Origin: Tribonema minus
Taxonomy: Eukaryota > Sar > Xanthophyceae > Tribonematales > Tribonemataceae
Reading direction: 5' to 3'
DNA length: 64,000 bases
NCBI GenBank assembly: GCA_017506865.1
Contig: JAFCMP010000525.1
Coordinates: 1,884,660-1,948,659, forward strand
How positions within the stretch are numbered: the stretch's first letter is position 1; the number at the start of each line of letters is the position of its first letter. The notes under the pieces were generated by a model that saw nothing but the letters and a program-made list of their open reading frames with translations, was not told the origin of the DNA and did no database searches. Shown piece after piece: positions 1 to 64,000 of the stretch. Made by a program: the position numbers and the translations under genes.

Positions 1-470
1 TTCTGCGAGGCTCTGGTGGTCGGCCAGCTGGCCTCTGTGACCTCATGCGCAGGCACCGGCGTTCGCCGCCGTCATAGCCGGAAGCCGACTCGGTCACAAC
101 AACAGCAAGAGAACATGCGCATTGTGCAAAGTACGCCTGGCTTCATCTGAATTCCCACATGACTGCTGTGTAAACAGCTGTCACTCACTTGGGTTATGCA
201 CCTGGTAATTGTTGAAGAGTCGCCAATGCCATCTGCCCTTTTTCTCATTTGGTACACAAATGCTCAAGGAACCTATGAACCACACCACACACACCCCTTG
301 CTTCAGTACGAGTCCCTGTACTACAGGCTTCAGTGCCATCGAGCATTTGCCCACCAAGTCATAGATATTGTAAGTAATCGTGTCCTATTTTTGCGATGCC
401 ACCGTCACAAACTGACACCGCCATCCCCGCATGTCACGCCTCGCCGCTGCTTTCATACGCGCCTTGTCAG
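1..470. other. No confident gene; probable upstream intron of the glutaredoxin
   Basis: No convincing coding stretch is visible. A good donor-like GTAAGT lies at about 371 and a CAG acceptor ends at 470. The earlier glutaredoxin exons, including the one with the active-site cysteine, are probably left of the window. The short open frames here do not resemble glutaredoxin. Confidence 0.4.
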
Positions 471-590
471 ATCTGGATCAAGGGAGAGTTCATTGGCGGG
501 TGCAACGACGGGCCGGGGCTGCTCACCCTGCAGAAGCAGGGCAAGCTGGTGCCCATGCTGAAGAAGGCCGGGTGCAAGGTCAAGGCATGA
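471..590 (+). CDS. Glutaredoxin, last exon only
   Basis: The open frame after a CAG acceptor at 468-470 encodes about 39 residues ending at TGA 588-590. It reads IWIKGEFIGGCNDG followed by GKLVPML. This is the C-terminal half of the glutaredoxin fold: the beta-strand after the cis-proline, the GGC(N/D)D glutathione-binding turn and the last helix. Glutaredoxins reduce disulfides and glutathionylated proteins using glutathione. The CPYC-type active site and cis-Pro would be in earlier exons, which are not seen here and probably lie off the left edge. Whether it is cytosolic or plastid cannot be told. Confidence 0.8.
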   Translation: MWIKGEFIGGCNDGPGLLTLQKQGKLVPMLKKAGCKVKA

Positions 591-1214
591 GGGCTGGATG
601 TGTCGCTGCCACCGATGCACGCCAGTGGCGATAGCGTGCGTCTGAGGCACCACGCCCGCATCATTCGCTGCCGCTACCCGAAGAAGCAGGCGACCTGAGA
701 CCAGATTGCCGTTTTGACCTTCTTTTTGACACACAGAGACACAGAATTGGGCGCCTGGGCTGAGCGCTGGCACCACAACGAGACACTGCCTCGTGCGTGT
801 ATGACACGTTACATGTCTGCTAAATATAGTTTTGTCATCACTTCAGGTCGGTGTCTTCTTGAAAGCGCCTCTGTCCTCTGCCATCGATGTATGCTGATGT
901 CATGAACATCAGTCCTGCCTGTACACGAGAAGCTGCGTCCTCAGGCACATCCCGCTTGCCACTTTGGGGAAGAGGTTCAGTGAAGTTGAAGTTTCAAAGT
1001 GGAGTGTCACCGTTACCGGGTTCCATTAGGGGTACGGCCCTTCGCATCAAAACAAGTGTGTGTGTGTGTCAAGCTGGCTGGGGGAGGCTGTCAGGCCCGT
1101 TAACGAAGGCTTGCTGCAGCTGCAGAGGGTCCTAGCTTTAAGGCTCGTCTACGAAAACCACGTACGAGGCGAGCTCGAATCGCTGAGCGCGTCGCGTCAC
1201 GCCTGAGGACGTCA
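591..1214. other. Intergenic region between glutaredoxin and SGNH gene
   Basis: About 620 bases without a supported gene. It should contain the glutaredoxin 3' end and the promoter of the next gene. A short TG run lies near 1057-1068. No TATA-like or other element could be assigned. Confidence 0.4.
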
Positions 1215-4200
1215 ATGCGGACAGCACTGGAGCTGGCACTCTCGTGTGGAGTCGCATGTGTCCTGTTTCGCTGCGGCAGCGTGGCTGCTGCCCGTGCGCT
1301 GCCAACTCTCGATGCTGAGCTGCAGGACAGGTTCGCATTGCCGCCATCAGCGAGCGCTACGGAGCAGTGGGCCAATGCCCACATCGAACGCATGCGGGCG
1401 CACTACCCTCCCGACAGGCTGTTTGAGAACTCTCTCAAGCTTCGTGGGGAAGTGACAGACCTGCAGGTGAGTCGCCCTATTGAGAGCATGAATGTGGCGG
1501 TATCACGTGATTTGTGTTCTGACAAATACAGCGACTTGCTGCTGGTCACATTGAGTTTTTGTTGCGAGGAACCGTGTGCTCGATGGTGTCATGAAGTGAT
1601 GGCGGTGGTTGGCTGCACCAATGCAGCACCGCCAATGCAATGAACATCTTACGCTAAGAGGCTAGCACCGGACGAGCACTGCTTTGACAACAGGCCCCAG
1701 ACAACAGCACTCCTTGACGCGCTGCACCTGCCGCATGCCTCCACACCACACACTCCCTCTCACCCCCCCCCCCAACAGCAAGGCTCAGACAACAACACCG
1801 CTCAACGCACTGTCACCTCCCAGCACAGGGAGCGTCACGTGTTGAAGTGCACGTCATCGACGCGCCGAACAACTGGACGTGTGCGGGATGAGGCTGCACA
1901 CCCCCTCACCCTCCCCCCCCCCCCCCCCCGAACTGCAGCTCGAGCCCTTCTTCCGCAAGTGCGTCACGCCCGGCAGCGCCGTGCGCGTGGGCGCCATCGG
2001 CGGCTCCATCACGCACGCGCCGACGTCCTACGTCTGGTCCCTCGGCGCGCTGCTCGGCGAGATGTGCCCGCACGCTAACGTGACTGCGCTCAACGGCGCA
2101 CGCTCCTCGCACGGCGCGCTCACGCTCGGCCTGTGCGCGCGCGCCGTCACGCACGCGGCGCTCGACGTCGCCGTCGCCGAGTTCGCGCTCAACGACCTCG
2201 GGCAGTACACGCGCGCGGAGGGCGCGTTCCGCGGCCAGTTCTCCGCGCTCCCCTACGAGCTCATGATGAGGAACGTGCTCGCGGGCGGCGGCGGCGACGA
2301 CGGCGGCAGTGGAGGCGGCGGCGGCGGAGGCGGCGGCGGCGACGGCGGCGGCGGCAGCGGCAGCGGCGCTGCCCCCGCGCCCGCCGTGTTCGCGCTCCAC
2401 TTCTGGGGCAAGGCGTTCACGCACGAGTCGGCGCAGGAGGCGCACGAGGAGGTGGGGCGGCGCTACGGCGTGACGGGGCTGTCGCTGCGCGACCTGGTGT
2501 GGCCGTACTTCACGGCGAAGCGCGCGCCGTACGCCGCGCGTGGCGACGTGTGCTCCGACCTGCACCACCCCAATGCGCAGGTGGGTGCGTTGTGCCGGGG
2601 TTTCGATGGTGCGTCAATTTGAAGTATGCGGCGACTGTAAGGCGTATGCGGCAGCGCGGACGTGCGCCGCCCCAGTGCGCAGGCGCGTGCGGGCGTACAC
2701 AAGTGCGGCAGTTTCTGTGCCGCGTCAACTTGAAGTATCATGTTTAGTGTGTGGCATGCCTCTCTCGCTTGCTGGCAGGGAGGAGCAGGTCATGGCCGTA
2801 CGCAAATGCGCAGCACGTGATAGTGCGCAACATTTGCACTCATTCTGGGGCACTGACAGCATGCTGATGCACACCGCATGCGAACCCGGTTTTAGAGGCC
2901 CTCACCGCCGCCATTACTTCATTCATCATACGACGGTGATACCCTCTCTGCTGCTCCATGCACCAGTGCACATGCGCACGCACACTTAATCACATACACA
3001 CGCTCACACTTACACACACACACACGATCACGATCACGCACACACACACACACAATGACACACACACACACTCACACACACCCGCAGTTCCAGCACTTCA
3101 CCGCGGAGCTCGTGCTGCTGTACATTGCGGAGCGCTTCGTGGAGTGGGCAACGCGCGTGCGCAGCGGCGAGGCGAGCAACGCCACTCGCGGGCTCGCGCC
3201 GCTGGCGCTGCCGCCGCCGCTGCACCCGGAGCTGGAGCGCTTTGACCTGACGCATGGGGGGTTCGAGTGCGCGTTGGTGGGGGCGCCCAGTATTAAGATG
3301 CCGGGGCGGCTGCCGGAGATGCCCGTGATGAGCGGCTGGCGCGTGACGGAGTTCCCGCAGTGCATACAGGTGAGCGCCGCATTTGCACTTCAAGTATAGA
3401 CAGAGAACACTTGTATTTTTCTTCAGACCGCAGAGGAATGAGATGAGTTTTGAATGCGCCTCTGGGCGCGCCAGAGGGTGATGAGCGGCTGGCGTGTGAC
3501 GGAGTTGCCGCAGTGCATACAGGTGACGCGCCATTCGCGTTTGAACTTCAAGTGAAGTATACAGGTGGCGCGCCGTCGTCCGCGTTTGTACTTCACAAGT
3601 GAAGTGGGCGTGTTCGGACGGCAGAGGGACGAAATGGGGTGAGCGTGGATGCGTGTCTGTGCGCACAAGCGGCTGGCGCATAACGGAGTTCCCGCAGTGC
3701 ATACAGGCGACGCGCCGTTCGCGTTCGAACTTCAAGCACTTTTTTCCAGACTGCAGGGAAACGAGAATGAGCTTAGAATTTGTCTCTGGGCGCACCAGAG
3801 GGCGATGAGCGGCTGGCGCGTGACGGAGGTGCCGCAGAGCATGTAGGTGACACACCGCATTTGGACTTCAAAGAGGGTGTGCGTTCGGTTGGCAGAGAAG
3901 TGAAAAGATTCTGGATGCATATCTGGACTCATCAGAAGGCGATGAGCGGCTGGCTCGTGTTGTAAATCCGGCAGTGCATATATATATATGACGCGCCGCG
4001 TGAGTGTTTACTGGTGCCTACGGCGTCAAATCTTGTGCACGTGCCGGACGCAAGTGTTTCTCTGCAAGGATGCACACAAAACGTTGAGCCGCTTCTCGCG
4101 CCGTCCTCAGCTCTGGAGTCGAACGACTGCTGCCTATTGGAGCGCCATCTCTACGCGTATTTGAGCTTTTGCGAGCTCTTCTGCACGCTACACATACACC

Positions 4201-5714
4201 GTGTCTTCGAGCCCGCGCGGGGGCCTGAACGGACGCTGCCGCCGCGCGGCGCAGCTCCTGCTGCGCACGCCGTTGACACCGTTGCGTCGACGCGCAAGAC
4301 CGGCGAGACGTGCGCGCAGGTCATGGCGTAGCTGCAATGCGAGTACACCGTCGAAATCGTTGCGTAGACGCACAAGACCTGTCAGACGTGTGCGTGGTGG
4401 ATCGTGCAGCAGCGCTCAACGCGCGCCGTCGAAACTGTTGCGTATATGCGCAAGACCTGCTAGACGTGCGCGCGGTTGATCTTGCAGCAGCCCGCAGAGC
4501 GCTGTTGAAACCGTTGCGTAGACTCACAAGCCAGACATGTGTGCGTGATTTATCGTGCAGCAAGCTCAGCAATGCTCAACAACCCCTGCGCTCAGCAAGC
4601 TCAGCAATGCTCAACAACCCCTGCGCGCGCTCTCCCCTCGTGCGCAGATCACGGACCTGCGCAAGGCGAGCGCGTTCCTGCCCGTGCACACAGAGCAGGG
4701 CGTCGTCATGCTCAGCAACTGCTTCCGGCCGGGGCCGCCCGCGATGCCCAAGGACCACGGGCCCGCCTTCAACTTGAACTTGCTGGTGGGCGACGCTCCC
4801 CCTTATCGGCGGCTGCCGCTGGAGCTCGTGAGCGTGCTCGCGGGGAACTACGAGACGTTCCAGGTGGAGCCGCCGCTGCCTGCGGGCAACCACACGCTGG
4901 AGGTCAGTCGCGGGGATGCTTGAAGTTGCTGCTTGAAGTTGCTGCTTGAAGTAGTGAGACGTTGCCATTGAGCGGGGGGAACTTGCGAGACGTTCCAGGT
5001 GGAGCCGCCACTGCCTGCAGGCAACCACACGCTGGAGGGCAGTTGCGGAGATGCCTCAAGTAGCTCGTTGCACTTCAGGTTCTGTCTCTGTCTACTTCCG
5101 CTAGGCACGCTGCAGCTGGACATGTTGACGTTGAGGGTAGGTTTGACCTGCGGTGGTCACGTCCGAGCGCAAAGATACATTCTTGAAGCAGGTGATCAAG
5201 CAGCGACGTCTTGCGCGCACTTCCGGGGTTCGTGGTGTGTTTGCGGGGGGGGGGGGGGGGGGGGGTCGTCGCATGCGCCTACCGCAGCACGCCTGAGCCA
5301 GGTGCAGGTAATTCACTGGATGCACCTGCTGCTGCTGACAAGCCGCCGTTGCCGAGATCTGCACAAGGAAGTTTCAGGACTTGCCATGAATGGAACCAGA
5401 AATGCAGCGCTTGGTAAGATGCATTCCGGGCCTGCGGCGCGCCCTGTAGAGCACTGCTGCATCCGGTCAGCCCGCCACGCGCCGGCAGCAACCTGATTGC
5501 CTGCGGCAGCGAGTGTGCGTTCGTGTACAGTGTGCATGGCAAGCGCAGCGGCGCTCCCTACTCCACGTAAACAATGCTCACTCTGCAAATCCCATGTTCT
5601 CATCGCGCTCATGGTCACTATCTGCTGCGCGCGCCGCAGGTGGTGCCGAACCCGCTGTGCCCGCGCAAGTCCATGGGCATGTGCGACGGCTTCTACTCCG
5701 TCATCACGCTGTGA
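1215..5714 (+). CDS. Secreted SGNH/GDSL-hydrolase-like protein, six exons
   Basis: Proposed exons are 1215-1466, 1939-2580, 3088-3369, 4648-4902, 5116-5136 and 5640-5714. All junctions are phase 0 with CAG or similar before GT donors, giving about 508 residues and a TGA at 5712-5714. Residues 1-28 look like a signal peptide (hydrophobic, then Ala-rich). Exon 2 has GGSIT with the probable nucleophile Ser near residue 107, EFALND with Asn about 169, and DLHHPN with Asp 291 and His 294. These match blocks I, III and V of SGNH hydrolases, a fold that deacylates esters on lipids or polysaccharides. A Gly-rich loop coded by a GGC run (about 2281-2365) interrupts the domain. Exons 3-4 carry a C-terminal region of unknown role. 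The 7-residue fifth exon is the weakest part of the model. The substrate is unknown. Confidence 0.7.
1905..1930 (+). repeat. Poly-C tract before the exon 2 acceptor
   Basis: A run of C broken by one T lies just before the CAG acceptor of SGNH exon 2 (exon start 1939). It would serve as the polypyrimidine tract. Similar C or G runs occur at about 1767-1775 and 5235-5262. Confidence 0.6.
2993..3082. repeat. CA-rich microsatellite before exon 3 of the SGNH gene
   Basis: An imperfect (CA)n tract with CT and GATCA interruptions leads directly into the CCCGCAG acceptor at about 3081-3087. It makes long shadow frames on both strands, but only exon 3 after it looks coding. Confidence 0.85.
3328..3995 (+). 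repeat. Tandem copies of the SGNH exon 3 end plus donor site
   Basis: The true exon 3 end, ATGAGCGGCTGGCGCGTGAC up to the CATACAG|GTGAGC donor at 3369/3370, is followed by four diverged copies starting near 3480, 3665, 3804 and 3940. The spacing is about 130-190 bases. Each carries the AGCGGCTGGC core, and most also keep a GCAGTGCATACAGG-like junction and a TTCAAG tail. The last copy has decayed into a TA run. All are inside intron 3 of the proposed model. Confidence 0.75.
4846..5063 (+). repeat. Duplicated end of SGNH exon 4
   Basis: The exon 4 end and donor (about 4846-4910) are repeated at about 4983-5048 with a few changes. In the second copy the donor GT has become GG, so it should not splice. 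GCTTGAAGTTG units are repeated between the copies. Confidence 0.75.
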
Positions 5715-7897
5715 GGCTACCGCTCCGCAGCGGCGGCGGCGGCGGCTGCTGCCGCTGAGCGCTGCTTCTGCATCCGCTGCTGGGGCGCACCGCTGCCGCC
5801 GCTGCTGCTGCCGAGCACTGCTGCTGAGCGTGCTGCCCCGCTGCTGCCGCTGACTCGTGACGCACAGCTCATCTGAGAACTGTTGCTGCTGCTGCGGTGG
5901 CACTGGCAGCGGCAGCGGCATGGCATGAGGCACTGGTCATAGCTCACTGTGCGCGCTTCATAAGCAGCGCGATGACCGTCGTCGGTGACACCGATGCACG
6001 AGCACGTCTCTCGCAGGCGCACACCGCCGAATGCCGTCAACGCCTGTGCCTCACACTGGCCGGTACCGCGAGGCGAGACTGCAGCCTTCGAAAGGCCATG
6101 TAGATGGTGCTTCTGCCAGGCAGAACCGGCTCAATAGAGTTGGCATGGCATCCCCCTTTGCCCGAGTCGAGAAGGAGCCAGGCGGGCAGCCTGTGCGCCT
6201 GCGGAGTTATCGGCAGTCGAGGCGCGCGCAGCGCCTCTGACGGGCCACAACCGGCAGGAATGCGGTTCGCGCGGAGACGGCGCAGCACAGTCAGTGTGCG
6301 GCGTACGCAGGCCGCAGATTTGAAGTTGCAGATCCTCGACGCACCCAAGGCGACGCTCGAGTAGCCTGACCTGAAATTTGGGGGCCTGCAGCAGCGCAGC
6401 GACCCCGGCCTCTGTCCCGACACTTTCGAGACGGCGGGCGCTTCGAGAGCACGTCGCCGCAGACGTGTGCATCCATGCTGTAGCAGTGCTCGGCGCTACG
6501 AAGGCCTGGCGCTCTGCTCGCCAACGGCGCGCACTGCCGTGACGCTGGGGCAGACGCTGCTGCGGCGCAGTGCCCCGGCGAAGCAAATATTGCTGATGAG
6601 CCTCGCGTCGCCGGCGGCAGCGGCGCGGCATCGACACGGCAGCGGCTTTGCAAGAGCAGAGGTTGTGCGTACCACGCGTTTGCAGCTCCGCTCCAAGACA
6701 CGTGTTGATGTCATGCCCATGGAGCGCCTACTACAGTAGTACCGTGTGCTACAGCCTTGTCTGACCCCTCAGCCTGCTTGTTGTTGCCCATGTGGTTTAG
6801 GACCCGAAGAGAGTGCGCCATGTGGAGCTTTGCTGTCAAACCCCGAGACCGCCCGCATGTGCGCAGCCTTCTGTGCGCATTGGCATAATTTGAAATTCCT
6901 TCAACAGTTGTTCATGTGCTGCGCCGTTCTGAGTGCCAACGAGCAAAACACTTGAATCTGTCGACCAGTTCACTGCGATGCGTGCAAGCGTGCCATTCCT
7001 TTGTGTGATGCTGTCTATGTTGCTGCGTGGCCTTAGTGTTAATGTCATTTTTGCTGACAAGGCTTCAAACGATCTCACACAAACATCACATTTGTGTTGA
7101 GTTGGGGTGGGGGTGGGGGGTAGGGGATGACAGAAACCCCCAACAAGTGTTGCACGTGAATCAAAAATCAAACGAAAACAAAAATTGAAGGCTGCACGAC
7201 ACGTCTTTTTCAAAGAGAAAAAAAAAAGAGGGCAGGTCTTCATTGGATAGATCGCAAAACAAGAGCGGGTCTGACTGAACCGTTAAGCTTGAGAACTTAT
7301 TTTTGTTTGATTCCGTCGCCCGTGCAAAAACCCAACAAGTCAGAATAATATCCAAAGGTAAAGGTCAAAGAAGATAGACAGAATAAATAAATAAAACTCC
7401 AAAGGTAAAGGTCAAAGAAAAACAAAAAACAAAACCGTCGCGCATCAAGTCGTATCAGCCGTCGTCGATGAGAGAGCAGCCAGCTTTGACGCGGTTGCTA
7501 GGTGATGCTACCCTGCTCAAGCGTGTCGCCCTGCAAAAAATCTTGCGAGCTTTGGCTGACCAACCACGGCATCAGACAGGCAAAGCAGAAGCTGGACACG
7601 GCGGTTCAACGACAGGACCGGAATGAGGCAGAGGCTCGCACACGGGAGCTTGAATGGACGCAGGAACTGCGGGATGCCCTCGCGCCATACCTTCCGCTCT
7701 TCCAGGAGGAGCAGGAGCTGCTGCGGGAAGTCATTGACCGCTATTGTACTGATTGCCTTGCAAAATTTTATGCGCCCTCGCTCTTGAGTCCTGCGTCCTA
7801 AGCCGATGTCGGCTTCGCCGTCGCATGTTAATCCTGTGTTGATCAATGATGTGCCTCAGCCAAATATGTTGCATTGTTCTTCTAATGAACTGGTCGC
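5715..7897. other. No confident gene; probable 3' UTR and A-rich decayed DNA
   Basis: Nothing recognisable is encoded here. The first part after the SGNH stop is GCT/GCC-rich and may be 3' UTR. From about 7150 to 7440 the DNA is A-rich with AAATAAATAAATAAAA and two copies of CCAAAGGTAAAGGTCAAAG about 40 bases apart (near 7351 and 7391). That would suit the A-rich tail of a retroelement. An open frame at 7502-7801 is hydrophilic and probably helical, but unidentified. Confidence 0.4.
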
Positions 7898-8033
7898 TTG
7901 AGCAAAGAAACGGTTGATTCCAGCCGCCTGCTGCCCCATGTTCGCGGAAGCTGGTGCTTACAAGAGGCTCTTTTGTCTGTCGTTCTAACGGTCGCAACAG
8001 GTGTGGATCTGCACCAGGTTCTCAGACCTACTT

Positions 8034-8252
8034 GCAGGGTCTGCCGAGATTTTGAGAAGCTAATGTTCTCGACTGCGCTCCCTGGCGAAATGATAGGGTT
8101 TCTCAGCCGCGTGCTCGCTTTTCATGGTGTCACGACCGTTCGACAGGCGCAGTCGTTGGCGCATGATTCGCCTTTTTTCAAGGGCATGCCGATCGCAGTG
8201 CGTCAACGGTTCCTAGCGTCCCTGCAGCAGATTGAGGAAGCTGAAAGCGCAG
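8034..8252 (+). CDS. Possible orphan exon, about 70 residues, unknown function
   Basis: An acceptor-like TTGCAG near 8033 and a GCGCAG|GTGAGC donor at 8252/8253 bound a frame that reads as a compact helical module (FLSRVLAFHGVTTVRQAQ, then RQRFLASLQQIEE). The phase looks like 1, as in the Crinkler-like gene at 55-60 kb, whose first exon is a helical module of similar size. I do not recognise the family. The reverse-transcriptase remnant begins just downstream, so the gene may have been broken by that insertion. Confidence 0.3.
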
Positions 8253-10872
8253 GTGAGCTGCGTGCCTGCGCAAGGCAACAGTGCATCGGGTCAGGCACAT
8301 GATCACAGCGATAGGCCTGAGGATGCTGCCAGCGCAGCCGGACGGCGCCTCGAGGTGGAGGCGGCAGACATACTGTCGACCTTGTCCGCAGCAGGGGCGG
8401 GGAAGGCAGGAGGGCTGGACGGCCTACGCTATGAACACCTCTTGATGGCCGCTGGGCCTGGTGCACCAGTGAAAGCAGCCACCCGCCCCATGAGCAGTGC
8501 CTCGCCAGGACTAGCTGGTGATTCAGAATCAGATGTGATGTAACCGGCATTCGCCCATCACCTGGCCAAGGTGTTCACGACGCTGCTTGTTGAGCCCGAA
8601 CTGCTGCCGGAGCAATCGCAAGGGCTTCTCCGCGCCGCGGCCCTCTCAGGCATAGGACAGAAGCGGCGTCCGATCGCCTGCTCCAGTGTCTGGCGCAGAC
8701 TCCTCGGGTCCACAGCGGCACGGAGTGTCAAGGGCAAGATATCGGGGCTTCTGGCCTCCATGTTGCAGTTTGGCGTAGGATACCGGTCTGGCGTCGAGCA
8801 TGTGGCAGCGCGCGCGCGCGTGTGGCACGAGCTGTATGGCACCACTATCCAACTGGACTGTGAGAACGCATTTAACAGTGTGGATCGCGCCGCCATTGTG
8901 CGGGGGCTTATGCTCTTCTGTCCGGAGCTGCTCCCGCACTTTGAGTCCGTATACTGTGGTGACACTGCCCCAGAGATGCGGGTGGAGGTGAACGGTGAAG
9001 CTCGCATTATCTGCTCCCACCTAGGGTGCCAGCAAGGGGACCCTCTAGGGCCGCTGTACTTTGCAGTGGCAGCGGCCTTCCTACTCTTCTACCCTGATGG
9101 AGTGAATGCGACGCCCGGCAGTATGCCGGCCTACGGCCACAGCACAGCGGAACCGCCAGCCCCGCACTGCGCTTTCCTGGATGACCTCAACGTGCTGCAA
9201 GCTGCCTACTTCGACGATGCAGCGGCCGCTGGGGTGGCAGAGGTGATCCGCCGGCTGGCGGCAGGGGGCCTACGCGTTCGACCAGACAAGTCGCTGGCCA
9301 TCGCCATGCGCGGCAAGGTGTTTGATGAAGCGGCCAGAGCACGCCTGCGCGCCCTTGACATACCGTTTGTGGACACCACCATGCCAGAATCCAGTCAGGG
9401 CTTTACGTCGGTCGGGGTACCGGTAGGGCACCCAGCCTATGTGCACGCTGCCATGAGCAAGCATCTTGTCGACGCAGGGACATGGCGATTGTCGTGGCAG
9501 CTAGCTGGAATGGCGCGGCATCACCTACAGGCAGCACAGTTCATTCTACGCAGGTCACTGACGGAGCGCATGGGCTTCTTAGCTCGGGTCGTTGACACGG
9601 CTTTGAGTGAGACATGGTTGCACGCGTTTGACGGGTTCTGTGCATGGACGCTCGAACGCATGCTGCATCTGCACGGCTGCTCTACCGCGGCAGCCATGAA
9701 GTCACACCTGCTGGCCGCCTGCACTGCTGGTGACAATGAGGAAGCCAGCAGTGGCAGCGTGCTGGTATTGCCGCGCTTGGGCCCGCCAGAACTCACGGAC
9801 ATCGCAGTGCCACTGCGGGCGTCACGGTTGCCGGAGCGACGAGGCGGTCTGGGCATGCCGCTTTTGGGGCTACTGGCACCAGCCGCATACACGGCCCAGG
9901 CATGCACAACACTGAGGCCGGCAATAATTCATGCCACTGTGGCAGCAGGGGCCCTGAGGCTCGGCACTGACGAACACGGCGCAGTCACCTGGTTCGCGCA
10001 GCACTCATGCGCAATACGCGAGGACCAGGGACTGCCGCCAATCATCGAGGCCGTGCGACGCTCTACGCGAGCGCTGACAGCTGATGGCGGCGAAAAATCA
10101 CGCACAGCTGTGGCCGAGCAGCTCCCAGCATCGTTGCTACGGTGGGCAGCAGATACGACGGCCGCAGCGTCGACGCTCCCCACTGCGGTGCAAGCGATCT
10201 ACGCCGCAACTGCCGTCACGGAGACAGTGACCACTGAGCCAGCCCCACACACCCCACGGCATTGTGCCTGGCGCCGAGGCGGCCGCTGCGGCGGCGACCG
10301 TACCTGGCCCTCAAGCCGCTGCCGCGGCTGCCCCTTCCACGCCCACTAAAACACAAACTAGCGCGGAAGAAAGCAGCTGCAGCGGCGGGCAGGAGGACGA
10401 CGACGACGACTGGGAGGCCTATGCTGACGAGATCTGCAGGAAGGTAGTGCTTCGCCGCCGGCGCGGTCACTTCACGCACGGACTACAAGCCGGCCTTTCA
10501 AATGTTCTTCGACGTCAATACGAGGATTGCCTGGTGGAGGACCTAGAGGCTGCCTCGGCTGGTGCCGTGGGCAAGCCGACGCAGGCTGCACCTATTGGTG
10601 ACTCGCGCGACACCAGCCGCCGCCGCCAACAGGCTAGCGCACGGGTCCTGGCGCAGCTGCGCAGCCAGCGTGCGTCCGGGGCAATGGCGTGGATGAGCGT
10701 GCCACCCACTGCCAATGACCGCCCGGGTGCGGCGCCCATGTCCAGTATGGCAGCAGCCACGATGATTTTGATTGCGATCTTCATAGACGGGTGGGGCATA
10801 CAGGGCGAGGTGTGCCCATGGCGGTGCAGTGATGTGAGCCCCACCTCCACGCATGCGATCTCATGTCTTTAA
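8232..10872 (+). pseudogene. Non-LTR-type reverse transcriptase, frameshifted and 3'-truncated
   Basis: Three frames together give one degenerate RT. At 8360-8450 there is an RT entry motif ending GGLDGLRYEHL. From 8571 to 10349 there are RRPIACSSVWRRL, a palm motif QLDCENAFNSVD, GCQQGDPLGPLYF and the catalytic FLDDLNVL (the F-x-D-D form of YxDD). From 10264 to 10872 the connection region follows in another frame, ending with GAMAWMSVPPT and a Cys/His cluster (CPWRC then HAISC). Frameshifts fall near 8460-8570 and 10250. The C-terminal endonuclease expected in such retroelements is missing. The protein would have copied its own RNA at the insertion site; this copy looks dead. Confidence 0.75.
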
Positions 10873-11140
10873 CAAGACTTTATAAAACAAGGCGACTTTT
10901 TTCGCGACGTCACGCCACGTTTATAAACAGCTTTATGAAAAGACAGGCCGTGATTGGCCCACTCGCTGCAACGGGCTGATCTGATTGGCAAATGGCATCA
11001 ACGCCTGCCGTTTGGGGTACGCGTTATTGCATAAATCACGAAACCAGCCGGGAGCCAGACCTGGGACTGCAGGCGCTGGTATTGATAACTTTTTATAAAA
11101 GTTATCGGCATGCGAGGGACTGGACGGGGCGTTAAGGAGG
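10873..11140. other. AT-richer spacer with TTTATAAA palindromes
   Basis: No gene. Short palindromic tracts such as ACTTTATAAA, TTTATAAACAGC and ACTTTTTATAAAAGTTAT occur at about 10867-10880, 10919-10930 and 11089-11104. They could be remnants of element ends or promoter-like DNA; no function can be assigned. Confidence 0.35.
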
Positions 11141-12090
11141 TGAAGAGCGCTGCAGGTGAGCCAACAAAATCACCCCCTCTGCCAGCGCCCGAAGTTAATA
11201 AATGTGAATAAGTCGCCCCGTGAAGCTTCTGCTGCTGCTGCGTGCCACTCATGGAGACGCTGCCGTGCGGTAACGACACCAATAATGCTTCAGGTGAGCT
11301 ATCAGCTCGCCTCCACTATTGCAGTTTCTAGCGATAAAATGTGAATAAGTCGCCCCCTGAAAGCTTCTGCTGCTGCTGCGTGCCACTCATGGAGACGCTG
11401 CTGTGCGGTAACGACACCAACAACGCTGCAGGCGAGCTATCGCATCGCCTCCTCTGAGTTTTGCAAAACGAGTAAACGTGAATAAGTCGCCCCCCGAAAG
11501 CTTCTGCTGGTGCTGCCTGCCACTCATGGAGACGCTGCCGTGCGGTAACGACACCAATAATGCTGCAGGCGAGCTATTACCTCGCCTCCACTATTGCAGT
11601 TTCTAGGCTAAGCGCTAAAATGTGAATAAGTCGCCCCCTGAAGCTTCTGCTTGTGCTGCGTGCTACCCATGGAGACGCTGCCGTGCGGTGACGACACCAA
11701 AAGGCTGCAGGTGAGCTTTTATCTCGCCTCCTCTGAGTTTTGCAAAACGAGTACACGTGAATAAGTCGCCCCCTGAAAGCTTCTGTTGATGCTACTCATG
11801 GAGACGCTACCGTGCGGTAACGACACCAATAACGCCGCAGGCGAGCTATTACATCGCCTCCTCTGAGTTTTGCAAAACGATTAAACGTGAATAAGTCGCC
11901 CCCTGAAAGCTTCTGCTGCTGCTGTGTACCACTCATGGAGACGCTGCCGTGCGGTAACGACACCAATAACGCTTCAGTTGAGCTATCATCTCGCCTCCTT
12001 AGCGTTTTGCTATTCATGAAGACACTGCCGTGTGGTAACGACACCAATGACGCTGCAGGTGAGCTATCATCTCGCCTGCACTGATCCATC
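11140..12090 (+). repeat. ~135-bp tandem repeat with a splice-donor-like core
   Basis: At least six units start with GTGAATAAGTCGCCCC near 11204, 11340, 11479, 11623, 11757 and 11887 (spacing about 130-144), plus a partial unit to about 12085. Each has AAGCTTCTGCT, an ATGGAGACGCTGCCGTGCGG core, ACGACACCAA, then in most copies a GCTGCAGGTGAGCT-like end and a TATC..CTCGCCTCC tail. The core can be read METLPCGNDTN, ending at a CAG|GTGAGC-like splice donor. Confidence 0.85.
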
Positions 12091-12483
12091 AGAAGTAAAT
12101 GCATCGCCTCCTGAAGCTTTGGGAAGACCGCTGCCGCTGCAGGATTGGCAGCACGCCGACTATGTTTTGACTTCAACCCCTCTGCTTTCAGCAACTTGTT
12201 CAGATCTCAATAACTCACCTAGCCAACGAACACCTTGCTGAACTTACCGTGAGTATAAATAACAATCCAATGACTGCAGCCAATTCTACCAGCAGGCACA
12301 AGCACCAGCATGTGTAACTATTGCATCATGTCCCAATATGCGGGTCACACGCAGGACATGGAACGGCGCCAACTCGCATAATGGATGAGAGAAGGGCTGC
12401 CAGAATGGTGAGAGGTCTATACATGCAGACTGACTACAAGAAGAACACCATGCAAGGACACATACACACCGTGTACTTGCGGC
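12091..12483. other. Spacer with a diverged copy of the dispersed 'GGCATGG' repeat
   Basis: No gene. Around 12290-12375 the order AGCAGGCACAAGC, TTGCATCATG, CACGCAGGACATGGA, CGGCGCC resembles the repeat copies at 14.56, 14.93, 16.5 and 35.5 kb. Confidence 0.35.
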
Positions 12484-14142
12484 TCAGTTTTCATTGATGT
12501 GCGGACCCTCAAAGAAGTCTGTCATGAGGCTCTGCTTAACCTGCGCATGCTGCTGCCCAAGATGCATGATCGCACGCTGCGCGAGGCTCTTGGCACTCTG
12601 CCACAATGCGGGCCATGCCTCATCTGCTACCCCTAACGCTGCAGCCAGGGTGTGGCAGATCTCTGTGAACCCCCTGGACGCGTCTACGTCTATGTTGAGA
12701 GCCCCCTCCACTGGTGGCAATCTGTCTCGTGTGCGCACGACCTGGTAGCCCCTTTGAGCGAGCGCCAGCGTGTCCTGCACGTCTTTGGGCTTGTCTTTGT
12801 GCCAGAAATAGCCGTCGTGGAAGAATGCACGCTGCCCCACCATCATGTCTGGCATCACCACCTCTTCCCACTTAAACCGCTGGCTGATGGCTTCAATGAA
12901 TTTGTGCAGGTCATCACCGCCACCCCAAACCACAAATGCTGTAGCGTCCGTGAAGATCTCCTCAACAGACCTCCTGCCAATGTTGTCAATGTGGCAAATG
13001 GGGCCACGGCAGTACCCCAATCGCCGCCCGTGTTCGCACCGCTTAGTAATCACATTCTCCATATCGCTCTCCTTGTGATCTGCACAACGCAAAGGGCGCA
13101 TCCAATCATATCCGCAGGTTGGTTGCTTGCTGCATTGCTCGCACCGCTTATTGATCACGTCCTTTTCCATGCCCTCCTCCCTGTGGTCAGCGCAGCGCAG
13201 AGGACGCCTCCAGTCATACCCGAAGCTTGGGTGCTTGCTGCATTGCTCGCATCGCTTATTGACCACGTCCTCCATGCCTTCCTCCCTGTGATCAGCGCAT
13301 CGCAGAGGGCGTATCCAATCATATCCGAAGCTTGGTTGCTTGCTGCATTGCTCACACTGTTTGCTAATCACATTCTCCATGCCCTCCTCCCTGTGATCGG
13401 CGCAGCGCAGAGGGCACATCCAATCATACCCGAAGCATGGATGCTTGCTGCATTGCTCACACTGTTTGCTAACTACATTCTCCATGCCCTCCTCCCTGTG
13501 ATCGGCGCAGCACAGAGGGCGCCTCCAAACATACCCGAAGCTTGGTTGCTTGCTACATTGCTCACACTGTTTGCTAACTACATTCTCCATGCCCTCCTCC
13601 ATGTGATCAGTGCAGCGCAGAGGGCGCCTCCAATCATACCCGAAGCTTGCTTGCTTGCTGCATTGCTCACACTGTTTGCAAACTACATTCTCCATGCCCT
13701 CCTCCTTGTGTGTTATGCACCACTGTGCTCCTGCGCCGGTGATGCCATATGTAGTTAGCTTCTCGCACCCCTCTGCGCGGCAAATCTTGTAATGGCGGTG
13801 GTCTTCACACCACTTGCGTTTCGCTGGCTTGCCGCAGTCTGGTACCGGGCACGTTTTGGCAGGTTCTGCAGACTTACCCCCACTTCTCTTGCCTCGCTTG
13901 CGTTTGCCACTAACCGCCCCCTCTTTTCCGGGCTTTGGGTGTTGACTGGTGTCGTCTCCGCATGGAGGGTTTATGCTGCTGCCGAGGAGCGTGACAGTGG
14001 CCAGCGGTGGCATGGGCAGGGTGGGCGTAGAGAGGGCGCTGACAAAGCGGTCAAAGTAGTGGCGTGCCGCCCACTTAGCGGTCAACCTCATCATGACTGC
14101 TCCCTTGGTACAGTTTGGCACATCGTCATCCATGCGTGACAT
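12484..14142 (-). CDS. EsV-1-7-like Cys/His repeat protein fused to a Vsr-like PD-(D/E)XK nuclease
   Basis: A single-exon frame; the first ATG is at 14142 (552 residues), although the frame stays open to 14160. In residue numbers counted from 14160, a basic stretch KRKRGKRSGGK lies at 86-96 (possible nuclear signal). Two diverged Cys/His modules follow, then six near-identical ~35-residue repeats over about 150-370 of the form HREEGMENV..KxCEQCSKQPSFGY..RPLRCAD, and a last degenerate unit (KRCEHGRRLGYC). The repeats resemble EsV-1-7 modules of Ectocarpus virus and brown-algal IMM proteins, with C-x2-C in place of the usual wider spacing. The last ~180 residues contain FFHDGYFWH (Asp about 449), then RGYQVVRTRDRLPP, the pattern of very-short-patch-repair-type endonucleases. 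Probable role: DNA-binding nuclease. The 105-bp DNA repeat shows recent unit duplication. The substrate is unknown. Confidence 0.7.
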   Translation of the reverse strand: MSRMDDDVPNCTKGAVMMRLTAKWAARHYFDRFVSALSTPTLPMPPLATVTLLGSSINPPCGDDTSQHPKPGKEGAVSGKRKRGKRSGGKSAEPAKTCPVPDCGKPAKRKWCEDHRHYKICRAEGCEKLTTYGITGAGAQWCITHKEEGMENVVCKQCEQCSKQASFGYDWRRPLRCTDHMEEGMENVVSKQCEQCSKQPSFGYVWRRPLCCADHREEGMENVVSKQCEQCSKHPCFGYDWMCPLRCADHREEGMENVISKQCEQCSKQPSFGYDWIRPLRCADHREEGMEDVVNKRCEQCSKHPSFGYDWRRPLRCADHREEGMEKDVINKRCEQCSKQPTCGYDWMRPLRCADHKESDMENVITKRCEHGRRLGYCRGPICHIDNIGRRSVEEIFTDATAFVVWGGGDDLHKFIEAISQRFKWEEVVMPDMMVGQRAFFHDGYFWHKDKPKDVQDTLALAQRGYQVVRTRDRLPPVEGALNIDVDASRGFTEICHTLAAALGVADEAWPALWQSAKSLAQRAIMHLGQQHAQVKQSLMTDFFEGPHINEN

Positions 14143-14274
14143 CTTGCTGTGCGTATACACCGCGCGCCAATGTCGGAGTTGCGATGTGTGTCCTGTAAGG
14201 CCGAGAGTGAATGACAGTGGATAGGCAGCGTGAATTGTATTTAATTGCAGCCTTTGAATTCTGCAATTAAACCC

Positions 14275-14295
14275 GTGCCGAATCTCCGAGTCGGG
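14275..14295 (-). promoter_or_regulatory. Upstream motif shared with the tyrosine recombinase gene
   Basis: GTGCCGAATCTCCGAGTCGGG (given here on the + strand) lies 133 bases upstream of the nuclease ATG. The 13-mer GTGCCGAATCTCC recurs at 40902-40914, about 122 bases upstream of the recombinase ATG, in the same orientation relative to its gene. This may be a promoter element or a recombinase-binding site. Confidence 0.4.
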
Positions 14296-15540
14296 TATAT
14301 CTGCTGAATATTATTCAAGTTGAACCTCGACCTGTCCTTACCTCACGCTTGCTGGCTTTGCCGGAACCTGTTCAATCACCTCGCTAATCTATACCCTCTC
14401 CGGTTCTGTGAGGTTGTGATGTACAGTCGCTCGTCACATGAAACTCAATATTTTTTTTTAGCATCTGCCATCCACTTGCTTTTGCAACTACATATTCGAT
14501 TGCGTGAGACTGAAACAAAAGATGTAAATGCTAAAAAATAAATGATTGCAGCCATGATTGTGTCAGCAGGCACGTGCTCCGAAATCTTTCACAATTGCAT
14601 CAATGCACTATGTGTGCCTTTACGCAGGGCATGCTGCGGCACCGACTCGTACAGTGTCAGCCAGTGAGTACATCGCACCCAAGTGTGCCGCAGCACAGAG
14701 CATGCTGAAGCATTTACTGATAAACTGGAGTGAGCCTGCCCACAGGGTGAGAGTTCAACACATGACAACCATTTTTTTGACGACTTCTACAATCTGGCCG
14801 TCATCTGTGTCGCATCATCTCATCATGCGCTGTTGTGGTAGGTTGTAAGGCGTAAATAATCATGGCTCAAGTGCAGGTGAGATCAGGCTAAAGAGAATCA
14901 ATCTGTCCCTACACGAGTACTCGCCATGGCACAAGCGGCAACATCCGTAGCAATTGTAGCCATTGCATCAATCGCAACACGTGTGCCACGCAGGGCATGG
15001 CCCGGCGCCAGACTTGTGCAGTGGCAGACAGTGACAGATACTACGCCCAACCGTGCAGCAGCACCGAGCCACAGGTGTGTTGCTCTTCGCTACGTTGCTT
15101 CCTCTCTGCCTCCCTGTGCGCTATATATGCCAACGCATGCTCCTGTCGTGCACGCGCCTCCCTCGCTGCCTCCATATCCGCCATGTGTGCCGAGGCAGGG
15201 ATGTATTTGGTGGTGCCTGGTGGTGCCTGTTGACAGTGATGTGAATGGAGTTGCTCATAGTGACATTGTGTGATTGACGCTCCACTAACCGTGACCCCGC
15301 GCCTGTTGAAATGTAGTTCCGTCACTTGCAAGTCACGAATGTACAAACTCCACTTCGGCGGGGACACGTACAGGGGCAAAGGCGTTGTACTTGACACGAC
15401 TGTGCGTGCCCTGACAGCCAGCAAATACCTTGCGGGCAAGTACAACGCGGCCACCAAGGACGGACATACTGCGGACGTGGGGGAAAAGGAGAAGCTGGAC
15501 CACCACGATGGCGCACTGAGCTCGTCGTGGTAGTTTGTTC
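14296..15540. other. Non-coding stretch with dispersed repeat copies
   Basis: No supported gene. Copies of a dispersed repeat (CATCAATGCA..ACGTGTG..ACGCAGGGCATGG..CGGC) lie at about 14560-14760 and 14940-15060. One satellite half-monomer (CAGGTGAGATCAGGCTAA to CGAGTACTCGCCAT) lies at about 14856-14930 in the orientation of the 16.9-19.6 kb array. A frame at 15270-15533 (87 residues) is unidentified. Confidence 0.5.
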
Positions 15541-15551
15541 CCTTTGTACAG

Positions 15552-15890
15552 GAGTCGTACGGGCGGCTAGGAACTCAGGCTTGCCGGTTCATCAAGGACC
15601 TAGCAATGCACTCGGCACTGTGCGCAGGGGGTAAGGAACCGCAGATAAAGCGCAGAGCCGCAGCCAACAAGCAGATAGTTGCGGCGCTGAGCCGGTCGCT
15701 GGCGCAGGAGCTCGCAGAGCGCATCATGGCATATGCACGTGGTGCGGAGAGGCTTGGCTGCGTGGCGCGCCCGGTTTCGGCGGTGCTCGGATTTGGCACT
15801 GTCTAAACAGCGCCGCCCACAGATTACCCATGTTGGCTACACAAACGACCGGCCTCCCTCGCGGCCTTATTAATACGAGAATATGAGTAC
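15552..15890 (+). mobile_element. 3' end of a retroelement, with ORF tail
   Basis: The frame running to TAA at 15804-15806 encodes ESYGRLGTQACRFIKDLA, then KRRAAANKQIVAALSRSL and a short tail. From 15617 to about 15890 the DNA matches the reverse complement of 49.71-49.985 kb, including non-coding sequence past the stop (GACCGGCCTCCCTCGCGGCC, AATACGAGA.TATGA). A dispersed sequence sharing a 3' end but with different 5' limits is the usual sign of a non-LTR retrotransposon. The peptide resembles, loosely, C-terminal tails seen after retroelement RTs; no catalytic motif is present. Confidence 0.55.
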
Positions 15891-15934
15891 AAAATCGAAA
15901 GAGTAGACACCACCAAATTGAGAGAGGTAAAAGT

Positions 15935-16438
15935 ATGCCTATAGAAGGTGAGCAGGGACTGACTATGTCAGCTGCTATAGCAAACCTGAAAGGCGTCGGC
16001 GAGGTCACAGCTCGTGTCTTCAAGTTAGCCGGGTACAATACAGTTGATGACTTGCACGGTTTCAATGCTGATGACAGGAATCTTAGAGAAGCAGCGGAGC
16101 AAGTCAGGGTTGAAAGCGGGTTCCCTGTTGCATACACCAAGGCCATGCTGCTGCGGTGTGTCAACATCATCTACAGGGCTAAACATGCCGAAGCTGCGCC
16201 ATACGTTCCGGCACATTTTCAATGCCCCGTTGCCCTCGATTGGCTGGTGAACCCTGTAATCACCCCAAGTGGCATCACATACTCACAGGCGGAACTTGAG
16301 CTTTGGGTGCGCGAGAATGGCACGGATCCTGTTGCTCGCAGTCACCTTGCTATGAGCGAGGTGATCCCTAATCTTGCCATTGCAACTGCAGTGCACTATC
16401 ATCGTGCACACCACACGATTTTCAACTTCATGTGCTGA
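15935..16438 (+). CDS. HhH + U-box protein, putative E3 ubiquitin ligase
   Basis: A single-exon frame of 167 residues starting at ATG 15935, after an A-rich leader, with TGA at the end. Residues ~13-45 (AIANLKGVGEVTARVFKLAG) look like a helix-hairpin-helix unit of the kind found in DNA-binding and repair proteins. Residues ~93-155 form a U-box: VPAHFQCPVALDWLVNPVI, PSGITYSQAELELWV, GTDPVARS, VIPNLAIATAV. U-box proteins recruit E2 enzymes and ubiquitinate targets. Pairing an HhH with a U-box in so small a protein is unusual. Intron-free and beside other intron-free genes of the same region, it may belong to a mobile or viral cassette. The HhH call is weaker than the U-box. Confidence 0.75.
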   Translation: MPIEGEQGLTMSAAIANLKGVGEVTARVFKLAGYNTVDDLHGFNADDRNLREAAEQVRVESGFPVAYTKAMLLRCVNIIYRAKHAEAAPYVPAHFQCPVALDWLVNPVITPSGITYSQAELELWVRENGTDPVARSHLAMSEVIPNLAIATAVHYHRAHHTIFNFMC

Positions 16439-16479
16439 TCTTCGCACACGCTCTTATGCTCAAGCCACACACATGGAAT

Positions 16480-16790
16480 GTAAGAGCACATGTTATTGCT
16501 GGTGTTGGTGCCTTGCTTGCCAATGCATTGTGCACGCTCTCTTTCATCCACCTGCTTCCTGGTGATACCACCTGCAGGGCATGGACTGGCGCCAAGCTTG
16601 TACAGCTCAAGGGCACATGCACCATTTCTTATTGATGTTCTTGATGGTGTTGGTTTCTTGCTTGCCAATGCATTGTGCACTCTTTTTCTCATGCCCCTGC
16701 CACCTGCTTCCTGGTGACACCACCTGCAGGGCATGGACTGGCGCCAAGCTTGTACAGCTCATGCTTAAAAGTCAACACAAGGTCAGCCTG
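16480..16790 (+). repeat. Two-unit tandem copy of a dispersed repeat (~145 bp)
   Basis: The block GGTGTTGGT..CTTGCTTGCCAATGCATTGTGCAC..CACCTGCAGGGCATGGACTGGCGCCAAGCTTGTACAGCTC occurs at about 16500-16608 and again at 16645-16760. Its 3' part also occurs at 35529-35560, next to the retrotransposon. Confidence 0.8.
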
Positions 16791-16859
16791 CCAAGGATGG
16801 TGAGAGCTCAACACATGCCAACTGTATTCTTGTATTTTTGAAAGTTTCTGAGGCTGTTC

Positions 16860-19578
16860 CTGTCGAGAAAAGCATTCACAACGTGCAAATAATTGTGGCT
16901 CAGGATCGGAAGTGGGGGTGAGGTCGGGCTAAGAGAGGTTCAAACATCGCCAGCATAAGCAGTCCCCATGCTCAGCCTTACAGCGCAGAGTTGAACTTAT
17001 GCTGAAAGTTGAAGTTGCTGTGGCTGGGCCTGTCGGAAAAAGTAGTTTTCAGAGGCTGACCCTAAATGGGGTCGGTACGACGCTCGCCAGGTTTTCGTAA
17101 AGTGCAAATAATTATGGTCCAGCATCAAAAGTGTAGGTGAGATCAGGCTAAGAGAGGTTCCAGCTGTCCCTACATGAGCGCTCGCCATACTAAGCCATAC
17201 CGCCTACAGTTGAACTTATGCTAAACTTCATCTTCCTGAGTCTTGAGCCTGTCGAGACAAGGGTTCATAAAGTGCAAGTAATAATGGCTCAGGATCAAAA
17301 GGGTTCACAAAGTGCAACTAATTATGGCTCAGGATCGAAAGTGTGGGTGAGGTCGGGCTAAGAGAGGTTCAAACATCGCCAGCATAAGCAGTCGCCATGC
17401 TCAGCCTTACAGCGCAGAGTTGAACTTATGCTGAAAGTTGAAGTTGCTGTGGCTGGGCCTGTCGAAAAAAGTATTTTTCAGAGGCTGACCCTAAATGGGG
17501 TCGGTACGACGCTCGCCAGGTTTTCGTAAAGTGCAAATAATTATGGTCCAGCATCAAAAGTGTAGGTGAGATCAGGCTGAGAGAGGTTCCAGCTGTCCCT
17601 ACACGAGCGCTCGCCATACTAAGCCATACCGCCTGCAGTTGAACTTATGCTAAACTTCAACTTCCTTAGTCTGGTCCTGTCGAGAAAAGGGTTCACAAAG
17701 TGCAAATAATTATGGCTCAGGATCGAAAGTGTGGGTGAGGTCGGGCTAAGAGAGGTTCAAACATCGCCAGCATAAGCAGTCGCCATGCTCAGCCTTACAG
17801 CGCAGAGTTGAACTTATGCTGAAAGTTGAAGTTGCTGTGGCTGGGCCTGTCGAAAAAAGTATTTTTCAGAGGCTGACCCTAAATGGGGTCGGTACGACGC
17901 TCGCCAGGTTTTCGTAAAGTGCAAATAATTATGGTCCAGCATCAAAAGTGTAGGTGAGATCAGGCTGAGAGAGGTTCCAGCTGTCCCTACACGAGCGCTC
18001 GCCATACTAAGCCATACCGCCTGCAGTTGAACTTATGCTAAACTTCAACTTCCTTAGTCTGGTCCTGTCGAGAAAAGGGTTCACAAAGTGCAAATAATTA
18101 TGGCTCAGGATCGAAAGTGTGGGTGAGGTCGGGCTAAGAGAGGTTCAAACATCGCCAGCATAAGCAGTCGCCATGCTCAGCCTTACAGCGCAGAGTTGAA
18201 CTTATGCTGAAAGTTGAAGTTGCTGTGGCTGGGCCTGTCGAAAAAAGTATTTTTCAGAGGCTGACCCTAAATGGGGTCGGTACGACGCTCGCCAGGTTTT
18301 CGTAAAGTGCAAATAATTATGGTCCAGCATCAAAAGTGTAGGTGAGATCAGGCTGAGAGAGGTTCCAGCTGTCCCTACATGAGCGCTCGCCATACTAAGC
18401 CATACCGCCTACAGTTGAACTTGTACTGCAACTTCAACTTCCTTAGTCTGGTCCTGTCGAGAAAAGGGTTCACAAAGTGCAAATAATTATGGCTCAGGAT
18501 CGAAAGTGTGGGTGAGGTCGGGCTAAGAGAGGTTCAAACATCGCCAGCATAAGCAGTCGCCATGCTCAGCCTTACAGCGCAGAGTTGAACTTGTGCTGAA
18601 AGTTGAAGTTGCTGTGGCTGGGCCTGTCGAAAAAAGTATTTTTCAGAGGCTGACCCTACATGGGGTCGGTACGACGCTCGCCAGGTTTTCGTAAAGTGCA
18701 AATAATTATGGTCCAGCATCAAAAGTGTAGGTGAGATCAGGCTGAGAGAGGTTCCAGCTGTCCCTACATGAGCGCTCGCCATACTAAGCCATACCGCCTA
18801 CAGTTGAACTTGTACTGCAACTTCAACTTCCTTAGTCTGGTCCTGTCGAGAAAAGGGTTCACAAAGTGCAAATAATTATGGCTCAGGATCGAAAGTGTGG
18901 GTGAGGTCGGGCTAAGAGAGGTTCAAACATCGCCAGCATAAGCAGTCGCCATGCTCAGCCTTACAGCGCAGAGTTGAACTTATGCTGAAAGTTGAAGTTG
19001 CTGTGGCTGGGCCTGGTCGAAAAAAGTATTTTTCAGAGGCTGACCCTAAATGGGGTCGGTACGACGCTCGCCAGGTTTTCGTAAAGTGCAAATAATTATG
19101 GTCCAGCATCAAAAGTGTAGGTGAGATCAGGCTGAGAGAGGTTCCAGCTGTCCCTACATGAGCGCTCGCCATACTAAGCCATACCGCCTACAGTTGAACT
19201 TGTACTGCAACTTCAACTTCCTTAGTCTGGTCCTGTCGAGAAAAGGGTTCACAAAGTGCAAATAATTATGGCTCAGGATCGGAAGTGTGGGTGAGGTCGG
19301 GCTAAGAGCGGTTCAAACATCGCCACCATTAGCAGTCGCCATACTCAGCCTTACAGCGCAGAGTTGAACTTATGCTGAAAGTTGAAGTTGCTGTGGCTGG
19401 GCCTGTCGGAAAAAGTATTTTTCAGAGGCTGACCCTAAATGGGGTCGGTACGACGCTCGCCAGGTTCTCGTAAATTGCAAATAATTATGGTCCAGCATCA
19501 AAGGTGTAGGTGAGATCAGGCTAAGAGAGGTTTCAGCTGTCTCTACATGAGCGCTCGCCATACTAAGCCATAACGGTA
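16860..19578 (+). repeat. ~388-bp satellite array, seven units, forward orientation
   Basis: Each unit holds two diverged half-monomers: (A) GTGCAAATAATTATGGCTCA to CGCAGAGTTGAACTTATGC and (B) GTGCAAATAATTATGGTCCA to the TGCAGTTGAACTTATGC-like end. The B landmark (CGAGCGCTCGCCATACTAAG or close) falls at about 17180, 17610, 17998, 18386, 18775, 19165 and 19553. The spacing is 388-390 except for a first step of about 429, caused by a ~41-bp internal duplication. The central units are almost identical, so the array was recently homogenised. The repeated 63-residue minus-strand frames in it are by-products of the repeat. Confidence 0.92.
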
Positions 19579-19691
19579 TATGCTTCGCCGGGAACAACTC
19601 AACAGTTCAACTACTCTTGTTGCTCAGCAACTCATGTGTTCGTCGTACTCTCATGTATTCCATCTGTCACAACTGCATCAATGCAACACGT

Positions 19692-19696
19692 GTAAC
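19692..19696. repeat. Target-site duplication GTAAC, left copy
   Basis: GTAAC sits directly before the TGTGTT start of the left LTR and is repeated at 35524-35528 directly after the CACCACA end of the right LTR. Joining the flanks restores a copy of the dispersed repeat seen at 14.9 kb. Confidence 0.8.
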
Positions 19697-19959
19697 TGTG
19701 TTGAGAACCTCACACGCCGTACAGACTAACGGAGTTGCACTACACGGTCAATGACGAACAGAGCAGACAGCACACTGACACCTCACAGCACCTCTAAAGC
19801 AAGTGTGTGTGTTATCAGGCTATCGCTCACTCTGCAGTGACAGAAGAGATCACCCAAATCAACCAACTGTAACCGCCAATCCAAGAACTGTCTTGGAACT
19901 GTCCCAAACTTGAAGAAGAGACAAGTTGAACCAGGTGGCACCAATCCAGTGGCACCACA
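19697..19959 (-). repeat. 3' LTR of the Gypsy element (263 bp)
   Basis: On the + strand it runs TGTGTTGAGAACC ... GGCACCACA, so it has TG..CA ends. Positions 19725-19959 are identical, by eye, to 35289-35523. The first 28 bases (19697-19724), the U5 end in element orientation, are absent from the other LTR. Confidence 0.85.
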
Positions 19960-19975
19960 GTCACCCCCCCTAGGG
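19960..19975 (-). promoter_or_regulatory. Polypurine tract
   Basis: In element orientation, TAGGGGGGGTGAC lies immediately upstream of the 3' LTR start TGTGGTGCC. This is the expected primer site for plus-strand DNA synthesis. Confidence 0.6.
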
Positions 19976-20127
19976 CTTTGCTAGGCCCGAGAACAGAGAA
20001 GCAACCATGACTTCACTATGCGTGATTACGACACGACACAAGTGCAAGACTTGCACCCTAGAACATGTGAACTGTCTCTCACCCAGCGCACATGCGCTAT
20101 GCACGAAGAACACACATGAATGCTATA

Positions 20128-23100
20128 CTACTGCGATGCAATGCCCTCAAACGCAGCAATCTGTGTCTTGCTACCACACAGAAACCAAGTGCCTTGCGGT
20201 GACGTAGGCTCGGTGCCATACGTGTCAGCGTCAAGTGACAGCAAAGAGTACTTGCCCTCATCAACCCAGAACACCCTAAGACGCGGTGCCTGTTTGCGTG
20301 CGCGGGCTGCGGACTGCACTATGCCCACGACCTCCCCCTCATGCCACTGTGTATACACTGCACCGTCAGAAGCAGTCATCTGGTATACCACCATGATCTG
20401 CATACCCCTGACAGCGGTGCTGAGCAATGCCTTGCTACTGGGTGCCGACATGACAACATGCGCGCCGGGCGCAAGCTCGTATGACCCCCGCCCACACACA
20501 GCTAAGACGCCTCCGATGCCGCGCTGTTTCTCCGCCTTGCGCAGCGCCCGCCTGACGACCTCCGTGCCGGCGCCGTCGATCGCGAAGTCATCGCGCAGGT
20601 CGGCGGCGCGGCTCAACGAAGTCCAGTACTCGTGCAACGCCGCAGGGCACGCGTCCATGTTGAACGCGTCCTCCCAAGAATTGGCAACGTCGCCCTCCCA
20701 GCGTACGAGGTACTGTAGGCGCTGCCCGCGGCTGCGCGCCTCCGCAACAAGGCGATGGCGCAGCACTGCCTCCACTCCGTGACGCTCAGGGTCGGCGATG
20801 ACGTCATCGGCAGTGAGTGAGCCGGGCGATCGGCCGTGCCAATGCTTGGCAAGCAGGTAGCGGGCAAAGCCGGCTGGCAGTGTGCCGGGCGGTCCCTCGC
20901 TGTCGTTGGTGGGGTCACGGCACAGCTTGACAAGGTGGCGCGTGACGCGCGTGGGGCCCTCCTTCATGTCGATGACCAGCACACCGGATTGCACCGGCTT
21001 GCCGCCGAAGACGCTTGGACCGACGGCGAGGACACGATAGGGGCCCTGCCAGCGATCGAGCAGCTTCTTGCTGAACAGCGTCCGAAGTGGCGTGCCGAAC
21101 GTAGGTGAAGTCCGGTCGAGGTCGATGTCGCCGGCGGCAGCATGCGTGCGCGGCGCATGGTAGTACCACACGCGCTCGCCTGCCGCGTAGTGTGTGCGCA
21201 AGCCGAAAGCGCGCGCGAGCGCCTCGTTGTCCCGCAGCACACGGTCGCGACGCAGCGCATGCCGCTGAGCAGCAACATCGTGCGCGGCACGCTGGCGCTG
21301 CGTGAGCTCCTGTACAAGGTGAGCTACGGAGGGGCTCGTGCCTGGGGGCGCTATGGGCTTCTGCAACCTGCCTAGAAGGAGATGTAAGGCGTAGTGGGCC
21401 TCACGACCGGTGGCAAGTAGGTATGGAGTCGCGCCGGTTGCGCGGTTGTGTGCCGTGTTGTGCGCAAAAGCAATATGAGGCAACCAATCTGGCCAATCCC
21501 CCGCTGCACTATCGACTGTCATTGCCAACATTTGTGCCAGCTCCTGCATGAAGCGTTCGCACTTGCCGTTACACTCAGGGTGATATGCGGTAGTGCTCAG
21601 CTTGCGCATACCCATCTGCTGATAGAATGCGCGTGCAAGGGCCGACATGAAGATGCTGCCTCTATCGCTCAGGAGTTTGGCAGGTGTGCCATGGAGTGTG
21701 CTGTGCTGGTTGACTAAGATGTGAGCCGTGCCAACAGAGTTGAAGTTGTCTGGGGTGATAGGATAGCACCACACCCAGCCACTATACAAGTCCATGACTA
21801 CTAGAATGTAAGCGTGGCCGCTGTTACTGAGGGGCAACGGGCCAAAATGGTCGATAGCGATGGTATGAAAGGGAAAGGGGGGTCTCTCACGCCAAACGAG
21901 GGGGTGGCGCGAGAGTTTGCCAGTGTTCTTGTACGCCTGGCAAGGCCAACAATGACTAACCCAGTAGTTGACTGTGCGCGTCCAACTAGGCCACCAACAA
22001 TGTGCACGTACACGCTCTAGAGTGCGTTTGATGCCCTGATGACCTGCCCATGCACTACCGTGAAAGGCATCTAGAACAAGGGCACGCAAGGAGCGGGGCA
22101 CGACGATCTGCGCGACGTTGGGGGCGTCAGGGGGGTTGCGCACTAGCAGCTGACTGTCTCCACAGGCGCGCAGAGTGCAGTGCTGCGCCCATTGCTTCAC
22201 CTGTGTAGCAAGCGCCGCGTCATGAGGGAGCGCGCCATCGGCCAAGAAGGCGTGTAACGCGCCAAGCTGCTCATCCGCGCACTGCTCACGCTGCCAGTCA
22301 CCGGGGGTAAGCCGCCCGAGCTCCTCGTGCTGGGCAAATGCATCGCACGCGCCCGGAGCCACGCCCGCCGTCTCCGACATAGCAGCAAGCTCCCCCACGC
22401 CGCCCCCTTGCAATGCGTCAACAATGAGCATGCAAACCTCCAAGTACTCGCCGGTTGCGAGTGCCTCAAGGCGGTGGGCGTCGACGGCCTCCAGGCCGTA
22501 CGCGTGCAGGAGCCGCTCGCGCGTCGCCTCGGCGGCGTCCGCGGCAGTTGCGGGGAGTGGGTTGCGGCTCGGACCGTCGGCGTTGCCGTGAGCGCTGCCC
22601 TTCTTGAACACCACGTTGATGTCGAAGGCTGAGAGGAACTCGGCCCAGCGCCCGCCGCGCGCGGTGCGCTCACGGATGGACTCCATGTACTGCAGTGCGC
22701 GGTGGTCGGTGTAGAGCGTGAAGGGGGTACCCCACAGCATGTGGCGGAACTTCTTGATGCCGTTGACGATCGCGCCAGCCTCCAAGTCCGTGGTAGACCA
22801 GTTGCGCTCGTTGGGCAGCGTCGCGCGCGAGGTGAAGGCGATGGGCTGCTCGACGCCATCGACGTCAGCCTGTGACAGCACAGCGCCGAAGCCCTCCTTG
22901 CAGGCGTCGGTGGCGAGGATGAAGGGGCGCGCGCCGCTGGCGGCAGCAGTGTAGTCGGGGTAGCGCATGACGGTGTGCAGCGCCAATGCCTCGTTGACAG
23001 CGCGCATGGCGCGCCGCTGCTGGCTGTCGATGTTGAACTCCGCGCCTTTCGCCATTAGAGCAGTGAGAGGGGCCACTAGCTGAGCCATGCCGCGCACAAA

Positions 23101-24177
23101 GCGGCGGTAGTAGTTGGCGAGGCCTAGCCACGCGCGCAGCTGCGAGAGGTTACTGGGCTCAGGCATTTCTAGCAGGGCTTGGACTTTAGAAGGATCAGGC
23201 CTGATGCCATCTACGCCGACAATGTGGCCCAGAAACTTGACGTGCTTGCAGCCTACGTGGAGCTTGGCGGGGGCCAACTTCATACCGTGCTGCTCAAAAC
23301 GGGCAAAGACACCCTTAAGGTCGCTGAGGTGCTGATCGATGGATGTGCTGGACACTATGACGTCATCAATGTAGGGCTGTACGCGATTAAGGCCCGCGAG
23401 CACTGTCTGCATGAGGCGTGTGAAATGTCCAGGCGCACCGGCAGCACCCTGGGGGCAACGTAGCCACTCATAGAGGCCGAACGAGGTCACCATAGCGGTG
23501 AGGGGGATGGCGTCAGGGCTGATGGCAGAGGTGAAGTAGCCGCTCGTGATGTCCATGGTGCTGAAGACAGAGGACCCACCAAGACTGTTGAGCAAATCCT
23601 CAATGTTGGGGATGGGTATCTGTGGCACTATTGTCTGGGCGTTGAGCTTCTTGTAGTTAACAGTGATGCGTGCTGTGCCGTCTGGCTTGAGCACTGCCAC
23701 TACAGGGGATGCCCAGTTGGACAGAGAGGGCCGTATGATGCCAGCCGCAAGCAGCTTGTCAATCTCAACTTTGATGAGTGCCGTCATCGCAGGGGAGTAC
23801 CTGTAGGGGCGGTCGTGGCACGGCATAGTGCCCTCCTTTAAGTCAAGGCGGAAAGGCAGGGCATCACAGAACCCTACATCCCACTTATCCTTAGAGAAGG
23901 TTTTGCTGGCGTATTCTGCCAACATGAAGCACAGCCGCGCCACTTGGTCCGCATTCCACCCCTCAAGGTCCACGCGCACTGCCAACATATGAGCTGGCAA
24001 GCACTCGCGAGCCTTGTCTAGTGCTGCATTCACCTTGGGGTCTATGTGAGCATAAGTCCCCAAAGCAACGCCACCACTATCAGGTATATGTACTTTTGCA
24101 TCCCCCTGCTCTGGCTCAAAGGAGATCGACTCACCCAGCTGCTGCTGCAGCGCCTCGCGCACCGCTGCCGCGTCCAT
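20128..24177 (-). CDS. pol: Gypsy pol, C-terminal part: reverse transcriptase, RNase H, integrase, chromodomain
   Basis: 1,349 residues from ATG 24177 (MDAAAVREAL). The RT has KPDGTARITVNYKKLN and the catalytic YIDD at 269-272. RNase H has ILATDACKEGFGAVLSQ, then DLEAGAIVNGIKKF and YTDHRALQYM. The integrase zinc finger starts near 704 (HGSAWAGHQG and CWPCQAYK). The integrase core has D776 (AIDHFGPL), D838 (LLSDRGS) and E874 (GKCERF), a D-x35-E spacing. A chromodomain at about 1130-1185 has QYLVRWEGDVANSWED. The last ~150 residues (VVYQMTASDG, WHEGEVVGIV, LRVFWVDEGKYSLL, GTWFLCG) look like a small beta-barrel reader, perhaps Tudor/Agenet-like. In an unrearranged element this would be fused to the protease-methyltransferase part. 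Chromodomains on such integrases steer insertion to marked chromatin. Confidence 0.9.
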   Translation of the reverse strand: MDAAAVREALQQQLGESISFEPEQGDAKVHIPDSGGVALGTYAHIDPKVNAALDKARECLPAHMLAVRVDLEGWNADQVARLCFMLAEYASKTFSKDKWDVGFCDALPFRLDLKEGTMPCHDRPYRYSPAMTALIKVEIDKLLAAGIIRPSLSNWASPVVAVLKPDGTARITVNYKKLNAQTIVPQIPIPNIEDLLNSLGGSSVFSTMDITSGYFTSAISPDAIPLTAMVTSFGLYEWLRCPQGAAGAPGHFTRLMQTVLAGLNRVQPYIDDVIVSSTSIDQHLSDLKGVFARFEQHGMKLAPAKLHVGCKHVKFLGHIVGVDGIRPDPSKVQALLEMPEPSNLSQLRAWLGLANYYRRFVRGMAQLVAPLTALMAKGAEFNIDSQQRRAMRAVNEALALHTVMRYPDYTAAASGARPFILATDACKEGFGAVLSQADVDGVEQPIAFTSRATLPNERNWSTTDLEAGAIVNGIKKFRHMLWGTPFTLYTDHRALQYMESIRERTARGGRWAEFLSAFDINVVFKKGSAHGNADGPSRNPLPATAADAAEATRERLLHAYGLEAVDAHRLEALATGEYLEVCMLIVDALQGGGVGELAAMSETAGVAPGACDAFAQHEELGRLTPGDWQREQCADEQLGALHAFLADGALPHDAALATQVKQWAQHCTLRACGDSQLLVRNPPDAPNVAQIVVPRSLRALVLDAFHGSAWAGHQGIKRTLERVRAHCWWPSWTRTVNYWVSHCWPCQAYKNTGKLSRHPLVWRERPPFPFHTIAIDHFGPLPLSNSGHAYILVVMDLYSGWVWCYPITPDNFNSVGTAHILVNQHSTLHGTPAKLLSDRGSIFMSALARAFYQQMGMRKLSTTAYHPECNGKCERFMQELAQMLAMTVDSAAGDWPDWLPHIAFAHNTAHNRATGATPYLLATGREAHYALHLLLGRLQKPIAPPGTSPSVAHLVQELTQRQRAAHDVAAQRHALRRDRVLRDNEALARAFGLRTHYAAGERVWYYHAPRTHAAAGDIDLDRTSPTFGTPLRTLFSKKLLDRWQGPYRVLAVGPSVFGGKPVQSGVLVIDMKEGPTRVTRHLVKLCRDPTNDSEGPPGTLPAGFARYLLAKHWHGRSPGSLTADDVIADPERHGVEAVLRHRLVAEARSRGQRLQYLVRWEGDVANSWEDAFNMDACPAALHEYWTSLSRAADLRDDFAIDGAGTEVVRRALRKAEKQRGIGGVLAVCGRGSYELAPGAHVVMSAPSSKALLSTAVRGMQIMVVYQMTASDGAVYTQWHEGEVVGIVQSAARARKQAPRLRVFWVDEGKYSLLSLDADTYGTEPTSPQGTWFLCGSKTQIAAFEGIASQ

Positions 24178-25856
24178 GGGAGCCGCTCCAGCGTCCGCGT
24201 CAGTGTTCGCGTCTCTAGTGCGGCTCCACGCCTCCGTGCGAAGGCTGAGAGGAACTCGGCCCAGCGCCCGCCGCGCGCGGTGCGCTCACGGATGGACTCC
24301 ATGTACTGCAGTGCGCGGTGGTCGGTGTAGAGCGTGAAGGGGGTACCCCACAGCATGTGGCGGAACTTCTTGATGCCGTTGACGATCGCGCCAGCCTCCA
24401 AGTCCGTGGTAGACCAGTTGCGCTCGTTGGGCAGCGTCGCGCGCGAGGTGAAGGCGATGGGCTGCTCGACGCCATCGACGTCAGCCTGTGACAGCACAGC
24501 GCCGAAGCCCTCCTTGCAGGCGTCGGTGGCGAGGATGAAGGGGCGCGCGCCGCTGGCGGCAGCAGTGTAGTCGGGGTAGCGCATGACGGTGTGCAGCGCC
24601 AATGCCTCGTTGACAGCGCGCATGGCGCGCCGCTGCTGGCTGTCGATGTTGAACTCCGCGCCTTTCGCCATTAGAGCAGTGAGAGGGGCCACTAGCTGAG
24701 CCATGCCGCGCACAAAGCGGCGGTAGTAGTTGGCGAGGCCTAGCCACGCGCGCAGCTGCGAGAGGTTACTGGGCTCAGGCATTTCTAGCAGGGCTTGGAC
24801 TTTAGAAGGATCAGGCCTGATGCCATCTACGCCGACAATGTGGCCCAGAAACTTGACGTGCTTGCAGCCTACGTGGAGCTTGGCGGGGGCCAACTTCATA
24901 CCGTGCTGCTCAAAACGGGCAAAGACACCCTTAAGGTCGCTGAGGTGCTGATCGATGGATGTGCTGGACACTATGACGTCATCAATGTAGGGCTGTACGC
25001 GATTAAGGCCCGCGAGCACTGTCTGCATGAGGCGTGTGAAATGTCCAGGCGCACCGGCAGCACCCTGGGGGCAACGTAGCCACTCATAGAGGCCGAACGA
25101 GGTCACCATAGCGGTGAGGGGGATGGCGTCAGGGCTGATGGCAGAGGTGAAGTAGCCGCTCGTGATGTCCATGGTGCTGAAGACAGAGGACCCACCAAGA
25201 CTGTTGAGCAAATCCTCAATGTTGGGGATGGGTATCTGTGGCACTATTGTCTGGGCGTTGAGCTTCTTGTAGTTAACAGTGATGCGTGCTGTGCCGTCTG
25301 GCTTGAGCACTGCCACTACAGGGGATGCCCAGTTGGACAGAGAGGGCCGTATGATGCCAGCCGCAAGCAGCTTGTCAATCTCAACTTTGATGAGTGCCGT
25401 CATCGCAGGGGAGTACCTGTAGGGGCGGTCGTGGCACGGCATAGTGCCCTCCTTTAAGTCAAGGCGGAAAGGCAGGGCATCACAGAACCCTACATCCCAC
25501 TTATCCTTAGAGAAGGTTTTGCTGGCGTATTCTGCCAACATGAAGCACAGCCGCGCCACTTGGTCCGCATTCCACCCCTCAAGGTCCACGCGCACTGCCA
25601 ACATATGAGCTGGCAAGCACTCGCGAGCCTTGTCTAGTGCTGCATTCACCTTGGGGTCTATGTGAGCATAAGTCCCCAAAGCAACGCCACCACTATCAGG
25701 TATATGTACTTTTGCATCCCCCTGCTCTGGCTCAAAGGAGATCGACTCACCCAGCTGCTGCTGCAGCGCCTCGCGCACCGCTGCCGCGTCCATGGGAGCC
25801 GCTCCAGCGTCCGCGTCAGTGTTCGCGTCTCTAGTGCGGCTCCACTCCTCCGTGCG
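22625..25856. repeat. 1,616-bp tandem duplication inside pol
   Basis: 22625-24240 and 24241-25856 are near-identical; one difference was noticed, CCACGCCTCC against CCACTCCTCC near 24231. The unit covers the region before the RT, the RT and most of RNase H. Since 1,616 is not a multiple of three, the upstream frame is lost at the junction (24240/24241) and ends at 24042. Only short junction homology (CG) is visible. Confidence 0.92.
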
Positions 25857-26201
25857 CATGTCCAGCGAAAAGATGCCGCTGAGCGCATTGCCACCACCTT
25901 CACCCCCCCCCGAAGAAGTGCCATTTCCCGCCGCTGCGGCGGGCTCCGCCGCCGCAGCGCGCGTTAAAGTAGGCAATGACGGGGCATGCACAGCTGCTGC
26001 TGCGGCGGGAGCCGCCGCCTCAGTGCTGCGCGCAGGTGATGATGTTGTCGCCGGCGCCACCGCGGCCGCCGAGGCCGCGGCGCGCGCGCCGTGCGTTGAA
26101 GTGCAAGCTGATGCCATCACACGTGCCGCCGCGGCAGGAGCCGCGCGCGCGTGCTGCGAACAAGTAGGCGTCGGTACCGCCGCTGCTGCATCCGGCGCAG
26201 G

Positions 26202-26232
<31 letters not shown>

Positions 26233-29200
26233 GCTGCTGCTGCTGGCGGCGCCGTCGCCGCCGCCGCTGCTGCCGCGGACTGCGCTGCTGCTGCGCGCAC
26301 CTTGTCGGGCGCGCGAGGCAATGCCGACGCGGCAGCACCTGCCGCCATGTCGCGCATGCGCTGCCTTGCTGCAGCTGCGAGCTTGACGCCGTACGTGCCG
26401 AAAGCGACGTGCGTGCCGGTGTTGATCAGCGTCTGAATCTCAGGTGGCAGGGTCCGCGCCGCTTGCTCTGCAGCGTCATGGAAGACGCCGCTCTGCTGCA
26501 GGATGTCGCCAACCAGCTCCGCCATGCGCGGCGCCACCGCATTGGCAAGGTACTGCGCATATGCGGCGACGTCGCCGGCCTCCGGCGCGTCCCACTTGTA
26601 GGTGGCAGGAAAGCTGTGAATTGCGCGCAGTGCTGACCACGGCAGATGCTCAGCGCGCGCAAACTCGGCCGGGTCTTGAGTGGCATCCTTTGGACGCATG
26701 GTGCACTGTACACCAGTTGGCTTGGGGTCGCGACGGTAGGTGCTGCCGCGCGTAGTCGGCGCTGGTCCGTCCATGCTGTAGACCTGCTTGGAGAGACGGT
26801 TGCGGCCAACTGACGTGAAGAGCTGCCGCTGCTGACCGCTGCTGTCGGGTACGTCGCCGGTGACCTCACGCACTGACTCGTACGCGGCTCCGGCCTTGGC
26901 AAAGGCCAATAGCTCGCGCGCGTGCGCCATGGACGCGCGCATGCGCGCGCTGTCATGCTCGCCGCTGCCGGGCCGCGCTAGCACATAGAACACGCGATGG
27001 CGCGTTTGTGCAAGGTGCGCGTCGTCCCCACGAATGTACAGCGCCTCCTGTAGCGTAAAGCCGCCGTGGTGAGCGCACCGCAAGAACTCCGTGAGCTCGG
27101 GCGCGCTCTGCAAGCCGGGCACGTTCTCCAGCAGAAGCAACCGGCAGCAGTCTGCGCCCATGGCAACCTCCAACATGTAGTACAAGTGCTGGATGCCAAG
27201 TGCCGTTAGCCGCGTGCCGGCATACGAGTAGCGGGTGCATGGTGGGCTGCCAAAGAGCACCTGCGCCTGTAGGCGCTGCATGGCAGTGATCAGCTCGCGC
27301 CGCGTCTCTGGCAGCGCCATGTCGCGCCGCAGCGTCTGCGTACCGGGGTGATTAGCGCTGTAGATGTCCAGTGCGCGCTGTTCGTGGTCGATGGCGAGGG
27401 CGATGTCAGCGTAGTGGCGGAGGCCCTCCGCCATACCGCCGGCGCCGCAGTATACCTCCACGGCGCGGGGGCGGTCGGCATGCTCACGGTGCATGTCGTC
27501 GGCAGGTACACTGCGAAGTGGAATCGCCTTGCCGAGCACTGTGCCACGTGGCAGGCTGAATGGAACGTTGGCGCGCTGCTGCAGGAGCACTGGCTTGGCA
27601 AAGGTGCCCGTAGCTAGCTCCGTGCTGGCGACAGTATCTGCATGGGCTGCTGACACCAGGACCTGTACCATCTGCTCCGCCGGGGCTTGCACTGGTGTTA
27701 CGCCGTCTGCCTCCATGACCTGAATCCACACTGGTGTGGCGGACTCAGCAGGTGTCTCCGGTGAATGCGCGTCCACACGCACTACTGCCACCCACTGCTT
27801 GTCAGTGTCGTATGCGTAGCACGGGGGCGTAGGAGATGAGTAGGCTGCAGAGTCGCTTTGTGTGGGCTGGGCCTGTGGATGAGCGCTGCCGAACTTGTAC
27901 TCAGTGCTGCCAGGTGGTGGGGACTCGTCGCTGCCAAAGCCGTACAAAGGTGTGTTGGCGGCAGTCCAGGGGTGACGGTTGATGAAGTCACGCCCCAGAA
28001 TGAAGTCGTACGGCAGGTGCGGTACCACAAGCGCCATGACGGGAGCTGAAAGGCCATGCGTGCCGACTGCGCCGAACTGTAGGGCCACAATGATGGTGAC
28101 CTTCTGCGGGGCAGCACTGGTGTCGATACCGGCAATGCTGCGCGCTGCAGTCAGCTTCTGGACGTCGGCACTGTCAATGGCCCCACCAGCTAGTAGACGC
28201 TCATAACAGCGCTGTGAGATGGCAGTTACTGACGCACCAGAGTCCCACAGGCTACGCTTGATGAAAGACGACCGCTGCGCGCGGGCTGAGCGCAGCCTAC
28301 ACCTGAAGAGGGAGTTCAAGTCAGCATGCACAGAGCCGCGCAGCTTGCCTGACTCAACCTGTTGTGCCAGCGGAAGTAGCTGCGCCTCCAATGCCACCAC
28401 CTCCGCGTAGTACTGGAAGATGGCAGCGTCGCTGACACCAGGCCCGTGCGTGCGGCTCTCTGGCGTGTAGAGCGCTGAGATGAGGCCGTTGACATACACC
28501 GCGACGCGCGCTGCGTCCACCGCTGCCTCTTCTCGCCCCAAGCTGTCCAAGCCGTCTTCCGCAACATCGGCCAGCGTAGTGGAACCCCCACTATGATGCA
28601 ACGTCGGAGTGGCCAGGCCGGCCCACTCGTCCTCGTCAATGCTCGCCTGTAGCTGACGCTGGGAGCGTGCCTTGGTCTCCTTCTGCTGCGCGTGTCGCTG
28701 CGCTGCGCACGCCTTGAAGTCTGCCCATTGCGCGCGCGCCGAGGCGTTGCTGCTGCCGGTGGCGCCAGTTGAGGGTGTCTCCTTTGGCGCCGCCGCCGCC
28801 GCAGCCGCCGCTGCTGCTGCCGGTGCTGCCGGCGCTGCCGGCGCCGGCGCCGCCGCCGCCGCCGCAGCAGCAGCTGCCGTCGCTGATGGCGCAGCATGCT
28901 GGCAGAGGCGCAAATGTGCAGCGTCGGTCTGCCGTTCTTGACATGAGCGCAGCAGTAGCACGGTGTAGTATGGGTCTTCACCGGCTTGGGTGTGCACAGC
29001 AAGGATCTTGGCAGGCTCGCCCTCCGCTGCACCCTGCTTCAGATATGTCACCAGCGCGCCTTTGGTGAAGGTAGCGCTGCCGTCGCCGCATGCGGCTGAC
29101 CTTGAAGTAGGTGCTGCTGGGCTTGGAGCAGAAGGTGATGAGGTTGAAGTTGATGCAGGTCGTGATGAGGTTGAAGTTGATGCAGGTCGTGGTGAAGCTG

Positions 29201-29564
29201 AAGTAGATGCAGCGTGCGCCATCGCGGGCGCCGCCGTCGTTGATATTGCTGCCGCAGTTGATGGGAGCCGCTCCAGCGTCCGCGTCAGTGTTCGCGTCTC
29301 TAGTGCGGCTCCACTCCTCCGTGCGCATGTCCAGCGAAAAGATGCCGCTGAGCGCATTGCCACATCAACTGCGGCAGCAATATCAACGACGGCGGCGCCC
29401 GCGATGGCGCACGCTGCATCTACTTCAGCTTCACCACGACCTGCATCAACTTCAACCTCATCACGACCTGCATCAACTTCAACCTCATCACCTTCTGCTC
29501 CAAGCCCAGCAGCACCTACTTCAAGGTCAGCCGCATGCGGCGACGGCAGCGCTACCTTCACCAA
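24042..29564 (-). CDS. pol: Gypsy pol segment: protease, C5 DNA methyltransferase, reverse transcriptase (rearranged)
   Basis: The open frame of 1,840 codons has no ATG at its 5' limit and starts in rearranged DNA. The aspartic protease motif LWDSGASVT is at about 439-447. The methyltransferase spans ~698-1025: motif I EVYCGAGGMAEGLR, motif IV GSPPCTRYS with catalytic Cys 776, motif VI LLLENVPG with Glu 813, motif VIII AQTRHRVFYVLAR near 852, motif IX MDGPAPTTRGST, motif X ANAVAPRMAELV near 1005. All key residues for C5 cytosine methylation are present and no reader domain is attached. A long Ala-rich linker follows, then RT with YIDD at 1526. The RNase H is cut off by the 1,616-bp duplication, leaving a ~60-residue out-of-frame tail. 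Methyltransferase capture by LTR elements is known from dinoflagellates and Klebsormidium. Confidence 0.9.
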
Positions 29565-31226
29565 AGGTGCCCGTAGCTAGCTCCGTGCTGGCGACAGTAT
29601 CTGCATGGGCTGCTGACACCAGGACCTGTACCATCTGCTCCGCCGGGGCTTGCACTGGTGTTACGCCGTCTGCCTCCATGACCTGAATCCACACTGGTGT
29701 GGCGGACTCAGCAGGTGTCTCCGGTGAATGCGCGTCCACACGCACTACTGCCACCCACTGCTTGTCAGTGTCGTATGCGTAGCACGGGGGCGTAGGAGAT
29801 GAGTAGGCTGCAGAGTCGCTTTGTGTGGGCTGGGCCTGTGGATGAGCGCTGCCGAACTTGTACTCAGTGCTGCCAGGTGGTGGGGACTCGTCGCTGCCAA
29901 AGCCGTACAAAGGTGTGTTGGCGGCAGTCCAGGGGTGACGGTTGATGAAGTCACGCCCCAGAATGAAGTCGTACGGCAGGTGCGGTACCACAAGCGCCAT
30001 GACGGGAGCTGAAAGGCCATGCGTGCCGACTGCGCCGAACTGTAGGGCCACAATGATGGTGACCTTCTGCGGGGCAGCACTGGTGTCGATACCGGCAATG
30101 CTGCGCGCTGCAGTCAGCTTCTGGACGTCGGCACTGTCAATGGCCCCACCAGCTAGTAGACGCTCATAACAGCGCTGTGAGATGGCAGTTACTGACGCAC
30201 CAGAGTCCCACAGGCTACGCTTGATGAAAGACGACCGCTGCGCGCGGGCTGAGCGCAGCCTACACCTGAAGAGGGAGTTCAAGTCAGCATGCACAGAGCC
30301 GCGCAGCTTGCCTGACTCAACCTGTTGTGCCAGCGGAAGTAGCTGCGCCTCCAATGCCACCACCTCCGCGTAGTACTGGAAGATGGCAGCGTCGCTGACA
30401 CCAGGCCCGTGCGTGCGGCTCTCTGGCGTGTAGAGCGCTGAGATGAGGCCGTTGACATACACCGCGACGCGCGCTGCGTCCACCGCTGCCTCTTCTCGCC
30501 CCAAGCTGTCCAAGCCGTCTTCCGCAACATCGGCCAGCGTAGTGGAACCCCCACTATGATGCAACGTCGGAGTGGCCAGGCCGGCCCACTCGTCCTCGTC
30601 AATGCTCGCCTGTAGCTGACGCTGGGAGCGTGCCTTGGTCTCCTTCTGCTGCGCGTGTCGCTGCGCTGCGCACGCCTTGAAGTCTGCCCATTGCGCGCGC
30701 GCCGAGGCGTTGCTGCTGCCGGTGGCGCCAGTTGAGGGTGTCTCCTTTGGCGCCGCCGCCGCCGCAGCCGCCGCTGCTGCTGCCGGTGCTGCCGGCGCTG
30801 CCGGCGCCGGCGCCGCCGCCGCCGCCGCAGCAGCAGCTGCCGTCGCTGATGGCGCAGCATGCTGGCAGAGGCGCAAATGTGCAGCGTCGGTCTGCCGTTC
30901 TTGACATGAGCGCAGCAGTAGCACGGTGTAGTATGGGTCTTCACCGGCTTGGGTGTGCACAGCAAGGATCTTGGCAGGCTCGCCCTCCGCTGCACCCTGC
31001 TTCAGATATGTCACCAGCGCGCCTTTGGTGAAGGTAGCGCTGCCGTCGCCGCATGCGGCTGACCTTGAAGTAGGTGCTGCTGGGCTTGGAGCAGAAGGTG
31101 ATGAGGTTGAAGTTGATGCAGGTCGTGATGAGGTTGAAGTTGATGCAGGTCGTGGTGAAGCTGAAGTAGATGCAGCGTGCGCCATCGCGGGCGCCGCCGT
31201 CGTTGATATTGCTGCCGCAGTTGATG
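27600..31226. repeat. Duplicated protease-region segment (1,963-bp offset)
   Basis: About 27600-29262 is repeated at 29563-31225 with no difference noticed by eye. Between the copies lie a ~99-bp piece matching 25797-25895 and an inverted copy of the segment's own 5' end. The offset (1,963) is not a multiple of three, so the protease frame from gag cannot run into the methyltransferase in this copy. Confidence 0.9.
29060..29569. repeat. Palindrome with ~200-bp arms and ~99-bp captured spacer
   Basis: 29060-29262 and about 29365-29569 are reverse complements (for example CGTTGATATTGCTGCCGCAG against CTGCGGCAGCAATATCAACG). The spacer, from GGAGCCGCTCC to GCGCATTGCCA, copies the linker just before the RT (about 25797-25895). 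The arms code the Ser/Thr/Ala-rich linker in front of the protease region. Confidence 0.88.
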
Positions 31227-31983
31227 GGGCAGCCCCCACCCCCCCTTGATCGCGAACGTCCCCTGAGCCAGCGCAGGTCGCTGATGCGCGCCGCGCCGGC
31301 GTGCCGCGCTGAAACGCAGCTGTCCCGCGCGCCGCCGTAGCCGTCGCGGAGTTACTGTAGGGGGTCGCGAAGCCAGCCGTCTTGAGGTCTTGCTGCGCCG
31401 CGCGGCGGTGCCACGCGCGCTGCTGAGCCCCTGATGACGATGCAGGTATGAAGGGCGAGGCGGCGGGGCGCAAGTTGCTACCTGCACGCAGAGAAGATGG
31501 TACCTTGGGCGCCGCTGGCGCCGCAGCGCTCCGTGGCGCTGCTGCTGACAGTGTGTGTGCGGCGCTCACCGGCGCCTTCACCGCAGTAGAATGCGCCGCG
31601 AGCGGCGCGGCGCCTGCGAGCGCCGCTGCCGTCGCAGCGCCTTGGAGCGCAGCTGCTACAGATGTTGCGAGCGGTGGCGCCACCGTAGAAGCTATGCCCG
31701 CCGCCGCTGGGGCGGCGGCCGCAGGCGCCGCCGCCGCCGCAGCTGAGGCGGCGCCTGCCGGCGCCGCTGTCGTAGGGAGATAAGGCGGTTGTTGCCGCAG
31801 CTGTGATGCTGCCGCTGCAACCACGAGCGGCTGCTGCTGCTGCTGCTGTTGACCAGCTGCTGCAACCGCGGGCGCGCCGTGCGCGCTGACTGCCGTCCGG
31901 GGCGGGGCGTCACTCCCGCCCCCCGTAACACTAGGACCCCCAAGTGCTCTCCCCACGCCGAGGGCTGGCGTGGGGTCGCACCC
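29527..31983 (-). CDS. Gypsy pol N-terminal part with aspartic protease, entered by readthrough
   Basis: This frame continues directly from gag after the TAG at 31984-31986 and has no ATG of its own at the start; the first Met-like codon at 31956 is GTG. Residue numbers are counted from 31956. The first ~270 residues are an Ala/Pro-rich linker. A region with a second linker of Ser/Thr repeats and VTYLKQGAAEG, YYTVLLLRSCQ follows. The retropepsin motif LWDSGASVT has its Asp near 584, with FILGRDFINRH about 90 residues later. Retropepsins act as dimers to cut Gag and Gag-Pol. The frame ends soon after the duplication border at about 29563. Confidence 0.8.
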   Translation of the reverse strand, partial: GCDPTPALGVGRALGGPSVTGGGSDAPPRTAVSAHGAPAVAAAGQQQQQQQPLVVAAAASQLRQQPPYLPTTAAPAGAASAAAAAAPAAAAPAAAGIASTVAPPLATSVAAALQGAATAAALAGAAPLAAHSTAVKAPVSAAHTLSAAAPRSAAAPAAPKVPSSLRAGSNLRPAASPFIPASSSGAQQRAWHRRAAQQDLKTAGFATPYSNSATATAARGTAAFQRGTPARRASATCAGSGDVRDQGGVGAAPSTAAAISTTAAPAMAHAASTSASPRPASTSTSSRPASTSTSSPSAPSPAAPTSRSAACGDGSATFTKGALVTYLKQGAAEGEPAKILAVHTQAGEDPYYTVLLLRSCQERQTDAAHLRLCQHAAPSATAAAAAAAAAAPAPAAPAAPAAAAAAAAAAAPKETPSTGATGSSNASARAQWADFKACAAQRHAQQKETKARSQRQLQASIDEDEWAGLATPTLHHSGGSTTLADVAEDGLDSLGREEAAVDAARVAVYVNGLISALYTPESRTHGPGVSDAAIFQYYAEVVALEAQLLPLAQQVESGKLRGSVHADLNSLFRCRLRSARAQRSSFIKRSLWDSGASVTAISQRCYERLLAGGAIDSADVQKLTAARSIAGIDTSAAPQKVTIIVALQFGAVGTHGLSAPVMALVVPHLPYDFILGRDFINRHPWTAANTPLYGFGSDESPPPGSTEYKFGSAHPQAQPTQSDSAAYSSPTPPCYAYDTDKQWVAVVRVDAHSPETPAESATPVWIQVMEADGVTPVQAPAEQMVQVLVSAAHADTVASTELATGTFGEGSAAVAACG

Positions 31984-31986
31984 CTA
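31951..31986 (-). promoter_or_regulatory. Candidate readthrough signal: TAG followed by a 9-bp hairpin
   Basis: In element orientation the gag stop TAG (31986-31984) is followed by eight bases and then a perfect stem CCCCACGCC / GGCGTGGGG with a 7-base loop (31975-31951). Gag and pol are in the same frame. Murine leukaemia-type retroviruses use a UAG with an eight-base spacer and a structured element to make Gag-Pol; the layout here is alike, but function is inferred. Confidence 0.65.
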
Positions 31987-34900
31987 GGTGTTGCGCCCGC
32001 CGCCGCCGCGGCTAGCGCCGCCACCACTGTAGCCGCCGCGGCAACCACCGCGTCCTCCGCCGTTGCCACGCCTGCTGAATGCCGCCTGCGCCGACCTGCC
32101 GCGTTCCCCCCGTTCTGCACCCTGTACCGCCCGCGCGCATAGCTGCTTGAAGTCTTCAGCGCTGCTCGGCCGGAACTTGACCACCCACGGCTGCCGCTGG
32201 ACCGCTGCGTCCCAGTTCTCAGCGCTGTAGTCGGCGTCGCACCGCGCGAACACGTGCTCAGTGCTGCCGCAGTTGAAGCATGCGCGGGTACGTCCCGGGA
32301 GAGTGTTGCAGATCTCGTAGATCGCGTACTGCACTTGGCAGCGCTGCTGCTCCTCGTGCGCGGCCGCCCTGCGCGCCTCCTTCTCAGCAGCAGCGGCGAT
32401 GTTGTCGCGGTTTGGCTTGCTAGGCAATGACCTGCCTGCACCGCCGCCGCCGCCGCCGCCTCGGTTGAGCCCTTTGCCGTAGGAGACCAGGTTTGTGGGA
32501 TAGACAGGGCGGTCTTCCAGGGGCGCCGTAGAGTAGTGGTCAGCGCCCTGTGCCTCCTCCGCCAGGATCGCAAGTAGATCCGCCGAGCGTGCCGTGGGCT
32601 CTAGGATGGCCTGCTTGTAGGGCCCTGAGATGTAGGGATAGTGGTGGCGTATGATCCGCTGCAGTGCGGTGACCACGATGTGGTCAAGAGACTTGTCCAG
32701 CGATGTGGCGATCTGGGCGGCGTCTGAAAACTCCACGATGAAGTATTTGAGCGCCAGCCCTTGACGCAGTGACCAGTTCATCAGGTTGGCAGCCACCGCG
32801 GTGGGCTCCTCAATCTCCAGGAACTTGGCGATTTTGGTGAAGAGCCATGAGAGTAGCGCGCCGTCGCGCAGGCCCTGCTCACTGCCCTGCATCTCCCACG
32901 AGGCTGCCTGACGGGCCAGCATGTTGAGCCGTGGGTGATCGCCGCCGCCGTCGGCTATGCAGTTTACGATGCTGTAGACCGCGGTGACGTACCACTCGCA
33001 GCCAAAGTCGTCTGCATTGCACAGGGCAGGCCACAGCGGCCTCTGCTTCTGCCGCAGAGCGAGCGCCGCCGACCGAAACTTGCCAGGAAGCTGCCGCTGC
33101 AGAGAGGTGAGAGCAGAAATGTTTCCCTGGTCGACCTTGGTCTTAGGGAAGTGCTTCTCGTCCAGTGTGACCGCAAACCGCATGTTTGCATACCCCTCTG
33201 AGTCGAAGCCTGACAGGTCTCCCGCCCCTGCTGCCGCCACTGCTGCTGGTGCTGCTGCGGCCATGGAGGCGCGGCGCGCGCCGTCGCCACCACTGCTCGG
33301 GGCGCCGCTGCTGGAACCACCGTCATCACCACCATCGCCGCCACCACCATCGCCGCCGTTGCCGCCAATGCCATCGCCGCCGCGGCGCACACCACCTAGA
33401 CTGGAAGTGCCGCCGCCGCCGGCGCAACTGTTGCGCGCGTGCGGCCGCTCAGACTTGGCCGCGTCCAGAGCGCGCCATTCAGCGCGTAGCTCAGCCTGTT
33501 GCGCGTCCAATGCACGCTGCTGCGCATCCCTTTCGCGCTGCCACAGCGCAGCCTGCGCGCCAAACTGTGACTGCTCGCTACGAAGCACCTGCTGCTGGTT
33601 CAGAGTCTGCTCCTGTTGAGCCCGCTCGCGCTCGCGACGCGCCGCCGCTGCCAACGCCTCTGCTTTCACGTCACGCTCACGCTGCGCCGCCACTGCCAGC
33701 GCCTCTGCATGCATCTGCTCCGCTAGGCGGCCCTGTGTGGTCTGCGTATGCGTAATCGTGTATGTAGTTGGGTGGCGTGCCTGGCGCGCCGCGCCCTCCA
33801 GCTGCGCGCGCGCATCCGACTTCAGCATGTCCATCTGGTCACGCTGCTGCGATGCCGAGTCAAGGTCAGTGCCGCGAAGGGGCACATATGGCTCTGGTGC
33901 GGCGAACATGGATTTGTAGGCAGCTGGCTGTGGTGCGGGCGCATTGACGGGTATGGTTGCCGCGAGCGATGATGATGGTGCGCCGGCCGAGAGCGCTCGC
34001 GCGGGCGCAATAGCCGCAACAGAGGGCGCCGGTGAAGCAAGCGACGCCGCAGGTAGAGCCGGAGGCCGAGGCAGAAGCGCGGAACGGGCGCTGCGCATGG
34101 AGCGTAGGTCAACGTCCTGACGGATAGCGCCACCCTCGCCAAAAGTGCGCAAGTTTCGCTCACTGAGCTCAGCGCGCGAGGTAGACTCAGGCTGCTCAAG
34201 CACGCTGCGGTGTGTGGACTCCGACGCGGGTGTGGAAGAGCGAGGCGCCCGCGCCTGGCGTAGCTCATCTACCGCCGCCGTCAGCCCGTCTGTACGGCGT
34301 GTGAGGTTCTCAACACAGTTCATCGCAAGCTGGTGGTTGCCCTTGCCGGTCTTCATCACCTCATTGAGTTGCTGCTGCAGGACCTCAACCACCAGCTCTG
34401 CATTATCTGCGCGCGTTCCGTTGCTTTTGGCCCTAGATTCAGCCAATTCCAGACGCCTCTGGAAGTTATCCATCTCATTACGTAAAGCTGCTGCAAACTG
34501 TGCGTGCACGCGCTCCTGCTCACCTACAATGTCCTGTAGGCCGATGATCTGGTCTGTTGCTGTGGCGTACCTGTGCTGCAGGTCGCCGATCAGGCTGACG
34601 GCCATGCTAAGCGGGGCGAGAGTAAAGCCGGCTCTCAGCATCTCCCTGATTTGCTGGTTATAGTCCAGCTGCTCCTCACCCCCCCTTTCCCGCAGGCCGT
34701 CGGGTGTGGAAATGTAACCATCATGACGGTGATCGCGGAAGCAGCTGCTGCCGCCGGTATCGACGCTGGCGGTTTCCAGGGCGTCGTTGATGGTGTTGCC
34801 GATGCCCACGGCCTCGCCATGGACAGATATATGCTCCTCGCTACGGGGCGCCCCAGCGGCCAAGCCGAGACCACCACTGGCGATGGAGCTCCTCGCCGAT

Positions 34901-35229
34901 GTGCTAGTTGCAGACAACTGGCGATCGTCTGCTGCTGCACCGACGTAGGTTGCACGAGGAGAGAGACCCAGGCCAACAAGGGCGTCCTGCCGGAGCACAG
35001 CAGGCGGCACAGTTGCGGTCGTTGTCTCGTCGCCGTGGCTAACTGGCTGCAGCGGATCCTCCGCCACAGCAGGGACAGCGAAGAGGCGGTGCCCGGCCTC
35101 TCCATTGTCGACTTCACGCGCAGTGGTCTCAGTCTTCGCCTTCTCGGCGGACCAATTGCCTAGGAGTGGCGAACCTCGGTCGGCAAGAGACGTGCGCGTG
35201 CCATGCGGGCGCTCTCTGTTAATCGGCAT
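31984..35229 (-). CDS. gag: Gypsy Gag polyprotein
   Basis: 1,081 residues from ATG 35229, with only 59 bases of leader to the shared LTR sequence. Coiled-coil-like helices occur at about 220-330 (LQDIVGEQERVHAQFAAAL) and 480-600 (many QRERD/REREA heptads). Gly/Ala-rich linkers lie between. A helical capsid-like region at about 695-910 has ISALTSLQRQLPGKF, WEMQGSEQGLRDGALLSWLF and WSLRQGLALKYFIVEF. A CCHC zinc knuckle CFNCGSTEHVFARC lies at 984-997. The C-terminus is Arg/Gly-rich, typical of RNA-binding nucleocapsid. Gag packages the element RNA and forms the particle. It is unusually long for a Gypsy Gag. Confidence 0.85.
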   Translation of the reverse strand: MPINRERPHGTRTSLADRGSPLLGNWSAEKAKTETTAREVDNGEAGHRLFAVPAVAEDPLQPVSHGDETTTATVPPAVLRQDALVGLGLSPRATYVGAAADDRQLSATSTSARSSIASGGLGLAAGAPRSEEHISVHGEAVGIGNTINDALETASVDTGGSSCFRDHRHDGYISTPDGLRERGGEEQLDYNQQIREMLRAGFTLAPLSMAVSLIGDLQHRYATATDQIIGLQDIVGEQERVHAQFAAALRNEMDNFQRRLELAESRAKSNGTRADNAELVVEVLQQQLNEVMKTGKGNHQLAMNCVENLTRRTDGLTAAVDELRQARAPRSSTPASESTHRSVLEQPESTSRAELSERNLRTFGEGGAIRQDVDLRSMRSARSALLPRPPALPAASLASPAPSVAAIAPARALSAGAPSSSLAATIPVNAPAPQPAAYKSMFAAPEPYVPLRGTDLDSASQQRDQMDMLKSDARAQLEGAARQARHPTTYTITHTQTTQGRLAEQMHAEALAVAAQRERDVKAEALAAAARRERERAQQEQTLNQQQVLRSEQSQFGAQAALWQRERDAQQRALDAQQAELRAEWRALDAAKSERPHARNSCAGGGGTSSLGGVRRGGDGIGGNGGDGGGGDGGDDGGSSSGAPSSGGDGARRASMAAAAPAAVAAAGAGDLSGFDSEGYANMRFAVTLDEKHFPKTKVDQGNISALTSLQRQLPGKFRSAALALRQKQRPLWPALCNADDFGCEWYVTAVYSIVNCIADGGGDHPRLNMLARQAASWEMQGSEQGLRDGALLSWLFTKIAKFLEIEEPTAVAANLMNWSLRQGLALKYFIVEFSDAAQIATSLDKSLDHIVVTALQRIIRHHYPYISGPYKQAILEPTARSADLLAILAEEAQGADHYSTAPLEDRPVYPTNLVSYGKGLNRGGGGGGGAGRSLPSKPNRDNIAAAAEKEARRAAAHEEQQRCQVQYAIYEICNTLPGRTRACFNCGSTEHVFARCDADYSAENWDAAVQRQPWVVKFRPSSAEDFKQLCARAVQGAERGERGRSAQAAFSRRGNGGGRGGCRGGYSGGGASRGGGGRNT

Positions 35230-35274
35230 GCTGTCGCTACAGCAGTAACTGACGGTCTAATGGAAGGCCGCTTT

Positions 35275-35288
35275 CGTACCGGGAACCA
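35275..35288 (-). promoter_or_regulatory. Possible primer-binding site
   Basis: In element orientation TGGTTCCCGGTACG directly follows the end of the 5' LTR block; a TGG start matches the CCA end of a tRNA. Because this LTR seems to lack its last 28 bases, the neat position may be chance. Confidence 0.35.
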
Positions 35289-35523
35289 ACTAACGGAGTT
35301 GCACTACACGGTCAATGACGAACAGAGCAGACAGCACACTGACACCTCACAGCACCTCTAAAGCAAGTGTGTGTGTTATCAGGCTATCGCTCACTCTGCA
35401 GTGACAGAAGAGATCACCCAAATCAACCAACTGTAACCGCCAATCCAAGAACTGTCTTGGAACTGTCCCAAACTTGAAGAAGAGACAAGTTGAACCAGGT
35501 GGCACCAATCCAGTGGCACCACA
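35289..35523 (-). repeat. 5' LTR of the Gypsy element, lacking 28 bp of U5
   Basis: It is identical by eye to 19725-19959. It ends at CACCACA followed by the GTAAC target duplication. The 28 bases corresponding to 19697-19724 are absent at the gag side. Confidence 0.85.
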
Positions 35524-35528
35524 GTAAC
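35524..35528. repeat. Target-site duplication GTAAC, right copy
   Basis: Pairs with 19692-19696. Confidence 0.8.
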
Positions 35529-35950
35529 ACATGCAGGGCATGGACTGGCGCCAAACTCGTGCAGCGTCAGCCAGTGAAGACAGCGCGCCCAAGCATGCAG
35601 CAGCCGCTGCATGAAGTGTTGATGATGATCTGGAGTGCACCAAGATGGTGAGAGTCTTCACTGATAATGATGACATACGTGATCACCACTCCTTCGCTTG
35701 TGCCAACGTTGTTGATGTATGACAATATACGAATTTATCAAAGGATGTGTAGTTTCGACGCCAACCGCCTCACAGCGACCATCACACGAAGGGCCTCTAC
35801 AATGCCAAGCAACCTGTTATCTGCTCAACTTGTGTGGCGTTGCTGTCCTTGAACACGTTCTGGTAGATGCAAGCACCACGTGATACTGGGACTGCATTCA
35901 CCTTCACCTCTTCAGCGTATCAACGGTGTCAATGTTGTAGATGATGTTAT
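35529..35950. other. Right half of the interrupted dispersed repeat, then spacer
   Basis: ACATGCAGGGCATGGACTGGCGCC to about 35660 matches the dispersed repeat copies at 14.6, 14.9 and 16.6 kb; its left half is at about 19660-19696. No gene was seen in the rest. Confidence 0.6.
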
Positions 35951-35956
35951 CTAATC

Positions 35957-36330
35957 TGCACCCACCTCCTTCAAGTTATGCACATTTTTGATACATTTGA
36001 TGAGTCACCCTGTGTTGACCTTGTTGCGTGTGATGACTCATCCTGCTCAACCCTACGATCTTCTGACGCGAAACATGGAGTGCACCTCTGCTGCTGGCTT
36101 GCACCCACCTCCTTCAAGTTATGCACATTTTTGATACATTTGATAAGTCACCCTGTGTTGACCTTGTTGTTGCGTGTGATGACTCATCCTGCTCAACCCT
36201 ACGATCTTCTGACGCGACACATGGAGTGCACCTCTGCTGCTGGCTTGCACCCACCTCCTTCAAGTTATGCACATTTTTGATACATTTGATAACTCACCCT
36301 GTGTTGACCTTGTTGTTGCGTGTGATAACT
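35957..36330 (+). repeat. ~147-bp tandem repeat, about 2.5 units
   Basis: Units begin CACCCACCTCCTTCAAGTTATGCACATTTTTGATACATTTGAT near 35959, 36103 and 36249. They run through CACCCTGTGTTGACC, GATGACTCATCC, CTACGATCTTCTGACGCG to TGCTGCTGGCTTG; the third is partial. The shared frame (HIFDTFDESPCVDLV) exists only because of the repeat. Confidence 0.88.
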
Positions 36331-36449
36331 GCATAAACGGTCTTCGCAAGTTTGATAACTTACAACACTTGATGTGTGTTCAGTAGACAGTATTTATTAT
36401 CTGGCAGCATCTTACATATGCACAAGGCAGTGGAGTGCTGGATATAGAT

Positions 36450-37994
36450 ATGGCACCTATCGAGTGTGCTGACCCCACCCACCACGATGAGCACTGTGTG
36501 GTAAACGACATGGTGTACACTGTGCCAACTACACCACTTATATATGCAAACACCAGCGATGAAGACCTGTGTGTGACGCCCTTTTCGGTTCAACTGACAC
36601 CTTTACCTACTGACGGTAGGTGGCAAGGGTGGTATAGACAGGCAGCACAAGATCTGGGGCTGGCAGATAAAGTAGTAAAAGGAAAGTTGCGCGCCTGCAT
36701 TCTCTTTAAACAGGTAATATTGCACATGATCAGCAAGTATTACATGCGGAGCTCCACTGAACTGTGGGGCCGCAACAATGCTAGACTGCTTGCACAATTT
36801 GAGCCATTTAGTAAGGCGGAGCAAGTATGCTGGCATTCACAAGAGCTGGAGCTGGCATACAGTGAATTGATGCAGAGGAGGGCTGCATCGGGTAGGAAGC
36901 TGTCAGACTTGACAAGACTTGAACTTGTGTATGCAGGGCATGACATGCATGACGGTCGCCTTGTGTGGATGTCACCAGATGAAAGTGACAACACTTCAAA
37001 AAGTGACCGTTACGACATACCTGCAAAGCACAAGCATATGCGCCTGCGGTGTATTGTCACAGCGTTTTCGATTGCCCCCAGATGGAGTGATGCACGGCTT
37101 GAGTGGAAGACGGTTGCAATTGCAGATGACAACACAAGTTCTCAGCAGCTCAGGTGCCAGTGTTCTCAGACCATCTCAGTAATATATGTGATCGTACATG
37201 GCATAACTGGTCAGACGATCGGGCCCATCGGTAAAGACTGCATCAAGCACATCGGAGCAGGCAAATGTGAGGAAGGGGCAGGCAAAGGCGATGAAGTGGA
37301 AGAGGAAAACATTGATTTAATGACTTCACTGCGTCTCGCTCAGACACAGAGACGTCAGATGCAAAAGCCACCATGCCCAGTGTGTGGTGTAGTTCCTGGA
37401 CCCAAGAAGCGCAAGTGTGATGAACACTTCAAAGAGGTTCATTGTCCTACTGAAAACTGTGGAGAAACTTTCTGGCTTAGGCGGGGCGAGCGGGTGTGCA
37501 AGACGGATACTTGTGACTTGTGCCGCTTGTGTATAGAATGCCGTGTTGTGTGGAGCCGTAATGAAGACGGCTGCGCAGTCCATTACACATCAGCATTATG
37601 TACAGAGTGTGGCAACATTGTATGGTTTGCCGCTGATGAGCATGTTCCGCACCGTCACATCAAGTGTGCTGCATGCAGAGAGTGCAAGGTGTGTCATGAG
37701 ACATATTCTCAAGGCAGCAAGGCATGTCCAAAACATTTGGCCAGTGTGCCCTGCCCACGCAAAGGCTCGCAAGGTTGTATCGGTGAAACATGGCTGGCAA
37801 AAGGAGAGCGTGCGCCCCCCGATTCTCGGTGCAAGCCATGCGAACAAAAGTGCGTTGTCGAAGGTTGCGGAGGGCGCACAAATTGGAGCTTCAAGTTATG
37901 CAGATTTTTCCTAACCTGTGCTCGCCACAAGGATCATAATTTGGCAGGCATGACACCAGTATGCCGCAAACGGGCATGGTACACCCCATTTTAA
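36450..37994 (+). CDS. Cys-rich multi-zinc-ribbon protein, intron-free, unknown function
   Basis: 514 residues from ATG 36450; the frame is open from GTG 36435. The first ~230 residues are helical with no recognised domain (GWYRQAAQDLGLADKV, ILHMISKYYM, LELVYAGHDMHDGRL). At about residue 235-270, CQCSQTISVIYVIV then GPIGKDCIKHIG has the form C-x-C .. vG..CI, resembling zinc ribbons in large DNA viruses of algae. The C-terminal ~170 residues hold more than 25 Cys in CxxC pairs, several spaced like short ribbons (PCPVCGVV, CDLCRLCIEC, LCTECGNI, CAACRECKVC, CKPCEQKC). It converges on the recombinase gene, 266 bases apart. The nucleic-acid-binding role is inferred. Confidence 0.6.
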   Translation: MAPIECADPTHHDEHCVVNDMVYTVPTTPLIYANTSDEDLCVTPFSVQLTPLPTDGRWQGWYRQAAQDLGLADKVVKGKLRACILFKQVILHMISKYYMRSSTELWGRNNARLLAQFEPFSKAEQVCWHSQELELAYSELMQRRAASGRKLSDLTRLELVYAGHDMHDGRLVWMSPDESDNTSKSDRYDIPAKHKHMRLRCIVTAFSIAPRWSDARLEWKTVAIADDNTSSQQLRCQCSQTISVIYVIVHGITGQTIGPIGKDCIKHIGAGKCEEGAGKGDEVEEENIDLMTSLRLAQTQRRQMQKPPCPVCGVVPGPKKRKCDEHFKEVHCPTENCGETFWLRRGERVCKTDTCDLCRLCIECRVVWSRNEDGCAVHYTSALCTECGNIVWFAADEHVPHRHIKCAACRECKVCHETYSQGSKACPKHLASVPCPRKGSQGCIGETWLAKGERAPPDSRCKPCEQKCVVEGCGGRTNWSFKLCRFFLTCARHKDHNLAGMTPVCRKRAWYTPF

Positions 37995-38260
37995 TTGACA
38001 ATGACACGCCATGTTTTCACACACCGTTCTTTCCATTTACTGCTGCAGCAGGGCGGCTTTGGTGCTGTCACCTTTGATGCTGCAGACGAGTTGGTGACCG
38101 CTGTTGACGCTGCAATTGGCCCCCATGCAATTGCTAAACATGTATGCAGCATGCCATTGAACCGCTGTGCTTCACAATCAACAGGCACACATAGAAACAA
38201 GACATAGAACAAGAGACCTGGAAACGTAGAACACAAAGTTGACATTTATGTAGGACACTT

Positions 38261-40780
38261 TCACTTCGCACACATCTTCTTGAATGTCGGGAGGTCCGTG
38301 TCTTTGAAGAACGTGATGTCTTCCCTGAACCACTGCTCCTGGGCGCTCAACGTGCCGAGCTTGCGCTTTGTGACCAGGGCATCGAATGCATTCTTAGCAT
38401 CACCGCCGTGTGCTTGCACCGCCAGCGTGATGTTATCCTTGTAAGTCTTGCGTTTAAGTCCCAGAGCTTTCCCGTATGGGCGTTCCCCGCTTCCACCCCC
38501 AGTGTCAACATCCATCTCGTCTGTCGTGTCGTCGGACGCAGCTGCTGTAGATGCCGTGTCTGCGATGGAGGCGTCGCACTCCTCATCCTGCTCCGAGCGA
38601 TCGTCCGCACCCTTCGCAGGTGCTGTAGGCGGAGGCACATGAGCGTTGAGCCCACCATCCCTCAAATTCTGACCGACGCGCTGCGCAGGGCCGTTGTGAC
38701 TGGGAATCACATAAGTCTCCAACATTGTGCAGCGCGAAACTTGGACGTAGGCGGCCAGGCTGTCGAAGTCTGCCTCTGTTATGAGACCGCTGTTCACCAT
38801 CCATGAAAGCCACATCGTCCTGAGTGAGTGCGGACCGATCCTTGGCACCCCGAGCCACTCCTTTCCAACCTCTGCCACCTTGTTTTCGATCCAGCGCTGT
38901 GTCACGGGAGCTCCGGCAGCATCTAGGAACATGCGGGATGTGCTCTTGGCGCCTGTTGCGAGCATCGGCCTGCATAACAGCAGCACTGAGTGTACCAGTG
39001 TGCTCTCTGTCTCCGACAAGTCCCACTTTGCGAGCTGTGGGATCCCGTCGTCCTGGCATGAAGCCGTCTTGAAAGATCGCGTCATATGAAGCGTGTAGAA
39101 CACCTTGCCGTCGCGCTTGCTGAGTTCATATTCCTCGATGACAGAGTCGCGCCACACCTGCGATCTAAGGCATGACAAGTGTAGCATCAGCAGGAGCTGC
39201 ACTCTCTCCGCGTCGTACCTGGTGAATCCCTTGCTGTCTGCAAATTTCATGATATTCCCCTCCTCTGCTGCTGTCGCGTTTGTGTTCATGAAGGATTGGA
39301 GCTCCTGAGGTAGAGCGTGCACCCGCAGCCAGGGGGCGATGACTGACATCCACACACGGCTCCAGATCTGCTTGCGGAGGGCCCGCATCATGTCGCGGAG
39401 GCCGTCGTCTTCGGCGTCAGGGAGGCGACCTGCGGCCTTCTTCGATTTCAGGCCTCCCCGGTCCAGTGCGCGGCTGACAGTGACGTCCGCCCTCAGCCGC
39501 CTCCGCGTGGTGAGAAAAGTATCTCTGAAGGCATCGATGAACTTGTTCACTGAATATGTCAGCGCTTGCCCCGATGTGTCTAGCCACTCCAGGTCTGCAG
39601 AAGGCATATAGGCGCGTATTGCCGCTATGTCCATGGCATCAGGCCTATATCGCTCCGCTCCACTCCTCTTGATGGCGCCAAACACTGAGGCTAGGTTGTT
39701 TGAGAATCCTACAGTCGTGTTATCGCTCGTCGCCTCAAACACTTGCCTGAGAAGCTCATCTCTGTTCACCCCCTCCGTAGTGCACTCCTCTGCCACCCGG
39801 CGCGCTCGCATCAAGAAGAATGCTTTGGGAATGAATATATCGGAGAAGAAGGCGTCTTCTGTGATCGCTGCCAGAAATGTATACTCCTTGCATGGCTTGA
39901 ATGTGTCTGGGTCGGCTGCTAGCTCCGCGTAGTTGAGCGGGGGGACGATGCGGGTGCCGGACAGCAGATCCTCCGGAACACTGTGTCCATGGACGAGCAC
40001 CATCCACTCCTTTGCGGTGAGAGGGCGTATGGCGCTGAGAGGGTGGGGTTCACGTCCGAGCACTATGCAGGCCGTCCACAGCGATCTAACAAAGGTGCTG
40101 GCCACACCGCGAATGGATTGCGTAGATGTGCCGCCTGCCTCGGCGCAATCCCCCTCAACTGAGAAATCGCGATCAAGAAAGTAACGGAGCCTCTCATCAT
40201 CCGGCGTGAGGTTCCAGTCATAGTGATCGAGGAGGAGGATGTCTGCGGGTGCTCTCTTCACGTAGTCAGATGCCATGGCTGCCTTGAGCACCGTGTATGC
40301 CTGCATGCGTTCTTTGCGTAAGGCTGCATCGGGCTCAAGCGGGCGCCAATGGTATGATCTGGTGCCAAGTTTCGATCTCTCTGCCACATAGTATGGCACA
40401 AGCATCGTCCACAGTGCATATGCCATAGCTGCATGCAAGGTGGCCAGACGAGTGGCCCACATATCCTTGACATCCTCACCTAGACTTGTGAACAGGGCGC
40501 TGCGCTCAGCAAGTGTTGGAGGTGACGTGTCCGCCACCACCGCCTCTTTTATGAAATGGCACATATATGCCTCCTGGACCATGCTCTTGTGACGCTTGTC
40601 TTGATCATTGTAGGTGTAGGTGGCCCCCCTTGGAACCCAGGAAGTGAGCTCGTTGACAGAGCAGGGGCTGAAGCGGTTGCTTTTCTTGATGGTTTCTTCA
40701 GCAGCGGCGGCGGCTGACCTGAGCACTTGGCCGGAAGGGCTGTCGTTGACCAAAGAGGTGATGCCGGAGTTTTTGGACAT
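38261..40780 (-). CDS. Tyrosine recombinase, Crypton-like
   Basis: 839 residues from the first ATG at 40780; the frame stays open to 40840 but begins there with GTG. In residue numbers counted from 40840, the catalytic pattern is Arg 559 (SCLRSQVWRD), His 671 and Arg 674 (GPHSLRTMWLSWMV), and the nucleophile Tyr 710 (TMLETYVIPS). These are in the right order and spacing for the C-terminal catalytic domain of tyrosine recombinases. A long N-terminal region of ~430 residues would be the core-binding and accessory part. The tail is acidic then basic (RPYGKALGLKRKTYKDN). Such enzymes move DNA through a 3'-phosphotyrosine, as in Cryptons and related eukaryotic elements. No RT is linked to it, which argues against a DIRS element. 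All catalytic residues seen are intact. Confidence 0.75.
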   Translation of the reverse strand: MSKNSGITSLVNDSPSGQVLRSAAAAAEETIKKSNRFSPCSVNELTSWVPRGATYTYNDQDKRHKSMVQEAYMCHFIKEAVVADTSPPTLAERSALFTSLGEDVKDMWATRLATLHAAMAYALWTMLVPYYVAERSKLGTRSYHWRPLEPDAALRKERMQAYTVLKAAMASDYVKRAPADILLLDHYDWNLTPDDERLRYFLDRDFSVEGDCAEAGGTSTQSIRGVASTFVRSLWTACIVLGREPHPLSAIRPLTAKEWMVLVHGHSVPEDLLSGTRIVPPLNYAELAADPDTFKPCKEYTFLAAITEDAFFSDIFIPKAFFLMRARRVAEECTTEGVNRDELLRQVFEATSDNTTVGFSNNLASVFGAIKRSGAERYRPDAMDIAAIRAYMPSADLEWLDTSGQALTYSVNKFIDAFRDTFLTTRRRLRADVTVSRALDRGGLKSKKAAGRLPDAEDDGLRDMMRALRKQIWSRVWMSVIAPWLRVHALPQELQSFMNTNATAAEEGNIMKFADSKGFTRYDAERVQLLLMLHLSCLRSQVWRDSVIEEYELSKRDGKVFYTLHMTRSFKTASCQDDGIPQLAKWDLSETESTLVHSVLLLCRPMLATGAKSTSRMFLDAAGAPVTQRWIENKVAEVGKEWLGVPRIGPHSLRTMWLSWMVNSGLITEADFDSLAAYVQVSRCTMLETYVIPSHNGPAQRVGQNLRDGGLNAHVPPPTAPAKGADDRSEQDEECDASIADTASTAAASDDTTDEMDVDTGGGSGERPYGKALGLKRKTYKDNITLAVQAHGGDAKNAFDALVTKRKLGTLSAQEQWFREDITFFKDTDLPTFKKMCAK

Positions 40781-40856
40781 GATGCCTTGACTGCTTTTGT
40801 GGTCTTGTGCGCTTGCGGGCTGGGTTGTGATTGTGATCACAGGGAATGAGCATGCT

Positions 40857-40930
40857 GAGATTCGGGGGTTATTTAGCAGTCTGGTTTATTGCTGAATCTT
40901 GGTGCCGAATCTCCCGGGCCGAATCTCCAC
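40857..40930. promoter_or_regulatory. Inverted and repeated GAGATTCGG motifs upstream of the recombinase
   Basis: GAGATTCGG at 40857-40865 faces CCGAATCTC at about 40905-40913, and CCGAATCTC recurs at 40919-40927. The distance to the ATG is about 77-147 bases. The 13-mer GTGCCGAATCTCC here is shared with the nuclease gene upstream region at 14275. It could be a promoter, operator or recombination site. Confidence 0.4.
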
Positions 40931-42185
40931 ATATCTGGTAAAGCTCATAAACCTCAAGAGCATGAAAAAGCTAACCCTGACCCTAACCCTAAGGAAAGCC
41001 CAACTCCAACCGCCTACAGGCAGTCTAACTTCTCTAAGCCTGAGCATGTTGAGAACGCAAATGTAGGGGGAGCTTGCAACATCTATTAGCCTGGACTCAC
41101 CTACTTTTCGATTTTGTGCATGAATTATATGCAGTTGACAAAATTCCTAGCGAGTATCGAATCAGCCTGTTTCGACAGGCACAGGCTCAGGAACTTCAAG
41201 CGTACCTATATGAGCACAGCAAGGCTAAGCATGGTGTACACATGTAGGGGGAGCTGGTGAACTTTCTCAGCCTGACCTGACCTACTCAATTCGATTTTGT
41301 ACCATAATTATTTGCATATCAAAAATCTAACGACCATCGGACCAGCCCTCATGTTCGACTTCTTTCGACAGGGCCGGACTCAGGATTTCAAGTTGACACA
41401 AAAGTTCAAGTGTGTGCCGTAAGGCTTAAAATGGCAAGCACTCATGTAGGGACAGCTTGAACATATTTATTTGGTAGCTGGTGAAGATCAATAAATGTGC
41501 GCTTGCTTGCAAACACATCTACGATCGGCCCTTGGAACGGCACATACAACAGGTCTGCACCTGCCGTATATGGAAAAAGAGTATGATACACAACAACCTT
41601 CCTCAGTCTAATTGTGGCGTTCGTCGTAGGTAAGGAGGGTGCAGCATGCTTCACTGCGAGCAGCGACTGCCTTAACATGGTATATATACATATGAAATTG
41701 ATGCCTATGCCACAGAACACGGTACAGCAGCAAAGGATTTGAGAACCTCAGTGGCGGTGGTGGGTACAATGCAGTGGTTTAATTATGACCGTCCTCCTGC
41801 ACTTGCTGCTCAGGCGGTACAGAGTCACGTGAATATGTTTGATCTGTTGGAGCTTGAAGATGCACGGGAACCAAAAGTCATGAGTGGTTGAAGAGCTGTG
41901 AGTACGGAGCATTTCTGTTGAACACCACCATCAAGCTGCTGTCAACAACTTGATCAAGCTGGCGGGGTTGGTCATGCCCCACCACAGGTCCGGGCGGCGC
42001 GCAGTAAGGAGACCATAACAATCTGTATTGTGTTAACGCATATGTACATCGCAAGTGCATTTGCTGCCACTGTCCATGTCACTTTGTCAACTGCAGCGTA
42101 GCGGAGGCACGTGAGCGTTGAGCCTGTGTCCTGCTCACGCAGGTCCGACATTTAGCCCATCCAACACTGGGGTCACGCTTGGACT
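40931..42185. other. Diverged satellite monomers and spacer; no confident gene
   Basis: About 41030-41460 holds roughly three degenerate monomers of the 388-bp satellite family in the orientation of the 43-45 kb array (TAATTATTTGCAT, TAGGGACAGCTTGAAC). A short telomere-like tract lies at 40975-40993. A minus frame at 41442-41720 and the stretch to 42185 show nothing recognisable. Confidence 0.6.
40975..40993. repeat. Short telomere-like tract (CCCTAA)
   Basis: Reads CCTGACCCTAACCCTAAGG: two CCCTAA units and one variant. Too short to be a telomere. Confidence 0.6.
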
Positions 42186-42947
42186 TCAGCAGCCAACCCG
42201 CAACCTTCTGGAAGTCTTGCGCAGGAGGTCTGCGATGGCAGCGAGGGCTGGTGATGTAGCGTCCTGACAGAGGATTTTTTTGAGATTGTCTATGATCACC
42301 ACGCGCAGTGCCGGGTCGAGGATGCTCTGCCTACGCATTTCACTCAGAAAGTACAACGTGTTGTCAAACTGACGCTTCTGCAACTCCATCTTGCGATCAG
42401 CACCGCGCTGCACCATCCAGCAGTCATAGTAGGCTGACCTTTGCTCCGCGGTGGCCAACTGCAGCTCATCCGGCAACGAGCTCTTCATTCGTTTCGCCAC
42501 CGGAAAGCCATGGTCACTGTCGTCCGAGTCTGCAAGCATGAGCGCCTGCGCCGCCTGCCCCTCGTCAGATCCCTGCTGTGCGTGGTGGTGCGCCTCGATC
42601 TCCTCCGCCAGGCTCAGGTCACCCCCGAGGACACGGCACACAGTCTTGGCGCTGGTACGGCGGAATTCACGCGCGGCCTTCCCGGGCAGCAGCCATACAA
42701 TTTCTATCAGCGTTTTGGCATCCGCCACAGGTGTCACGTTGCCTTTGCCATTGATTTTGAGCTTTTTGCACTTTTCTATGAGATCAGGAACGCCTTTGAT
42801 GAGCCTGCTCAAGGAGAGCGATGGATTACCGGGGTCCACCATGGCGATCACATCCATCACGCTTCCCAGCTGAGTGGCAGTGTCGACGCGGATGGTGGCG
42901 GTGATATTGGTGAGATCCATTGTGACCTCTGAAACTAACAACAACAT
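42186..42947 (-). CDS. BRO-N-like domain protein
   Basis: 253 residues from ATG 42947; a second ATG at 42920 (MDLTNITATIR) is equally good. Residues ~65-125 contain GKGNVTPVADAKTLIEIVWL, LPGKAAREFRRTSAKTVCRV and LGGDLSLAEEIEAH. These match the layout I associate with the BRO-N-like family in algal and large-virus genomes (TP.a...tL.eIi.lLPGk.A..fR...a..+cR.LGGD.sL..Ei). The C-terminal half (RQFDNTLYFLSEMRRQS) is helical. BRO-N proteins of large DNA viruses bind DNA; the role here is inferred. No intron. It sits between satellite DNA and the recombinase region, and a broken partial copy follows at 43.2 kb. Confidence 0.55.
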   Translation of the reverse strand: MLLLVSEVTMDLTNITATIRVDTATQLGSVMDVIAMVDPGNPSLSLSRLIKGVPDLIEKCKKLKINGKGNVTPVADAKTLIEIVWLLPGKAAREFRRTSAKTVCRVLGGDLSLAEEIEAHHHAQQGSDEGQAAQALMLADSDDSDHGFPVAKRMKSSLPDELQLATAEQRSAYYDCWMVQRGADRKMELQKRQFDNTLYFLSEMRRQSILDPALRVVIIDNLKKILCQDATSPALAAIADLLRKTSRRLRVGC

Positions 42948-43194
42948 TTTCTTTCGCCACCGCTGAACAGTATCATAGGATGTGCCGACATCACCCCCAA
43001 TCAGCCCAATGGCATCAACTTAAGGCCAATTTTTCAGTGCTACTTTGTGCTCCAAACACCACTCCTGACACATATTCAAAAGTGATGACCTCCACCTCTT
43101 GGAAATGGCGAATGCCTAGGCAGGGTTCATATAGAAATGTCAGTACATCAGCCTGCACATTTGAATAACATGACGCTTCTTGAATTCTGTGGCG

Positions 43195-43320
43195 ACTGTG
43201 CCTGGCAGCAGTGTCAGTATGATGAGCTTATTGCATTGTGATATGAGTTCAGAAACGCTTGTTATGAGTCTGATTAAGGAGAGCAATGGATAAGGATTAC
43301 CAGGGTCCAACTTTTCTAAG
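43195..43320 (-). pseudogene. Decayed fragment of the BRO-N-like gene
   Basis: TGCCTGGCAGCAGTGTCAGT, then ATATGAGTTCAGAAACGC, TTATGAGTCTGATTAAGG, AGAGCAATGGAT and ACCAGGGTCCA line up in order with 42684-42840 of the neighbouring gene but with many changes and a missing middle. Frames are not kept. Confidence 0.6.
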
Positions 43321-43324
43321 GCTG

Positions 43325-45490
43325 AGCATGTTGAGTGTGCAAATGAAGGGGAAGCATAACCGTTTTTCTACAACCTGCTGCAGCCTCTGAAAAATACTTT
43401 TTTTGACAGGACCAGTCATAGACACTTCAACTTTCAGCATAAGTTCAACATCGCGCCGTAAGGCTGAGTATGGTCACTGCTAATGCTGGCCATGACTGAA
43501 CCTCTCTTAGCCTGACCTCTCCTACACTTTCGATCCTGAGCCATAATTATTTGCACTTTATGAACCCTTTTCTCGACAGGACCAGACTCAGGAAGTTGAA
43601 GTTTTAGCATATGTTCAACTGCAGGCGTTAAGGCTTAGTATGGCGAGCGCTCATGTAGGGACAGCTGGAACCTCTCTTAGCCTGATCTCACCTACACTTT
43701 TGATCCTGGACCATAATTATTTGCAGTTTACGAAAACCTAGCGAGCGTCGTACCAACCCCATTTAGGGTCAGCCTCTGAAAAATACTTTTTTCGACAGGA
43801 CCAGTCATAGAAACTTCAACTTTCAGCATAAGTTCAACTTTGCGCCGTAAGGCTGAGTATGGTCACTGCTAATGCTGGCCATGACTGAACCTCTCTTAGC
43901 CTGACCTCTCCTACACTTTCGATCCTGAGCCATAATTATTTGCACTTTATGAACCCTTTTCTCGACAGGACCAGACTCAGGAAGTTGAAGTTTTAGCATA
44001 TGTTCAACTGCAGGCGTTAAGGCTTAGTATGGCGAGCGCTCATGTAGGGACAGCTGGAACCTCTCTTAGCCTGATCTCACAGGGACAGCTGGAACCTCTC
44101 TTAGCCTGATCTCACCTACTCTTTTGATGCTGGACCATAATTATTTGCAGTTTACGAAAACCTAGCGAGCGTCGTACCAACCCCATTCAGGGTCAGCCTC
44201 TGAAAAATACTTTTTTCGACAGGACCAGTCATAGAAACTTCAACTGTCAGCATAAGTTCAACTTTGCGCCGTAAGGCTGAGTATGGTCACTGCTAATGCT
44301 GGCCATGACTGAACCTCTCTTAGCCTGACCTCTCCTACACTTTCGATCCTGAGCCATAATTATTTGCACTTTATGAACCCTTTTCTCGACAGGACCAGAC
44401 TCAGGAAGTTGAAGTTTTAGCATACGTTCAACTGCAGGCGTTAAGGCTTAGTATGGCGAGCGCTCATGTAGGGACAGCTGGAACCTCTCTTAGCCTGATC
44501 TCACCTACACTTTTGATCCTGGACCATAATTATTTGCAGTTTACGAAAACCTAGCGAGCGTCGTACCAACCCCATTTAGGGTCAGCCTCTGAAAAATACT
44601 TTTTTCAACAGGCCAAGCCATAAAAACTTCAACTTTCAGCATAAGTTCAACTTTGCGCTGTAAGGCTAAGTATGGTCACTGCTAATGCTGGCCATGACTG
44701 AACCTCTCTTAGCCTGACCTCTCCTACACTTTCGATCCTGAGCCATAATTATTTGCACTTTATGAACCCTTTTCTCGACAGGACCAGACTCAGGAAGTTG
44801 AAGTTTTAGCACATGTTCAACTGCAGGCGTTAAGGCTTAGTATGGCGAGCGCTCATGTAGGGACAGCTGGAACCTCTCTTAGCCTGATCTCACAGGGACA
44901 GCTGGAACCTCTCTTAGCCTGATCTCACCTACTCTTTTGATGCTGGACCATAATTATTTGCAGTTTACGAAAACCTAGCGAGCGTCGTACCAACCCCATT
45001 CAGGGTCAGCCTCTGAAAAATACTTTTTTCGACAGGACCAGTCATAGAAACTTCAACTGTCAGCATAAGTTCAACTTTGCGCCGTAAGGCTGAGTATGGT
45101 CACTGCTAATGCTGGCCATGACTGAACCTCTCTTAGCCTGACCTCTCCTACACTTTCGATCCTGAGCCATAATTATTTGTACTTACACAATCCTTTGACG
45201 ACAGGCTCAAGACTCAGGAACTTCAAGTATTAGCATATGTTCAACTGCAGGCGACAAGGCTTAGTATGGCGAGCACTCATGTAGGGACAGCTGGAACCTC
45301 TCTTAGCTTGATCTCACCTACACTTTTGATCCTGGACCATAATTAATTGCAGTTTACGAAAACCTGGCGAGCGTCGTACCGACCCCATTTAGGGTCAGCC
45401 TCTGAAAAATACTTTTTTCGACAGGACCAGCCATAGAAACTTCAACTTTTAGTATAAGTTCAACTTTGCGCCGTAAGGCTGAGCATACAT
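43325..45490 (-). repeat. ~388-425-bp satellite array, about five units, inverted orientation
   Basis: Same family as 16.9-19.6 kb, reverse-complemented: TATGGCGAGCGCTCATGTAGGGACAGCTGG near 43637, 44028, 44451, 44839 and about 45265. Some units carry a duplicated AGGGACAGCTGGAACCTCTCTTAGCCTGATCTCAC block of about 36 bp (near 44065 and 44890), explaining the length classes. It contains the same A and B half-monomers with TAATTATTTGCA. Copies are more diverged from the left array than units are within each array. Confidence 0.9.
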
Positions 45491-48371
45491 TTAGGAATGC
45501 TTGAACCTGTGTACAAATGCATCAGTCCTACTGAGTAGAGCGTATACACGCACCTTGTACTCGCTCATCTTCTTGCACCTGATCAATCCGGGGTACTCTG
45601 CAAGGCAAAGTGCATGTTATAATGACTTGATAACAAACAATACAACATCGTCTTTTGACTCCACCGCTCTGGAGCCAGCGCATATGCCAGGCAACGCTTG
45701 CAGTGAGAGCGGCACACCAAGTGCCCATGCTCCTATGAACAGCTTCTTGCAGAAGACGGCAGTTTTAGTTATACTGCCCCCAGCCGGCCAGTGCTCACAT
45801 GCGGCATCTGCTACTGCAGCTCGCCGGTCGGACGCACCGAGCGCTGCATTGACAATTTGAATGCATGCATGAGGTGGGGGGGACATGCTTCAGGTGGAGG
45901 GCACACACTTGGGGGCGGGCACACACTTGGGGGCGGCCACACAGGTTTGGGTGGGCATCTGCATTTGGTGCCTCTCGGACACGCGCCAGCACAATGACAC
46001 GATGCAAGCAGGAGCACACTGCAAAGTCTCATTCTTCTATGAGTGTTAACCAACATTTTATTGACACACTGACGCTGTTCCATGCGCAGGTGCCATGAAC
46101 AACAACTACGCAAGGCGAGTCGCAGACACAAGAGCAACAAGTAGTACTGTTCAGTGATGTCGACGGCGACTGAACGCAGTGAATACCTTCCGTTGTCGCC
46201 GTCTCGTCGCCACACGCTGCCACACGCTGTCGTCTCCTCGCATATGCAGACCAGCAAGAAGAAGAAGTAGGAGCGACCCGACAAACAGACACCAGCGGGT
46301 CCTCTACGGGGCAGAGGGCTAAGCCCCGCTCCCCCCCTCATGCACACATGCACACACAGCCCCACGCGTGTGTGCTACCGGCACGCCCCCTCATCAAACT
46401 GTGCATGTGTGGCTGCGGGACGTTGGGGGACATGGACCGTGCGCTTCCCTCGGTCTGCGTCACAAGCCGGCCCTGCTGCCACACAAATACACATTTGTTA
46501 CCATCTGCGATGACGGCTGTTGTGTATGATATTCGGCTGCTTGTGCATGTTTAGCGTGGACACAGCACGGTGCGCTCAGCGCCCCCCCCCTTGCTTTTGC
46601 TTTTAGCTTTGAGAGTCAAACTGTCAGTCTGCGCAGTGTCACCCTCATTGTGCATGCGCGGCTGCGGGACACGGGAGGGACACCGACCGTACGCTTTGCT
46701 CGGTCCGGATCGCTCGCTGGCCCTGCTGCCACACACAAACACTGTGAAACACATGTGTTACCATCTGACGTGATGACCGTTGCGCGCCTTTTCCAGTAGT
46801 TGAGCGCTTTGCACCTGGACACAGCGCTGCACCGGCAGCTGTGCAGGCGTGTTGCTTACAGCGGAGATCGACCTACACTTGAAAATGCTGCATGCAACAC
46901 TGGTAGCACTGGCGACTATCAATGCCATGTGAGTAGGCATCTTCGTAGCAGAACAAACCGTTGCGTGCAGGCACATATTCTATGGCCGCGCGATCGTGTG
47001 GCAGGCAGCGCTGCATGCTTTGATGAATGCCCGCTTCAGAGAAAATCCGATTGGACATGGCCGCTTGCTGCACCAGCCGGCGTGTTGCTTACAGCGGCGA
47101 TTGATCTACAGAATAAACACTGTTGCGTGCAGTGCAGCAGCATGGTCGTCTTGCGTACACATCGCATGCACACACAGGAGGTCAGGCGGGATCATGCTGC
47201 ATGCAACACTGGTAGCACTGACGACCATCAATGCCACGTGCATGGGCATCTTTGTAACAGAAAGGCGTGCAGGCACATTTCTATGGTCGCAAGATCGTGT
47301 GGCAGGCAGCGCTGCATGCCTCGATGAACGCCCGCTTCAGAGTAGAACGATCGAACATGGCCGCTTGCTGTACTGTCTGGTGATTGCCATGCTGTGTCTA
47401 TGTGCCAATGCAAGGCATGCGAGCGTACTCTCTCGAGTGTCGCATTGGCCTGTGAAGAAGAGGACGCCGAGTGTGCGCGTTTGCTGATAATGCAAGTTGC
47501 CTCCTTGCACAAACTGACAGCACACTTTTGAGTTATCTGGCTCCTGGCGTAGGCTCGCGTCCTTGGTCCCCACTTCGCATGTGCACTCTCAACTGGTGCT
47601 GCTGCTCCCACCGTCGAATATGTAGCAAAACATGACAACATGTTAGCTCACTATGCGAGCTGCCACTCCATGTCACAGCAGCAGCACGCCCGTCCCACAG
47701 AGCTCCCGTGCCCAACCGGTAGCGTCTGCAATCGCCCGCTTTCCATGAGGCACGGGCCTGCTGTTTCTAATGATATTCTAGCCAGTAGGACAGTTCACAG
47801 GCACACAGCAGCGCTTGCAGAATACATGAGCATGCAGGCATCAAAGCGCAGAATGTCTTGGTTATCTCGTGCGTAACATGCGTGCAATGTGGATGCTCGA
47901 CACGTACCTTGAGCCACGTATGCCGCACAGAAAAGCAAACACGACAATAGACAGCGCACACAACTGACATGTATACATACATACATACAGCAGCATTGCA
48001 CGTTTGCAGATGGACAAAGTATGCCTTGAAGTGCTCCACATGTCTTTTACTTCAAGAATCTCAAATCGCTCTTTGTGCAACTGTGTTACACCAGCCTGTG
48101 CCACATCCTGCTTGAAACTGCAGCTGGAGCAATGACCAAATAACAGCAGCAGCAGCCTGAGTGCGCGCGCTGGGAGACATGGAACCCTTGGCCAACTTGG
48201 AGGGGCCTCCCTCTACGTACACCCGTCTGTACTTGTGACGAGACCACTGACAATCAACACACAAAGGAGTCAGAGAAGTCAAATGCTCAAGTGTGCTGCC
48301 AGTTTGTGCGAGGGCGGCAACCTCATGGTATAAACAAACGCGTACACTTGAGCATATTTCACGTCACAAAG
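45491..48371. other. No confident gene; two local duplications
   Basis: About 2.9 kb with only short, low-complexity frames. 45890-45960 has repeated ACACACTTGGGGGCGGG units. 46380-46545 and 46640-46790 are related (GTGCATG.G.GGCTGCGGGAC, GCCCTGCTGCCACACA, TGTTACCATCTG). 46850-47075 and 47085-47370 are related (GTGTTGCTTACAGCGG, GCATGCAACACTGGTAGCACTG, CGTGTGGCAGGCAGCGCTGCATGC, CATGGCCGCTTGCTG). Confidence 0.5.
46850..47370 (+). repeat. Direct duplication, ~240-280 bp units
   Basis: Two diverged copies begin at GTGTTGCTTACAGCGG (about 46849 and 47084) and end at CATGGCCGCTTGCTG (about 47058-47072 and 47356-47370). Confidence 0.75.
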
Positions 48372-49652
48372 CTAGATAGGCTCCAGGCGGCCGTCGTCGC
48401 ACTCCCTCTTCTCAGGCAAGTCCCCCCCCTGCTCCACTGTGCCATCCGCACGCATCGTCAGCCGCGCAGCATCTGCGGGGATGTTGGTGACCGGCAGCGT
48501 GAGCGCAAACTCGCTCAGCGCGGAGCGCTTGAACACGCGGCGCCGCGACTCCGCGAGCCTCTGGTACTCTATGGAATCAAGTGGCAGCCGCGCACGCACG
48601 GACGCCGTGTACGCCGCGAGCTCCTCCATGATGTCCTTCACGGGCATGTTGTGGTAGGCGAGCAGCTGCTGAGCGGCAGCGCGCAGCGAGGGCGGCACGT
48701 CACTCGCTGCTGTCGCCGCAGCCTCCGCGCGCGACAGGATCAGCGTTCCGAGCTGCTGAAGGGTGAACCCGGGGCGCAGCGCCGCCGCGGCGGGCACCAG
48801 CTCCAGTAGTTGCGCGCGCTGCTCGGAGTAGACGGGGTTGGCGAAGTCCACCATGAGCAGCGCCAGCGCCAGGCGCGGCGACAGGCAGCCAGCGTCGGGG
48901 TCTGTCATGCGGCTCAGCAGCGCCTGGTCCTCGAAGGCCACCTCCGGCACCATGAACGCAAAGAAGGTGTCCCCCGGCTGCGTGAACCGCCCGCCGCCCG
49001 GCAGCGGCGCCTCGATGCGCGAGCCAAGCGTCAACAGAGTCGCTCTGTACGCGGCGTACGGAATCCTGGCGCCCACGAGCTGCAGGTCGGCGACGTCGGC
49101 GTCGAGGTCCTCCAGCAGCGACAGGAGGCTCTTATGGTTGAGAAAGAAGCTCTCGGGCAGCGAGATGTCATTGGGCTGGGTCTGCTGCGAGCTCTGCTGC
49201 GAGGAGCAGGTGATGTTCACCGTCGTGGTCGACACCACTTGCCGCAGCAGCGCCCTGACGTCGCCGACCGTCACGCCGACGCCGCGGTCGATCAGGCGGC
49301 CCACCCTGGCGTCGACCCACGCCTCGATCCCCGGGAGGATGACGAGGCGCTCCAGGAAGTCGGCTTGCTGTCTGTCGCGCCACAGCGCGTGGTCGCGCAG
49401 CTGGTCGTCGAGCGCGAGGACGCTGTCGCTGATCGCGGACTGGCTGGAGTGCCAGCGCGGCCACGGCGCTCTGAGCTCCTTCATCACCAGCGCGCCATTC
49501 ACGTGCCCCCCAAAGGGCCCCCTGCCGCGCGTCGCCTCCGCGAAGGCGTCCCAGGAACTGCCTGAGCCGCAAGCAATCAACGCATTGATCAACGCCAGCT
49601 TTGCGTTACTGAGGACCGCTAAGTTTAGGGTGCCTAAGGTGCCCATGCACAT
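48372..49652 (-). CDS. Unidentified GC-rich protein (up to 426 residues)
   Basis: The open frame on the minus strand is strongly coding-like (GC-rich third positions) from about 49565 down to 48372. Upstream of 49565 the DNA is less GC-rich and a CTCAG acceptor-like site precedes GCAGTTCCTGGGAC, so the first ~30 residues may be intron read-through and an earlier exon may exist. Visible features: FLERLVILPGIEAWVDAR, a Gln/Ser-rich loop after VNITCSS, FFAFMVPEVAFEDQALLSRM, LALALLMVDFANPVYSEQR, and helical segments to the end. No catalytic motif or membrane segment is evident and I do not recognise the family. Confidence 0.6.
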   Translation of the reverse strand: MCMGTLGTLNLAVLSNAKLALINALIACGSGSSWDAFAEATRGRGPFGGHVNGALVMKELRAPWPRWHSSQSAISDSVLALDDQLRDHALWRDRQQADFLERLVILPGIEAWVDARVGRLIDRGVGVTVGDVRALLRQVVSTTTVNITCSSQQSSQQTQPNDISLPESFFLNHKSLLSLLEDLDADVADLQLVGARIPYAAYRATLLTLGSRIEAPLPGGGRFTQPGDTFFAFMVPEVAFEDQALLSRMTDPDAGCLSPRLALALLMVDFANPVYSEQRAQLLELVPAAAALRPGFTLQQLGTLILSRAEAAATAASDVPPSLRAAAQQLLAYHNMPVKDIMEELAAYTASVRARLPLDSIEYQRLAESRRRVFKRSALSEFALTLPVTNIPADAARLTMRADGTVEQGGDLPEKRECDDGRLEPI

Positions 49653-49709
49653 GACGTGCACAACGCGGTAGTAACTATTACTACTAGTCTAGTGCTACAT
49701 GTGTATTCA

Positions 49710-49985
49710 TAGTCTCGTATTGAAAAAGGGCCGCGAGGGAGGCCGGTTGTTTTTTTGTGGACAACATGAGTGGTCTGTGTGCGGCCCTGTTCAAGCAGGG
49801 CCATGTCCGAGCAGCGCCAACACCGGGCGTGCTACACGGCCCGCATCGCTGCTCCGCGCACATATGCTATGACGCGCGCGCTCTGCGAGCTCTAGCGCCA
49901 GCGACCTGCTCAGGGTTGCAACTATTTCCTTCTTGTTTGCTGCGGCCCTGCGCTTGATCTGCGCCCCCCTACCCCCTGCGCACAG
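49710..49985 (-). mobile_element. 5'-truncated retroelement 3' end, second copy
   Basis: The reverse complement matches 15617-15890 over its whole length: ACTGTGCGCAGGGGGTA, AAGCGCAG.GCCGCAGC.AACAAG, GAGCTCGCAGAGCGC, CGGCCTCCCTCGCGGCC. It stops abruptly at the 5' side at 49985, as expected from incomplete reverse transcription. The reading frame is disrupted. Confidence 0.7.
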
Positions 49986-52680
49986 TACATCCCAAAATTG
50001 CTGAATGTTTGATGTTGCGTCGATGCTGAAGACAAGCGCTCCTACTGGTCATTTCTGTGCGCCGAGGTACACCATGGCATGCATTTGTGTTCGACATGAA
50101 GCCATGACATCATGGTGCACCTCGGCGCACGCTTCAATGAATATCTCATCACCACCGACAGGTAGAGCAAATTGAATGTCCTTTGGACTCCTTCAAGTGG
50201 GCCCAGCAGCACCTCAACGCCTCCTTTCCGTGAGCGTCCACCGATGCCTGCTGTATGCACACTAGCACGTATGGTGCTCAGCCTGTATGGACGTCACGAC
50301 TGGGTCGACCGCAGCCGCCAAAATTCAAGTCATAGCAGTGATCATAGTAACAGGTTAAGCTCAGCAAGGGCCCTGAGATGCCCACTGACACTGTCACAAC
50401 AACCTGCCCTGAGAGAGATCTAGGACCTGACCACCAAGGAACCCAAGCCAGCCTGCGAAGCCATCACTGAGACAGCCCAACACCCCCACTAACAAGTGAG
50501 AACGTTCCTAAGCAGTACAGTAGCCTCCATACTACCATCCTGTATTAGGTTACCGTTGTAAAGTCAAGGAATCAAAGAGAGTAAGCCGCCATGTCTAATA
50601 AGGATTGAGCTTGCTCTACATCAGGGCTCTCCAGATTCATGATCACAAACCGCAAGCTGCACACAGCAAATGGATTATCGCTGTTCGTCTACTACGTGGT
50701 ACACATGATAGTGATAGCTGTCAGTGACTTTCATACAGACATCATATTGTTGTACAGGCTGTCGCGATGATGGCGCATTTGCTGTTTGCTGTTTGCAGTT
50801 TACTGTTCTTGTTGTTTGCCAAGTACACTATACAGGTCAACTACGTGTTCATTAATAGAGCTGACCAAAGTGTATATAAATATCATATCAACAAACTGCA
50901 AACTCCAAAAAGCAAATGGGTTATTGCTGTTCAGCTGTATACAGTAATGTCTGTGATAGTTCAGCTGTCGACTATAGTCTTCAGTGTAAATAGACTCTCA
51001 TTTTCACAAACAGCAAACTGCAAACAGCAAAGTGGGCTATTGCTTTTCAGCTGTGTAAGGCTATGTCTGTGATAACAGCTGTCGTCTGCTTCCATGCAGA
51101 TATTGGGCGATTGCATGCTAGGTGCACCTTCTGCGCTGCAATATGCCGCGCAATCAATAAAGTATGCCATGGTTGTGTGTGATGCAGTGCATGACATTGC
51201 AGCACAAACAAACTGATTGCATGCCAAATTGAATTCACGTGCACCAGCACCAGTCAAAGAAGAAAATACCGCCACTGCACTTCCAGTTGTGAAACCCGAT
51301 CAGTGTGTATTGAATTTAACCCACTCGAACCAGCAAAACGTCGTTCGCGCTGACACTGCGCATTATGTGACTGCACTGCATATCGCTCCAACCAACAGCC
51401 ACCAGTAGTGTAGTGTGCTACACCAATAACACTTGCTACACAGCGGCTGGCCCAGCGGGGGTAAGTACAGCGTCGCTAATATACACGTCGAATTCTGCCG
51501 CCCGATGCCCCCTGTCTTTCCGCAGCCTGTCCTGCAGTGCAGCCTCCATAGTCGCGCTGAAGGACGCATCCTCTTGAGCAAGCTTGTCATCAGCTGCGAG
51601 CGTAGCGTCATTCACTAGTGTGGCGTCGTATGCAACAATGTGTGGCGACGCCACCAGTGTCAGGCATGCGTGGTGAGCATGTAGATGCCAGCACATCCCG
51701 CAAGCATGCATATATTGAATCTGAGGACATATGCTCATGATGCACTAGGTGAGAGGCTAAGTATCAGCGTATATTCCCAGTGACACTGGCAGGGGACGAG
51801 CACCGCCTGTTCTGCACACAACGAAGCCATTGTGTGAGTACGTTCGCATGGTTGAGCCTTATAAATTCACATTTATTAGGCTCGACCAACAGCATACGAA
51901 TGCCACGGTACCCCGGTCGTACCCCTGCTGACGCTGATCAGCACCGTTCAATGAGGAGAGGCATATGACAGGCAGTTGGGTTGCCCGCAGTTCCTGAAAC
52001 GCTCGCGCACCTCTGCCTTATGCGCTCCGCCCCCACACCGTTGACGCACCAGCTGCATGGGCAGAAGTTCGGCTCTCCTGCTGCTGGGAACTCCACCTCC
52101 TTGCGGAAAGTTGTATGAAGAACTCCATGTTTGTGCGTATCTTGCAGACGCAGTTGGCCACCTGGTGATTATGAGAAGGTTGAGCGCGGGCATGAAGATG
52201 AGTCATTATAAATGTGCGTTGCTTATATGTCGATGCTTAGAGTATTTAGTTGTGGTCGTTGAGACAGGCCAGCGCTTGCCATGTACTAGAAGTAGTATTT
52301 GACCAGTGCACCACGCCTCGTGCCTTAGAACTCTCTCATAGCAGTTTGTGGCACAATGATAATGCATGCAGCGCAGTCCGAATTTCTCATGCAACAAAAA
52401 CATCAGCATTAGTCACACAACGCGTCGCCGCCAGCATTACACGTATTGCGCACATCGTTCCCATACAAGCTAGACGGCACAAAGCAAGCATGCACACTTA
52501 TAAAGCAGAGCAGGTTAAGTGAGAGTCTCCACACGAAATAAGCAATGTAATGAAGTTGTCTTATTGATGCGTAGTATTTTATGTGTATTTGTGTACTCGC
52601 TGACTTCAAGTACTCTGCGTCGCTCAGCCCGCGATAGCGGCACCACATCTACTGCTAAAACTACAATCTCCAGTGCTCAC
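49986..52680. other. No confident gene; repeats and a fold-back
   Basis: Three diverged copies of a block with CAAACTGCAAAC..CAAATGGGTTATTGCTGTTCAGCTGT and GTCTGTGATAG.TCAGCTGTC lie at about 50645-50745, 50890-50985 and 51005-51095. A minus frame at 51436-51640 (AADDKLAQEDASFSATMEAA, LQDRLRKDRGHRAAEFDVYI) reads like a coding piece but is not recognised. The rest holds nothing that could be assigned. Confidence 0.4.
50057..50130. repeat. Fold-back: 20-bp arms, 34-base loop
   Basis: GTGCGCCGAGGTACACCATG at 50057-50076 pairs with CATGGTGCACCTCGGCGCAC at 50111-50130 with one mismatch. The arms also contain ATG/CAT palindromic pieces. It could be a small-RNA hairpin, a cruciform or the ends of a tiny element. 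Confidence 0.6.
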
Positions 52681-54014
52681 CGGGTCAATGCACCAGCACT
52701 TGTGTAGCTGAAACACAGTGTATGACACTTCCCTCCCGCCTCCCCACCCCTCCGCCTTTCTAGCAGCCTGATAGTCTGATGACTCCAGGAATAAGCCGTA
52801 CGCCTCTGCAGCGGTGCGGATCTGCACCTGTGCAGGATGCTGGGCTGCATCCCGGTGCTTGCTGGCCTTCTTGACGTCGCTGCTGTTTCCGTTCCCGTGG
52901 CTGACCTCCTCGCTGTGCCAAAACTCTACAATGACCGCAACCATCGCCTCGATAAGCTTGTTGGATCTAGTCTGCCGCTGCAAAAAGAGGAACTGGTCAG
53001 CTTCTAGTGCACCCTTTGCCGAGGTGCCATCTGCACGCGAAGCTCAAAAAGCTGTACGCCGCTCCTGCGCATCTGCGACAGCCGTGCTGTTGTTGCCAAT
53101 GCGGCGCGCGCACCACGCATTGGGCACGTTCAACTTGCTCACCTCCCCCGCATTCTCTAACACAGCGGCCATGACTGTCACAAGCACGTGCCATCCAAGC
53201 TCTGAGTCCTTCCCCGCCTTCAGCATTGGCATTGTTCCAGTGACATTGCCAAGCACGCTGACTGCTGTCTCGACCAGCTCTGCCAGCTGCAAGCCCAGTT
53301 CGGCACGCCAGTCGTCGTCGGCGAGGCAGCTTGCATCGCTTCCCCCGTGGCACCTGCACCAAAAAGCCAGGCAATAGTTGTGTCAACGCTGATGCGTACG
53401 TACTGGCAATGGTACTGCGGCAAGCAATGCAAAGCGATAAAGCCAGACATAGCAACGCACCGCAAGTCAAGACTGATAATAGTGACAGTGATGGCATCGT
53501 AGAGATCAACTTGCTGGTACGGAGACGGGGCACTTGCCAGGTGAAGCTGCAAGGCCATGTTTTCTTACCTGGCACCCGCCAATGTCAACCATAGGGATCA
53601 CAATAGCTGCCGGCGGCGGTGTCGCGCTGCTCCGTAGCGTGGGAAGCTGGCTGCCTTCCAAGAAAGTGGCTTGGAGCAGCACGTCATCGAAGCGGCGGCC
53701 TCCCTCAGGCCTGTCGCGGAGTTTCCGGCTCGCCAACAGCTGCTGGCAAATCACATCCCGCCGGGAAGAGTCTATTGCGTCTTGAGTGCCGTCGACGGTC
53801 CTTGAAGAAGGGTCGCCGTTCGTGCTGTTCGTGCCGATGAAGTGCCACTTGACGCACACCCTGACGTCGGCGCTGCTGCTGCTACCAGGGAGCCTTCTGG
53901 AACTCGATGCGTTGTACCGCAGGGAGATCATCCTCAAGGTACGGCGCTCGGCCGGCAGCCCAGGCCTACGCTGCTGCTGCCATGCTGATTTGAAAGTGAG
54001 GAACAGCGCCTTGC
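52681..54014 (-). CDS. Spliced gene of unknown function, at least three exons, perhaps partial
   Basis: Likely exons in transcript order: 54014-53569 (acceptor CTGCAG, donor CAG|GTAAGA); about 53353-53040 (acceptor GGTGCAG, LQLAELVETAVSVLGNVTG, GWHVLVTVMAAVLENAG); and 52977-52681 (acceptor TTTTTGCAG, donor CCCG|GTGAGC). The last reads LIEAMVAVIVEFWHS, then SSDVKKASKHRD and AAEAYGLFLESSDY. That exon resembles uncharacterised proteins with an FWxs..vspnkKDv pattern known from algal and animal repeat-linked genes. Exon 1 and exon 2 frames do not join simply, so an exon is missing or the gene is damaged. The true start and end are not seen. Confidence 0.4.
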
Positions 54015-55166
54015 CTGCAGTGAGAGACAGTGACTCCAAATCAGCATGAAGGAAAGGTGCTTGTTATGACCCCCCCAAATCGAAGGCGCTGATCACGAAT
54101 CCAGGCTGTAGTTTACCTGAGAAGCACGTGTTACCTGCCATTCGAGACCGCCACCACTCAAAAACTCATGATCCACACTCTCAGCTCCTGAACTCCAGTT
54201 TGCAACCATTAAACTCAACTCAAATCGTGTGCTCAGCCCATTCGGTCCCGGACATAATATACAACTTCAACTGGCGGCGCACCTCAGCAGCAGCATGAAG
54301 GTTTCGGAGACAGGGCACAGCACAGGTCGTAGCATCAAGAGCAGGGCTTGGACCAACGCACGAGAAAGTAATCTATCCGCATAGCTGGTGTTGCGCTGGT
54401 CGCGGTCCAACATCTAGGAAGCCGAAGTTCTGGAGCTTTCGGACACGCCCAGCTGCAGGTGGCAGGTGAGATTTGATAATAAAGTGGCTGCTCCCTTACT
54501 GTCGGAGGCCATGTGTTCCGGCGTCAGAGTGCAACCACTGTTGCTGCTCATAAACACAAAACATCTAGCGAAGCTCACCGCCCGCAACCTCGTGCGCTCT
54601 TGCCAGGTTGGCAGCAGCGCTCACGTCCTAGCCGCTTCAGGTCAGACCTGGTCGAAGCTGCTTGACTGAAGGAGCTGGCCGACTTAGACGACGGCAGGTG
54701 AGGTGCTTCAGAACCACCAGAGCTGCGCAGCACCCTAGACCGGGAAAGCGAAGCGAGTTGTGTTGCTGTGCGTATGAAGCTGCACCGCTGCAACGACAAT
54801 TGCAGCAGCGCCCGGGTCAGGCATGCTCTCAACATCACCGCATTTACTTCCGCCCCGGTCCTAGTAACAGAAGCCGGCAGTGCCAGTGCGGCACATCGGG
54901 TTGAGGGCACAGCTTGTGTAGCGGGGTTGAGAGCACGTTGGTCTGACACCAACAGTCTCACTTTCTGAACTGAGGGCTTTCGTCACAATCCTGAAAACGA
55001 GGAGCTGAGGTCAATGTGATGCCCTGTCCTGCGGACAATTTGTTGCCACTCTCTCTTGCCTGAGCCATGCAGAGCATGCGTGATTATTGCACTGTTGTAC
55101 GAATCGGTGATTAGCGGTGCTGCTCCTGCTGAGTTGAGCGTCATGTTTCTGTTTGCTGCTGCAGTT
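54015..55166. other. No confident gene
   Basis: Mixed-composition DNA between two divergent genes (minus to the left, plus to the right), so it should contain both promoters. A minus frame at 54575-54961 is Ser/Arg-rich without recognised features. A CTGCTGCAG acceptor-like site at 55156-55164 may end a 5' UTR intron of the next gene. Confidence 0.35.
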
Positions 55167-58100
55167 ATGGACCATGAGAGCAAGCGAAGTAAGCTCGATG
55201 AGCTCTTGGATGCAGCCAGTACGCGCTTGGACCCCGAAGATTCGGAGCTGCTGTCCAGTGAGGCCGTGCGCAATGCCCTGGCAGCCAGAGACCTGTATCA
55301 CTTTAAGGCCATTCAGCGCTTGACGTTTGAGCAGGTGGTCAATGCGGGCTTCACGGAGGGTGTGGCGGGCGCTCTGAAGACCGCCTTTCCCAATGCAGGT
55401 ACATGAAACATCATAGCTGTCAGGTGCAGTGCAATCTATGCACGATATGCACTATATTCAGCATTCATGTCCTAATGTCCTTCCATTACAAGGCAACACT
55501 CCACGTCAAGGCAACCTCTCTGCAGCTGTTGCAAACAATCCATGTACTATATCCGGAGTCATTGTAGCATTGGTGCATGTACTGCCGCATGTGGCCTGCT
55601 GCACGATAGCGCGTGTACCAAGGCTGCTTATGCTGTTCACGGCGTACCCGCGTGCTTGTCACATATGCAGGCGCGCACCTTGATTCTATGGTAATGGCTC
55701 ACCTTTTGTGGTGCGCTGTCTGCGCACTTGACGTACACACCACATGTGATGACGCTCTCAGGGCCTTTGAAGAATACGTGTACGTCACATTATCATTATA
55801 ACAAAAGTTGCATGTTTGGGCTGCCCATGCTGACCATCGTTATTTGGTCTGAAGCCAAAGGGCGCTTTGTGTGACCCATGCATGTCAGCTTGTCTCGCAT
55901 GGTCAGGCAATGGCACTACAGGTCTGCTCACATCAACTTTGTTCACGTTAGATTCCGAATAGTATAATGTTCACATGAGATGAGTGGGTCAGGTGTAATT
56001 TTCCTTAGATGCAAATATGTGAGGATCGTCATGGTAGCATAAAGCGCAAGCGTTGCAGAACAGGCAACAACACAGACAACGGAATTAAACACAAATACGC
56101 TGTTTAAGTTGCAGGATGGGGGCCTGCCATTGTATGTGTCAGTCACTTGTCACCATCAGCTGGTCTGCCGATATCTTTTGCGAAAGAGAACCTGAACCCA
56201 AAGGCCACCATACTGGGTAGTATACAGCTACACTGTGAGGTGGAGAACGCGTCAAAAACCTGAGTGCAGCATGAATCAAAATGCATAGAGTTCATAAGCT
56301 TTGTACTTTTATTATTTGTGTAGGTCCACAACCCCTTGGCCTGACAAGTCGACAAAGCGAGCGAATATACGCAATACACAACAAAACACCACCGCTTTCG
56401 AAACTATCTAAAGCCCATCCCAATCCAGCTCCTGCCCCTCACCAAAGTCCTCCCCCACATAATCCCCATAGCCCCCTGTCTCCCGTGTGGCAGCCATGTG
56501 GCCCATCACGCGTGCCGAAATCGCCATCTGCAATGAGGCTGACAACGCAGCTCTAATGCGTGACATCCCGATGCCCTTTAATGCACGTGGCCGAGCTGAG
56601 CCTGGCACCGCCTCTCTTGCGGACCACTCCTCCGCCATAGCCTCCAGCAGCTTACGCCCCTCATCGCCAAGGTTTCCGAACGACCCAATTGCCATAGTGG
56701 CAAGTTTGTAGCAATTCTGGTCATAATGACCAGAATAGTGGGCGTGTTTCGTAGCCTCCCGATCCTTGCAGCATTGCTCCGGGTTGCGCATGGTCTTCTG
56801 CGCGTTGGACATGCATTGCGCTTCGAAGCACGTAACGTCCACCATAAGTGGAAGCTGGCGTGCTGGCCCGTTGTAGCCTGTGAGTGGGAACGCGTGGGCC
56901 GGCAGCACTATGTCCATCCGCAGGTCCGGTTTCGCCGATGCGATGAAGGGGGTGCGGTCCTCGTCCTCCGCTCGTACCTTCAGGTACTGGCGGAACAGGC
57001 GCTGCTTTGTACCTATAAGCGTACATATAATGAATGCCGTATTGAAACGCTTATATACCTTATACTCTCGGCACAACCCTAGCTGTAAGTGACACAATTG
57101 ATGTCATAACTCTCGGGTGGCTCGTGCGGTTTGGTCATTGCTTTGCACTAGATTTCGGCGTGCATAAGCTAGCGCTGGTCACTGGCTTGATTTGCTGCAT
57201 GCTGCCAAGTTGTCGTCAACTGTCCAGGTCCCTACCTCATGTGCACCTGGTCACCACAATGTTGCATCATTTTACTGCTGTCGTGTGAGAGCGTTTGAAC
57301 GAGCTTGTGTGTTGCGTAGCATCATGTGGCTGCTGGCACATTGGGGCCTGCTTTCTGCCTGCTGCTGGCTTGCACCTTCCATTACAGCTCTCCTCTGCAA
57401 ATGCCTTGGGCTTTGAGTGTTGGTGTATGTTTCTTGTTTTAAGCAGAATCATCAAGGTTTGTTGTGCTGTTGCTTGCAAGCTCTTGTTGCACATACACAC
57501 CATGCCCACAAATTGCTTATCCATGCCCTGCCTGCTCCTTTCGCCTCTTGCCTTGTCCGTCTTCTCCTCAGGTGCTGCGCAAGCCGGAGTTGGCGCTGGC
57601 AGTGGCGCTGGCGGTGCCTCGGCTGCAGGTGAGATGGTTGTTGTATGCATTGCATATGTTCTCGTGTTTCTCTGCACAGGTAGCATTATGGCGCAGTGAC
57701 CGTCACCTGTACCCTGGAGGTCTTGTTTTGTGGGCAGCACAATTTCACAGGGGCGCAGCATAGTGCCGTCTGGGAAAGCACTCGGCAGGTGCTGGTCCAA
57801 GAGGGGTTATGGGATGTTTAGACGATCAGGGCTCAGACTAAAGAGGACCTGCAGCGCATCGACCTCAATGCGGGTCAAGTATATGCGGTGCAAAAGGCAT
57901 TTGGAGGTGATTCCAATGCACCAAGTCACGTTTTTCAATGGCAGTTTGACGCCTGTATCAGTTGTGCTGCACAAGTTATGAGTTGGCAGGCTTCGTACGG
58001 TGCCACGGTGTCAATAGTGACAAAAGGTAGTGTCATGTACAGTGTACAGCATCAACAAACAGCACCTGACGGCATACAGGCAGGTTGTCTGCATTCTGGT

Positions 58101-60006
58101 AACCTTCACACAGGCGACATTATAGCGCCATGATGATTGCCATCGCATGGCGTTTGCGCTTAGCGAATCGGTGGCTCAGTGATACTCCCCAGTGCACAGT
58201 TGGCCACTACATCGGTCGTCAATTGCACGATGCCATGCCGTGTATGGTGCTTGTGGGATTGGTGCAACCAACTTGTGTTCGTTACAGCAGCACTGCACGC
58301 CGTGGCATCGACTGATGCATGTCCTCGACTGCTTTGCGCCGTGACTGCTTGCCATTTGTCACCACATTGCAGGTCCTGTGCAGCCTGTCCGACCCGCTGA
58401 CCAGTCTACAACTGCTTGCATCGACCTGCTGGGGCCCCCCATTGTGTCCCTGCCGAGTCTGGGCGACCTGCCACAGCAGTTACAGAGGCCACTTCCTGTC
58501 AAGCTGCCGCTGTTGCCAGCAGCAATGCAGAAACTGACTGCTCTTGTCATGGACCAAGGCATTATAGGAGGCTTCAAAGAGGATGACGGCTCGGCCGCGG
58601 AGCTGGCATATGTGCTGTCCGGGGCAGTGACTGGCAAACTCTTCGCTCGGTGGGAGCAGGAGCCCTTGGTAGCGCAAGCCGTGAATCAGTGCATCGTTAA
58701 AATCATCATGACGGTGGATGATTTACTGCCGTTTGAGGACAGGCTGGGCCTTGTCTTCTCACGAGACCGCGGCGATACAGGTGCGTCCGTCAGTATCAGC
58801 TGCAAGCAGAGATCTAGTATTTTAGAAACTTAGAAATAAGTACATCGTAGATGACGGGTTCAGCACCCTGGGGTGTTAGCAATCCAACACTTTTTCCCAT
58901 TGACCACATCGCTCAACAGAAAAGCATGCTTGTTGAATTGTTATCAGCGCTGCGATGCGCGTTAAAAACACTTAGGCGTCTCTTTCTGCATCTAGGAATT
59001 ACAGAGCGGGATAGTAGAAATGTTGAGCCCCCCGGCCCTGCGCTGAAAAACAAACCTCAGGGTTAGGGTTAGGGTTACCGAACCCTGAAAAAAATCCTGG
59101 CGATTTACGATACTACAACTCGCGATTTGATGCTGATCCGGTCTCCACTGCAATGGACGGCGTAAATATTCAAGTTGGCATCAATTGAAATGGCACCAAA
59201 CTGCCCAGATCACCTGCAAATGTCAGCTTTTTGGCGCCTCTCCGTTATTTTGTTGATGTTGTTTTTGCTGGCGCCATGAAACGTTACCTGCATGAATACG
59301 ACACTGCACAAAATGCACCGGCATGAAATCGTCAGACTTCTGAACACAATCCATACAAAAATAGGTGGCCGTCTGTCAGTACATCGCATGTCAGCACCAT
59401 GTATGCCTTTTCGGTACATGAAGAGTTACGTCAACCGCAAAACACCTTGTACGATACCATTGCAACATCAAGGGCATTCGAAGCACAACGATGTATTCAC
59501 CATGTGCGATTGATCATTTGTATGCCCACATTCTGCTGCCTTGTTACCTCTGCAGAGTCCGGTATGACCAATGTGTCTGCAAACGGCAGGAGCCTACGCC
59601 CAGATGGGGCATTCTTCTTCAAGGGCAACAGGATGGGGGCTAAATTGGAGGAGAAGGATAACACTTACCCGATCTCACAGCCACTGCGTGAACTTGGAGA
59701 GAAGACGGCGGTTTGGTCGCCTCTATACTATGGGAGCCTGCCATACCTGTTATGTATCGCCATAGCTGGGTCTCTGGTGCAGTTTTGTGCAGTTGAGCGC
59801 GGAGCGCCTTCCACTGCTGTCGCCATTGGTGCCTCGTACGACATGCAGCGCATCGGCGACAGGGCGGCGTTGGCTATCGCAACTTTCAACTTCTACAGGC
59901 TACTGAAGGCTGCCTCCGCCTACCTGCCCAGCAGCGTCTTGACGGTGGGATGCGACCTCAAGCACAAAGTGACGCTTGATGGTGGAAGCAGCTACACACG
60001 CACATT
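55167..60006 (+). CDS. Crinkler/RHS-type (CR) protein with PD-(D/E)XK nuclease-like domain, four exons seen
   Basis: Exons 55167-55398, 57572-57628, 58373-58780 and 59556-60006 join in frame; the three internal introns are all phase 1 with CAG|GT-type borders. Residues 1-77 are a helical module (SSEAVRNALAARDLYHF, FEQVVNAGFTEGVAGAL). Exon 2 codes a Gly/Ala linker. Exon 3 is a helical region (PLLPAAMQKLTALVMDQ). Exon 4 has RPDGAFFFKGNRMGAKLEEKD with Asp 249 and the E-x-K 264-266 of a restriction-like nuclease, then YYGSLPYLLCIAIAGSLVQFCAV, the strong hallmark of CR effectors and related eukaryotic nucleases. These usually continue into a kinase-like domain; exon 4 ends at a GTAAGT in phase 2 and more exons must follow. 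Introns hold antisense retroelement fragments. Confidence 0.65.
56300..57097 (-). mobile_element. 5'-truncated retroelement fragment with endonuclease-like ORF tail
   Basis: The minus frame 57097-56408 has no ATG at its 5' limit. It reads KPDLRMDIVLP, PLMVDVTCFEAQ, CCKDREATKHAHYSGHY, GNLGDEGRKLLEAMAEEW and ends in RIRAALSASLQ. The D..DVT..K..Y order fits the restriction-like endonuclease tail of some non-LTR retrotransposons. The 3' non-coding end (to about 56300, TTTGTGTAGGTCCACAACCC) recurs at 60.2 kb. It lies antisense inside intron 1 of the Crinkler-type gene. Confidence 0.6.
59061..59079. repeat. Short telomere-like tract (TTAGGG)
   Basis: CAGGGTTAGGGTTAGGGTTA: three near-perfect TTAGGG units in an intron. 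Too short for a chromosome end; it suggests TTAGGG-type telomeres at most. Confidence 0.65.
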
Positions 60007-60222
60007 GTAAGTCCATGCTGTTTGGTTCTCTGATACACACTCACCTCAGCCCTCCTTGTCAAACGTGTTGTGGAAAGGTGGACGTGCTCGTGTACATGAT
60101 AACAGGTGAGGATGGCATCAATGACGTCATACTACGTATTGGCTGTGTCTCATTCGAAGTCGACCTCAAGGTCATTGCGGTATGAACTTGTGCAGCACTT
60201 GTGGGTGTGATTGTACTTGCAT

Positions 60223-60440
60223 TATTTGTGTAGGTCCACAACCCTTGGCCTGACTAAAGCAAGCAAATATACGCAATACGTAACAAAACATCACAGCTTT
60301 CGAAACTACTTAAAAAAGCCCATCCCAATCCAGCTCCTGCCCAGCTCCTGCCCCTCGCCAAAGTCCTCCCCCACATAACCTTATAGCCCCCTGTCTCCCG
60401 TGTGGCGGCCATGTGGCCCATCACGCGTGCGGAAATCGCA
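60223..60440 (-). mobile_element. Short 5'-truncated copy of the same retroelement 3' end
   Basis: It matches 56302-56526 with small changes: ATTATTTGTGTAGGTCCACAACC, AAATATACGCAATAC, CATCCCAATCCAGCTCCTGCCC (with one 14-bp duplication), CCTGTCTCCCGTGTGGCGGCCATGTGGCCCATCACGCGTGC. Only the last ~35 codons of the ORF and the 3' end remain. Confidence 0.75.
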
Positions 60441-61636
60441 AGTGATTGTACAAGTTTGTTTTGGCCAAACCTCAAGGCACATGATCTTTGGGCTTCATGA
60501 CCATTCCTCCGCCATGTGCATGGACCATGTTTCTTTTTGCGGTCCTCGACCTCAGGGACAACATGCCGGAATATTTCCACTCGTCGATGGGACAGCCTGC
60601 AGCCACTGAGACGGAGGTCATGGCAGTATTGTGTGCCGACCCACACACACTTTCATGTGCTGAGCGTCGTCAATACACTTTTGTGTGCTGAGCTTCGCGT
60701 TGCTCTATCAGCAAAGCTCGCTTGGTGCTCATTCTTTCCTTTTCTATACTAGTAGGCATTGGTTTTGATACTCTCACAGAGTGTGAAGTGCCCAGCTGGC
60801 TTATGCATGGGGGCAGCTGTGCAGCAGCGGCAGCTACAGCCGCGACTTCCACGTTAATGCAGTGAATGTTGGTGAACCATTTAGCAGGCTGAAGCTCGCA
60901 GAGACCAGGGCTGCCTACAAATAAGTCATTTGAAAAGAAACATAAAATGATGCTTCACTGCAGGCGCCAAGGCGTGGCTCTTGTCAAGAATGTCCACTTG
61001 TCCCAGCGTCACAGTCTGAACTAGTGATGCAGCAGGTCTGTCTTTCTTGGTGAACAAGGTGTACAATCTTGACTGTGTCTCTCTGGTGCTGCTGCATCAA
61101 TCATGGACTGTGCATGGGCGATGCATGCATCTTGAACTGCAGGCTTAGTGACCCATCCCAAACACAGTGCCACAGGAAGTAAATATTGTGACACTCGAAC
61201 ATTAAGCTACCTTTACCTGCGACTGTTTAGTGACCCTCGTCAACAACCTGCTCTGACAGGCATATTATCTGTGACCAGCACGCGGATGTTCCCTTCACCG
61301 TTTGGCAGCTGCAAAGTTGCCGTGCTACTACTGTGGCTTTGCCCACTCACTATAACATCCCTGCATTGTCCCATCACATCTTTCCCTACTTGTGCTGCTC
61401 CAGGCACTTCTTACTCGACAGCCTGTAACCTCCCGCACTGTCCTGTCGCATCTTTCATTACTTCTGCTGCTCCAGGCACTTCCTGTCCGACAGCCTGGCT
61501 GTGCGAAAGTCCATCACCCCTTGGCCCGTGTATGCCGAGCGCTGGGGCGTGGAGTTCAGTGACATTGCACTTGCATACAGTGCGACATCGACTGCGTCGG
61601 GATTGATCCATGTATCCCTGAACGGCGGGGAGCACC

Positions 61637-61768
61637 CTCAATGGCGTCAAGTACTTGGTGCAGCTGGGACCGATTGGATTGCAGCGAGCGGACATACGTG
61701 TGGCCTCTGAGAGTCAGCTCAGGAATGCTGCCCATGGCATTCTGCATGGCCTTAATGCGCTGCATCAG
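61637..61768 (+). CDS. Possible kinase-like exon of the Crinkler-type gene
   Basis: The frame reads LNGVKYLVQLGPIG, then LRNAAHGILHGLNALHQ before a CAG|GTGAGG donor at 61768/61769. This resembles the end of the kinase N-lobe and the helix that leads to the catalytic loop (..l..i..gL..LH). The same frame has a TGA at 61619-61621 and no good acceptor after it, so either the exon is mis-set by a frameshift or this is decaying. The expected HRD-like exon was not found downstream. Confidence 0.3.
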
Positions 61769-64000
61769 GTGAGGCCTGTGCGCAACCTTTGTTGGTAGTC
61801 AGCTATCTGCAGTTCATAGACACCACACCATTTTCGACGCAGAGCATGTTGGTCTTCAAATTGCCAGACAATGTATTGCCCGGAGCACTTGAGCCATATT
61901 GTGATCAGCGCAAATTTTAAAGCCACAAGCTACAAATATGGTTTTCCCGCCAGTTTATGTATGTGGAGCACTGCAACACTCAGTGCATCTGAGCCCAACA
62001 TCTGTGTCGCTCAATCAGTGTTGTGGTCGCAAGAGTTGTCTTTGGGGGCATCAAGGTCACGGACGCATCTTCGCACTGTGCAGTGTCCGTGTCAGCAATA
62101 TCAGTGATGTGCCTAAAACATTGCACACAAACTCATCTGGAAGCCCCCCCCCCCCTCTGCGCAAGTCTCCGCTGTAGCCTTGGGCGTCGTCAAGCAGACT
62201 CACCGGTTCTTAGCATTGATAGGGCATGTTTGCGCAGTGAACAACGCCTCAGTTGTTGTTCGCTATAAAGCGAGGATGTCTTGCGCACACACACCGCAGG
62301 GTGTGACCGATCTAGCTCCTGGCGAGGTTTCGAGCCGTCAATCCAACGCAGTTCCAGCACCAGCAGCTGCAGCAACCAGCTCCTTCATATATTGTTGTCT
62401 TGGTACTTGAATGCCGTCAACCTTGCCAATACCCCCATGCCCCGGGCACCAGCAGGCACTTGTCGCTTACCGAGGAATCAAAAGTGGTGATGCGGGCTTG
62501 TGCTAGGGATTGTGACAACTTCACATGATTGTAACGTCTTGTCCGATTTATCACGTTTTGCACTGTGAGGCGTTCTTCAGCAATATAGAGCTGATAAGTA
62601 AATGCTTGCACACAGCCATGTACTGCAACAAAAACTGCGGTTACGCCACACGGCTGCATCGCAGCAGGCAGGCGCTATGCAGACTTTTTGGAGGAGGGGC
62701 GGGGGCGCAGGAAAGCTAGAGCAAGATGGGTATAGATTTTTAGCCAAACTTCCGGCAGTGATGATTATTTCATGCACGGGCATGCACAAGGTAACCTTGG
62801 CAAGGTCGGCTACATGTTGTGCTCAGTGTGGCGATGGTGATGTCTGGCCCTTGACCTCAGCCCTAACTTCAACCAACATGCCTAGTGGACTGAACCTGGT
62901 AATGATAAACGACACACCATCACACCCTGTAGAGCACGCTTCGAAGCACCGTGCCGTCAGCGCTGCCTTTCTGTGCGGGGCGTTTCAGTCCTGCGGCCTC
63001 TATGTGGGGGGTTTATTGCCCGCCCCTCCTGCCGCCTTCCGCATGACTGGCACAGGACAGGTATTGGTCAGCCCGCCTCCTCGAGGCTTTTCCAGAGCTC
63101 TCGGTCAAGCAGCAATATATTCATTTACCACTGATGTTCGAGGTGCTTGGTGACTGCTGCTGAAACTCACAAGGACCGGCTTAAACAGTTTTGTCAACCA
63201 AACATACGAGAGCTTCCCAACATGAACTTAATTGTCCCTAGCCATGCGAGTGATAGCTGAAGCTCATTTACGCACGGATGCTTTGTGTGTATGTAAAGCA
63301 TTCTTGTTCTGCTCGTGAGCCAAGTACTGTAAATGGCGTAAATCAACCATAGATCTGGATCTTGACAACTATGTTGCGTTTCGTTGAAGACCTCCACGCT
63401 GCAGCCTCTGTCATCAACGACTGGACCCCCTCTTATAACGGAAGTATACATGGCAATGGACGAAGCTACCGTGGAAATCCTCAGGGCCATGCTTTTGCAG
63501 ATCAAGACTGGTGTTGTGACAAACCACAGTTTTATTTATTCTAGCTGACAAGAGAAGAAATTGTGAAAGGACGGCCCTTTGCTGCGCACGTGCAGCAGAT
63601 GCAAAATGTGGCTGTAGATGATGAAATGTGGCACCAAGCGGTCACATCGCCCTGCTGCAGCAGGCGATTTCCACTGATGGTGACGCCATAACTCGCTATG
63701 TTGCTGAAGCCGTAGGGTTTTGGCTTTCTGCAAACCACGTTTGTGCTCGCGCAGGAGCCGAACTTGTGTCTAAGGCATCATCAGCCCCCACAAGTGATGC
63801 GTTTACACTACTGAGCTATCATAGTACCTATGATACAACGATGCATTCTCAAGTGTAAACTAAAGTCATCTATGTCATTGGCACACCTCTTGACTGAGCA
63901 CGCTTCAGGTGGCCCTCCTGCAGCAGGCACCATGCTGTACCCTTTTGCATAGTGACCACTTAGTACTTGTACGTCAGCGTACAAGCTGAGTGGTAAGGGG
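61769..64000. other. No confident gene
   Basis: AT-richer DNA with short frames. An acceptor-like TTTATTCTAG at about 63533-63543 precedes LTREEIVKGRPFAAHVQQ, and 63628-63858 is open (AISTDGDAITRYVAEAV). Either could be an exon of a gene continuing beyond the window. A C run lies at about 62146-62156. Confidence 0.3.

Follow-up and report, generated by a model that had tools for sequence, protein, structure and literature searches.

Retrotransposons that have captured DNA methyltransferases are already known, and the case from Tribonema minus described here adds a variant of them. In Symbiodinium, SymbioDIRS-Dnmt3 and SymbioLINE-Dnmt account for hundreds of retrotransposon-borne DNMTs, and two of these Symbiodinium enzymes were active on CG in yeast (PMC5890265). 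DNMT3 members occur in LTR and DIRS elements (PMC12344493), and elements of the Gypsy and DIRS types that encode DAM or DCM enzymes are said, without being named, to occur in stramenopiles among other hosts (PMC6338049). A Gypsy element with a Tudor domain has a homologue in T. minus (PMC12477816). In the accessible open-licence literature, preprints and supplements aside, we found no Gypsy cytosine methyltransferase from a named stramenopile, and term counts in PMC9998398 and PMC13076208 gave no mention of Tribonema. An earlier, sequence-only reading of the locus had cited LTR retrotransposons of both Klebsormidium and dinoflagellates as precedents; the Klebsormidium case is indeed a Gypsy element, whereas the dinoflagellate ones are LINE and DIRS elements (PMC5890265).

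The window analysed here is a stretch of 64,000 nucleotides (contig JAFCMP010000525.1, positions 1,884,660 to 1,948,659). It holds a whole, rearranged Gypsy copy at 19725..35525, a 12.2 kb element with internal duplications, which lies with all of its parts on the minus strand. The 5' LTR (35291..35525, 235 bp) pairs with the 3' LTR (19725..19959) and matches it exactly over 240 bp. The gag ORF (31987..35256, 1090 codons) had no match in Pfam; by eye it contains the zinc-knuckle-like CFNCGSTEHVFARC. A single ORF of 1844 amino acids then joins an aspartic protease domain in the frame of the methyltransferase (27975..28250, E=0.0014, under the curated cut-off), the C5 cytosine methyltransferase (MTase) domain P0001 (26475..27494, core 26487-27467, catalytic Cys86 in PPC), a reverse transcriptase (RT; 24834..25307, PF00078 E=8.1e-23) and an RNase H (24240..24545, PF17917 E=3.5e-33). 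This ORF and its Pfam matches confirm what the sequence-only reading proposed: the pol of a Gypsy element contains a C5 MTase that stands between its protease and RT, in one frame with both. Another copy of the protease domain lies at 29938..30213 (PF13975 E=3.9e-4, again under the curated cut-off), and an adjoining second ORF holds duplicates of RT (23218..23691, E=5.3e-23) and RNase H (22624..22929, E=2.2e-33), the integrase zinc-binding and core domains (21577..22101; PF17921 E=4.4e-18, and PF00665 E=1.5e-7, slightly below cut-off) and, C-terminal of the integrase, a chromodomain (20620..20775; PF00385 E=1.6e-5, at cut-off). Because of these scores under or at cut-off, the protease and chromodomain calls lean also on conservation in other families.

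Alignment of the window copy with a 12,218-bp copy on contig C66 (99.9%) falls into three overlapping pieces (35523-29562, 29265-24239 and 24240-19727). There are two internal tandem duplications, at 22623-24239 and 27599-29562, offset by 1616 and 1963 bases respectively, and in the same alignment one joint carries an inverted stretch of 210 bases. Inverted pieces are present in the C423 and C41 copies too. The rearrangement of the window copy may be a product of aberrant reverse transcription or a fault of assembly. About 150 bases off the element lies a 389-bp tandem array (17297..19572, strand unassigned); by eye, a related array of opposite sense lies 24 kb from it, at 43657-45483. The two arrays are possibly heterochromatic satellite, which would fit insertion steered by the chromodomain.

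In the 158-Mb T. minus assembly the domain has at least 124 matches, fragments counted separately, a lower bound for which 121 were scored out of 398 candidates. Near-full-length matches (at least 320 of 332 residues) number 51, the window's own included, and 47 of them are stop-free, so that the other in-frame copies on which the sequence-only reading had staked its claim do exist in this genome; open frames of at least 2,500 residues hold 19 of the 124 matches. By identity they fall into classes A (94-100%), B (80%), C (63-66%) and D (36-38%). When the genome was searched with Pfam instead, 123 of 378 candidates were scored, all 123 lay above cut-off, and further matches came up in frames as long as 3,501 residues. 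From these we define three more distant MTase families: E (L045, on C404), with an open frame of 3,177 residues, and F (L046, on C89) and G (L047, on C4), for both of which the MTase part only was examined. In family E, where the MTase and the RT stretch were examined, the MTase is followed by an RT that shares its strand and frame (RVT_1 E=2.3e-33).

Some observations touch on how these matches are distributed and annotated. A complete family C copy occupies part of C340:2189-19323 (L029 and L030), with LTRs at 2189 and 14710; a second copy, of which LTR and gag (15682-19323) are present before the contig ends, begins ∼760 bases on. Family C copies seem to cluster by contig ends, for which the simpler reason would be that contigs break in repeats. 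Three stronger PF00145 matches lie beyond the element families (C223:937851-938390, L049; C223:702721-703250, L050; and C181:39962-40456), in frames of 367-390 residues, with a GFPC motif in the two of the three that were examined; these may be host genes or genes of endogenous giant viruses. The published T. minus gene model P0023 (C533:1714412-1715836), of which residues 1-475 map to C533 at 100%, fuses part of an abundant RT family (at least 45 scored genome matches) with pieces of the MTase element; gene-style annotation of such repeats misleads. A second protein recorded as T. minus, P0012, maps in pieces to C30, at up to 97%.

The intact copies on C66 and C312 show the layout LTR (233-240 bp), gag of 1090 codons, TAG, pol of 2758 codons and LTR, and pol reaches 2936 codons in the longest family C copies. 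The order within intact pol is protease-MTase-RT-RNase H-integrase-chromodomain. LTR pairs are 99.1-100% identical in six of eight A and C copies (C66, C312, C340, C551, C41 and C291), which indicates that recent copies exist; for C279 and C423 no LTR pair was found at the search cut-offs in the 20-kb surroundings. By eye, a 4-bp target-site duplication was seen in two of five copies (C66 and C312), and none was visible at the flanks of the window copy, C291 or C340. The Pfam matches give the Ty3/Gypsy pol order of protease, RT, RNase H and integrase, and direct long terminal repeats, the Ty3/Gypsy LTR trait, are present. A chromodomain C-terminal to the integrase, the chromovirus trait, is also present (PF00385 at cut-off), and copies of family C (L037) and family D (L038) match the C-terminal chromodomain stretch. 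The sequence-only reading had spoken of a small reader-free type; the polyprotein, however, is not reader-free, as the chromodomain follows the integrase. The chromodomain Gypsy lineages of Ectocarpus are reported to be unrelated to chromoviruses (PMC12477816).

Gag and pol share one frame and are separated by a single TAG followed by GGG in all nine junctions of eight A and C copies. The same TAG-GGG is found in the window copy (TAG at 31984..31986) and in the D copy on C212; in the D copy on C550 a TAG precedes the ORF, but the TAG-GGG context is absent. Eight bases after the TAG begins an RNA hairpin of 9 bp, present in families A, C and D (at 31951..31975 in the window; stop and hairpin together at window 31951-31986, L029:5718-5767 and L039:7643-7692) and containing in family D a 3-base insert in the stem. 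Pooled over four distinct sequences, the stem has 36 cells, of which 97.2% are paired, as compared with 42-64% in slid controls, and at four of the nine pairs both bases vary among A, C and D, a number that nine of 500 shuffles reach. A pseudoknot behind the gag stop is not supported, pairing of the loop with downstream sequence being equalled by 660-2090 of 5000 shuffles and so not above chance. An in-frame stop with conserved downstream RNA structure, the readthrough trait of the murine leukaemia virus (MLV) type, is present, and the TAG with its covarying hairpin is a well-supported candidate for readthrough in a stramenopile Gypsy element; the sequence-only reading did not mention the hairpin. 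MLV has an eight-nucleotide spacer and a pseudoknot after its gag stop, and readthrough candidates exist among rice Gypsy elements, RIRE2 included (both as cited in PMC2754532). The T. minus element likewise has an in-frame gag TAG, an 8-nt spacer and then RNA structure; in place of the MLV pseudoknot it has a hairpin with covariation, its own pseudoknot pairing being no better than chance.

The stop-free translation of 26475-27494 (minus strand) is a C5-MTase domain (Pfam DNA_methylase, PF00145, E=1.5e-16) in which motifs I, IV (PPC), VI (ENV), VIII (QxRxR) and X are all found; every motif named in the sequence-only reading is there. An AlphaFold model of the domain, computed with 30 alignment rows that included bacterial MTases, has a pLDDT of 88.7, and the enzyme is predicted to be structurally complete. 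Comparison of the fold by VIA-align gave no DNMT3 chain within the 50 matches listed, a result that excludes nothing. The Pro of PPC is lost in families E (SSC) and G (APC), and the Asn of motif X in families F and G, which suggests that full activity may be unnecessary in some lineages.

Selection was estimated as dN/dS by the Nei-Gojobori method, with pairs of fewer than 15 differences left out, as were one MTase row (L012, which has a stop) and 16 RT rows that are partial or interrupted. For the MTase, dN/dS is 0.066-0.256 for pairs inside A-C: 0.066-0.108 among the A subgroups, 0.140-0.164 for A against B and 0.187-0.256 for A against C, where dS exceeds 1.1. Two D copies give 0.185 with each other; comparisons of A-C with D copy L038 are mostly saturated, with one pair at 0.27. 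The E-G pair gives 0.208 (dS 1.6) despite the lost PPC and motif X residues. RT gives 0.069 within A and 0.115-0.125 from A to C; constraint on the MTase thus equals that on RT among close copies and is about half that on RT between A and C. In a separate A-to-C run, the MTase (0.237) stood beside RNase H (0.195), protease (0.197) and chromodomain (0.179); it was more weakly constrained than RT core (0.079) and integrase (0.114), and more strongly than gag (0.417).

The MTase is therefore under purifying selection within A-C, and the relaxed selection that would have told against the sequence-only reading is absent. These values bear also on the notion that the MTase was picked up by chance as a passenger and is in decay, with the window copy as one relic. 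The window copy is broken and over half of the at least 124 matches are partial, as such decay would have it. Nevertheless, the stop-free state of 47 of the 51 near-full-length matches, dN/dS values that are the opposite of ∼1, the protease-MTase-RT order retained from A to D (D being 36% identical in the MTase) and the retention of the MTase in metagenome relatives all speak against decay, which we regard as scarcely credible. We conclude that T. minus harbours several Gypsy LTR families with a selected C5-MTase between protease and RT and a chromodomain behind the integrase.

In a family tree, computed without TmC_C84 (misframed, with eight stops) and P0028C, A-D group with three metagenome proteins in a single clade (100/100), and E-G make up another (100/100). 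The union of A-D and E-G has p-AU 0.22; by this test a common origin of the two is not rejected. Metagenome protein P0026 groups with T. minus family B and metagenome protein P0010 with a D copy, so that the families probably predate those splits, whichever hosts the metagenome contigs have. With the A-D profile, a metagenome MTase reaches 130 bits, further DCM-type proteins up to 92, DNMT2 50.0 and DNMT1 38.7, the advantage of the DCM type being coloured by most DCM-type rows having been found with a related profile; DNMT3A, alone among the three references, was undetected even at E 1000. Profile searches of the PDB returned no DNMT3 chain among 50 matches listed at E<=0.01, nor among 50 at E<=0.001. 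The nearest profiles are PHROG 116 (E=8.6e-24) and DCM-type proteins. The AU test rejects grouping with DNMT1 (p-AU 0.020, one DNMT1 reference) and is marginal for DNMT2 (p-AU 0.070); it does not reject grouping with DNMT3A (p-AU 0.151, for a single long-branched reference and a tree of which the Klebsormidium sequences were not part) or with P0015/P0029 (p-AU 0.36). Two-pattern scans matched 72 stretches in viral contigs and 24 in genome contigs, with no confirmed relative in either, and phage records gave nine weak partial matches, none spanning 80% of the domain. By profile, then, the MTase looks DCM/HaeIII-like and not Dnmt3-like, while the tree leaves its origin unsettled; it probably derives from a DCM-type, bacterial-like enzyme rather than from a host Dnmt3.

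The best eukaryotic match in the PDB is DNMT2, a tRNA enzyme, with 52.9 and 82.6 bits for the two profiles. This counts against methylation of DNA and favours instead a DNMT2-like enzyme that acts on RNA, either the tRNA primer or the genomic RNA; the dN/dS values, which show that some activity is conserved, agree with such a role. We consider action on RNA distinctly improbable.

We give about even weight to the proposal that the element's MTase methylates its own cDNA or fresh insertion de novo, and that host machinery of the DNMT5 type maintains the mark, leaving the copy quiet and tolerated. Ribosomes would pass the gag TAG to make gag-pol, and the MTase would be packaged with RT and integrase; it would then act de novo on the newly made double-stranded cDNA, or on the copy once inserted, and methylate short sites, for which CpG is the best guess. 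The chromodomain would direct insertion into heterochromatin, and host DNMT5, HELLS and CDCA7 would subsequently copy the mark. A newly landed copy might thereby soon become quiet and tolerated, with less harm to the host and persistence of the element's lineage. T. minus is reported to have lost DNMT1 and to have DNMT5, HELLS and CDCA7, and in Cryptococcus, where de novo activity is absent, DNMT5 maintains methylation (PMC10538959); against this background it is plausible that an element should bring its own de novo enzyme.

Several findings count against self-methylation: two family A copies have a changed Gly in motif I, the D copies examined are damaged in RT, and MTase dN/dS of A-C against D copy L039 is 0.54-0.68. 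The KnitGypsy-Dnmt3 and SymbioLINE domains were inactive in yeast, which also counts against it, although the authors call that result inconclusive (PMC5890265). A methylation footprint is weak and mixed. At seven A' loci, 11 of 17 single C>T changes are at CpG (32% expected, p=0.006), seven of the 11 stemming from one copy, while in family C the test fails, with 3/9 (p=0.57) and 9/20 (p=0.09) in overlapping sets. These counts exclude L011, which aligns badly (∼360 differences from its sisters), L016 (family C) and group A (L001-L006), in which five of six loci are nearly identical. For CpG in the window, the ratio of observed to expected is 0.97 within the element and 0.83 elsewhere.

The position beside RT in gag-pol suits access to cDNA, and the MTase may serve instead to protect it, methylated cytosines shielding the cDNA from nucleases or deaminases of the host or of viruses, or may be an antiviral tool. 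The former idea is discussed in PMC5890265 and the latter in PMC6338049; we think these roles possible, but unlikely. The enzyme may, on another account, serve the host, the elements forming the de novo arm and DNMT5 the maintenance arm of methylation. The reported presence of DNMT5 without DNMT1 (PMC10538959) and the number of element MTases are in its favour; PF00145 matches outside the element families (C223 twice, C181 and C523) are against it, and we hold such service to be rather improbable. We are equally doubtful that de novo cytosine methylation in T. minus comes mainly or solely from the Gypsy families that carry an MTase. If they were, parasites would write the marks that a host maintenance enzyme copies, and the methylome would be a record of retrotransposon activity.

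For self-methylation followed by host maintenance, close relatives offer a natural experiment: brown algae have no DNA methyltransferases except DNMT2, Schizocladia possesses DNMT1 and a CG methylation of almost 80% (PMC13076208), and T. minus is reported to have DNMT5 without DNMT1 (PMC10538959). Supply of de novo methylation by transposons to a maintenance-type system becomes directly testable.

Among known systems, KnitGypsy-Dnmt3 of Klebsormidium nitens is likewise a Gypsy element with LTRs whose Pol ORF includes a C5-MTase, and its intronless copies, conserved catalytic residues and Ka/Ks < 0.2 have their like in T. minus (PMC5890265). The comparison draws on the text description, the domain order of KnitGypsy-Dnmt3 standing in a figure only. 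Its MTase is of the Dnmt3 class, whereas the T. minus profile finds no DNMT3; its repeats are said to be DIRS-like in arrangement, whereas T. minus has ordinary LTRs; and the T. minus element has a chromodomain and a stramenopile host. Going by profile, the T. minus MTase is thus probably not simply another KnitGypsy-Dnmt3, a point that the tree test does not settle. SymbioDIRS-Dnmt3 has one ORF with RT, as in T. minus (PMC5890265), but SymbioDIRS (with a tyrosine recombinase) and SymbioLINE belong to other retrotransposon classes than the T. minus Gypsy, and the DIRS enzymes are of the Dnmt3 class. In the chromodomain Gypsy elements of Ectocarpus, ECR-1 included, a stramenopile pol ends in a chromatin reader, as in T. 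minus; for these and the Tudor-domain elements the accessible text reports no cytosine MTase, and Ectocarpus is without cytosine methylation (PMC12477816). The bacterial and phage DCM-type enzymes M.HaeIII, PHROG 116 and P0015/P0029 are only ∼20-30% identical to the T. minus MTase, and P0029, named as Aureimonas, is a free-standing MTase rather than a polyprotein domain. Retrotransposon-borne cytosine methyltransferases, reported from two host lineages before, are thereby extended to a stramenopile (Xanthophyceae), in which the enzyme does not resemble Dnmt3, several families co-exist, and writer and reader share one polyprotein.
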